Assembly (NCBI RefSeq): GCF_963678975.1 | Contig: NC_089272.1 | Coordinates: forward strand, 2,848,359 to 2,912,358 | Origin: Dysidea avara | Taxonomy: Eukaryota; Porifera; Demospongiae; Dictyoceratida; Dysideidae | Direction of reading: 5' to 3' | DNA length: 64,000 nt | In this document: piece after piece, positions 1 to 64,000 of the stretch | Numbering within the stretch: position 1 is the first letter of the stretch | Layout: each line of letters begins with the position of its first letter | The notes under the pieces: model-generated | Told to the model about the DNA's origin: nothing | What the model saw: only the letters and a program-made list of their open reading frames with translations | Databases searched by the model: none | Position numbers and translations under genes: made by a program

Positions 1-926
1 TAGTTCCATCGCTTATTTGACCTTTGGTGACCATTACGGCTATTTTTGTACAGAAAATTGATTATTTTTGTCTATAACTCCCTGAGGCAGTAATTAACTT
101 GTTAAACCATGGTACCAAACAAAAGATCTTACTGACAGAAACAACGTGGTTTTAATTTGAAGCCAATAGGTGATTTCATTCTTAAGTTATGAGTATTTTT
201 ATTAGCTGAAAAATTTGATAAAATTATCAGCCCACAGGTAATTCACACCTCGAGGGCAGGTAATATATCAAATTTTGCAGCTAATAAAAATGATCATAAC
301 CTTGTAAATTGAAAATCAAATTGTTTCTAATAATATAATCCTGAGGAGGGTATCTTACTCTCATATACCCCTGTAGAAGGGCATATCGTGAAGTTATGAT
401 GTAGCGTTTCTGAGTTCGTCCATTTTTCTTTGTATAATTAATGATGTGATTAGTTTAACATATGCATGGCATTGATTGAACGTGTGCCTAACAACGTCAC
501 TAGCAACCAAACTAACTCCAGCTCAAAGCGTTTCTCACCGAACTACAATCGTTCCTTCATGGGATAAGACCGCTTCATAGGCATTTCTTGCTAGGCTATT
601 CACGAATACGGGTATACTGAGCGTCGCGAGTGTGAAATGGTGCTAATGATTGTTGCACTTTTATGGCTGCTCATATATCACAAACCACAACATCTTGTTA
701 TTACATCATAACTTAATGATACACCCTTCTACAGGGGTATATGAGAGTAGGATACTCTCCTTAGTATATATATATTATGAACTCTTGTTTCTATCAACAA
801 GACCTTTTGTTTGGTACCATGTTTTAACAAGTTAATTACTGCCTCAAGGAGATAAGACAAAAATGATTTATTTTTGTACAAAAATGGCCGTAAAGGTCAC
901 CAAAGGTCAACTCAGCGATGGCACTA
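1..926. mobile_element. Large foldback (inverted-repeat) element
   Basis: The first ~140 bases return in reverse complement at about 785-926: a block with CCATCGCT, TTGACCTTTGGTGACC, GGCAGTAATTAACTTGTT and a GGTACCAAACAAAAG core appears on both sides. An inner pair (about 345-410 and 695-765, around CCCTGTAGAAGGG) is also inverted. I see no transposase frame, so this is a non-autonomous foldback/MITE. Its left end may lie outside the window. Confidence 0.75.
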
Positions 927-1790
927 TATCTAAAAATACATGTATTGAGGACTACTATTATGTGGAAAGTTTCATGGTTTTATGAAAAAGTGCACAATAT
1001 TGCCAATTTTGGGGGCTACGCCGCTATACTACTATTAGAAATTCTTTACATTAAACACTCACTCAGTATGTTGGAAAAGAATTCAGTGCCTATAGATAGG
1101 CAACATTTAAAATTAATGATGATTTAAACGAGCTGTATCACAAGTGAGGATGATGTAGCTTCTGGTTAAGAATGGACCTTATTCGCAATTACGGCACAAC
1201 ATAAAAGTAACTGCCAGTAGTGTAGCACTTTCATAAAATTTGTATGGATGACTATGTTTACATATTAATCATGTGATTAATCATAGTGTCTTACAACTAT
1301 ATCTGGTGGTTAGAGCTCAATATCTTCTTTTCAAGATATGATCGTTCAAATTTTTTCTTCCCATAAAGCAATTTTGGGTGATTTTCAAAGTAATTTTAGA
1401 TTATTCTTTCAGCTAATTTATAACCATACCTGCTGGCTGGAACTCAATATCTTCTTTCTTGGTCAAAATAATTATGATCATTTAAAATTTTCTTTCCATA
1501 GTTGCCCATACAAATTTTATGAAAGTGCCCACACTACCGGCAACCATTATCATGTTGTGACATCGATGCAGATAAGGTCCATACCACGTATGTACAACTA
1601 TCCACTATAGTCAGTTTGATTTGTATCCACAAACAATAAGATTTAAATAAACAGTGGTACTAAATAGTAATGTAAAGTGTTTTGAAAGTAAACTGCTCTT
1701 TAAAAATTTTATCTGTAATTTTCACTGCTATAAATAACTAATGACAAACACACACTGGACTAATAGTAACAATACATACCACATTACATA
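927..1790. other. Non-coding stretch, no gene recognised
   Basis: AT-rich sequence with only short unsupported frames. A partial local repeat around 1300-1345 and 1430-1475 shares 'gagctcaatatcttctttt'-like sequence. No exon with Gly-X-Y coding or clear splice sites was found, although the 3' end of the collagen gene could run through or past here. Confidence 0.4.
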
Positions 1791-2128
1791 GGCGGCGGAA
1801 AGGGGGGGCTAGGGGGCTAAAGCCCCCCCTCAGAATGATATCACACCGAAATTATCTTTCTTGGAGTGGGGCTGAAAACCGTGATAAAGATCGAGATACT
1901 CTAATAGAGCAGTCACTTTAATAAAGTATTCAGTGTGTAGCGAGCTATGAAAGGATTTTTATGTAGTTTATCAGCTAGAAATGGTAGCTGGTGAGGTGAA
2001 AAGCTCTTGTCAGTTGGTTGCAAACTTTTTTTTTTTTTTTTTTTTTTTTGGTCTCACCTTACCAAATTACAGAAATAAGTCTGGGTCAGCCCAGCCCCCC
2101 CTCATATCAACTACTTCCTCCGCCGCTG
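1791..2128. mobile_element. MITE with GGCGGCGGA / TCCGCCGC ends
   Basis: The left end is ggcggcggaaaggggggg and the right end is tcctccgccgctgcc, an inverted pair, with runs of C/G just inside both ends. The interior holds the recurrent ctctaatagagcagtcac motif (about 1897-1917) and a run of about 22 T. Related elements with the same terminal style lie at 38547-39150 and about 62086-62456. Confidence 0.6.
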
Positions 2129-2159
2129 CCACATTATCATTATTTCCTGTTCACCTCAC

Positions 2160-2231
2160 CTTTACTACCATTATAGCCGGGTGGTCCTATTGTACCATTG
2201 ATCCCTGGTGACCCCAGACAACCCTTTTCTC
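2160..2231 (-). CDS. Collagen exon, 72 bp, with cysteine
   Basis: Acceptor gttaacag precedes 2231 and donor gtgaggtg follows 2160. It encodes eight Gly-X-Y triplets containing GEKGCLGSPGINGT and GPPGYNGSK. The Cys could make an interchain disulfide. It is the intact form from which the shorter array exons appear to derive by deletion of ~18 bp near the acceptor and 9 bp near the donor. Confidence 0.8.
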
Positions 2232-5200
2232 CTGTTAACACAAAACCAATAACATCAGACAACTGAAACAAAACAGCAAATAAAGTTTGGCAAATTTCCT
2301 TTAATTCCCTAAATTCACTAAACCATAATAATGCCAAACTTTCATTGTTTACGGTGAGTTGTAGGTACAGTACTAAGTCAAGCACTAAAGATAACAATTA
2401 AACTCATAATACCGTATGGAGGCAAATTTTGGCACCAGCAAATCTGGTGAATGACCATTATTTTACCAAATTTGCCCCATCCAAATATTATGTTTGCAAG
2501 CCCCCTAAACGAAGAAAAAATTAAGAAGCCAAACTTTGAGGGCCCATATTTCACAATTGTGTAGGTAGTTTTGCTCAAATTTGGGGGGAGGGGAGGCGGA
2601 GGGCATTTGCAGTACAAAATTTGAGAAGGGAGCATTGAAATTTGTTTGATTCACCAAAATTTCCCTCCACCAAAGTTTCCCTCTGTACAATGGATTTCAT
2701 TTTTATCTGTGCATTAAAATTTTGCAATATCAAATATAAGACTTACGGTAGTGTGTTGTGCGGCCAAGAAAGCCCCATGGGTATATGTACAGGAAGAAAG
2801 AAAACATTTTTATGTATAAGTAGCTCCCAGTAAACAAAATAAAATTAATTCTAAAGCTATGCAACTATCAACGACAGGGTCAGACTATAGTTCACCTCAT
2901 GGTGGCACTTACAATGTGTCTGGGCTCCAAGATACCATGAGTATTTTGTAACTCAGTAATCGATAGCTGGGAAGATTCTAGCTCAATAATTCAGCAGCCC
3001 TTAGTGATGCAGAGTTACTCAAGGGCCTGCTTGATTCCATCAGCAGCAGGATCACATGTTTATAGACTTGTCTACACACTAATAAATGAACTACAAAGAG
3101 TGATGTTTCCTTAGATTATTCTTTTCACTCTACCAATATCTATCAATACCAAAATGGCTATAATATCCGCTTGGAATTGATGGAATACTAGAGAAGTTAC
3201 AATAGTATTGTATTACAGAGTTTATTTGATTGCTTATCCATGAACAAGCAAGCACATTATTTTATAGAGCAATATCGGCAATTATCAGCATTGGTTTTTG
3301 TGCAGATCCTTTGGCTTTGATATTGCTAAGTACTTTTCTGCATTGGTACAGCACTACTTTGTCTTACATGATCATCATAACAATGACTTGTGTAAAAACA
3401 AGCCTCAATGTATAATGACACTTACCAGGATTGGAAACAGAAGTCGCACACATGATAATTTTACATAGAAATTATACAGTGGACGGTAAATCCCTTTGAA
3501 GTTATCCGTGTTCTGCCTTCTCTACTTCCGAGTGTGGCAGGCTGCTTCGTACAGTAAGTGCAATGGAACTTTCTCGAAAGTATTACATTTCTAGAGTATA
3601 GAAATAGCCAGTATTTTAATATCATCACTCAGAGTTGAAACTGGAGTTTTATCGGGCTGTGTCACCCGTAAACTAAGTGTGCAGCTGCATTGCAACACCC
3701 CTAGATGACTAGCAAAGCTTAAGTTAGGCCATATTCAGGCTATCACAAGTGTTTAATGTGTTAGTGCAGTTGTATCTTGGCAGAATGCCATTTTTTGGTA
3801 GGTTTTAAGACAAACTCACTTTGTATTTCAGTTTCTTTTTGGTACATGTATTGCCCAGACAAAGCAACAAACCATTTTAAAATTCAGTATGGTGACTCAT
3901 AATTCCTTCTGCTGTGCAGTGTGCACTCCAAATATTGATACAACAACACGGCACTGTTTTCTACTTACAGCAATGATTCTGGACCCTGCAAAATACCATG
4001 CGTAGTACAATGAGGTGAAATATTATGTCAGTCAAAACACAGATACCAGAAACCGCAACTTCCGTTTCCAATCCCATAACCATTAGTACACCTATGCTCA
4101 AAGCCAGTTTATGGTTGGCTTTGAGATATTAAATACACAAAGAAGTGAAATCCATGCAAAAACATCCAAGCTGTATAAAAGGGTGTAGCCTTCAAAAACC
4201 TTGGTGGAAAAGTTGGCATGGTTGCAATAATAAATTTTAATAATGTGCATTATTTCAAAATGTATTATCATCTTTGCAGCAATCAAGATATAACACTGTC
4301 TTGCAAACTTCAGTAAACTGACAAGGTAAATGTACAAACTTTCTTATTACTTTTTAACAGAATGGAATTCAGACCTAAGACCAAGAAGTTATAATGTGAA
4401 CATCTAATTAACATAAATATGTAACAAGAACACAAGCTAGTAATTATGTAATTACTCTAATAGAGCAGTCATATAGCAAGTAACTTCATACAATGTAGAC
4501 TTCCAACACTAGGCAAGTATGAAAAAAGATGTGATATATCATTGCCGTTAGTGTCACATTTTTTCATACATACTAACCTATTGTTGAAAACCACACTCTT
4601 TCACAGCTAAACTGTTTTGAGCTACATATACACTATCTATGGTGCAGCCTCCAAGACAGGGCGAAAAAAAGTTGTCCATCAAAGATGGTAGCCATGAAAT
4701 GACACATTTGTTACATATGTTTTTGTTTTCATGGTATAGCACCTTGATCTTTGATCCAATTTCCATTCTATAAAATGTATCTTTATAGTTTATGTCATAC
4801 ACATTACATAGGTTGGTTAAACCTTTTCTGTAAACACATACAGGTGTAATGAACCAGTGGAAGCATCCATGTCAAGTTAGTTGATGTTATGCATATGGGC
4901 AGCAAAACGTTTAAGAACTATATAGTAGTTTTTTTGTTCTAGTGTGTTGTAAACCAGTTGTGAATGTATTGCATATATTAAACATGCAAAATAATGAATC
5001 TTAGTCATTATTACATGCTGAATTGCATCATCCATGGCAGAGTTATCTGATAGCTGGATATTAACACAAGGTCGATAATTAGTGTTTTGTACAATGTACG
5101 TGTGGTTGATAACACATGTTGGTGGTTGATAACACATGTTGGTGGTTGATAACACATGTTGGTGTTTGATAATACATGTTTACACGGTTTCAGTCAAGCA

Positions 5201-7315
5201 TGCAGAATGTTTAAATAAACCAGTCTACGAAAATTGCACTGTCTCCATTAGATAGCTCAAGGATCACTAAAAAAGATCATGAAAACTGGAAGTTTGTAGG
5301 ATATTCCTGCAGTGAGCTATGACTAAAGGGATCAAACTTGATCATTAATTGGTTGCTCACTGTACCATGCACCATTAATTTGATGATAATTATTTTTGCT
5401 CACGCTCTCAAATACAATGGTTACTATTTTAACATATTAAATACCCATATGCACCTACGTATCAATACAGTAGCACATGTCAGTCACCTCACCTTTACTC
5501 CCATTGTAACCTGGTTCACCCATTGTACCATTAATACCAGGATCACCTGAGACAAACAACACATACATGTATAAAGTGATTCTATGTAATATTATACATG
5601 ATGTACTTTGTGCGAGAGGAATCATACTGATGCGTGAAAAGGTTTTAACTTTTTGATCACGGTGCAAATACTTGAAGTACACAAAAAATTTTGGAATTTT
5701 CAACTAGAGTAGGGACCATAGCATTTTGATAAAAAGTACTGAAACAAGCTGGAGTAGTGTATGATATTAAATCACAGAAAAACAATAAGAAGTGTCATAT
5801 CCCTACTGTGCTCCAAGATACCACAACAGAAATGCACAGTGGGGATATAACACTTCTTATTGTTTTACTGTGATTCAATATTGTGCACTACTCCAGCTTG
5901 TTTCAGTATTTTTTATCGATGTGCTATGGTCCCTACTCTAGCTGAAAATTTGTGTTAACTGTTTTTTGTAAATAATTATTATGATTGGTAAACCCACGCA
6001 TACCACATCTTAAATGGCACTGCGTGCCCCAGCTATATCAATTATCATCTGAAAAGTGAAGTATCTGTTGTCAGTTATGTTCAACCCATTACACAGTATT
6101 TCGAATCAAGAACTGTTCTAAAAGCACCTCTGCAATTCATGCATACCAAAAGAAAGAAATGGCGCCACGTGCCCAATTATATCATATATCATCTGAAAAG
6201 TGAAGTATCCATTACACTTCGTTGTCGGCTTTGTTCAACCCGTTACACAGCAGTACGAATCAAGAACTGTTTGAAAAGCACCTCAGCAATCACAATAGCC
6301 ACTATGAAAAATACAGACAATTTTCTTTACGGAGGGAAGCCATCACATGCTACTGCCAAATCAACACTTTTCACTGTCAGCAAAGATGAATGGGACACAA
6401 AGGAAGACACTGGTAAGTCCATGAAGAATGCATTATACGGACTGTGGTATGCAAAAGGCATCTCTTGGGCCGAAGCGACATCGAACAGTGAAAAAATCAA
6501 GCCCGTAGCCTTAGAGCCATTGAAGGCATTAGTTACTCAGTCAGTCAGTAGAAAATTCTATTAATTTTTTTTAATTTTGTAGCAACTTGTTGAAAGCATT
6601 TCGGATCGATCTGAAGGCTTGTTTGGGCTTAGTTTTGCCTAACCAATACTGCCTCATCGTCATCAAGGAAAATTGAGGCTGGTTTTAGGTGATGTTATTT
6701 CGTGGACCACACCTATTCCTTTGTGGTCCCTACTATGTATGATATGCCACAATATCATATGTATTCCCTGTGTATTCCCTGTGTATTCCCTGTGTATTCC
6801 CTGTGTATTCCCTGTGTATTCCCTGTGTCACACTATTTACTTCTATATGTTACCATAACCACAAAGCAACACAAAGTTGTAAGTCTTGACAAGCTACAAT
6901 CAAACGCTTCAAATCATAACAATTGCACACTACGTGGCTTCACACTAAGAAGGTCATATACACATAACTACTATGGCTTGATTACAAGCTATCTGATTGG
7001 CTAAAAACAAGGCATTTCAATACAAGAGTGCCATGTGTAGTCTCTATTATATGGTGATGACCACAGTACAAAACACACATCTAAATTTAGCACAACAGGT
7101 TTGAATCATTTATAGTAGAAGTAGCACGCATAACTTGGTTCATTGTTATTAGCAGCTGAAATGATAAACATTAGTCAGCAATGTTTCACTCGGGCACCAC
7201 AATAAATGATATTGTAATGATACTGGAGAACAATAAATTTCCAAACTGCAATTTAACTGCTATAAGTACGTATAAGTAATGACATACAATGAACACACAC
7301 ACACACACACACACG

Positions 7316-7364
<49 letters not shown>

Positions 7365-10300
7365 CACACACATACTGTACTCTATGTCATCATTGCTCCT
7401 CACCTCTACTCCCAGGTGGTCCTATTGTACCATTGATCCCTGGTAATCCTGTTAACACAAAACTGTTAATGTTACAGCAATTATCATTACATAGAGTAAA
7501 GGAAACACCTTTCATGGTAATGTAAACTCTTCAGGGGTAACTACAACTTCCTACATAAGTATTTTCAAAGAGTTGCTGCTTCTCTTTTACAGAATGGTGC
7601 TGGTTTTCCACTAAAATACAGAGGTGCTAAATCCCCCCCTACAATGGAAACTCCCAAGGGGAGTAATGGTTATCCCTTATTTTTAATGGTGTAATTGCAA
7701 ACTGTCTTTTTTTATAAGTATAAACCTACAACTAATCCTCACAATACTATACATCACATCATCATTACTCCTCACCTCTACTCCCAGGTGGTCCTATTGT
7801 ACCATTGATCCCTGGTAATCCTGTTAACACAAAACTGTTAATGTTACAGCAATTATCATTACATAGAGTAAAGGAAACACCTTTCATGGTAATGTAAACT
7901 CTTCAGGGGTAACTACAACTTCCTACATAAGTATTTTCAAAGAGTTGCTGCTTCTCTTTTACAGAATGGTGCTGGTTTTCCACTAAAATACAGAGGTGCT
8001 AAATCCCCCCCAACACTGGAAACTCCCAAGGGGAGTAATGGTTATCCCTTATTTTTAATATTTATTTATTTATTTATTTATTTATTAATGCTTTACAGCA
8101 CAAGTGCTGAAGGTCTGTAGGACACCTGGTCCTACAGCCTGCTCAAAGACCTTAGCTACTTAGACTTTAACTACTTAAGGTGTGTTTGAAAAGTTGGAGA
8201 AAGGAGAAAAAATCCATGACTGGACCTAGGTAGCCTCGAACCTGCAGCCATCCGATTTACGCTCGAATGCTTACAGGAGTCTACCAGGTGGTCAGGATGT
8301 TTTCTCCTTGTTATTTTCATGTAATTATATCCATAGGGATTCTAGAGAGTAACTCATAATAGTGTAATTGCAAACTGTCTTTTTTTATAAGTATAAACCT
8401 ACAACTAATCCTCACAATACTATACATCACATTACATTACTCCTCACCTCTACTCCCAGGTGGTCCTATTGTACCATTGATCCCTGGTACTCCTGTTAAC
8501 ACAAAACTGTTAACGTTACAGCAATTATCATTACATAGAGTAAAGGAAACACCTTTCATGGTAATGTAAACTCTTCAGGGGTAACTACAACTTCCTACAT
8601 AAGTATTTTCAAAGAGTTGTTGTTTCTCTTTTACAGAATGGTGCTGGTTTTCCACTAAAATACAGAGGTGCTAAATCCCCCCCTACACTGGAAACTCCCA
8701 AGGGGAGTAATGGTTATCCCTTATTTTTAATAGTGTAATTGCAAACTGTCTTTTTTTATAAGTATAAACCTACAACTAATCCTCACAATACTATACATCA
8801 CATCATCATTACTCCTCACCTCTACTCCCAGGTGGTCCTATTGTACCAGTGATCCCTGGTAATCCTGTTAACACAAAACTGTTAACGTTACAGCAATTAT
8901 CATTACATAGAGTAAAGGAAACACCTTTCATGGTAATGTAAACTCTTCAGGGGTAACTACAACTTCCTACATAAGTATTTTCAAAGAGTTGCTGCTTCTC
9001 TTTTACAGAATGGTGCTGGTTTTCCACTAAATACAGAGGTGCTAAATCCCCCCCTACACTGGAAACTCCCAAGGGGAGTAATGGTTATCCCTTATTTTTA
9101 ATAGTGTAATTGCAAACTGTCTTTTTTTATAAGTATAAACCTACAACTAATCCTCACAATACTATACATCACATCATCATTACTCCTCACCTCTACTCCC
9201 AGGTGGTCCTATTGTACCACTGATCCCTGGTAATCCTGTTAACACAAAACTGTTAACATTAGAGCAATTATTTTATTAATTAATGCTTTACAGCACAAGT
9301 GCTGAAGGTCTGTAGGACACCTGGTCCTACAGCCTGCTCAAAGACTTTAGCTACTTAGACTTTAACTACTTAAGGTGTGTTTGAAAAGTTGGAGAAATTA
9401 TCAGTACATAGGAGTAAAGGAAACACCTTTCATGGTAATGTAAACTCTTCAGGGGTAACTACAACTTCCTACATAAGTATTTTCAAAGAGTTGCTGTTTC
9501 TCTTTTACAGAATGGTGCTGGTTTTCCACTAAAATACAGAGGTGCTAAATCCCCCCCTACACTGGAAACTCCCAAGGGGAGTAATGGTTATCCCTTATTT
9601 TTAATAGTGTAATTGCAAACTGTCTTTTTTTATAAGTATAAACCTACAACTAATCCTCACAATACTATACATCACATCATCATTGCTCCTCACCTCTACT
9701 CCCAGGTGGTCCTATTGTACCACTGATCCCTGGTAATCCTGTTAACACAAAACTGTTAACGTTACAGCAATTATCATTACATAGAGTAAAGGAAACACCT
9801 TTCATGGTAATGTAAACTCTTCAGGGGTAACTACAACTTCCTACATAAGTATTTTCAAAGAGTTGCTGCTTCTCTTTTACAGAATGGTGCTGGTTTTCCA
9901 CTAAAATACAGAGGTGCTAAATCCCCCCCTACACTGGAAACTCCCAAGGGGAGTAATGGTTATCCCTTATTTTTAATATTTATTTATTTATTTATTAATG
10001 CTTTACAGCACAAGTGCTGAAGGTCTGTAGGACACCTGGTCCTACAGCCTGCTCAAAGACCTTAGCTACTTAGACTTTAACTACTTAAGGTGTGTTTGAA
10101 AAGTTGGAGAAAGGAGAAAAAATCCATGACTGGACCTAGGTAGCCTCGAACCTGCAGCCATCCGATTTACGCTCGAATGCTTACAGGAGTCTACCAGGTG
10201 GTCAGGATGTTTTCTCCTTGTTATTTTCATGTAATTATATCCATAGGGATTCTAGAGAGTAACTCATAATAGTGTAATTGCAAACTGTCTTTTTTTATAA

Positions 10301-13300
10301 GTATAAACCTACAACTAATCCTCACAATACTATACATCACATCATCATTACTCCTCACCTCTACTCCCAGGTGGTCCTATTGTACCACTGATCCCTGGTA
10401 ATCCTGTTAACACAAAACTGTTAACGTTACAGCAATTATTTTATTAATTAATGCTTTACAGCACAAGTGCTGAAGGTCTGTAGGACACCTGGTCCTACAG
10501 CCTGCTCAAAGACTTTAGCTACTTAGACTTTAACTACTTAAGGTGTGTTTGAAAAGTTGGAGAAATTATCATTACATAGAGTAAAGGAAACACCTTTCAT
10601 GGTAATGTAAACTCTTCAGGGGTAACTACAACTTCCTACATAAGTATTTTCAAAGAGTTGTTGTTTCTCTTTTACAGAATGGTGCTGGTTTTCCACTAAA
10701 ATACAGAGTTGCTAAATCCCCCCTACACTGGAAACTCCCAGGGGGAGTAATGGTTATCCCTTATTTTTAATAGTGTAATTGCAAACTGTCTTTTTTTATA
10801 AGTATAAACCTACAACTAATCTTCACAATACTATACATCACATTACATTACTCCTCACCTCTACTCCCAGGTGGTCCTATTGTACCATTGATCCCTGGTA
10901 CTCCTGTTAACACAAAACTGTTAACGTTACAGCAATTATCATTACATAGAGTAAAGGAAACACCTTTCATGGTAATGTAAACTCTTCAGGGGTAACTACA
11001 ACTTCCTACATAAGTATTTTCAAAGAGTTGCTGTTTCTCTTTTACAGAATGGTGCTGGTTTTCCACTAAAATACAGAGTTGCTAAATCCCCCCCTACACT
11101 GGAAACTCCCAAGGGGAGTAATGGTTATCCCTTATTTTTAATAGTGTAATTGCAAACTGTCTTTTTTTATAAGTATAAACCTACAACTAATCCTCACAAT
11201 ACTATACATCACATCATCATTACTCCTCACCTCTACTCCCAGGTGGTCCTATTGTACCAGTGATCCCTGGTAATCCTGTTAACACAAAACTGTTAACGTT
11301 ACAGCAATTATCATTACATAGAGTAAAGGAAACACCTTTCATGGTAATGTAAACTCTTCAGGGGTAACTACAACTTCCTACATAAGTATTTTCAAAGAGT
11401 TGCTGCTTCTCTTTTACAGAATGGTGCTGGTTTTCCACTAAAATACAGAGGTGCTAAATCCCCCCCTACACTGGAAACTCCCAAGGGGAGTAATGGTTAT
11501 CCCTTATTTTTAATAGTGTAATTGCAAACTGTCTTTTTTTATAAGTATAAACCTACAACTAATCCTCTCAATACTATACATCACATCATCATTACTCCTC
11601 ACCTCTACTCCCAGGTGGTCCTATTGTACCATTGATCCCTGGTAATCCTGTTAACACAAAACTGTTAACGTTACAGCAATTATCATTACATAGAGTAAAG
11701 GAAACACCTTTCATGGTAATGTAAACTCTTCAGGGGTAACTACAACTTCCTACATAAGTATTTTCAAAGAGTTGCTGCTTCTCTTTTACAGAATGGTGCT
11801 GGTTTTCCACTAAAATACAGAGGTGCTAAATCCCCCCCAACACTGGAAAGTCCCAAGGGGAGTAATGGTTATCTCTTATTTTTAATATTTATTTATTTAT
11901 TTATTTATTAATGCTTTACAGCACAAGTGCTGAAGGTCTGTAGGACACCTGGTCCTACAGCCTGCTCAAAGACCTTAGCTACTTAGACTTTAACTACTTA
12001 AGGTGTGTTTGAAAAGTTGGAGAAAGGAGAAAAAATCCATGACTGGACCTAGGTAGCCTCGAACCTGCAGCCATCCGATTTACGCTCGAATGCTTACAGG
12101 AGTCTACCAGGTGGTCAGGATGTTTTCTCCTTGTTATTTTCATGTAATTATATCCATAGGGATTTTAGAGAGTAACTCATAATAGTGTAATTGCAAACTG
12201 TCTTTTTTTATAAGTATAAACCTACAACTAATCCTCACAATACTATACATCACATTACATTACTCCTCACCTCTACTCCCAGGTGGTCCTATTGTACCAT
12301 TGATCCCTGGTAATCCTGTTAACACAAAACTGTTAACGTTACAGCAATTATCATTACATAGAGTAAAGGAAACACCTTTCATGGTAATGTAAACTCTTCA
12401 GGGGTAACTACAACTTCCTACATAAGTATTTTCAAAGAGTTGCTGTTTCTCTTTTACAGAATGGTGCTGGTTTTCCACTAAAATACAGAGGTGCTAAATC
12501 CCCCCTACACTGGAAACTCCCAAGGGGAGTAATGGTTATCCCTTATTTTTAATAGTGTAATTGCAAACTGTCTTTTTTTATAAGTTTAAACCTACAACTA
12601 ATCCTCACAATACTATACATCACATCATCATTACTCCTCACCTCTACTCCCAGGTGGTCCTATTGTACCACTGATCCCTGGTACTCCTGTCAACACACAA
12701 CTGTTAACGTTACAGCAATTATCATTACATAGAGTAAAGGAAACACCTTTCATGGTAATGTAAACTCTTCAGGGGTAACTACAACTTCCTACATAAGTAT
12801 TTTCAAAGAGTTGCTGCTTCTCTTTTACAGAATGGTGCTGGTTTTCCACTAAAATACAGAGGTGCTAAATCCCCCCCTATACTGGAAACTCCCAAGGGGA
12901 GTAATGGTTATCCCTTATTTTTAATAGTGTAATTGCAAACTGTCTTTTTTTATAAGTATAAACCTACAACTAATCCTCACAATACTATACACCACATCAT
13001 CATTACTCCTCACCTCTACTCCCATTATATCCAGGTGGTCCTATTGTACCATTGATCCCTGGTAATCCTGTTAACACAAAACTGTTAACGTTACAGCAAT
13101 TATCATTACATAGAGTAAAGGAAACACCTTTCATGGTAATGCAAACTCTTCAGGGGTAACTACAACTTCCTACATAAGTATTTTCAAAGAATTGCTGTTT
13201 CTCTTTTACAGAATGGTGCTGGTTTTCCACTAAAATACAGAGGTGCTAAATCCCCCCCTACACTGGAAACTCCCAAGGGGAGTAATGGTTATCCCTTATT

Positions 13301-16300
13301 TTTAATAGTGTAATTGCAAACTGTCTTTTTTTATAAGTATAAACCTACAACTAATCCTCACAATACTATACATCACATCATCATTACTCCTCACCTCTAC
13401 TCCCAGGTGGTCCTATTGTACCATTGATGCCTGGTAATCCTGTTAACACAAAACTGTTAACGTTACAGCAATTATCATTACATAGAGTAAAGGAAACACC
13501 TTTCATGGTAATGTAAACTCTTCAGGGGTAACTACAACTTCCTACATAAGTATTCTCAAAGAGTTGCTGCTTCTCTTTTACAGAATGGTGCTGGTTCTAA
13601 AATACAGAGGTGCTAAATCCCCCCCAACACTGGAAACTCCCAAGGGGAGTAATGGTTATCCCTTATTTTTAATAGTGTAATTGCAAACTGTCTTTTTTTA
13701 TAAGTATAAACCTACAACTAATCCTCACAATACTATACATCACATCATCATTACTCCTCACCTCTACTCCCAGGTGGTCCTATTGTACCACTGATCCCTG
13801 GTAATCCTGTTAACACAAAACTGTTAACGTTACAGCAATTATTTTATTAATTAATGCTTTACAGCACAAGTGCTGAAGGTCTGTAGGACACCTGGTCCTA
13901 CAGCCTGCTCAAAGACTTTAGCTACTTAGACTTTAACTACTTAAGGTGTGTTTGAAAAGTTGGAGAAATTATCAGTACATAGAGTAAAGGAAACACCTTT
14001 CATGGTAATGTAAACTCTTCAGGGGTAACTACAACTTCCTACATAAGTATTTTCAAAGAGTTGCTGTTTCTCTTTTACAGAATGGTGCTGGTTTTCCACT
14101 AAAATACAGAGGTGCTAAATCCCCCCCTACACTGGAAACTCCCAAGGGGAGTAATGGTTATCCCTTATTTTTAATAGTGTAATTGCAAACTGTCTTTTTT
14201 TATAAGTATAAACCTACAACTAATCCTCACAATACTATACATCACATCATCATTACTCCTCACCTCTACTCCCAGGTGGTCCTATTGTACCATTGATCCC
14301 TGGTAATCCTGTTAACACAAAACTGTTAACGTTACAGCAATTATCATTACATAGAGTAAAGGAAACACCTTTCATGGTAATGTAAACTCTTCAGGGGTAA
14401 CTACAACTTCCTACATAAGTATTTTCAAAGAGTTGTTGTTTCTCTTTTACAGAATGGTGCTGGTTTTCCACTAAAATATAGAGGTGCTAAATCCCCCCCT
14501 ACACTGAAAACTCCCAAGGGGAGTAATGGTTATCCCTTATTTTTAATAGTGTAATTGCAAACTGTCTTTTGTTTTTAATTTTTATAAGTATAAACCTACA
14601 ACTAATCCTCACAATACTATACACCACATCATCATTACTCCTCACCTCTACTCCCATTATATCCAGGTGGTCCTATTGTACCATTAATCCCTGGTAACCC
14701 CTGACAACCCTTCTCTCATGTTAACACAAAGATTATAGCATTCCAACATAACTAGCAGAACAGTAGAACTGTCTAGTAGGGATCATGGAGGTTTGGGCTT
14801 TCTTGCCTATGAATATTATCCCAAATAGCCTCACTTTCCTTCATGGCAGCTTGGCAGTATTGGTTAGGCATAACCAAGCCCCTAAATGTCTTCAGAGAGA
14901 CCCTAAACCCTTCCAGCTTTCTATGAAGCTTTGTTATTCTACACAATTATGTGGCTCGGGTCATTGATATTAACAGCTGAAATGGTCAGCAATGTTTCAC
15001 TCAGGTACCACAACACAGGGCCTTCAAGTTAAGACCCCTCACACTTGTATATCATGTATGTATATACATGTATGTATGCACATGCTACTGAGAAAGAAAT
15101 AACATAAGGATCTTTCCATTATAATGGTACCAATTTTCTAAACTTTTTATCTGCAGTTTAACTGCTGAGGTACAGCAGCTTTAAGCAAGTAATAAAATGA
15201 CATATGACTAGTACTGCAGGAGAATACATACACTACATACATGGTCTATACACCACATCATCATTGTTTTCATATTCACCTCACCTGTACTACCATTATA
15301 TCCAGGTGGTCCTATTGTACATAATACAAAACTGTTAATGTCACATCAGTTATTGTAACATACATAACTATTGAATTGTATGTAGCTGTACCTTCCATGT
15401 AATATCAAGGAAATAAAGACAATTAAACTAAGTACTACGTTAGGCAATAAAGATTACAATAACTTCATAGTATGTGACTGGATTTTGGAAAAACGATCCA
15501 ATTCACATGTTAGAAGTTTCAAGATAAACTGTTTTAAAGAATTCAAGTCAGCATAACTTGCCAAGGATAGCAAGCACACATATGAAATTCACACAAAAAA
15601 TGCATCAATCTATTACCTTTCACACCACTTCCAGTACTTGTAGCTGCTCATAGAGTTTCCCACCAAAAAAGATAGAAAATATGAGCAGTTGGACAAGCAA
15701 AGTAGTATCACGAGTGCTCACAAAGGGGTGGAGGGTGGAGAGTGGTAGGGAGGGCAAGAGATAGATTTCAAAATGGAGGCAGACCACAATTGGAATCCAG
15801 ACATGGGATTACAGGGCTGTGCTGGCTTGTTAGTGGCTGATATGTAGCAAAATCAACAGAAAAAATGTCTGGCCAACATTGTCAGGCTGTCCACCAGTAA
15901 AGCACTGATTCTTGCCAAGCCAGGTCATTCACAAGGCCTGAAACCACCATTCGAGCACTTCACACCACCCAGAAAAGACGTCTGTTAAAACAGCCTCTAG
16001 TAGTTTGAGTAGTGCTGAGTGTCAAAACTAGTACTGCGATAGTGTAGCTTTCCACTGGTGGTGTTAGTTTGATTTTGCCTGATTTGCAATTTGGATCAGT
16101 TTTGTAAAAACTTGGTCACATAATATGTGGATTACACTGTTATTCTTTCAATTTCTTGTGTGATATTTTTCATATGATGTCATACATAGCAGCATACACT
16201 ACATACTAGTACCATGTAAAATTAGTTTGATATCTCAATATTATTCCCACGCTCTCAAATATACTAGTATGTTTAATTTAACAATGAAGCAGGGATCCAA

Positions 16301-19300
16301 GCAATGAAACAAGAGATGAATATGATGGTATTATTTACAGCATAGCTCAGTGGTAAAGTCCACGTTATAACAGTTTGCCAAAGGAGAGATTTCCTACTTA
16401 GCTATGCTGTAATACCATCATTCATTCCTTGTTTCACTACTTTTTATTGCTTGGATCCCTACTTCATTGTTAAATTATATATTTTAAAAATATTCTAGTC
16501 TTTTGTTATAGTATACAGCCATACACATGTGACTGTTCTATTAGGGTGACTGCTGTATTAGAGTACAGTCTTTAACCTACCAAGGAAGTGTCACTATTTG
16601 TGACCCAGTTTGGAAAAACTGGTCTTATTGCCTATTTAAAAGTATCAAGAAATGCTGGTTTTAAGTATTCAGTGTGTTGTAGCTTGCCAATGGTTCAAGC
16701 TATGTGTACCAAATTTTCACACATTTTACACTAATTCCTTACCTTCCAGAACATCCACTGTACAAGTAGCCAACAGCTAAGTTTATACTGTGACCAGCAT
16801 TTAATGGTAAAACTGGTAAACTTAGTCATTTAGCCAACAGCTAAGCTTACCATTTTAGATAGTTTTAAACTCGATCTTGACTGTATCAGGCACTCTCAAA
16901 ACTGGCTAAAATGAAAAAGACATTTACAGGTCTTTATTCAACACCACGTGTACAGAGCAGTACAACCGCATACAGCCATCCCCAGGCTGGCCAGAGCTCC
17001 ATTAGGACCCCAGACCACTTGTACGGATTGTCAGTGTGTTTGGGAAAAGTAGCCAGCAAAAGCAGACCACTCAAGTCTTGATTGATAGTTACTGTGTTGA
17101 TTAATAATGATTGAGTGCAGAGACCACATATCTTAATCTATTTACTTGATCATGATGACCACACCTCCTTTTATTGGTCTAGCTGTATAATTCTAGCATA
17201 GTGAAAATATGAAATCTGTCATGTAGCTTTGTGTTCTTGGTGAAAAATCTAATTTGTTGTCATGGGTAAAGTCACATTTCATATTTTCACTATGCTAGCA
17301 TTATGAAGCTAGATCAACAATATGGAGGTGTGGTCATCATGATCATGAAAATAGATTGTTACGAGGTGTGGTTTCTGCACTCAATGATTATTAATCAACC
17401 AAGATTGTTAATGGACGTGATTTCAAACCTATTATGAAGTTACAGGCATCTACCAGGTGTCCAGTAGCTACCTCTTATAGTAGTATAATCACCTTAAATA
17501 GTTTTGTGGCATCTAAAAGTATGTTGTTCAAGGAAAGTGTTGATGTGGAAATTTAATGTATTCATTGTATGAAGAAGACAAAGGACCAGCCTGATAGAAG
17601 ATAAAAGGAAAGACAAGGCACAGAGCGCACACACTTGTCAGAACCCCAAAAGGCACATTCCACTGGTGAGTTTGTTATTGTGGCATTAAATGGTGGCCGC
17701 GTGCTGCTTCATTAGCCTCCAGCCATGACTGTGGTCAGGCAAGCAGGTAGACTGGCTGGCTGACTGACTGGCAGATGTTTTGGCGATTTCTTAAATTCTA
17801 TATCCAACTGCCTGTAAGTGTTTTCTTGTTTTTAATGCTGCATTTGGTTAATATTATTCCATACAGGTGATTTTCATCATGCAAGATGTCTCTAGGATGT
17901 GATGACTTTTAAAGGTGACATTTTAGGTGGCTCACGTCACTTTGGGGGATTCCTACTTCAACATTTTTGATTACATTTGTACTATTCTAACTTAACATAC
18001 ATACTAAATACCTATGATATTATTTGGTATCAGTACAGTAGCATATGTCAGTCACCTCACCTATACTCCCATTGTAACCTGGTTCACCCATTGTACCATT
18101 AATACCAGGATCACCTTTTGGTCCTTTGAGACAAACAACACATACATGTACATTATAACACATAAAATTACTAATAGTCATTCTATACATTATATTATTT
18201 GTTGTACTTTGTGTGGGAGGAATCACAGTGCTGATGTGTAACCTATCATGACAAGGTTTAACTATTTTGCATCACGATTCAAAATATTTAATGGTGTATA
18301 TATATGCCACAATATAATTATGTCATACACCTATTTCCCTGTGCTACACTATTAGTTTTACTTCTATATGTGACAAAGCAACACAAAGTTGTAAGTCTTG
18401 GCAAGCTACAATCAAACACTACAAATCATGACAAGTGCACACACTATGCAGCTTCAGACTAAGAAGGTCACATGCAAATTACACATAACTGCTATGGCTT
18501 GTTTAGACTTAAACAAGTTATCTGATTGGCTGAAAACAATTGCAAGACATTTAAACACTACGGTGCCAAGAGAAGTCTCTATTACGTGTATGGTGACTAC
18601 AGTACAAAGCTGTACACGCCTCTAAATTTAGCAACAGGTTTGAACTGTTTACGGGTGGAGCAGCAAGCACTAGTGTTTTCCTACACAATTACCTGACTTA
18701 GTTTGTTGTTATTAGCAGTTGAAATGGTAACGGTTAGTCAGCAATGTTCCACTCAGGCACCACAACAGGTTACTATAGTATAATAGTCCCCTCACTTAGC
18801 CATACAACTCAGCTCTCATGTACACATACAAGCTTAGAATAGTAGTAACAAAATCATTCTATTTTATTTTGCTAGGTGAATACTGTGACATACACAATAG
18901 GGTTAAATACAATCACTCTAATGCACATTGAAGGCTTTGAATTCAGATTAGGGCTGAAACAGATATCCTGAGAAAATCTTTCCGGATATCCTACTGATAG
19001 TGACATCATCACTTACTATAAGATGTTGCATATTTACTTGTTTTACTAGTACTTGAGAATAGAAACAAAAACTAACATTCTTATGGAAAATAGTTAATTG
19101 TGGAAGCCATGTATCAAGGAAATGTTACGTTATTAGAAACTATCCTAATGGCTTCAAACTGCTATCCAGATAGTACATTATTATCTGGATATCAGGAATA
19201 ATATGGACATACCTACCTCAGCCCTAATTCAGATAGTAAAATTGGTACCCAAGCCAAAAAGATCACATGATCCATTTGCATCAGCTCACACAATGTACTT

Positions 19301-22300
19301 GGTATCAAGAAATGACACCATGAAGGTGTGGAGTTTGTTTGGAGTTTAACACACTTTGCTCATCAGACTAATATTCATTTTGATTAATGTGAGGTATATA
19401 TAATTTAAATTGTTTTAGCTGAAACATAATACTGTATGGAGGGAAACTTTGGAGGGGGAAAAATTTGGCAAATCAAGCAAAATATCACTGTTGGCGAAAT
19501 AAAATTTGGCGAATTGTTAGCAAAGCACACGTCCTATTTAATTTATTAGATTACTGTGCCTGGCCCTGAAGTGAGAACTGGTGGAGTGCCACGCCTCTCA
19601 ACGGCACCTGGAGTCAGCTACCAACTAAAAGGTAATACTTGAGGTAATAGAGCAGTTTCAGCACGTGATCAGCATTACGTAAACCTTACCGAGACACCAT
19701 TTTGGTGCACCACTGGATTGATATGAACTGCGAATGTAGAGATTGTCAAGCTAGACTGAAGGCCTTCCTGACGAAACAAAGAGCGATACAAGGGTAAATT
19801 ATGAACTACAGGTGGGATCGACCAGTTTCTTAACGATTTGTGAATTTAGCTGACGGCTTTTCCAAGCTTTCCTCCTGCCTGTCCTGTGGAATCCATTGAT
19901 ACCGTTTGTACCCGGTTTGTTACTTTGTTTTAAGGACTAGTTTTGTCACGTACAGCTGAGCAGCTTATAGCGTAGAAAGCCTTGAAGCCTACAACCAGTT
20001 TGTATGTTAGTGGTTGGGGAAGGATGTTTATATCGTACTGAACTGAAAAGTCACTGGCTGGGTAGCTAAGAATGCAGCTAAGTGAATGTTGATAAGAAGT
20101 CAGAATGTGATGGCTCTGGAACTGTGCAGGATCAGCTTACTGAGTGCCAGACAGCTATTCATGAACTAACTGAGCAAGCAACTGAACCTCTATACCCTCC
20201 TCGCCTCTACCACATTCTGTGAGGAAAGTTTTGTGAGTGACGATTTCACTGGAGCACACACCAGTTTACCTAACTTAGGAGTACCGAAGGCTACATTTGA
20301 TTGTGTGAGAAGGACCTTGCCAGCTGACAAAGCTACCAGATTGTCAAGGTTTAGGGTGTCACTGTGTCAGTGACAAATAGTTAACAGAACACTGGTATTG
20401 TGAAGAAACTCTTGCCAGGGAATATAATGTTGGCAGACTGTGGATTTGATGTTACTATTTCTTTGGGAGCCATGCAAGCTACATTGCACCTTCCTGCATT
20501 CACAAAAAGAGTCAACTGTCAACAGCAGAGGTTAAGCTAACTATAACTATTGCTAATGTCCGCACACATGTGGAATGTGTCAGTTGTTAGCTGTCCAGCA
20601 AAGGCTTCCAATTCTTCAAAGCACTTATAATTGCAGACTCATTTAGTAAAGGTGAAAAGGTACCTTTGATTGATTGAATAATCCGTGTTTGCTGTGCTTT
20701 AATCAATGTATGTGACTCAAACTAAAATTAATGGACAATTGTACAGTAAATATTTTATTTTACATGAATGGTTGTACAACAAATAATATGGCATGCCTCA
20801 CATACTTCTTAAGAGGTTTTTTACTGTTGCCTTTTCCTTTAGAAATTTTGGCAAATTCTACATTCAGGGCATGCAGTACCACTTTCCCCTTGGAACAGTC
20901 ATGAGCTTAAGTAAAACCATTTACAGTTATTGTTGTCACAACCAACTGTGTATCATTTCTCTGGACCTTGGCAAAAGCAAAAGTTTGTTTTTCCTGTTTC
21001 CTCGAAATTGTCTGTGTGAACCAGATAAAAAAGCACTGCTGCTACAGTATATGTGTACAGACTTCTCCAAGGCCAGCCTTGCAATTGCAACGTGAACAGC
21101 AGACATGACCTGTCTCCTCTAGAATTTTCCACATGCACAGTGGCGTCTCACTCATCATCTGTGAATGGCAAACCTATACAACACATAATATATAACTACA
21201 ACTTTGTATGTGTATAGAATGAACTGTACATGTAAGAAGATAGTCATTCAATCAGAGGCTATGGTTCAATAAAGAAATATACCTTACCCAGCCAGTGACT
21301 TTCCAGTTCAGTATAATTAATAATTATAACCAACCACTAGTATACAAACTGGTTATAGGCTTCAAGGCCTTTCCACGCTTTAAGCTGCTCAGCTGTGACA
21401 AAACTAGTCCTTAGAACAAAGTAACAAACGGCCGGTGTCATGGATTCCACAGAACAGGCAAGAAAAACTGTCTGCTAAATTTGAAAATCGCTGAGAATGG
21501 GTCGACCCCACCTATAATTCATAGTTTATCCTTGTATCATTCCATTGCTTTGTCAGGACGCCTTCAGTCTAGCTTGACAATCTCTACATTCGCAGTTTGT
21601 ATCAATCAGGTGGTGCACCAAAATGGCGTCTCGGTAAGGTTTACGTAATTTTAATCACGTGCTGAAACTGCTCTATACTATATAGACAGTAGATCTACAC
21701 ACTCTGGAATAGGGAATATCGTACTTAATATGGTAGAACTCGCTTGTCATGCCCATTTCGAGGTGAAGTTTGAGGATACCATGTGTACAGTAACTAGCTA
21801 CCTAGTGAGGTACTTGAGACAGGCTTGGCTTCATGCCTGGCCCACTATCCCTTAGTCGAGTAGAAAATTGATTAGTTTGAGGCTTGGTTTGCTACTTTCT
21901 TCGCCACCAAAATATTTGGATGGGGAAAATTTGGCAAATTCATGGTCATTCACCAAATTTGCCAAATTTTAATGGCGCCAAAGTTTCCCTCCATATGGTA
22001 CATATGTACATGTATGGTAATGGCCCAGTAGCTTGTGTTAGTCAGCAGATCGGTATACTGATGACACCATCCTAATCTGCTGTGGAGCTGCTTTAACGAA
22101 TTCTCAGCTGTAGTTAGTTTCTAATTTTATCTCTGACAGCAGAATGATGCTAAACTTTAACAAATCTAATGTTATGTGGTTTCGTGGCAATTGTAAGAAG
22201 CTGGAAGATTATCCTCCCATTGTAGTTGACAGAGTAATCTTGAAGGTGGTGGATAAACAGAAGTATCTGGGGTGATATTTGGCCCTACCATTTCCTAGGC

Positions 22301-23604
22301 TAATCAAGTATCTATAGATGGCATACTAATCAATTCACACAAGCAGACTCTGAGCACTCAATTGATTAAAGAGTTGATTCTCTTGTATTTTGTCACCTTT
22401 ATTATGCTCTACCTGTGTGGGGTCCCTCTCTGACTCAACAGTTATCACAACGTCTGCTGCGTCTCCCGAAAATGAATTTAAATCTGCGAGATCATGATCA
22501 TTTATTGCAGTATTACCAGCATTTGTAGTGGCTGCCATTTCAAAATCTCATTCAGTTTCGTTCTGTTTGTGCAATGTTCCACCATGTCCCATCATACCAG
22601 ATGTATTCCCTTGGAACCACCTGTTCACTTTGGTAGCACCCAAACTCAATATCATACAAGGGTTAAGCCATTGTTTGTGTCTCCATATCGATGGTTCTTT
22701 ATATATAAAGCATCCGATTGGTGGAACAGTGTACCAGCTTCCCTCCACAATACCATTAACAGACAGACGCCATTTTAATTGTTTTGTAATGAATATTTTG
22801 TGTATGTATTGTCTTGTTTATAATTGTAGCTAACTGTAGTATTGTTTTTGTAGTTGTATTGAACTTAATATTGTAAAGTCTCCTGCAAGGAAGAACGGCT
22901 TTAGCCGATTGTGTGGAGGTAAAAATATCTATCTATTTATCTATCTATATATCTATATACCGTATAGCGGGTTATTTTCGAAACAGAAAGTTTCGCACAA
23001 GAAGCAAAATCTGAATTTTGATTTTAATTTCGAAGAGTGCATATTTCGAAGTCCGGATGGATTTCAAATAAACGGAAATTTTGTCACAAAATATGAAGAT
23101 GCGTGAATGTTTGCCAAAAACTGATTTACTAATGGAATAATCCCCATCCTTGTGCACTGGAGAGAAGACTGAGGGAGTCTCGAGTGGAGTAAATTCACTG
23201 GCTCGATCGCGCTCGACCACGCTCGATTGTAGCTAGCTATCCACCATAGATTCTAGCATCAATTCCCATTCTGGATCACCTGTTTTCTGGTTATTGGCAC
23301 AGTAATGATACAGTTTATCCATTACCATCAGTAATACTGAGCTAAAACTTGAGGAATACACAAACAAATCGCCAAAAGTTGGATCGTTCCTTTCACTTGT
23401 GGAAATTTATTTTCGAAGAACAACTGGCGCCGGACGTGGGAATTTATTTTCGAACAGAAGGGCCTCTTCGAAATATCCGAAAATAAAAACCTTTCGAAAA
23501 TTACCAGCTATATGGTATCTATCTATCTGTCTATCTGTCTATCTGCCTATCTATCTATCTATCTATATCTATCTGTCTGTCTATATCTATCTGTCTGTCT
23601 GTCC

Positions 23605-23666
<62 letters not shown>

Positions 23667-23671
23667 ATCTA

Positions 23672-23711
<40 letters not shown>

Positions 23712-23715
23712 TCTA

Positions 23716-23750
<35 letters not shown>

Positions 23751-23799
23751 ATCTATCTATCTATCTATCTATATCTGTCTATCTATCTATCTATATCTA

Positions 23800-23864
<65 letters not shown>

Positions 23865-23913
23865 ATCTATCTATCTATCTATATCTATCTATCTATCTAT
23901 CTATCTATATCTA

Positions 23914-23988
<75 letters not shown>

Positions 23989-24031
23989 GTCTGTCTATCT
24001 ATCTATCTATCTATCTATATCTATCTATCTA

Positions 24032-24125
<94 letters not shown>

Positions 24126-25512
24126 ACCATGATCACCTTTTTGCCCACAACATACACCATAATATTTGTACATGGATAAAATGTGATATTACATAAAGAC
24201 CCTTATCTTTGAAGATAAAAATAAATTCAAATGTAACCTGCTTTCAAATTTAAACATTATTGTTTCTGTTTCAAATCCAGAATGGCTGATGTTGGAAATG
24301 GAAGAAATGGAATTCATGTTATCTACTGCTTATCACAGCTATTTAGTGATATGAGTTGGCAGAGCTGCAAAATAATAATTTACCCACCTCATTCAAGACT
24401 TCCCAGCATGCTGTCCAATACATGGCAGATATTAGGGATTGAAATTATTACACCCGTAAATCGGTTTTAACAAGCATGTGTCAATAATTTTTGATACCAA
24501 ATCATGAATATTCAAAATGTGCACTCAGCAAAATTTAAAACCACAAACTTCATCCCCTTTTCAGCTTTGAAGTACTATCACTTAGCAACAGTGTTGTTAC
24601 AGATGCTTGTGTCTGGTAGCAGCTAATCTCTGGATGTGACTACTGGACTGATTTTTTTGCATATAACTATGATCGTGTTCTACCGTATGCAAATGTGTGT
24701 TGGAATGAGAGTGTGCATGACAAGCATAATAACATACCTTTTGGTGGTACACCACAGACACACTGGTTGAAGGTTCTTGCAATATCACTCATCACTCCAA
24801 CCTGCATCTCTATCATGTTCTCTTGTCGTCGATATATGGTATGAGGCAGCTCCACACCAGCTGCTCTCCTTTGTGCTCTAACTGGTCTAGTAGTGAAAAG
24901 GTCTTGATCTGCTGTTATGTGATCAGGCTTGGAATTCTTCTGATCTGAAACCGAAAGAAAAGAGCTATACTATATTATCAAGAGTTCACCCCATATGAAC
25001 TCTTGATATAATGTAGTGACATATGGTTTAACCACTAAATAAATTCATAAGGGATTGTTCCATTGTGTCTCAGTATTCATAAGGGATTGTTCCATTGTGT
25101 CTCAGTGACTACTTGAAGCATTCTTACAGCCATACACACATTACTTATAGTGTTGGGACGGGAGTAGTACTGCTTTGGTTAGTTTCACAGTTTAAAATTT
25201 CAAAACAGTACCCTTGCTACTTTCTGACTTGAAAACAAAAACTCCATGCATAAAGCACTTTATTTGTTTATCTGTTTATTTATGATTAAATTACAGACTG
25301 ACACCTTTAACATCATGTTTATCATCACTGGGCCACAATCCAGCCATATTCTCCAGTGTCCTAATCTGTATTGAATACCTGTCAACTGATGATTGTAACA
25401 AATCAATGTTCAGTTTTGACTGCTCCCATTGCCAAGTGAGAATGACCAATGAATTCAAATTAACAACAGAGAGAATTCCAAGCACTACAATACTAGTAGT
25501 TAACTTGTCCAT
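2160..25512 (-). CDS. Type II transmembrane (MACIT-like) collagen, multi-exon, 3' end outside window
   Basis: Exon 1 (25305-25512) starts at ATG 25512 and encodes a 7-residue cytoplasmic tail, a hydrophobic anchor (about residues 7-27, IVVLGILSVV...) and a heptad-like stretch. Exon 2 (24738-24944) holds R89-P-V-R92-A-Q-R95-R96, a furin-like RxxR cluster, and ends with C131-V-C133-G before the first Gly-X-Y. Collagen exons follow: 18061-18123 (63 bp), 14646-14717 (72 bp, acceptor damaged), sixteen array exons (7404-13439 and on to 14318), 5493-5546 (54 bp) and 2160-2231 (72 bp, with GEKGCLG). All start and end in phase 1 through a split Gly codon, so any can be skipped or duplicated without a frameshift. 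Anchor + neck + furin site + triple helix is the plan of collagens XIII/XXIII/XXV; homology to them is inferred. No C-terminal exon or stop was found. The longest gap, 18124-24737, could hide exons I missed. Confidence 0.75.
2409..2689. mobile_element. MITE with TACCGTATGGAGG ends
   Basis: The left end taccgtatggaggcaaattttgg pairs with the right end ccaccaaagtttccctctgtaca. The interior has inverted tracts around 'accaaatttgcc'. The same ends bound the composite element at 19429-22000. Confidence 0.6.
5101..5180. repeat. 20 bp minisatellite, four copies
   Basis: The unit tggtggttgataacacatgt is repeated four times, with the last copy diverged. It lies in a collagen intron. Confidence 0.85.
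5493..5546 (-). CDS. Collagen exon, 54 bp
   Basis: Acceptor tttgtctcag precedes 5546 and donor gtgaggtgac follows 5493. It encodes six triplets, GDPGINGTMGEPGYNGSK, nearly the same as the exon at 18061-18123, which carries one extra leading triplet (GPK). The two flank the 45 bp array on either side. Confidence 0.85.
5679..5955. mobile_element. Foldback MITE family A, copy 1
   Basis: Long inverted arms: ggaattttcaactagagtag at the left and ctactctagctgaaaatt at the right. Inner arms share 'aataagaagtgtcatatccctac' and its complement. Other copies: 52785-52982 (truncated), 54873-55096 and 56907-57392. Confidence 0.8.
5956..6745. repeat. Dispersed repeat J, copy 1
   Basis: The sequence downstream of MITE A recurs at 57393-57960 and in part at 52983-53310 and 53985-54330. 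Shared blocks include 'tgttcaacccgttacacagc', 'gaagccatcacatgctac', 'tgaaaaaatcaagcccgtag' and 'ctttgtggtccctactat'. The 5' part is internally duplicated (about 6040-6130 and 6180-6280). A 141-codon frame at 6139-6564 lies here. It is broken in the other copies and is probably not a gene. Confidence 0.65.
6757..6828. repeat. 11 bp minisatellite
   Basis: The unit tgtattccctg is repeated about six to seven times without interruption, at the end of repeat J in a collagen intron. Confidence 0.85.
7292..7364. repeat. (CA)n microsatellite
   Basis: About 36 CA dinucleotides with a few cg interruptions, about 40 bp 5' (plus-strand sense) of the first collagen array exon. Confidence 0.95.
8061..8361 (-). 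mobile_element. tRNA-related SINE, full-length copy 1
   Basis: Read on the minus strand: a head with a pol III B-box-like ggttcgaggc (8233-8242 in reverse), a body with a hairpin around gtaggacc/ggtcctac, and an (ataa)n tail at 8061-8090. Copies at 9979-10272 and 11888-12183 sit at the identical position of the array unit. Confidence 0.75.
9267..9396 (-). mobile_element. 5'-truncated SINE, copy 1
   Basis: Body and tail only, without the tRNA-like head. It is inserted at 'gcaattat', with aattat repeated at the other side as a probable target duplication. The same insertion recurs at about 10437-10567 and 13849-13969. Confidence 0.75.
9979..10272 (-). mobile_element. tRNA-related SINE, full-length copy 2
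   Basis: Same sequence and same intron position as the copy at 8061-8361, with a shorter (ataa)n tail. Confidence 0.75.
10437..10567 (-). mobile_element. 5'-truncated SINE, copy 2
   Basis: Identical in extent and site to the copy at 9267-9396. Confidence 0.75.
11888..12183 (-). mobile_element. tRNA-related SINE, full-length copy 3
   Basis: Same site and extent as the copies at 8061-8361 and 9979-10272. Confidence 0.75.
13849..13969 (-). mobile_element. 5'-truncated SINE, copy 3
   Basis: Same site and extent as the short copies at 9267 and 10437. Confidence 0.75.
14646..14717 (-). CDS. Collagen exon 72 bp with damaged acceptor
   Basis: Matches the 2160-2231 exon (GEKGCQGLPGINGTIGPPGYNGSR). 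The base expected to complete the AG is changed: ...gttaacat precedes the coding sequence where the sister exon has gttaacag. An AG 3 bp inside (atgag) keeps the phase but would replace the leading Gly, interrupting the Gly-X-Y repeat by one residue. The exon may be used in that form or skipped. Confidence 0.6.
15285..15320 (-). pseudogene. Relic collagen exon
   Basis: The last 36 bp of a collagen exon (GPPGYNGST-like) with an intact gtgaggtg donor. The exon's first part and its acceptor are deleted: 'attgtac' joins directly to 'ataatacaaaactg', which in array units is intron sequence. It cannot be spliced in as an internal exon. Confidence 0.8.
15321..16270. other. Collagen intron, nothing recognised
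   Basis: About 0.95 kb with no convincing exon, RNA gene or repeat structure. The stretch at 15640-16030 is somewhat richer in GC than its surroundings, but its frames are broken. Confidence 0.4.
16271..16478. mobile_element. Foldback MITE family C, copy 1
   Basis: Inverted arms: aatgaagcagggatccaagc at the left and gcttggatccctacttcatt at the right. The inner arms carry 'gatgaatatgatggtatta...gcatagctcagtgg' and its complement. Other copies: 27206-27340, 46646-46828, 46890-47078 and 59711-59922. Confidence 0.8.
17096..17400. mobile_element. Foldback MITE family D
   Basis: The left arm gttgattaataatgattgag pairs with the right arm ctcaatgattattaatcaac. The inner parts pair around gcatagtgaaaatatgaaat. 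A left-arm relative occurs at about 45880-46010 and another trace at 59440-59560. Confidence 0.8.
17575..17960. repeat. Dispersed repeat F, copy 1
   Basis: Shares blocks with 26660-27050 ('ctgtaagtgttttcttgttt', 'gatgtctctaggatg', 'gggattcctact') and in part with 44820-45180 and 59085-59360. No coding frame is conserved. Confidence 0.55.
18061..18123 (-). CDS. First Gly-X-Y exon of the collagen gene, 63 bp
   Basis: Acceptor gtctcaaag precedes 18123 and donor gtgaggtgac follows 18061. It encodes GPKGDPGINGTMGEPGYNGSI in frame with the exon ending ...CVCGVPPK at 24738. Phase 1 at both ends. Confidence 0.85.
   Translation of the reverse strand, partial: DQKVILVLMVQWVNQVTMGV
19429..22000. mobile_element. 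Composite: MITE E ends around a 2 kb inverted-repeat element
   Basis: The outer ends (actgtatggagggaaactttgg at 19431 and ccaaagtttccctccatatggta ending at 22000) match the MITE at 2409-2689. Inside sits a second element with arms of roughly 390-420 bp at 19648-20065 and 21290-21675, ending in agcagtttcagcacgtgatc and its complement. The centre (20066-21289) may hold decayed transposase: a frame near 20240-20380 reads FTGAHTSLPNLGVPKATFD, which I find weakly reminiscent of PIF/ISL2EU-type transposases. That family call is a guess. Confidence 0.6.
22141..22778 (+). pseudogene. 3' fragment of a non-LTR retrotransposon reverse transcriptase
   Basis: Translation in shifting frames gives a typical LINE RT tail: KSNVMWFRG, then a KQKYLG motif, then LYYALPVWGPSLTQQ, LPFQNLIQFRSV, TRVKPLFVSPYRW and YKASDWWNSVPASLHNTINR before a stop. 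Interrupting stops and frame changes show it is dead. A 3' tail of TATC repeats follows. Confidence 0.65.
22957..23517. mobile_element. Short TIR element inserted in a TATC microsatellite
   Basis: The ends taccgtatagcgggttattttcg and cgaaaattaccagctatatggta are inverted. TATC repeats lie on both sides, consistent with insertion at TA in a pre-existing microsatellite. The interior is rich in ttcgaa. Confidence 0.7.
23517..24125. repeat. ~600 bp (TATC/TGTC)n compound microsatellite
   Basis: Alternating blocks of tatc and tgtc tetranucleotides with regular tatatc interruptions, the largest simple repeat in the window. The long open frames over it (YLSVCLSV...) come from the repeat and are not genes. 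Confidence 0.98.
24738..24944 (-). CDS. Collagen gene exon 2: neck with furin-like site and CxCG
   Basis: Acceptor ggtttcag precedes 24944 and donor gtatgtt follows 24738; 207 bp, phase 1 at both ends. It encodes an extracellular neck with RPVRAQRRAAG, a stretch likely to form a coiled coil (YRRQENMIEMQVGVMSDIA) and NQCVCGVPPK leading into the triple helix. Confidence 0.8.
25040..25105. repeat. Direct duplication, ~31 bp
   Basis: 'ttcataagggattgttccat' plus 'tgtgtctcag' occurs twice head-to-tail in collagen intron 1. Confidence 0.85.
25305..25512 (-). CDS. Collagen gene exon 1: start and membrane anchor
   Basis: ATG at 25512 opens a frame MDKLTTSIVVLGILSVVNL... with an uncleaved signal anchor and few charged residues before it. 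Donor gtgtca after 25305 gives phase 1, matching exon 2. The first Met is chosen because only a short hydrophilic tail precedes the anchor. Confidence 0.75.
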
Positions 25513-26659
25513 GTTTCATTATACTATAAACCTCTATGTATACTCCAATAACCAGTTAGAGGATCTGTTTCCTTCATATATATGCAGATAGCTGCCAATA
25601 TTATACTCCAAGCCTACATCACCAACTACACAACTACACACATTTATGTACTGTAGTGCACTAGTGTAGTGCAGGAGTTAACCTTGAGTTTATATAATAT
25701 TATACACAGGATGGACCAGAAATTTCCCAGACAAAAGATGACCAAATATGGTTAACACAGCACTATGGCCAGCTGGTCACTGCAAATATGCAATGAATAA
25801 AGCACATAGATTATTACAACAAATTGATAAATTAGTAGTTTCTCATGTTGCTAAGATGTTTTGTATTTTGCAGCCATTTTAACATGAGTAACTTGCTATA
25901 TTAGAGTAAGCATCCTGAGTCATGTTAGGTATCTAAATTAGTTAATCAAAAAACAAAAATAAAAAATTCACCTGTCTGGCATTTTGATTAATGGTGGATG
26001 AGGAAAAAAGTTTATGTGGCCTAATAGTGTAGAGATGGGAAGAGGTACATATCATTACATTAAAAATGCACACACACATATATATTTTTACCAAAGATAA
26101 TACAATTGATAAGATGTACTAGTAGCAGTCTGTTGAGTTTCCAGTCAAAAGATAGTAAAATTGTGTGGAGTGTAATAGCATTACAAGGGGGTGAAGGGTG
26201 CATGGGATGGACACCGCCTATAGGCTTCAAAATGGATGAGAACAATGATAAAAGGCTAGGCACAAAATTATAAGCCTGTCGGTCCACTTTTTATACCAAA
26301 GGGATGAAATTAAACTATCTGACTTTGGAACAGTTTGTTTAAAAGCAAACTTAACATGTACTTACCGTAATTATTTATTAAACCCTCCTCTTTTTCTGTT
26401 TTTTTTTTATTGTTTGTACAACATACTCAACTGTGAGGTTAAGTTTTACAGAGTACACATTTTGAAAATATCACAGTGTACAATATATATTAGGGATCAT
26501 GCAATGTCTTACAAAACAATTGACCAGAAACCATATACCTTCATGGCACCTTGGTAGCATTGGTTAGGTTAACCAAGCCCAAAAGTACCTTCAATACATA
26601 TGGATGACTCAAAAGATTTCAACGAAACTTAAAACATATATATTTAGTGGAAGTTTGCT

Positions 26660-27050
26660 TGCCTGCCTGCCTGCCTCCCTACAGTCGCAAGGCTAGAGGC
26701 CAAACAAAACAGCGCATGGCAACCATTTTATGCCACAATAACAAACTCATCAATGGGATGTGACTTTTGGGAGTATGCTCCCTCTGCACCTTTTATCTTC
26801 TTCAATCAAGCTGTCTTTGAAATTTCAAATTTTGGAGGTTTTTAAAAAATTCTATATCCGGTGACCGGTAAGTGTTTTCTTGTTTTTTATGCTGAATTCC
26901 ATGTTAAATGGACTAATATATTATTCCGTAAAGGTGATTTTTGTGGCGTAAGATGTCTCTAGGATGCAATTTAAAGGCGGAATTTCAGGCAGCGCACATC
27001 ATTTTCGGGGAATCCCTACTCAAACAGTACTACCGTACTGTTTGATATGG
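26660..27050. repeat. Dispersed repeat F, copy 2
   Basis: Matches 17575-17960 over 'gtaagtgttttcttgttttt' and 'aagatgtctctaggatg', and 59085-59360 over 'caaggctagaggccaaa' and 'tttatgccacaa'. Confidence 0.6.
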
Positions 27051-27205
27051 AGGCTCAAATATTTCAAGGATAATTTTTTTTTTGCCAAAACCTCAAAATC
27101 AGTTAAAATTAAGGCCGACTTGAGATATCCTAATATATTGGTCACCCTAATAGAATATTCACACGTATATAGCTGTATGCTCTACCAAAAAACCAGTATT
27201 ATTTT

Positions 27206-27340
27206 AAAATGAAGTAGTAGGGATCGATTAAAAGTAGTGAAACAAGAGATGAATGATGCACAACATAGCTTGGTGGGAAAATCCCTTCATTTGCATGAAT
27301 GTTGTTATAACATGCCAACGTAGGGATTTTCCCACCCATT
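27206..27340. mobile_element. MITE family C, copy 2 (truncated)
   Basis: The left arm (agtagtgaaacaagagatgaatgatg) and the central inverted part around 'gttataacatgcca' are present. The outer right arm is lost. Confidence 0.65.
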
Positions 27341-27776
27341 GGGTATGTTTGGTTTTCCGCTTTTAAACAAGCTAGCAGTCTAACGTGTTCAGTAGATATT
27401 ATTGCTGTGTTGACTATTTACCATAGCAATTGGAAAATGAAAGTAGCATAACAGGAGGTTACATTTGATTTCTCATCATGACTGGTCTAATCGAAAAAAA
27501 TTTGAAAAATGCAAGGCTGAAAGGTAGTCACAGCTAGCTAACTAGTCATGCATACACTTTATGACATGCAGCTCTATTTACATGAAAAGAACTGACCCGA
27601 CTCACGTGCTCCGTACATAGTACAAGTGTTGCCCATGTGAGCTGGAATCCATATGAGCTGTCGTCGTCGCCAGAGCAGTCGTCCTTCATCTCGAATTAAC
27701 GCGCAATCGGATTTATAAAATATTACAATAGGCGCTCAGCAATAAGGATTTTGGGTCACGTGTAACGAGTGGAGTG

Positions 27777-30700
27777 ATGTTGTGTGCTGTTCGTGCGGTC
27801 GTCTTGCTTGCCTTCTGTGCGGCAGTGTCACAAGCTGATAAAGATGCTTTGTGCGGGGGTGAGTAGTTTAACCAGTCCGAGTGTGTTGTGTGTGCATGTA
27901 CAAGTGTTTGGTAGTCACACGTGACCCAATAAGCTGTTTCTTTCTGGAGAGGATTGTACCGTTTCTATGCGTGTGTACAGTTTATCAAGTTACCACCTGG
28001 TCTGGGATATTTTCGTGGATTTTTTCTCCACACATATGATGCGTTATGTACACATTATCGCTATATTAAAAATTGAATGTGATAGCGTATGTCACTATTG
28101 AGGTGTGGTTGTTTCAGTGTAGTATTTCAGTCTGACCTGAATAGTCACTGAAATGTAATGAAATACTCCATGTATTGTGTTGCTGTTTACTGTGTTCTCT
28201 TCATACTGAAGTGAACTGTTAAACAGTTTCAAAGCTACACCAACACTGTATTGTAGTGTAGCTATGGGTCATTGCAAATGTACAGCACCTTCTGTGATCT
28301 GGGGGTATATTTATAACCAAGGCTAGTCCAATGAGATCTAGGTTTGTACGTTCACTACAAATAGGTCGGCACACTACACACACACACACACACATCACTT
28401 CAGCCTTGCGCCTGTCCATCTGTCCCCCCAAACCTCCTATGGAGATTACCCACATGAACAAGGAGGTGCTGAGTAATCCAATTACAACCTCTATAACAAT
28501 AGTGTAGCCTGGGTTATCAACCTTGGTTGGAAAAGAACGCTTGTGTGTATACATGAATTTTGTAACTCCCCTGCAATCCTGGCACAGGGGAGTCCCATGG
28601 TCTTCATCAATTGGTCTACAGGATACTGTGTTAGCCATCCATAACACAGTGTAATTAAATCTTTTATGAAGGTTAACCGTTTTCATGCTTCAGTAAATTT
28701 GTATTATGGTGATCACATCCTTTGTTATGATATGTGTGACGGCGTGCCCAGTTGGCTCCAGGTGTTACATTGCCAGTGTTGGGCTATTGTCTTCACCAAG
28801 CTAGTAGTGGCTCACCTGTCCCTGCTGAACAACAACACCAATGAAGTGACAGTGTGTTCACAACGTATGAACTTGTCCTGTTAGATGTATGCCTCATCAC
28901 TTGCTGGTATAATTGATAAACAGTTCCAGTGTTTCTCTTAACAATGCTTCTAAATGTATAGGCAGCTGGCCCAGCTAGAATCAGGAAAATCAAAGGACTG
29001 GGTAGTGCTGTTGTGTACACTCGTTGTGTGTTTGTACAATAAGTTATCCATTCTGAGTGTAGTTGTAACCTGTTGCTGTCTCTCCTGTCACTGTCTCTCC
29101 TGTCACTGTCTCTCCTGTCACTGTCTCTCCTGTCACTATAGCTTGTAAGATGATAATTGAGGAGCTGGAGTATTCCATAAAGAAAGAGAACCCCAAGAAG
29201 ATGATTGACGTATGATATGTGTTAAGTTTTTGTAAGGGTGAATGTTTTGTTGGTACCTAATATTCCCAGTCTAAAGGAGATCAATCATTAAACTGACAAT
29301 CTCCTATTGACAAATTGTTTAAGTGGGAAATTGAAAGGTTTCAGTTATGCGAGCAACTGGGATATAATTCAGACGATTTTGGGTTATGTATTCTAATGAC
29401 ATCGCAAGTGTTGGTATTGAGGACAGATTAATACATAGATGGGTAGTAGAAAAGACTAGTGACGATTATAGGCTGGCGCTCATGTCTTGAAACGTGTCTG
29501 ATTAGAGGTGACATAACCACCCATACTCTTAGATTGTACTCTTTATTGAAAATGTTGTCTGACACACCAAAACATGTAACAGTAGTAGTAAGCTAGTAAT
29601 GGTAGAGGATGTTCATGATAAAGTGATGCAGGAGCTCTTTAGTGACACCAACAGAGTACGTGGCTGTCCTAGTCTAAAAGAGTGAGAGTTGTCATGTGTA
29701 TCTTCTGGCTATGACAAGTGTTTGCGGTATCAGTAAAAACCAACCGCATGTTGCAAAATTGCATGAGCAGTCCCTCATTGCAATTCCTTCCACACTTTTG
29801 TAGAGAAACACTACTATATGTTAGACCACATTAACTGCCCTATAAAACCAGTGTGGCTTAGGTCCACCATTGCCAGGTAATGCAAGTATGAAATGTGGAT
29901 CCTACTACCAGAGTGTTAGTTCCACTATTCCTTGATTTACTTATTCATTTTTAAAAGAAAATATCTTTTATGCTTTTTGGGTGATAATTTGCATTCAATT
30001 ATACCTCTGTAAGAAAGTTGGATCAAAACTGCAACCTTGCATGCACAACATCTGTTGTTGCCAACATTTTACAGTACTACAATGGAAGAAATGACCAGTC
30101 TGTGAACAAGGATTAAATTAGTGCCGCTTTTTTTCTGATAATTTTGTCATTGAAATATTTTCCCTAACTCATATTTCCTCATATAAAAGCCGCATTCAAT
30201 TAATCACCTGTCTCAATTATAAGCCGGGTGGTTCCAGCACCATTGGAAAATAAACGTCTGGTCTCAAATAGAGGCTCTACTGTTAGTGGCTTTAATTGTT
30301 TCCCATGTTGCTGCTGCTGCTTCATACTTTTTGAGTTTAGAGCAGAAAGCCTTTTAAGGTATGAAGGTACTACAAGTAATCACGTGAGTAGTGTGGACAA
30401 GTCCTCAAGCAGTTAGTACATTCATGAACATCACAATGGGTGGATTGATGATTTCGGTATGTAGGAAATTGAAGAAGCTGCTATCTACAGATTGGCAGTG
30501 TATTGGATTATACACTTAGCTGGCTGGATAAGCACTTTTGACCCAGCCTGTAAACGGATAGGGCCTTTATTAGAGGTTTATTTTGGATTGGTCCAACTGA
30601 CGCCCGGCATTTAATCAAATTCGGATGGTGGTAGAACGGGATTGCTGTAATGGTAAGCATAGAAAACAGTGATATAGTGTGTTGCTATATAAGGCAAGGC

Positions 30701-32998
30701 TAGGAATATAGTTTCCGGGCTTATATACAAGGAAATACAGTAACATTTTTGCCAGCCCAGTTTTACCATATAACTCAAACAAAATTTATTCAGCCGAGTC
30801 CTAGTTGGCATTTGCCAGTTGTGGTGACTTTCCAGGCAGTCCTAGTTGCAATGATCGTACCATAATTCAAAATTTGCCATGACTTTGGCCTCTTCGTTGC
30901 CTGTGTAACAGTCAAAATCAAATAAAAGTTAACAAAATTTGTTTGCTTGGTGATATCAAGAGTAAATTTAACTGGCCAGGCGTTGTGTAAAGGAATGTCA
31001 GTAACATCACTCGACAATACCAAGATCCTATTGTAGCTTGCCACACATGCATCTGCAGCATACTCAGATGACAAAGATGAATGCACAGCCAGATGGACAA
31101 GAAGTTACCATGGCAATGAGCATATCAAACCTCTCCCTGATAGGTAGTGCAAATTCTTCGTTATTTGACTATTCCCTGGTCTCGTACATTGTTTTCCATT
31201 ATGTGTAACTTTAATGGAATTTTTACACTTACTTTAATGGGTCACTCTAAGACCACTATAACTTGATGTCATGAGCTCCTGTGATCTCCACAGGTGGGCA
31301 GTTACAGGCTTGACTCACAAGGTAAAATGCCAGGAAGTAGAAAGGTGGGTGTGGTGGTTGTCATGACAATGAGAAATAAAATTTCTTGTAGATCAAGTAT
31401 GCAGGCAGTGAAGCTCATGTGACTGAACTGTTGGAGGGTGTGTGTAATAGTGCCTCTGATTATGCTGTGTCTACTGATAGCTCTACCGGTGTGTTGTGTT
31501 TGTCAGTTTGTGTGTAGTGTGTGCATCATGTAGTGTGTGCATCATGTAGTGTGTGCATCATGTAGTGTGTATGTGGTATAGTCAGTGTGTGTATAGTGCG
31601 GCATGCATCGTGTAGTATAGTGCCATGTGTGTCGTGTAGTGTGTTGTAGCTTATGTGTAATGTTTATCATGAATAATGTGTAGCATATACTATCTACATT
31701 CATTGTGTAGTAGTTGACTAGTAACTTGTTGTAGTTTATTTATGCCAGTCAATATTCTCACAGGTAGGAAGGATTACATTCGTCTCAATGCTCGTGATGG
31801 AGAGTCGATCAGCATATCCAACGCTGCCATTGGATCAGATACTACTGAGTCTCTGAAGAATGCGGTAGGCACTTGTGTCATATCTTTGATGTGCAAAACT
31901 TGTTTTAACAACAACAATGTGTACGAACAAATACATTACTGTACAGTAGTTACCTCTTGAAGAGTATAGTGGGACCTCAGTTATCCGAACCTCTTGGGAC
32001 CAGGGGTGGTCCATAAGTCTGAAAAGTCCATATCTCTGAAACTGTATAAATAACCTTAAAATAGCATGAAGAACTTTTTAAAATATCAACTACCCTAATA
32101 GAACAGTCGCTACTCTAATAGAGCAGTCATTCCGTAGTTCAGTTAACTAAGAATCCAGATAAGTGGGATCTAGATAGCTGAGGTTCCACTGTTAATAAAT
32201 ATGGTGCGGTAGTCTTATATTAGGAAGATGTCCTACACATAATTTTAGAATTAAATGATAAATGCAGTGTATAAGTGGTGGAGGAGTGGAACATATGTAC
32301 TATGGAAATCTTGAATGTTTATATACCTTGAGGTGACTATATTTAGTGATTTTGTATATTGGTGAAATTAGCACATACAAATTTTAGCAAATTTTATGGA
32401 TTTGTGAATTAAAGTAATGAATTATTTTGCAGGTTTAGTGTGTACTAAATTTAGCGAAAAAGCCAGTCACTAAATTTAGTATTTTGTCGCCTTAAGATAC
32501 CTAGACAATAATGACAGCAGTAAAATTTAGTGTGGCCAGCTACCCAATAGGAGCACTAAATGTTGCACAACCTTGCATCATACAAATTTATGATGAACTT
32601 GAAGAAAAGGTTTTTTTTTTGTGGATGATAAATGTTGTCTTCTCACTACTTGTATAGTACAACATATAGTACAAGTGTTGTAATGTCTTTACCCGCCATC
32701 CTGTCATCACCTGTAGTGTCACAAGATAGTCGGGGAGTATGAGGATGATATTATAGACCTGTTTGTTGCTAAGACATTCAATGTTAAGAAAGAATTATGT
32801 GAAGAGATGACAGGTAAAGTATCTGTAGTGGGAGTGACCCTCATAACTGTATTGAAGGTAGCTATATTCTTTGTATCGGTATATCCCGTAATGCCATCAT
32901 TGTTGAGACAGTGTTCACATTAACTTCATAGCAGATGATAGTTGTATTATCTTACTATAGATTACTGCTCTTCCAGGAGTAACCGCTCTGAGCTGTAG
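27777..32998 (+). CDS. CNPY2-like: Canopy-family (CNPY2-like) saposin-fold ER protein, complete
   Basis: Seven exons: 27777-27858, 29142-29209, 31294-31344, 31392-31488, 31764-31864, 32717-32813 and 32961-32998, all with GT/AG borders and matching phases, giving 177 aa. Residues 1-20 form a signal peptide (VVLLAFCAAVSQA). Six cysteines (26, 29, 85, 134, 161, 168) fit the saposin-like pattern of canopy proteins. Family signatures are ACKMIIEELE, NPKK, Y-A-x-SEAHVTELLE, GRKDYIRL, VGEYEDDIIDLF and KKELCEEMT. The C-terminus is RSEL, an ER-retention-like tetrapeptide in place of the usual HDEL/KDEL type. Canopy proteins are ER-resident and assist folding or trafficking of receptors; that role is known for the family, not shown here. 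The exon 2 acceptor is formed by a 15 bp pyrimidine-rich minisatellite. The gene converges on receptor 1 with 486 bp between stops. Confidence 0.93.
27859..29141. other. CNPY intron 1, with an unexplained minus-strand frame
   Basis: A 155-codon minus frame (28219-28686) encodes a hydrophobic segment (TIVIEVVIGLLSTSLFMW) after a CQDCRG motif, but runs through a (CA)n tract. There is no sign of partner exons. It may be a gene remnant; low confidence. Confidence 0.25.
29075..29138. repeat. 15 bp pyrimidine minisatellite at an acceptor
   Basis: ctgtctctcctgtca is repeated four times, ending a few bases before the acceptor AG of CNPY exon 2, so it supplies the polypyrimidine tract. Confidence 0.9.
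29210..31293. other. CNPY intron 2
   Basis: 2.1 kb without a recognisable gene. A possible degenerate element has 'ataagccgggtgg' near 30218 and 'cgcccggcatttaat' near 30601. Nothing else was identified. Confidence 0.4.
31967..32191. mobile_element. pogo/Tigger-like MITE, copy 1
   Basis: The left end agtgggacctcagttatccg and the right end gctgaggttccactg are inverted and fit the CAGTGGAACCTC..TTATCC ends seen in two other copies (47836-48058, 56995-57208). It lies in CNPY intron 5 and contains two ctctaatagag-type motifs. Confidence 0.7.
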
Positions 32999-33484
32999 TG
33001 TGCTGTGCTGCTCTACCAGATGCGCTAATTTATTAGGAACATATTTTAGTTTTGCATATGTATCTTAGCGACCATTATCAGTAGAGTTATTTGATTGTAA
33101 CAACTTATCAGGCATTTGTTGAATTTTGGAATTGTACAATATTTCACAAGCAGAATTAGAATTATTTCAACAGTCCAACTGTCTTCTCCAAACAAAGAGG
33201 AGGATTGTCACATGTCATTGTTTGTCTTCTGATCTCAAAATTAAATCAACATTGACACCTTAGATCAAGCCAAGGAAACATCAGTTATCCATGCCAAAGC
33301 CTTCAGCACACACTGTTGCTACTTAGCACTTAATGCAATGCTTGGGGCCATAGTAACACCATTTTCACATAATAATAATAATTATGGTTATGACATGTGA
33401 CCACTTACTCCAACACATTATGCACAGCAAATGTGTTACATTTAATACAATACAATAACATTTAATACAATACAATAATTATTA

Positions 33485-36400
33485 TCATAATGGAGAATTG
33501 TGTGATGAGTGAATGTATAATTCTCCACTGCTGTAACTACTAATCATCAATGATGTTGATAGTTCTCTCTGATTTCTATGTTGTTGACGTTCTGCACATC
33601 CCCTTAACCAGCCAATCAGAATTCTTCGTAGCTTATCTTGTAGCACACAGAAGAGAACAAAGTTGACACACCCCTGAGCATTATCACCGATAACCTGAGG
33701 AGCAGGACACATCGTAGGTTATTTGAAATAGATGAAAGTAAATTAAACATTCAAAAACTAATTTTATTCTATATAACATATGTTACTCTAATAAAACATA
33801 CAATGAATTGCAGTTGTACTGTTTCACTGAACTGCTGAAAGGATACACATGTATAGGAAATTAAATATTTACTTTTGGTCAGTATCATGCCTAAAATGAT
33901 CTGCCAGTGTATTAGAATAAGTGACTGCTCTATTAGAGTATCTTGATCTTATTCTGCTATAAGTGCAAGTAAACAGTGAAGAAAGTTTTAAAATGAAGTG
34001 CAGTAATAATAATTATGCATTGTGTTTAACTTCTTTCTTATGACAAGCAAATTGTGTGATCTCATTAAATTGTTGAAAATTGTCATTATTAGATCTCAAA
34101 CATTTCTCGGGAGGGTAGATATTTATTTTATCTACATAATTGAAATACTTAGATACACCAGTAGCTGATCACTTGACTCAGAATACAAGTTTCCAGCCTT
34201 AAAAATGGCTGATTCAGCCCCAGTGGTACAAAAGGATCATTGCAGTGATAGGAAAACAGCAACATGGACAGGTATGAGAAACAAAAAATTAAGTTTAATA
34301 TGTGGTCTAACCAAATTTGTTAGTAGTTAGCTATGAATTTGAATCAAATCTGCTCCTGGTTTCCTACAATGTGTGACATCATTATACCGTGGTATGTGCA
34401 TAGCCAAAATTTTCACATGGTATAGAATTTTGTGTAATTATTATCTAATCCAAAACAGCCAAGCTGTAAAAAAAGGGTGTGGCCCTCAAAAAGGCTATGG
34501 TGAAAAAAGATGTGAAATCCAAGGTGGCGGCCAAGAAATGGCTGTGATGGTAGGTTAATGGTAAATATTTTAATAACGACAATTCAGGTGAATTTTTGTG
34601 CCGCTTGGTCTTGGCACAAAATTCACCTGAATTGTCATTATTAAAATTTTTACCATTAACCTATACCATCACAGCCATTTCTTGGCCGCCACCTTGGATT
34701 TCACATCTTTTTTCACCATAGCCTTTTTGAGGGCCGCACCCTTTTTTACAGCTTGGCTGTTTTGGATTAGATTTCACTTCTTTTTGTATTTGTATACCCG
34801 GCTGGCTTTGGTGATTTTTAAACCTATCTTTTTTCTTTGCTACAGGAAGAAGAAAAGATGAAGCAGATGTACTTAAAATATTTCTGATTTTATCAGTAAA
34901 TGTACAAATTATATATATAATACATATAATATTTATTACAGAAATCTACATGATGGTTTCTTTGTAACTGAACACTCTACAAGGTGACTTCTTCTAGCTG
35001 CTCTCTCTACAGGGTGAATTGTTTGTAGCTGAACGATCTACAAGGTAACTTCTTCTTGTTGATCTCTCTACAGGGTGATTTGTTTGTAGTTGAACTATCT
35101 ACAAGGTAACTTCTTCTAGCTGATCTTTCTACAGAGTGATTTGTTTGTACCTGAATTCTGTACAGGTGATTTGTTTGCAGCTGAGCTCTTTACAGAATGG
35201 TTTCTTTGTAGCTGAACTCTCTACAAGGTAACTTCTTCTAACTGATCTTTCTACAGGGCAATTTGTTTGTGGCTGAAGTTTCTACAGGATGATTGCTTTG
35301 CAGCAGAACTCTCTACATGGTGGTTTCTTCGTAGCTAAACTCTCTACAAGGTAATTTCTTCTAGCTGATCTCTCTACAGGGTGATTTGTTTGTAGCTGAA
35401 TTCTGTACAGGTGATTTGTTTGCAGCTGAGCTCTTTACAGAATGGTTTCTTTGTAGCTGAACTCTCTACAAGGTAACTTCTTCTAGCTGAACTCTCTACA
35501 TGGTGGTTTGTTTGTAGCTGAATTCTGTACAGGTGATCTGTTTGCAGCTGAGCTCTTTACAGAATGGTTTCTTTGTAGCTGAACTCTCTACAAGGTGACT
35601 TCTTCTAGCTGATCTTTCTACAGTGTGATTTGTTTGTAGCTGAACTATCTACAAGATAACATCTTCTAGCTGATCTCTCTACAGGGTGATTCATTTGTAG
35701 CTGAACTATCTACAAGATAACTTCTTCTAGCTGATCTCTCTACAGGGTGATTTGTTTGTAGTTGAATTCTGTACAGGTGATTTGTTTGCAGCTGAACTCT
35801 TTACAGAATAGTTTCTTTGTAGCTGAAATCTCTACAAGGTAACTCCTTCTAACTGATCTTTCTACAGGGCAATTTGTTTGTGGCTGAATTTTCTACAGGG
35901 TAATTTCTTTGTAGCTGAATTCTCTACAAGGTGATTTCGTCTAGTTGATCTCTCTACAGGGTGATTTGTTTGTAGCTGAATTCTCTACATGGTGGTTTCT
36001 TTGTAACTGAACTCTCTACAAGGTAACTTCTTCTAGCTGATATCTCCACAAGGTCACTACTTTATAGATGAACTCTCTACATGGTGGTTTCTTTGTAGCT
36101 GAACTCTCTACAAGGTAATTTCTTCTAGCTGATCTCTCTACAGGGTGATTTGTTTGTAGCTGAATTCTGTACAGGTGATTTGTTTGCAGCTGAGTTCTTT
36201 ACAGAATGGTTTCTTTGTAGCTGAACTCTCTACAAGGTAACTTCTTCTAGCTGATGTCTCCACAAGGTCACTACTTTATAGATGAACTCTCTACATGGTG
36301 GTTTCTTTGTAGCTGAATTCTCTACAAGGTGACTTCTTCTAGCTGATCTTTCTACAGTGTGATTTGTTTGTAGCTGAACTATCTACAAGGTAACATTTTC

Positions 36401-39400
36401 TAGCTGATCTCTCTACTGGGTGATTTATTTGTAGCTGAACTCTCTACAAGATAACTTCTTCTAGCTGATCTCTCTACAGGGTGATTTGTTTGTAGCTGAA
36501 TTCTGTACAGGTGATTTGTTTGCAGCTGAGCTCTTTACAGAATGGTTTCTTTGTAGCTGAACTCTCTACAAGATAACTTCTTCTAGCTGAACTCTCTACA
36601 TGGTGGTTTGTTTGTAGCTGAACTCTCTACAAGGTGACTTCTTCTAGCTGATCTTTCTACAAGGTGATTTGTTTGTAGCTGAACTCTCTACAAGGAAACT
36701 TCTTCTAGCTGATCTCTCTACAGGGAGATTTGTTTGTAGCTGAACTCTCTACAGGTGGTTTGTTTGCAGCTGAACTCTCTACATGATGGTTTCTTTGTAG
36801 TTGAACTCTCTATAAGGTAACTTCTTCTTGCTGATCTCTCTACAGGGTGATTTGTTTGTAGCTGAACTATCTACAGGATGCATGACTTGTTTATAGCTGA
36901 ATTCTCTTCAGTGTGACTTATAATGTTTTGAATCTCTACAGCAACATATTTGTAGCTGAACTCTCTACAGGTAAGGGTGACTTGCTTGTAGCTGAATTGT
37001 CTATAAATTATTAAGATTAACTGTTTGTAGCTGAACTGCCTACAGAATAACTTGCAATGTCATATAATTCTGTAATGGAGTAAGTTATAATACGTAGCTG
37101 AATGCTCTATTAGGGTGACTGTTCTATTAGAGTATCTCGATCTCGCATATGCTACACGTAGTTGACTTTGGAATCATAACTCAGTGGTTTGTAATCCGAT
37201 TCTTCTGTACTACTGCAAGAAATTTCTATGATAATTATTCCAGCTACACACCGATTTTCAGCTCACTGCTCTAAGCGGTTTGCCTGGTAGGCGTGAAAAC
37301 TGATAGTTTTTTTATTCATAAAAATCGATCGCGTAATTGTGACACAGGTTGGGTTTTGTGTCATATCTCGATGGCCTTTAACTGGATTCCTTTCAAACCA
37401 CAAAAAGGCACTCCTACGATAGTTACTCCATCTACATAGCAATTTTCAGCTCATTCCTTCAAGCGGTTTATCCTGTGGGCGTGACAGACCTTCGACCTTA
37501 TTTTACGAAAATAATTGGTCATAACTCCGTGAATGTTCATCGGATTCCTACCAAACTTGGTACTGAGATTCGCCTTAATGAGCCCTTTACGTGTACCAAA
37601 TTTCAGTCCGATTGGAGCACGGATTCGCGTTTTATGGCGGATTTTGCAAAGTGTGCGAAAAGAAGTAGAAGAAACGAAGAAAAAAAAGCCCAAACTTTGG
37701 CCGCTCGTATCTCGGAAATGGCTTTAGTGATTTTCTTCAAATTTGGAATGTGGACTCCCCTACCTAGCCGGCACTTCTGTAGCAACTTTGGTTTCAATCG
37801 GATAAGGAATCACGGAGCTACAAAGGTGTGAAAATCGCGTTTACTTTCTTCCTGTAAATATACTCAGTGTGGCGCGCCGACTTCTTGGGCCGCACGACAC
37901 ACTACCGTGTGTCTTGATAATTAGAGGCAAAAAGTTTAGGCTGAATTGATAATTTACGGCATACAACACTTCCTGCCCTGGTTGATTAAAAAACTGTTTT
38001 CACTATAGCTATAATTTATAGTGCTATACAGGGTGACATTTACTGAAGTTGGGAATGGAGTGACGAGAGCATTATAAAGGTCTCGATAATAAGCACCAAC
38101 ATTAAAGAACATGATCTGGTTTAAGACTAGTATGACTGAAATCAATTCAGTTACTTACTGACAGAAATATAATCACATCTCTCAATGTATTGTGACTGGG
38201 TAATCCGATGTATACATACAATATGTTACCAAGGAGATGCCACACCCACATTAGTGTGAAGGTTACGGGTAACAACAACATCTTCCTATCAGTATTGACC
38301 AGTGAACGTGTGATCTGTTGTATTGTCCTGTTGTGATCATGAGTGTGTTGGAGCTGTAACAAGAACAACATGTAACAGCAACTACTCTAAACCACCAGAG
38401 GACAATCACCACCTTGTGTTTGGATAACTGAAACACATATAACTGGAAATGATGCAGCAAGCACAGAATGTAATTACAGTTTTGGTATTAGGATAAACTA
38501 CTCTAATAGAACAATTAATATGGAGTTGGCTCACACACTGAAACTCAGGGGCGGCAGAGAAGGGGAGCTGTAGCCTGTCAAAAAGATTATGGAGGGGTTT
38601 ATCCCCCCTGAAATTATCTATAGCTGTCATTGAACAATTGTACTGATTGTATTACACCAAATAGCTAACTATACAAATGGTTAGCTTCCTACAACTCCAG
38701 TGAATCAACTGGATTCTATATGAAGCAAGATACCCTAATAGAGCAGTCATACAACAGCCAGCAAATATATGAATGGTGATCACTAAAATCACTCTCTAAA
38801 TTTTCCTGGAGGGAGGGAGGATACCATGCCCCCAGATCCCTTTACAGCTCCACTGGATACTAATACAAATGCCTCAAGATTGAGATACCCTAATAGAGCA
38901 GTCACCCTAATACAATAGTCCAACTAATTAATAGTATTCTGATAAACTGCCGAATCACTCCCAGGTTTAATCTCAGATGGTCTAATTTTCAAAATTTTCT
39001 GGGACATTCCCCAGGCCCCCTAGATTGGCATGTTTTCACATGCTAGTATGCTTTGCACACAAAGACATGTCATTCTCTGGATGGGCCTAACTACACCCCC
39101 AGCCCCCCCTCCCCCCCCCCCCATAAATAAAGGTGTCTCCTCCGCCCCTGCTGAAAGTGCTATGTTACAACATGCATGGTCCTCTAAAATCATAGTCTGA
39201 CACTATACTTCTAATAGAATTTCAGTAAATTGAACATGATAATATACTTGGGAGTTTGTTCCTTTGTTTTCCTCAGTCCAACAAGTTTTGCTCAACAGTT
39301 ATAAGAAAAGAAAGTCACCACAAGTTTTAATGGAGAGTTTTCAAGTGTGCAGACTAGCTATAGTATATACCAAGAGTTCATCCATACTGATATATGAACT

Positions 39401-40757
39401 CTATCTTCAGTTCACATACGCAGTATAAATGATTGCACAAGAACATGCTTTGCTATTGAACTATACACTACAGTGTACATGATGAACTCAAAATAATAAT
39501 CATCTGATCAACTGAGCAGTAGTAGGGATCACCAAGCTTACAAGGTTTCCTGTACCAATAACACAATTCAGTCATTTGGAGTGACCCCTATATCATCAGT
39601 GTGTTGAGCCAACACTGTAAACATGTTGATATGATGAGGTCATACAGTTTAATGTTTTATCAGCCCCAAGTGATTCACCACATTAAAATTTAATAGTGAT
39701 ATTATTATACATCCAACAATCCTAGTAGAGGGACTAACACATCAACTAGCAGAATATTTTTGTAATATAGGGACCTACCAATCTGTAGTGGCCTGATTTT
39801 CCAGGTACTAAGGAACATTAACTATGTAAGTATGTAGGACAGGTGGTTCCAGTGTAATATGGGCTCCTGTAGGTGTCCTCATCAGTCAACAGGTTGTGTT
39901 GTCAATATGAAGTGGTAAACAGGTGGTACAAAAATGTTGACAGGCTTCAAGTGTTGATGAGTGTTCAATATAAACACTTCTTGTGATGTGAGAGGTTGTG
40001 TTAATGTGTGGGACTGCATTATGCATGGGTGGTCATTGATAACCCTTTGGTGGTTTTAAGTCATAGTGTAAACTTTAGTTCACTCTGTGTAATGACTCAC
40101 CTGTGATGTAATATTCACATGGGTTGTCATGGATATAACATTTACCAATACGATGCTCAACATGATCCACAAATCATCTCCAAGCAACACGAATAGTGTG
40201 TCTGCTTCTTCAATTATTGTGCACCATCCTTTGTGGGTGGGGCTCCTAGGGGAATACCCCAGCCACTTGTCCAACAGCAGCCACAATGACACATACAGGG
40301 GTAGTGTGTAGCACACAACATATAACACTCTCACCACCCACTTGGTGACATTGGCATCACATGATACTATCCTATAATACAAGTACACAGCCAGTCCCAG
40401 TGTCCACAGTACTGATCCTATAGTACCATATAGTGTAAAAAATGCTTGTAACTTGCACACACCACTAGAAGGCTCCTGTACACTACTGGTGGAGCCATAA
40501 TATATCACCAATCCTATCATGTTAGCAGTGTTACTGGTGAGGTTCATCACAGAGACGTGAGCTAGTATTGATCTTATTGTAGTTTTCATTTCTCTGATCA
40601 ACAAGTGAGTGGATATGATACATAGCGAGCCCAGTATGGAGAGGACACAAGTTACTAAACCTGCACACTTAATCCAGTCTTCGTCTCGGGTTTGAAGTAA
40701 ATTACAACTCTCATTGAATTGGCAATACATCGTTTGGTGGTTACCCAGTAGCTTCAA
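33485..40757 (-). CDS. GPR157-like seven-transmembrane receptor 1, three exons
   Basis: Exons 40101-40757, 38159-38353 and 33485-33694, all phase 0, joined give 353 aa. Exon 1 holds TM1-TM5 with the TM3 Cys (C101) and the loop-2 Cys (C179, in GWCTI). Exon 2 is TM6 (LLLPVTFTLMWVWHL) and exon 3 is TM7 (IGDNAQGCVNFVLFCVLQ) with a Ser-rich tail. The GTIGSVLWTLGLAVYLYYRIV, GWC and DDLWIML motifs resemble GPR157 and the cAMP-receptor-like group. Ligand and coupling are unknown. Splice borders are gtgagt/ttacag and gtaagt/ctcag. TM5 is unusual: the IPIYLIVHCY of the two paralogues is replaced by VNVISMTTHVN, losing the proline. Intron 2 (4.5 kb) carries a 2.1 kb satellite. The start at 40757 is the first Met; MYCQ nine codons later is an alternative. 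Confidence 0.85.
34445..34771. mobile_element. Long near-perfect foldback element
   Basis: Arms of about 155 bp (ctaatccaaaacagccaagc at the left; the complement ends at 34771) with a short loop near 34605-34615. Only a few mismatches are seen, so transcripts would form a long hairpin. It lies in receptor 1 intron 2. Confidence 0.85.
34930..37055. repeat. 30/31 bp satellite, ~2.1 kb
   Basis: About 70 copies of a 30-31 bp unit (tttgtagctgaactctctac plus aaggtaacttct or agggtgatttg endings) alternate so that a ~61 bp dimer is visible. There is higher-order variation, with a recurring 'attctgtacaggtgatttgt' variant. In-frame stops in every unit exclude coding. Confidence 0.95.
37140..37930. repeat. 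Four-fold diverged repeat with GC-rich hairpin end
   Basis: Four loosely related segments of roughly 150-180 bp each contain an 'ataactc.gtga'-like start, 'atccgattc.t..caaa' and 'gcgg.tt...gtgggcgtga' blocks (from about 37160, 37355, 37510 and 37700). It ends with ggcgcgccgacttcttgggc and the hairpin gacacactaccgtgtgtc (about 37900-37917). Frames of 60-118 codons here do not look like a known protein. Confidence 0.55.
38547..39150. mobile_element. MITE with AGGGGCGG / CCGCCCCT ends
   Basis: The ends aggggcggcagagaagggg and ctcctccgcccctg are inverted. Three ctaatagagcagtc-type motifs lie at or near it (38501, 38733, 38889). It is in receptor 1 intron 1. Confidence 0.6.
39151..40100. other. 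Rest of receptor 1 intron 1
   Basis: No repeat was identified. The stretch 39880-40060 has a diverged counterpart at 54720-54850, part of the segmental duplication. Confidence 0.55.
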
Positions 40758-41015
40758 CAGAGCATCCTCAGTGCCGCCTGCAAGATATTTTCACACCTTT
40801 AAAATACTGCGCGTAACGAGGTCATTAAAATGACGTAGCCTACTCTGACATCACGTGAATCCATAAAACATTAAAATCACAACAATCAAGTATTTTGAGT
40901 TCAGAAGGAGGATATAAAAAATGCATACAATATACAAGCTCCTATATCACAAAAAAAAATATACAATAATTATAAATGTCAAAAACATAAAATGTAAATG
41001 TCAAAAAAAATAATT

Positions 41016-44000
41016 TCAGTTATATGGAGGGTCGGAGCTGAAGTTACTCATTTGAGATGGAGTATAGCTAGCTGTTAAGTGATCATCTTCTTCCTTCATA
41101 TAATTACCTGACTGTGTCAGGTTCACACGACCAATACACCTACAGATCAGGTTAATGGTGTAGTCACGCACTTTCCTCTGGAACACACAAAATAACAAGA
41201 AGTTGAAAAATCCTTGAGCACTGTCACCGATTGCCTACAACAATAACAACCAAGTTACAAGTGCTAACCAATACAGGTAAAATAACTAATGATGTACCAC
41301 AGTATGAACTTTAACAGCAAAGTCTAGTACTATCGTTTTATGCAATTGCATGCAGCTCTAAAATTTCCATGTGGGAAGGTGACAGGAAACAAGGAATCTA
41401 TAATTAGTGGCCTAAATCTCAAATCTCGTTAGTTGCTAGGGGTATAGAGCACTGCAAGAAACACCAGGTTTTGAATAAACACCTGAATGCCTAGTGAGTC
41501 ATAATTCTGTGCAATGTTATAAATGATGAATTTTATAGTTCATGTGAAATATTCTGAGGAAGAGTACAACACTAAGGCATGAAATTGATTCATAAACGTC
41601 ACATATAAATGATAGTCTCATATTGTTGCCAGTCTTGTTTAGTAACCATGATTAAAAAGTTGCTTGAAAGAAATAAACACCAGGGCCATAATTCGAGACA
41701 ATACGGTACTTATTATCATTTGAAGTAAAGGGATACCCATTTTTACATCCAGATGCACAACCTTTAACCAGTCAACTATATTTGCCTAACATTCAATGCA
41801 CTATTACATGTATGTGACCGGATTTACAAAAAGGGGTCTTCCACACACATCCAATTTACCAACTTTAACAACTCATAAGTAATAGTTGTATCATGTACCC
41901 GAGTGATTTGCCTGATATGTACACCCAAGCTCGAGGGCCTAACGGCCCGAGAGCGTGGGTGTACATATCAGGCAAATCACGAGGGCACGTGATACAACTG
42001 ATATGTACCATGTGGTGGGTGACTAATCACCCAAGCCAATACGAGGCAACCTGCTGGATTTATTATATAGAGAGTCTTGTAAAATTCGATTATGGGTCAG
42101 CAGCAAGTAACGTTGCAGTTACGTTTGTTAACATAAACGGGGAAATCCTATGAATATCACGGAAACACTCAATTTTGCGATTTAACAGGTGTTTCAAAGT
42201 TGCTACATCGTTTAACCACTGTTTACAATGTTTTCTAAACATCCAGAGTGGTAAGCTTCGCTGTAGAGTGGTTACCTCATGATATACGAAAAGTGGGTGT
42301 GGTATGTAATCAAACACGCAGACACACGATTGTATATTAACCATGACACTAGTTATCACCTTAAACTTCCGTTTGTCAACTCATAGGGTGGTAAGGGTGT
42401 CGAATCGCCTTCGTATGAGTGCTGTAGAATGCAAAATCGGGTTCATGGTTTTCATCACGTGAGTAATAATAAACTTCCACAATCGAATACTGCCAGGATT
42501 CTTATAAAAACAAACAACGATACCTCATCAAATATCAAGGCCATGGTACATTTTACATGTACCATAGCCAGCCAAGGTTTATTTTAAATGTACCATAGCC
42601 AGCCATGGTTTATTTTAAATGTACCATAGCCAGCCATGGTTTAACTTAAATGTACCATGGCCAGCCAGGGTTTAACTTAAATGTACCATGGCCAGCCATG
42701 GTTTATTTTAAATGTACCATAGCCAGCCATGGTTTAACTTAAATGTACCATGGCCAGCCATGGTTTATAAGATATGTATCCTGGAATTTGCCTTTGAAGT
42801 TAGGTGGTTTCATGGTACATCTTCATATTGGAAACGGATTTTGATTTACAATTTAGTCAGTAGTGAGCACCAACATAGCTTAGTGGATGGAGAAAATTTC
42901 AGGATAATGTGTTTCTTGTTTGCTAAGTTATGGTCCTCCACATTTATAGAATTGGATGTGTGTGGAAGACCCCTTTTCGCAAATCCGGTCACGTATATCA
43001 AATAGTGCCACATTAAAATTTAAAATAAACAATACAAATAAGCCTTGTCACCTGGTCAATACTTGGGGAGTTGGTATAGAACAAATAACTTTGTGTGGTC
43101 TTATCAGTAGCTAGTAAGTTTATATTTTTCACTACCTACCCTGTTCCACTACTGCATGTGCTTGATATATGCATCACATGGTCATGTGAGGGTAGCCTGC
43201 TTTACTGGAGGCTATACTTCTAATATTGATATCAAAATGTGACAAAACATTCCTCCACAGCATAAATCATATGTATGCAAGACTCATTGTCAAGTTTCAT
43301 TATCAGATTCCACATTAAGTGTTTAGGTTGCTGCTCACAAGTAAAGTCTAAACATCTGTTTTTGAAGGTAAAAACTTCACTTTTCACTGATTTAAAAGTT
43401 CCAGAGATAAAAAGTAGTGAAGCAAATGATGGGAATAGGCTCATAGCTACCATTCACTACTTTTCATCACTGGAACACTACTCCACTTTTAAATTAATAA
43501 TTTATATTGTACTTTGCGTGGGAGGATCAATGCGATGCCGTGTCCTGTATTGTCCATAATTAGCTGCATAACTGTACTGTATGAGTCATACAGAAGAGGT
43601 ATGCAGCTAATTTGGCAAATACAGTACAGTTATGTGGAGAATTTATTTAAGGAATCTTACAAAAACAACAGCACGTGTGTGACACTGTAAATTGCTAAAA
43701 CCAGCCAAACTAATCCTATTAGTTCGTTCTTTAAATACTTATTACTGAATCTTGATTGCCAAAAATCACAGCATTTGAGTACTAGAGAAAATCGCTCCAA
43801 GCCAGATGACCAGGAAGTACTTAAAGCACCGCCTATGCTTGTGTGTATGAAAAATACAACACCGGGGGGGGGTGTCTCAAGGCAAATACAGCACTTGGCT
43901 TTGCCTCGTGCTGTATTAACCTCTCAACATGCCTCCCTTGTGCTGTATTTTCCATACAAATGTGCAGCAGTGCTTTAACTATAACTTATTGCACTAGTTT

Positions 44001-47000
44001 ACTAACTTAGCATAGCTATAAAATACACGTATGGCTGTAATTGCTGTATTAGAGTATCTAAATTTTGCTACTCAGCTATGCAGTAGATTAAGCTAGGGGG
44101 TGTCGAGCTATATCATGGAAGGCGTGGCCTCAACACTGACAATTAGAGGTGTGATGGCATCTTCTGATTGTCTAAGGGTTAATGGTATCCTTATTATAAT
44201 ACATTTCTTCTATTCCAACATCCTACACACAGTCCATCACACTCTCATGTTTTACTCACATCCAGGTATGTCAACCATCTATGTTTCCCACTGACATTAA
44301 CATATAGGACCATCACACTGGTAATGATGTCCCACACACGCAGCACCATGAACACAGCAGGCACCAATAGGAACTTCTGATCTGCTCTCAACAATGTTGC
44401 ATATCTCTCACCAGATGTGAGCAGGTACTCCTTGTTGTATTCCTTTAACTGAATGATCATGGATAATCATACAATACGGTAGAACTGTATAGAGGGGATT
44501 CCCCTCAAAATGAAGCACACACATCCTGAAATGACATCCATACAAACCATTATATAAACATATTATGTGACAAGAAGTACCTTTACAGAACAGTCTTAGT
44601 GTACTAACCATAAAACAATAACAGTAGAATGGAAAGACATAAAATCATTCACTTCTTAATAAAAGCACTAAACTTGATACAATAATTTATACTATTTCGT
44701 ATTAGATAGGATATCATCAAAATTTCAAATCAAAAGAACCTGACAAATAAAACAAATGCAAAATGTACGGGGAAGCCACAAAAGTCTTCAATAGTTAATG
44801 TACTGAAACTTCGCATCTTTAGGGAAAAGCAAGTTGATTTCAAGTAACTTGACCAGTTGCAAAGCTAGAGGCTAAATGACGAATTACATGACTACTATTA
44901 TATGCCAAAATAACAAACTCACCAGTGGCATGTACCTTTTGGGGTTCCGACAAGTGCGTACCCTTTGCACCTTGTCTTTCCTTTATCTTCAATCAGGCTG
45001 GTACTTCGTCTTCTTTATGCAATGAAACCACATCGAGGCATTAATTTTCTGCATCAACACTTTCTTGAGCAGTATATTTGTATGTTGCAAAATTATTTAA
45101 CATGGGCTAAGGAGCCAATAAGTAACCACAAACAGGTTTGTGGCTTCTTATGAATAAATTAGTGGTAAAAGAAAGGTAACATAACTAGTTTTCTGAAAGG
45201 ATGGCTGCAGCAATTTTGTGATATAACGTGTTTATAACCAAGTAGAAGTGCCTGTGGCAAATCCATGCATGTCTTGCACTAGCAACAATTCACCATGGCG
45301 CCTGTACTTCTTTGTCAATTAGTGGGCACCAACTTTATTGTACATAATAGGCCCTATCACAGTAAATACAACACGCTAGGCAATCAAATTTTTGACTGAT
45401 GGCAGGTACAAAATATCTTCACAGCCTAATGGATCAATCTTTTTAGAGCATTGTGGTGGATTGGAAATATGGTTCCACAAAGTGGAAAGATTGATAAATT
45501 TTTGATAATTAATCTATAGAGATGGTAAGAATGATGATACTAGGCTCTAGGAATAGTTTCAAAGGCCTATCTAGCGTGGTTGGCACATTACTTCAGAAAA
45601 ACGGTTTTGACTAAACACCCTTCTATCTTGAGATAGGATGAGAGCTGGCACCTAGATTTTCTTTGATAACATCACTCACTATAAAGCTCTCTAACAATGG
45701 TAAAGTAAGCAACAATTTCCTTCCCATAGAGAAACAAGATCCAATATTTGAAATTATGTGCATGGATTATTGGGTAGTCGCCATCTTAAAGTGCTTACAC
45801 TACTGTAGGAGGTACTGGAAACCTGGTAGATACCTGTAATTCCACAATAGGTTCAATACCATGCCCATTAGTGATCTAGGTTGACTAATAATGATTGAGT
45901 GTGGAGACCACACCTCTTGACAATCTATCTACAATGACGGTGCCTCTTATTAGTCTAGCTGTAATTATGAGACCATGCCCCTTTATAGTAGGCTAGAGGT
46001 TCACTTGAGATACTCTAATACAGCAGTCACCCTAATAGAACAGTCACATCATGTATAGTTGTATACTATAACAAAAAAAAAAGAGAAGCAAACCAGAACT
46101 ATTATAATCCAACAACTGAATGTGTTACTGTATAATACTCTCAATAGCAGCTTGAGGTATTATATTGAAATATGTCACACAATTAGCCAATAGAATTAGT
46201 ATTACACTTGTTTGTCAAGGTCCCTTGACAAAAATCTATAATACTAATTTGATTGGCTAAAATAGTGTGGTGTATTTATATTAGAAGTAAATTTCCGACT
46301 TGACAACTATTGTTACCATAGTGATACATGCCCAAAGCATAACAACAATATGGTTGCTTAGCAACGGTTGCTAGGTAACGGTTGCTAAGTGTGATTGATC
46401 TTTTTCGGTTGTTATTTGTTGAATTTCTGTTGCCTAGTAACAGTTGCTATGGTTGTCGGATTAATTTGCAATAGGACGGATGGTTGTGGTATTCAGGATT
46501 AATAGTTCTCGCATTGTAAACAGGAAGGAAATAGTGCGAGGCAAAGCCGAGCACTATTTTACTCCTTCCTGTTTACAATGCTCGCACTATTAATCCCGAA
46601 TACCACACCCATCCGTCCTATTACATATACAAATTCAAGTACACAATAAAAGTAGTGACACAAGAGGTGGATGATGGTATTACAGCATAACTCAGTGGAA
46701 AGTCCCTACTTTGGCATACATCAAAATAATTGCTATAAATAACATGCCAATGTAGGGATGCTGTTGTAATACTATCATTCATCTCGTTGCAATACTTTTA
46801 TCAGTTGGATCACTACTTCATTTTAAAATTAATACATCAGTATTCTAATGGAAGAGTCACACATGCTATAACAAAAAGTAAACAAAAAGTATAAAAGTAA
46901 AGTGAAGCAGTGCTAGAGGTACAGTATGGTATTACTGTGGGAAAATCCCTACCTTGGCATTAAGCAAAAAAAAATCTTATATGTCAATGTAGGAATTTTC

Positions 47001-49738
47001 CCACAGGGACATGTTGCAATATGCCATTATTCATAACTTAAGTTTAATTGCTTGGAATCCCAATAAAATTATTTTAAACTGACATTATGTTGTAAAAGCT
47101 TCATGGTTGTGTAATAGTGAAGATTCACCATCGAACAGTCCCTACAACTCCCTAGCCACTGGCATATCAATAGCATTCTTGTGTATATCCAGTTTTTGTC
47201 CTATTGACTGTATGACACCTCCACCAAATGAAAGAATACCCTACAAACTACTTTCTATTAGAACGGTACATAGAACAATTAAATTACAAAAAGGTTTAAT
47301 TTTCAAGCCCAGATTTATGTGCACACAATCAATTGTTTTAAATACTATGTACACATAACTATCTATCTGACTACCTCAATCAGAAATATACATACCATCG
47401 TTTCCTATAGGTTAACACATGTCTTCACAACAGCAGCAGACTTTCAATAACTGACAACTGCCTCAGATTTAATGACAGGGAGACTAATATCTCATAAAAA
47501 ATGGTATGCATAACATGCTTTGATCTTTGGAGGATAATGAGGTCTTTAAGAGACCTGCTAGCAGGTTCTTAACACTGTTAGAGACCTGCTATTAGAAAGA
47601 CCCCAAGCCATCACAAATCTCACTTTCGATCATTTATTTGTAATGCTCCCTCCAAGCATATTCAGGCTGATAGCTTGCAATGGGTGACCAGTCACCCAGG
47701 CCAACATGCGGTTAACCACTCTATTCATTTTATAGGCATGCCTAAAACAATTTGATTATGGAAACGAATGTTGTACATACGTTTGTTACGATGAACGGAG
47801 AAATCCAGAAATATCATGGAGAATTTTGTTCAGTACAGCAGGACCTTGATTATCTGAACTTCAAGTATCCAATTATCCGAACAGTAACGGTGACTGTTCT
47901 ATTAGAGTATTTTGTCACAGGTGTATGTTCTATTAGAGTGGTTCAACAGAGTTCTATATATAAATTAATGGGCTTCATTTATCCAAACAAATTCACTTAT
48001 CTGAACACTTTTGTGCTTCAGCTGGCACACAGACGTTCGGATAATGGAGGTCCTACTGTACCCATCTGTTTCTAGAGTGTTTTCGTCTTCTATTGAACAA
48101 TACTAAACACCTAAATGGATAAGCTTCCTTGTAGAAACGTTATTTTACGTTACGTGTGATGTGGGTGGAATCCATATTCAAAACCGTGCCAGCTGTTCTT
48201 CGTACTACTGTGGAACCACTGAAGACAAAACTTGTGACAACTTGTTCCCATCGTATAAATCCACACAAGTTGCTTCTTTGACACACGTGCTCTTTACACT
48301 GCTGTGACCACTGGCTACCACTAATCCGAGCACTAACCCGGGTCAATCTCATCGATCACTGCTGTTTCCCAACTGTGTCGGATCCAAGTCTAAGGCTTGT
48401 GAACTTGTAAAGGGAAGTAGTGCAAGCTTCGATTTTTTCAGGACAGAAGCATGTTCAGTCTTCCACAATTATTTTAACAGTGTGTGACGATTTCAGAACA
48501 ACATATAACCCAATCCCACAATGACTTCACCTGTATGCCCATATAAACACATACATTTTACGTCGGTTAGAGACCATGCCCTCGGATCTTCGTGCTAGGT
48601 CTCTAACCTACACATAGAAGATAAGTGTGGATGATGTATCAAAATAATTTATACAAGTCATCTTAGCTGCATAGTGCAAGGAAGAACAACTTGTATATCC
48701 ATTCTATTCCCCCTCAAAGCAGAAATCCTAAAAAAATAATTCATCCCTACCATCTCCTGTGCCCACCCTCCCCCTAACAGTTTCTCCTATGCCAACAAAC
48801 AATCTGAATTACCAATTTGTACATAAAATAGTTGTTCTGCTCAAATATTTACCTAAATTCTATCTCAATATTGCTATCAAGGAAGCTAAATATAATCTGC
48901 AATAAATGAAGTCGATGGCAATATGTTGCCAATCTAAACCAATTTAATGTTTTACTGGATAAACAGTGCATCACTAGTTACATTTATTAAAACTGCTAAC
49001 CTGTTGCTTAACATAGCAATGTACAATCAGGTAGATTGGTATCATTGTAACAAATGTCAGTATCATCCAAATATCATTGACCATTAACAACATCAACTCT
49101 TCATCATATTTCTCCTTCTCAACAATTGTCGCATCATCTCCAACAATGATTGTACACCATCCACCACTGGCATCATCTTTCTTTGGGTAGCCCAAGTGGC
49201 CCGTTAGGAGCAGCCACAGTGACGCATACAGGGGTAGTGTGTAGCACACAACATATAACAATCTCACCACCCACTTGGTGACATTAGCATCATGTGATAC
49301 TATTCTATAATACAAGTACACAGCCAGTCCCAGTGTCCACAATACTGATCCTATAGTACCATATACTGCAATGAATGCTTGTGCCTTACACACACGATCG
49401 TAAGTGTTGTGTGCATACCCAGAGTGTTCATGTAACAAGTATCGGTCATATGGGAGTACCAGTCCTATTAGGTTTGCACTGGTGAAGGTTAAGTCCATGA
49501 CAGAAAGGTGTACCAGTATTTCCCGTGCTTTACTGCGGATATTCTTGATAATTATATAACTGAAGATGATGGCTAGTGATCCCAAAATTGACAGAATGCA
49601 CGTGACGCCTGATACGATCCTTACGTCATGATCCACAGAATGATGCGGTGTTACAGCAGTAGTCGTGTTTCTCCAGTTTGTGCTGTGCTCTCCTGTGTAC
49701 CGATCATACGCGAAACTCCACTTTGCGTTTGCGTCCAT
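41016..49738 (-). CDS. GPR157-like seven-transmembrane receptor 2, three exons
   Basis: Exons 49001-49738, 44260-44448 and 41016-41234, all phase 0, encode 381 aa. Rough positions: TM1 41-65, TM2 73-96, TM3 117-146 (with C117), TM4 154-180, loop-2 Cys C195 in GWCTI, TM5 215-243 (IPIYLIVHCY). TM6 is in exon 2 (FLLVPAVFMVLRVWDII) and TM7 in exon 3 (IGDSAQGFFNFLLFCVFQRK). N24-T-T in the N-terminus is a glycosylation sequon. The tail ends in an acidic and Ser-rich stretch (KEEDDHLTASYTPS). The start MDANAKW is chosen because receptor 3 has the matching MDSNLKW; an upstream in-frame Met at 49819 runs through a poly-Lys/T-rich stretch. The 3' end is 258 bp from the start of receptor 1, in the same orientation. 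The 5' end faces the TRAF gene. Confidence 0.88.
41885..42000. repeat. Perfect-arm palindrome
   Basis: 'gtgatttgcctgatatgtac' and its complement flank a GC-rich centre (gagggcctaacggcccgaga). The arms are about 50 bp. It lies in receptor 2 intron 2. Confidence 0.85.
42536..42768. repeat. 31 bp minisatellite with CCATGG cores
   Basis: The unit taccatagccagccatggtt plus taacttaaatg is repeated about seven times, with alternations tttatttt/tttaactt and catag/catgg. Confidence 0.9.
44820..45180. repeat. Dispersed repeat F, copy 3
   Basis: Shares 'gcaaagctagaggctaaatg', 'tatgccaaaataacaaactc' and 'tttatcttcaatcaggctgg' with copies 2 and 4. It lies in receptor 2 intron 1. Confidence 0.55.
45181..46173. 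other. Receptor 2 intron 1, partial MITE D
   Basis: A MITE D left-arm relative lies at 45880-46010 (gttgactaataatgattgag), followed by a tandem ctctaatacagcagtcac motif at 46013-46046. Nothing was recognised before 45880. Confidence 0.45.
46174..46273. repeat. Short hairpin
   Basis: 'ttagccaatagaattagtat' pairs with 'atactaatttgattggctaa'; the flanking cacac/gtgtg also pairs. Arms about 40 bp. Confidence 0.8.
46470..46622. repeat. Near-perfect 150 bp hairpin
   Basis: 'aataggacggatggttgtgg' pairs with 'ccacacccatccgtcctatt', and the inner 'gtaaacaggaagga' with its complement. Loop around gcaaagccgag. Few mismatches. Confidence 0.88.
46646..46828. mobile_element. MITE family C, copy 3
   Basis: Inverted arms as in copy 1 (gatgatggtattacagcata and complement), in receptor 2 intron 1. 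Confidence 0.7.
46890..47078. mobile_element. MITE family C, copy 4
   Basis: Diverged copy with inverted 'tgtgggaaaatccctacctt' and 'gtaggaattttcccacag'. Confidence 0.7.
47836..48058. mobile_element. pogo/Tigger-like MITE, copy 2
   Basis: The ends cagcaggaccttgattatctg and ggataatggaggtcctactg are inverted and flanked by TA on both sides. Interior motifs 'gttctattagagtatttt' and 'gttctattagagtggttc' occur. Confidence 0.75.
48059..49000. other. Receptor 2 intron 1, 3' part (minus-strand 5' part)
   Basis: No gene or clear repeat was recognised. It borders exon 1 of receptor 2. Confidence 0.4.
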
Positions 49739-49917
49739 ATTACAGTAATTTTCTTTATAGCGCCCACTGGTCACACCCACATTAAAAAAAATTTTTTTTT
49801 TTTTGTATGTGGTGCACACCCACCGAGCCCGACACCGACCTTATGTCAACTCAAGCAACACCTCTTCTAGTTCAATTGCTGAATCGTGCTCTCTCTAGGG
49901 CTTGAATCTGAGAAATA
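49739..49917. promoter_or_regulatory. Bidirectional promoter candidate, receptor 2 / TRAF 1
   Basis: Only 179 bp separate the two start codons. It contains an A/T homopolymer junction (about 49785-49805) and 'tcgtgctctct', which is also present in the equivalent 173 bp spacer at 63305-63477. Core elements cannot be defined from sequence alone. Confidence 0.55.
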
Positions 49918-51753
49918 ATGGCGGTGAACGTTGGTTGTCAAGGTGGGTACGAGTATGATTTTGTAGATGCCCCGCCAGATCGAGTAGTGTGTAAAATCTG
50001 TCACTATCCTTGCCGTGATGCGCACCTCACAAATTGTTGTGGGGCGCACTTCTGTGCCTCGTGCTTAAAACAAACCAGAAAAGGATCAGCAGTGAATAAA
50101 GCTTGTCCCATGTGCCGCGTCGAGAAGTTCAAAGTATTTCCAAACAAACAACTGGACCGCGAGATCAAAGGTCTCAAGGTGCACTGTTCAAACCGAAAAA
50201 CTGGCTGTATATGGCAGGGGGAGATTAATGACTTCACAAAACATGTAGATGATGACTGTCAGTTTGTAGATGTGGAGTGCCCAAGTGGATGTGACACAAA
50301 GCTGAAAAGACAATGTGTAAAGGATCATCTCAACAATGACTGTCCCTGCTACTGCAAATACTGCAACACATCAGGCCACAGTGACTGGATTTCCTCAAGA
50401 CACAAAGAACATTGTGATATGTATCCCATCCCATGTCCTAACAGGTGTGAGTTAGGTGTTACCCGAAGTGTGGGAATAGAAGAGCACAGGAAAGTGTGTC
50501 CTCTTGAAGTTGTCCAGTGCGAATACTACGATGTCGGATGTGATGTCAAACTGATACAGAAGGACTTAGAACATCATGTCAAAAGTAAAATGGCAGAGCA
50601 TCTAAATCTCATGAGGTGCAATTTAGTTAGTACCACTGAGCAACTAAGGAAAACGGAAAAGAAGTTAATTACAGTTGAGAAAGACCTTGAGGATACCAAA
50701 GAGACTCTAGGTAGTACGAAATTAAACTATGACAAGCTAAATGTAAGACTTGCGGCTGCTGAGTCCCAATTAACAGGTATTAATACAAAAACAGATAAAT
50801 TGAAAGATGTGAATAGTAAACTTCAACGTTCATTGTTACACAAGCGGTACATTGGAAATATTGATGAAAATGAGCTACCCACAATCATGGCCAGTCATGA
50901 TGAAATGTCTAATTTTTTCATTAGCAGATTTTCTAATGTATTAATAATGTTTTGTTTAGTTTTGATGGTCTTTGTTGCACAAATAAGTGTAATCAACAAC
51001 AGATTGGAAGAAAATGAACAAAAAGTGTGGCCAGAGTTACTAGACCAGAAGAGTAAGCTATCAACCAGTAGTAATCAGGTTGCACCAGTTATTTTCAAGA
51101 TATCTAACTTTAATAGACTAGAAGAAGATGATCATTTTAGATGGAGCAGCCATTATTTCTTTGCTTTTGAGAATGGATATGAAATGTTTTTAATTGTAAG
51201 GTTTGATACTATTAACGAAGAAAAAAAAATGGTAGTTTCGTTATTGTTTAAGAAAAATATGCTGCAACAATTAGGTTACTGGCCTATAAGAACAATGTTT
51301 ACTGTAGAAGTGCTTAATCAGGTTTATAGTACTGATCATTATGTTACTCTAGTTCGTGTCGAGAATACTCGTAGTTGTCACATAACCAGGGAAGATAAAA
51401 ACTTGTTAACTTGTTCTGTAGTTTTCATATCTACACAGTTTTTAAAGCAGAAAGCTGATGAGTATTTGAAGAACAACACTGCATATGTCAGAGTGTCTCA
51501 CACTGAGGGCTTATACTATTATATTATGTCTTTAATTAACTACCTAGTGCCATTCAATGTGTTTATTAAGTTTGTGTGGTTTGCTATGGTATCTTTTTTA
51601 ACGATGGAATGCCTGGAGGTATTTGAACATAATTTTAAGACATCAAGATATGCCAATTGGATGATCTTGCAGTTCTTGTTTCAAGTTATACGTATAATTT
51701 CAGTTCTCTGTTTGTACTGGTATATTTACAAATGTTCAATAGCTATGTATTAG
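49918..51753 (+). CDS. Intronless RING / TRAF-zinc-finger / MATH protein with membrane segments (TRAF 1)
   Basis: 611 aa in a single frame. The RING runs from C25-x2-C28 through C41, H44, C46-x2-C49 to C63-x2-C66 (E3-ligase fold). TRAF-type zinc fingers span about 100-215, with repeated C/H pairs (HCSNRKTGC, CPSGC, CPNRC, CEYYDVGC). A coiled coil follows at about 215-300 and a strongly hydrophobic segment at about 338-360 (VLIMFCLVLMVFVAQISVI). A MATH/TRAF-C-like domain lies at about 389-530 (VIFKISNF, FENGYEMFL, YWPIRTMFTVEVLNQ). Two more hydrophobic stretches are at about 535-567 and 581-605. TRAFs normally act in the cytosol, downstream of TNF-receptor or IL-1R/TLR-type receptors. Membrane segments before and after MATH are unusual and raise a topology question. 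The stop is followed by a polyadenylation signal, AATAAA at 52095. Head-to-head with receptor 2. Confidence 0.88.
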   Translation: MAVNVGCQGGYEYDFVDAPPDRVVCKICHYPCRDAHLTNCCGAHFCASCLKQTRKGSAVNKACPMCRVEKFKVFPNKQLDREIKGLKVHCSNRKTGCIWQGEINDFTKHVDDDCQFVDVECPSGCDTKLKRQCVKDHLNNDCPCYCKYCNTSGHSDWISSRHKEHCDMYPIPCPNRCELGVTRSVGIEEHRKVCPLEVVQCEYYDVGCDVKLIQKDLEHHVKSKMAEHLNLMRCNLVSTTEQLRKTEKKLITVEKDLEDTKETLGSTKLNYDKLNVRLAAAESQLTGINTKTDKLKDVNSKLQRSLLHKRYIGNIDENELPTIMASHDEMSNFFISRFSNVLIMFCLVLMVFVAQISVINNRLEENEQKVWPELLDQKSKLSTSSNQVAPVIFKISNFNRLEEDDHFRWSSHYFFAFENGYEMFLIVRFDTINEEKKMVVSLLFKKNMLQQLGYWPIRTMFTVEVLNQVYSTDHYVTLVRVENTRSCHITREDKNLLTCSVVFISTQFLKQKADEYLKNNTAYVRVSHTEGLYYYIMSLINYLVPFNVFIKFVWFAMVSFLTMECLEVFEHNFKTSRYANWMILQFLFQVIRIISVLCLYWYIYKCSIAMY

Positions 51754-52784
51754 TAACCTTTGCATGCTGTGGATATATTGTTATATGTATGCATGCAGTT
51801 GAGTCTGTAAAATACAAACACTAACTATGCATTCTATATATAGTGGACAGCGTACTGATAAATCAAAGTTCATCTGCTGTAAGGCAGTTTGCTTTTTTAC
51901 TTTTGGTTCTTATTTGATCGCTACTTAAATAACTGGTCAAAATGATATACGATGGTGCATGCAAGTTTTGAGACATGCAGGCTATACAGTATATATGTGA
52001 TACATGAAGTTTGATGGTAAAACTTGTGCTGAAATTGTTTGAACATGATTGTGGCATACTACAGTGGCTAAAATATATTTTGTTACACATGCATAATAAA
52101 ACTTAAAGTTTGCACTTATGTAGCTATTCTACATTGCCATATACATGATTGTCCAAACAGGTAAAGTGAAAAGAATTAACTAAAGGCTTTGTGTATAGTG
52201 AAGTATGGGAAGACTTAGTTCTAGGGGGTCTTGGGAATTCCCCCATGAAGGAAATTTCTGAAAAATATAGCTGTGACAAGATTGAATTAATCTGGAAACG
52301 ATGTGAGAGTTAAATGTTGAGATCTGAAAGTAATTTTAAGAGAATAACTGAAAAGAAATAAAAAAAAAATGTGTAATAGCTACAAAGCACTAAGAATAAC
52401 AAGTGTATTATTTCTTTTTAATTTTTAATAGCAGAGTATCATCAAGAGTTCATAATACATACTATTTTTATATTATTTACTCTTGCTATCATAAAAGAAA
52501 AATTAAAAAATAACTGTAAGGCAATTTTTTTAAATCAAATGGTGTATGAAATTTTTTTGAAAAATTAGCTATTTGAAAATTGGATCTTGAGGTACTTTTA
52601 GTCATATCTCTGTAAAAGAAATGCATAATGCAGTGGGACAGCCTATGCTAACCTGGCTTTTACAACTATACTATAGCCAAAAGTCACATACATCTAGCCT
52701 TTTAGCCACATATTTGTATTATTACAATAGCAAACTTCTGGATTAGTTATACTTTGGTATACTAACTACAAGTAGCTACATGAA
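51754..52784. other. TRAF 1 3' UTR and intergenic AT-rich DNA
   Basis: AATAAA at 52095-52100 is the likely poly(A) signal. Beyond it the sequence is AT-rich, with an old-repeat fragment near 52200-52330 ('gggggtcttgggaattcccc'). No gene was recognised. Confidence 0.5.
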
Positions 52785-53310
52785 AAAATTTGGAATTTTC
52801 AACTAGAGTAGGGACCATAGCACATCGATAAAAAGTACTGAAACAAGTTGGAGTATTCCATGATATTAAATCACAGTAAAACAATAAGAAGTGTTATATC
52901 CCCCACTGTGCTTAAGATACCAACGGAAATGCGCAGTAGGGATATAACACTTCTTATTGTTTTACTGTGATTTAATATTGTGGCGTCCAAAAGGCACCTG
53001 TTGGGCCAAAGTGACGTCAAACAGTGAAAAAATCAAGTCCGTAGCCTTAGCCGTTATCGAGTTACGCTTGTCTGAAGGCATCAGTCAGTCAGTTACTTAC
53101 TTACTCAGTCAGTCAGTAGAAAATTTTGAAATTTTTAGAATTTTAAAATTCTGTATCAACTTGTTGAAAGCGTTTCAGGTCGATCTGAAAGCTTGTTTGG
53201 GCTTAGTTTTACCTCACCAATACTGCCTCATTGTCGTCAGGGAAAATTGAGGCTGGTTTTTGGGTCACGTTATTTTGTGGGCCACGCCCACTCCTTTGTG
53301 GTCCCTACTA
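52785..53310. mobile_element. MITE A copy 2 (truncated) joined to repeat J
   Basis: The left arm and central hairpin of MITE A (52785-52982) run directly into repeat J ('tgaaaaaatcaagtccgtag', 'ctttgtggtccctactat'). The right outer arm of the MITE is missing, so the two were joined by deletion or recombination. Confidence 0.65.
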
Positions 53311-53517
53311 TACAGTTACTATCGTACTGTATGATACTCTTTGAGGTGAAAAATACGTTTGACTGCAGTCTCCAATAAAAGATAACTAAATGTACATAAC
53401 ATGATCATGGACAGTGCACCATATTCCCAGCTGTATAGGCCTGCAGTGGCCTTTGTAGAGAGGACATGTATCATACCTGAACACAGTAAATACCCTGCCA
53501 TACAATCATGCTGTTAC

Positions 53518-53887
53518 CTCATGAGTTTCAGTACCTTGAGTTGACTTTCCAAACTTGACTCAAAACAAAATATAACACAATAATAAATTGTGCATTAGCT
53601 ATGTTTAGAGGTGATTGCATCAATTTTATACTGAGGAAGTAAATAATGGAAAGTGAAGACTTACAAGGAACATTTTTGTCATTTACTGCAAAGTATCTAG
53701 ACACAATTAGTCCAACGCCTAAGCCATAAAACCATTTGATCACTTTTTGATAAAAACACCAAATTTCTCTTAAGGTTTGTAGCACATGTACAAGAAGGGG
53801 AGGCACGTAAAAAGTCCTTTGAATCCCTATTTCTTTAACTTTGTCAATAAAACTATTTGCATGTTTACGTAGAAAACAATCAATATC
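53518..53887 (-). CDS. Orphan exon(s) of an unrecognised minus-strand gene
   Basis: 53665-53887 (223 bp) has acceptor ctaatag, donor gtaagt and a continuous frame reading DIDCFLRKHANSFIDKVKE, IGIQRTFYVPPLLVHVLQTL, then REIWCFYQKVIKWFYGLGVG and LIVSRYFAVNDKNVP. It contains a hydrophobic, possibly membrane-associated stretch. A 41 bp candidate next exon (53518-53558, FKFGKSTQGTETHE) fits the phase. I do not recognise the family. No first exon is visible upstream, where repeat J begins at 53985. It may be a fragment left by rearrangement. Confidence 0.4.
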
Positions 53888-53984
53888 CTATTAGTTGAAT
53901 AGCAGGACCTAGTATTAGACCAGTATATACAAAACCTGCAGCTGTAATATGATGGTATATTTTACTCTGATACACTGTACATAC

Positions 53985-54330
53985 TGCAGTACGCCAAAAA
54001 GCATCTGTCAAACTGAAGTGGCGTAGCATAGTGAAAAAAAATCAAGCCTGTAGCCTTAGCCGTTATCGAGTTACACTTATCTGAAGGTATCTTGTTGTGA
54101 TCAGGTAGGCAGTAAGTAGAAAGTTCCATTGGATAATTGTTATAAACAATTTCATAGCAATCTATTGGATGCATTTAGAGTCATATGGAAGGCACCTTGG
54201 GGCTTGGTTGTACCTATATAACCAATACAGCCAAGCCACCAGAATGGCATTGTGAAACTGGTTCTTGGATCATATATATTTTTGGCCAGAAACCCAAACC
54301 TAATTATACAGTAGTACTGTACTGTATGAT
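53985..54330. repeat. Dispersed repeat J, partial diverged copy
   Basis: Shares 'agccttagccgttatcgagt' and the block following it with 52983-53310. It is more diverged than the other copies. Confidence 0.55.
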
Positions 54331-54369
54331 GTACATAGCCAAATTTTCATGCACATAGCCGAACTTTGT

Positions 54370-54850
54370 AAAAATGTTTGAGGATGGAATGAGAATTTAC
54401 AGTATACCGCACTTCCTGTTTAACAAACTTTTTAGACCAGACCCTGGTACATTTACTTAATTTGGAAATAGATGAGGAGAACATCTATAATGGTCTCCCG
54501 CTGATAATAAATGCCAAAATTAAGAACATGTTCTGGTAGACTACTATGACCACAGGTATGTCTCTCTCGACATGTTGTGACTTGGTAGTCTGATGTATGT
54601 TACCAAGGAGATGCCACACTCACATTAGGGTGGAGGTTACAGGTAACACATCTACCTATCAGTCAGTATTGATCAGTGAATGTGTGATCTGTTGTAGTAT
54701 AACCAATCAAGTGGGGGCCTTACAAACAGGTGTGACAGGCTTTAAGTGTTGATGAGCATAATATGAACAGCTTTGGTGATCTTATGATATGAGGTGTTGA
54801 TGTGTGGAACTGTGAGTGATGATGACTAGGTAATGATGGGTGGTCATTAT
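54370..54850 (-). pseudogene. Decayed copy of GPR157-like receptor 1 (TM6 exon and intron)
   Basis: 54560-54710 matches receptor 1 exon 2 (38159-38353) across 'gttaccaaggagatgccaca', 'gtgatctgttgta' and the order of blocks. It has an ~11 bp deletion where receptor 1 has 'catacaatatg' and other indels, so the frame is broken. The sequence on its low side (54400-54550) matches 37960-38150, and 54720-54850 matches receptor 1 intron 1 at 39880-40060. Exon 1 is absent: the next homologous sequence, at 55270, matches the region upstream of receptor 1 (about 40840), and a MITE A copy occupies the gap. I found no TM7 exon for this copy. Confidence 0.78.
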
Positions 54851-54872
54851 TGATAGTTAATAAAGCTACAAG

Positions 54873-55096
54873 TACACAAAAAATTTGGAATTTTCAACTA
54901 GAGTAGGGACCATAACACACCAATAAAAGTACTGAAACAAGTTGGAGTAGTGCATGATATTAAATCACAGTAAAAAAGTAAGAAGTGTTATATCCCTACT
55001 TTGCGCAAATCGTGCAATACTCCGGCTTATTTCAGTACCTTTTATCAATGTGCTATGGTCCCTATCCTAGTTGAAAATTCCAATTTTTTCGTGTGC
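54873..55096. mobile_element. MITE family A, copy 3
   Basis: Inverted arms (acacaaaaaatttggaattt and complement ending in ttttttcgtgtg). It sits exactly where exon 1 of the receptor 1 copy is missing. Confidence 0.8.
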
Positions 55097-55534
55097 TTGT
55101 CTGTTCACTTTTATTGTAAATAAAATTATAATGACTGGTGAACCCATGCATACCGCATCAACAAATATGCTTCAACCATAAATAATATTATATATGTCCC
55201 CTATGCTTCAACAGACAGACAGACAGACCCAATCGGACAGACCACCTGAATGTAACCTATAACAATAGTTTGACGTAACATGAATCCATAAATGTTTAAC
55301 AACACAAACCAGGTTAATAGCAAGTTACCAAGAGTACAAAAAGAGGATATAAAAATATGCATAAACTTCATCATAGTCAATAAACTAAACTACAAGCCAC
55401 ATAACTAAGTTGGGGGCTGTCTGGACAAAGGAGGTGCCCGGATAACAGAGATTTGGATAAGGTATACAACATACAAGCACAAATAAAAAAATATATATAA
55501 ACAATTTCAGTTATTTGGAGGATCGGAGCTGAAG
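55097..55534. other. Homologue of the receptor 1 / receptor 2 spacer
   Basis: From about 55270 the sequence follows 40840-41015: 'gacgtaacatgaatccataa', 'gaggatataaaa.atgcata' and 'aatttcagttat.tggagg'. It shows that the duplication extended across the spacer. Confidence 0.65.
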
Positions 55535-63304
<7,770 letters not shown>

Positions 63305-63477
63305 GGACACACCCACCACAGCCAGATCAAGTGACACACCACAATCGACAAGCCCACCACAGGCACCATGACTCGAGTTAGGGGCGAGACTTATAGACTC
63401 GAGTAAAATCTCTCCTGGTCCATTTGTTGGTTCGTGCTCTCTAATAGAAGATTGAATTGGAGAAGTAACTTAGTCTA
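63305..63477. promoter_or_regulatory. Bidirectional promoter candidate, receptor 3 / TRAF 2
   Basis: 173 bp between divergent start codons, the counterpart of 49739-49917. Shares 'cgtgctctct' near the TRAF side, but is otherwise clearly diverged and lacks the A/T homopolymer. Confidence 0.55.
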
Positions 63478-64000
63478 ATGGCGGTTAACGTTGGTTATCA
63501 AGGTGGGTACGAGCATGATTTTGTAGATGCCCCGCCAGATCGAGTAGTGTGTAAAATCTGTCACTATCCTTGCCGCGATGCGCACCTCACAAATTGTTGT
63601 GGGGCGCACTTCTGTGCCTCGTGCTTGAAACAAACCAGAAAAGGATCAGCAGTGAATAAAGCTTGTCCCATGTGCCGCGTCGAGAAGTTCAAAGTATTTC
63701 CAAACAAACAATTGGACCGCGAGATCAAAGGTCTCAAGGTGCACTGTTCAAACCGCAAAACAGGTTGCATATGGCAGGGGGAGATTAATGACTTCACAAA
63801 ACATGTAGATGATGACTGTCAGTTTGTAGATGTGGACTGCCCAAGTGGATGTGACACAAAGCTGAAAAGACAATGTGTAAAGGATCATCTCAACGATGAC
63901 TGTCCCTGCTACTGCAAATACTGCAACACATCAGGCCACAGTGACTGGATTTCCTCAAGACACAAAGAACATTGTGATATGTATCCCATCCCATGTCCTA
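63478..64000 (+). CDS. RING / TRAF-zinc-finger protein (TRAF 2), 3' end outside window
   Basis: ATG at 63478 opens a frame that continues past the window end (174 codons visible). It covers the RING (C25, C28, C41, H44, C46, C49, C63, C66) and the first TRAF zinc fingers. By eye it differs from TRAF 1 at about 12 of 520 bases; protein changes include C7Y and Y13H. No intron is seen in the visible part. Whether it keeps the MATH domain and membrane segments cannot be seen. Confidence 0.88.
   Translation, partial: MAVNVGYQGGYEHDFVDAPPDRVVCKICHYPCRDAHLTNCCGAHFCASCLKQTRKGSAVNKACPMCRVEKFKVFPNKQLDREIKGLKVHCSNRKTGCIWQGEINDFTKHVDDDCQFVDVDCPSGCDTKLKRQCVKDHLNDDCPCYCKYCNTSGHSDWISSRHKEHCDMYPIPCP

What the first reader, a model, noticed from the sequence alone, without database searches (positions are those of the whole stretch)
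7380..14720. Seventeen tandem copies of a single collagen exon unit inside one gene
A ~372 bp unit (45 bp exon plus intron) is repeated head-to-tail with nearly identical introns and intact splice sites. Every exon is phase 1 to phase 1, so the copy number directly sets the length of the triple helix without frameshifts. This is ongoing growth of a structural protein by exon amplification. Near-identity suggests recent expansion and likely length polymorphism between individuals.
Basis: partly seen in the sequence, partly recalled or inferred. Interest (0 to 1): 0.92.

Follow-up and report, generated by a model that had tools for sequence, protein, structure and literature searches.

The report
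Collagen gene lengthening by exon copies
An animal collagen gene carries seventeen near-identical head-to-tail copies of one small in-frame exon with its intron, a young trace of how collagen rods can grow, but in this genome copy the gene's end domain is out of frame, so a working long protein is not shown.

Summary
The array is real: 17 exon copies at 7404-14690, on the MINUS strand, all phase 1-1. Fifteen are 45 bp, one is 54 bp (13014-13067). The 5'-most (14646-14690) has lost its acceptor and is 45 bp only through an internal AG. Ten of 16 spacings are 367-382 bp; six are 500-672 bp because of two SINE-like insertions. All 16 introns carry a ~208-bp dispersed element.

I traced the host gene beyond the window. 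It is type-IV-like: hydrophobic N-terminus with heptads, Cys-X-Cys, 21 small helix exons, a 1,113-bp helix exon and a two-exon C4/NC1 domain; exon linkage is predicted, not seen in RNA. It is one of three tandem paralogues. The array gives 86 of 110 triplets of the small exons. I saw no such array in the other two; gene 2 has a ~9-copy repeat inside one exon.

Units differ by 1.5% on average in introns and SINE copies are 99.7-100% identical, so growth was recent and moved multi-unit blocks.

Against "ongoing growth of a structural protein": NC1 has an 8-bp deletion relative to paralogue 2 and is frameshifted here. Transcripts, populations and reads were not testable.

The parts
25305..25512 (-). 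predicted exon 1: start codon, hydrophobic stretch, heptad region; ends phase 1
   Evidence: reading frame and splice sites; same exon in paralogue 2, 3 amino-acid changes in 62 codons; similar N-terminal ORF in paralogue 3
24738..24944 (-). predicted exon 2: RAQRR and CVCG just before the helix; phase 1-1
   Evidence: same exon in paralogue 2, 6 amino-acid changes in 61 codons, but there the donor place reads GC, not GT
18061..18123 (-). helix exon A1, 63 bp (54 bp if the internal acceptor is used)
15285..15311 (-). helix exon B1, 27 bp, 5' part lost, in frame
14646..14690 (-). array exon 17 (5'-most); old acceptor lost, 45 bp from internal AG; includes the GYN triplet
14264..14308 (-). array exon 16, 45 bp
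13762..13806 (-). array exon 15, 45 bp
13395..13439 (-). array exon 14, 45 bp
13014..13067 (-). array exon 13, 54 bp, keeps the GYN triplet that the fifteen standard 45-bp copies lack
12642..12686 (-). array exon 12, 45 bp
12271..12315 (-). array exon 11, 45 bp
11603..11647 (-). array exon 10, 45 bp
11231..11275 (-). array exon 9, 45 bp
10859..10903 (-). array exon 8, 45 bp
10359..10403 (-). array exon 7, 45 bp
9694..9738 (-). array exon 6, 45 bp
9191..9235 (-). array exon 5, 45 bp
8820..8864 (-). array exon 4, 45 bp
8448..8492 (-). array exon 3, 45 bp
7776..7820 (-). array exon 2, 45 bp
7404..7448 (-). array exon 1 (3'-most), 45 bp
5493..5546 (-). helix exon A2, 54 bp, 1 of 54 bases different from A1
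2160..2231 (-). helix exon B3, 72 bp, taken as nearest to the pre-array form of the unit exon (inference)
11313..11520 (.). copy of a ~208-bp dispersed repeat inside the unit intron; present in all 16 array introns
   Evidence: 39 further places in the genome at 78-82% identity, 40 of 107 candidates scored; 16 copies in the array
8060..8360 (.). SINE-like insertion, long form, copy 1 of 3
9977..10270 (.). SINE-like insertion, long form, copy 2 of 3 (100% to copy 1 over 294 bp)
11886..12183 (.). SINE-like insertion, long form, copy 3 of 3 (99.7% to copy 1 over 298 bp)
9268..9392 (.). truncated SINE-like insertion, copy 1 of 3
10436..10560 (.). truncated SINE-like insertion, copy 2 of 3 (identical)
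13839..13963 (.). truncated SINE-like insertion, copy 3 of 3 (identical)

Best explanation
A coding exon-intron unit of a collagen-IV-type gene has been amplified in place. Shown by sequence: a helix exon sits with an intron that holds a dispersed ~208-bp element; this unit stands 16-17 times head to tail; single units and blocks of several units are shared along the array, with two SINE-like insertions copied along inside those blocks; every exon starts and ends inside a Gly codon (phase 1), so any copy number keeps both the reading frame and the Gly-X-Y register. Inferred: the unit exon descends from a longer B-type exon (72, 54, then 45 bp, by whole Gly-X-Y triplets); the dispersed element was there before amplification and the SINE-like ones came during it; the copying mechanism is unequal exchange between misaligned near-identical units, possibly with gene conversion; the exons are spliced in one after the other and lengthen the N-terminal part of the triple helix from about 29 (one copy) to 110 triplets. 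Unresolved: the assembled copy has a frameshift in the NC1 domain, so whether this individual makes a working long chain is open.
For: 17 exons, all phase 1-1, no stop in the modelled 468-codon part. Pfam Collagen E 1.5e-55. Older exons A1 and A2 differ at 1 of 54 bases while their aligned intron bases are 83% (619 bp, 268 gap columns) and 86% (59 bp) identical; simple binomial P 0.0004 and 0.0035, so these small helix exons look constrained. Exons 1 and 2 recur in paralogue 2 with 3 and 6 amino-acid changes in 62 and 61 codons, and an exon-1-like ORF in paralogue 3. A large helix exon and two C4 exons lie downstream on the same strand before the next gene begins. The long SINE-like insertion occupies the same intron position in units 2, 6 and 10, the short one in 5, 7 and 15, copies 99.7-100% identical. 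Blocks such as 7387-9271 / 11214-13103 are collinear over 1.9 kb at 98%. The list of Gly-X-Y stretches over the 80 kb to the left shows no repeated small helix exon in paralogues 2 and 3; elsewhere the scored genome matches cover only the ~208-bp intron element (39 places).
Against: 8-bp deletion in NC1: as assembled the protein stops after residue 888, soon after NC1 begins. Among array copies exon sites are no more conserved than intron sites (3 of 45 against 27 of 327 variable, Fisher P 1.0; exon diversity 2.9% over 36 columns against 1.5%), so the array itself shows no purifying selection. No transcript evidence: the joining of exons across introns of up to about 12.7 kb is predicted from phase and order. 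In paralogue 2 the place of the exon-2 donor reads GC, so that junction is not confirmed. The 5'-most copy has lost its original acceptor.
Confidence: 0.72

Rival explanations
1. The array grew, or now drifts, in a gene that no longer makes a working collagen: after the NC1 frameshift, helix length is free to change and the array is neutral.
For: NC1 frameshift; the first C4 half of this gene matches only from profile position 27 while five other C1 loci match from position 1 or 2 to 109 in one frame; no exon constraint among array copies; lost acceptor in the 5'-most copy.
Against: Codons after the deletion still differ from paralogue 2 almost only silently (NC1a 8 silent, 1 changed of 107; NC1b 3 and 0 of 75), so the lesion looks young, unless NC1 was copied from paralogue 2; N-terminal exons, large helix exon and array exons are open.
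Confidence: 0.22
2. The copy number, or the 8-bp deletion, is an assembly error.
For: Near-identical repeats are where assemblies go wrong; no reads were available here.
Against: Units carry distinct markers (SINE-like insertions, 54-bp exon, single-base variants) in different combinations; the contig is 65 Mb, which suggests a long-read assembly (inference); none of the scored matches on other contigs holds the exon.
Confidence: 0.08
3. The copies are alternative cassette exons rather than all constitutive, so many helix lengths come from one gene.
For: Phase 1-1 exons can be skipped singly or together without frameshift; 45-bp exons are very short; 58 of 110 Gly codons of the small exons offer an in-frame AG|G (the array copies inflate this count).
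Against: All 17 donors and 15 of 17 acceptor strings (last 20 bases) are identical, so nothing marks one exon for choice; no RNA evidence.
Confidence: 0.1

Closest known systems
Exon-duplication model of collagen genes (Yamada 54-bp unit; 54/45-bp scheme of Exposito and others)
   Same: Small exons of 54 and 45 bp that encode whole triplets, multiplied inside one gene; 45 bp from 54 bp by loss of one triplet (PMC2852846 and PMC4450265, passages read).
   Different: Those are inferred ancient events in fibrillar genes whose exons begin with an intact Gly codon. Here introns are still near-identical, the exons split Gly codons, and the gene is type-IV-like. PMC4450265 states that sequence analysis of collagen I gave no clue to which exons were duplicated.
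LPA kringle IV type 2 coding VNTR
   Same: Head-to-tail highly homologous units of exons plus introns that set protein length (PMC11462820, start of abstract and passages read).
   Different: LPA unit is 5.6 kb with two exons and 1 to about 40 copies per allele; here ~0.37 kb with one 45-bp exon, polymorphism unknown, another protein family.
Tandem collagen IV genes of ctenophores
   Same: Unidirectional tandem collagen IV genes with exons up to 4.9 kb (PMC5395295, passages read).
   Different: No exon-unit array is mentioned in the passages read; here the N-terminus has a hydrophobic and heptad segment. Whether the ctenophore cysteine loop is present was not tested.

Membership tests
Collagen IV | NC1 made of two C4 subdomains | tested here: met
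   Paralogues 2 and 3 match PF01413 on both halves; PDB collagen IV NC1 chains, e.g. 1m3d E 6.7e-52 and 1li1 E 8e-35.
Collagen IV | NC1 readable in one frame in the array-bearing gene itself | tested here: not met
   8-bp deletion relative to paralogue 2; first C4 half matches from profile position 27 only.
Collagen IV | HSQ motif in both C4 halves and 12 Cys | tested here: inconclusive
   Paralogue 2: HSQ in the first half, HSM in the second; 12 Cys counted by eye from the ORFs. Paralogue 3 has HSQ in both. The HSQ criterion is from PMC5395295; the number 12 is recalled.
Collagen IV | about 1400-residue helix with interruptions | tested here: inconclusive
   About 720 residues modelled here, seven interruptions in the large exon; exons missed in the introns cannot be excluded. 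Paralogue 2 has a 1256-codon ORF.
Collagen IV | split Gly codons at exon junctions | tested here: met
   All 22 junctions of the 23-exon window model are phase 1; in the 20 between helix exons this splits the Gly codon.
Collagen IV | Cys/Lys-rich N-terminal domain | tested here: inconclusive
   Only two Cys (CVC) before the helix; no Pfam match besides Collagen; none of 141 candidates matched residues 1-160 at E <= 10.
Spongin short-chain collagen | short helix and NC1 without HSQ | tested here: not met
   HSQ present in first C4 half, helix of hundreds of residues.
Fibrillar collagen | helix exons that start with an intact Gly codon | tested here: not met
   All 21 small helix exons split the Gly codon. 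A fibrillar C-propeptide domain was not searched for in the genome.
Type II transmembrane collagen | uncleaved signal anchor, coiled coil, furin site | tested here: inconclusive
   Mean hydropathy 2.31 over residues 8-26; 8 of 8 heptad core positions hydrophobic, reached by 21 of 5000 shuffles of residues 28-61 and 73 of 5000 of residues 28-138; RAQRR present. Cleavage and topology not testable. Resemblance recalled.
Intron-containing coding VNTR | near-identical tandem exon-intron units in one gene | tested here: met
Intron-containing coding VNTR | copy number differs between individuals | not testable with these tools
   one assembly only

The most novel reading that the evidence does not exclude
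This is helix lengthening caught in the act: a collagen-IV-type chain whose triple-helix length is set by a coding exon-intron VNTR that still varies between individuals, next to a sister gene that lengthened its helix by another route (a ~9-copy 108-bp repeat inside one exon). A further step not excluded: the array-bearing gene has shed its NC1 domain and relies on an N-terminal membrane-anchored coiled coil for trimerisation, which frees helix length from the C-terminal register.
Probability: 0.3. Interest if true: 0.82.

Novelty: new variant of a known kind. Interest (0 to 1): 0.62.

Why it matters
Collagen genes are thought to have grown by repeated duplication of a 54-bp exon, but PMC4450265 reports that in collagen I the traces are too old to read. 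This locus keeps the introns, several exon lengths (72, 54, 45, 27 bp) and insertions that mark the order of events, so block size and mechanism of exon amplification can be read from sequence. It also allows direct tests of whether helix length varies between individuals and whether selection or drift drives it. The neighbouring paralogue gives a natural comparison that grew its helix within a single exon.

Tried and rejected
Tried without gain: Rfam and tRNA scans of the window (nothing). Exon pattern in viral contigs and genome contigs (0 matches; the tool may leave out this genome and its near kin). Homologues of the helix (201 proteins at E <= 0.001 among 1653 candidates, 120 listed, at most 55% identity where one is given; generic collagens). 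Homologues of the N-terminus (none of 141 candidates at E <= 10). TRAF-like neighbour for taxonomy: 43 proteins: itself, 41 without a name at up to 76%, and one named vertebrate TRAF1 at 24%; the animal's phylum stays unknown (a sponge is my guess only). No structure prediction was run: a lone collagen chain would not be informative.

Considered and rejected: fibrillar collagen (split Gly codons); spongin (HSQ present, long helix); a plus-strand gene (one search lists no plus-strand Gly-X-Y exon); a purely transposon-driven satellite (elsewhere the scored matches cover only the intron element, 39 places). Dropped or replaced: my count of in-frame cryptic splice sites used a wrong offset; one search replaces it (its first Gly codon was not checked for AG). 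One search stopped with an error at the 17th exon; one search covers it. In one search nine exon columns were left out because the 54-bp copy is misaligned there. The exon-candidate table was cut in the output; I used its complete list of Gly-X-Y stretches of four or more triplets, so shorter helix exons may be missed.

Not answered in the end: genome-wide search for the N-terminal exons, the SINE-like element and the exon pattern (not completed). The two C12 loci with C4 matches were not read.
Full report
THE OBSERVATION. Window 7404-14690 holds 17 copies of a collagen helix exon on the minus strand. Fifteen are 45 bp and read GLPGINGTIGPPGSR or close variants (N, S or T at one residue, L or V at another); one (13014-13067) is 54 bp and keeps an extra GYN triplet; the 5'-most (14646-14690) has lost its original acceptor and is 45 bp only from an internal AG. 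All 17 begin and end in phase 1, inside a Gly codon, with AG acceptors and the same gtgagg donor. A scan of 144 kb with up to three mismatches finds the 15 standard copies and no other, all 15 with AG/GT. Spacing is 367-382 bp for 10 of 16 units, 500-503 for three and 665-672 for three.

THE INTRONS. About 208 of the 327 intron bases are a copy of a dispersed element: the unit used as query gives 61 matches in the 550.8-Mb genome (40 of 107 first-look candidates scored, so a lower bound); 22 lie in the array and 39 elsewhere at 78-82% identity, in those 39 the intron part only. All 16 array introns hold it, at 96.6-100% identity to the copy at 11313-11520. Two further insertions explain the long units: a ~300-bp SINE-like element in units 2, 6 and 10 (99.7-100% identical) and a truncated relative at another intron position in units 5, 7 and 15 (identical over 125 bp). 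A B-box-like motif suggests a tRNA-type SINE, but that is recalled and ARAGORN found no tRNA in it; one more copy at 73% lies about 24 kb left of the window. Since every intron has the dispersed element and only some have the SINE-like ones, the first was most likely in the founder intron and the others came during amplification and were copied along.

HOW IT GREW. Mean pairwise substitution difference between units is 1.48% in intron columns and 2.9% in the 36 exon columns that could be compared. Long collinear blocks recur, for example 7387-9271 with 11214-13103 (1,895 bp, 98.0%), 8357-9978 with 12922-14548 (97.9%) and 8357-9271 with 10768-11683 (99.1%). This is the pattern of unequal exchange over several units; gene conversion may add to it. 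Exon lengths differ by whole triplets: 72 bp in B3, 54 bp in array copy 13, 45 bp in 16 copies, 27 bp in B1, 63 and 54 bp in A1 and A2. Of 110 Gly codons in this stretch 58 are preceded by A, which makes an AG|G acceptor in the right phase, and 31 are GGT (the repeated copies inflate both counts). This offers a simple reason why lost or new splice sites and slips between Gly codons keep the register (inference).

THE GENE. Upstream in the window lie exon 2 (24738-24944) and exon 1 (25305-25512), which I predict from frames and splice sites. Exon 1 starts MDKLTTSIVVLGILSVVNLNSLVILTW, followed by eight of eight hydrophobic heptad core positions (reached by 21 of 5000 shuffles of residues 28-61 and by 73 of 5000 of residues 28-138); exon 2 has RAQRR and ends in CVCGVPPK before the helix. 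The modelled part has 468 codons without a stop. To the left of the window (80 kb of C1 fetched) the gene continues with a 1,113-bp helix exon (L002:8339-9451) and two C4/NC1 exons. The next gene of the same kind begins right after: its exons 1 and 2 differ from mine by 3 and 6 amino acids in 62 and 61 compared codons, which supports the prediction; against it, the place of the exon-2 donor reads GC in that gene. Gene 2 shows two small helix exons and a 1,256-codon helix ORF; gene 3 has an N-terminal ORF of the same type, a 767-codon helix ORF and C4 exons. Genome-wide the C4 family gives 23 matches (28 of 28 candidates scored): in this cluster, in a second region of C1 (56.87-57.04 Mb) and on C12. 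In nine 10-kb loci of the second region I saw one gene with many dissimilar helix exons and two partial loci, and no repeated helix exon; a non-collagen repeat of period 31 lies there. The C12 loci were not read.

FAMILY. The NC1 exons of gene 2 match collagen IV NC1 chains of solved structures (6.7e-52 to 1m3d; 8e-35 to 1li1). Split Gly codons fit collagen IV, not fibrillar collagens (PMC5395295 and PMC2852846, passages read). The N-terminus has no homologue in the searches made.

WHAT SPEAKS AGAINST A WORKING LONG COLLAGEN. The first NC1 exon of the array gene has an 8-bp deletion relative to gene 2 at about L002:8080. The frame then ends at residue 888. In one search five other C1 loci match the C4 profile from position 1 or 2 to 109 in one frame; the first half of this gene matches only from position 27. 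Yet the codons behind the deletion differ from gene 2 almost only silently: 8 silent and 1 changed of 107, and 3 and 0 of 75. So the lesion is young, or it is an error, or NC1 was recently copied from gene 2. Exon 1 has 6 silent and 3 changed of 62 codons, exon 2 has 2 and 6 of 61, so the N-terminus is less constrained. Inside the array exon sites vary as much as intron sites (3 of 45 and 27 of 327, P 1.0). Older exons do show constraint: A1 and A2 differ at 1 of 54 bases while their introns are 83-86% identical over aligned bases, gaps left out.

CONTRIBUTION TO THE PROTEIN. Small helix exons supply 110 triplets, 86 of them from the array. With one copy in place of 17 the stretch would be about 29 triplets (arithmetic). 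With the large exon the helix is about 720 residues, of which the array gives 258.

LITERATURE. Ten library searches listed no paper whose title or abstract start I recognised as a near-identical collagen exon-intron array; I read passages of PMC4450265, PMC2852846, PMC5395295 and PMC11462820 only, and most subscription papers are not in that library. PMC4450265 calls the search for duplicated exons in collagen I futile, probably because of age. That is the gap this locus could fill.

VERDICT. Ongoing growth, polymorphism and a working product are untested, and the NC1 frameshift is a real warning. New variant of a known kind.

Noticed in passing
L003:5106-6075 (paralogue 2): A ~9-copy tandem repeat of 108 bp inside a single large collagen exon (GINGT-containing 33-36-residue unit): the sister gene grew its helix within an exon.
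   Followed up: partly
window 2160-18123, minus strand: The older helix exons carry N-G-T and N-G-S, possible N-glycosylation sequons inside a triple helix; many array copies lack them through N to S or T and through the missing GYN triplet.
   Followed up: partly
L002 about 8080: 8-bp deletion in the first NC1 exon of the array gene relative to paralogue 2, with mostly silent differences behind it.
   Followed up: yes
G000 C1 56.87-57.04 Mb (L009-L017): A second region of C4-domain collagen loci, one long gene and two partial copies.
   Followed up: partly
G000 C1:2804373-2804603 (paralogue 3): One search reports one TAG inside the match of the second C4 half; it may lie at the exon edge, not examined.
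   Followed up: no
window 34945-36915: A 61/122-bp tandem repeat of about 2 kb, apart from the collagen array.
   Followed up: no
window 40080-40757, 48974-49819, 62573-63337 (minus): Three seven-helix receptor genes (Dicty_CAR / 7tm_2 matches).
   Followed up: no
window 49918-51753 (plus): TRAF-type zinc finger plus MATH protein of 611 aa, only unnamed close relatives.
   Followed up: no
window 5695-5950: 257-bp inverted-repeat element with further copies at 52.8-57.4 kb.
   Followed up: no
L001:5508-6191 (minus): A 228-codon open frame inside the gene's large intron that looks like a transposon protease (resemblance recalled, not tested).
   Followed up: no
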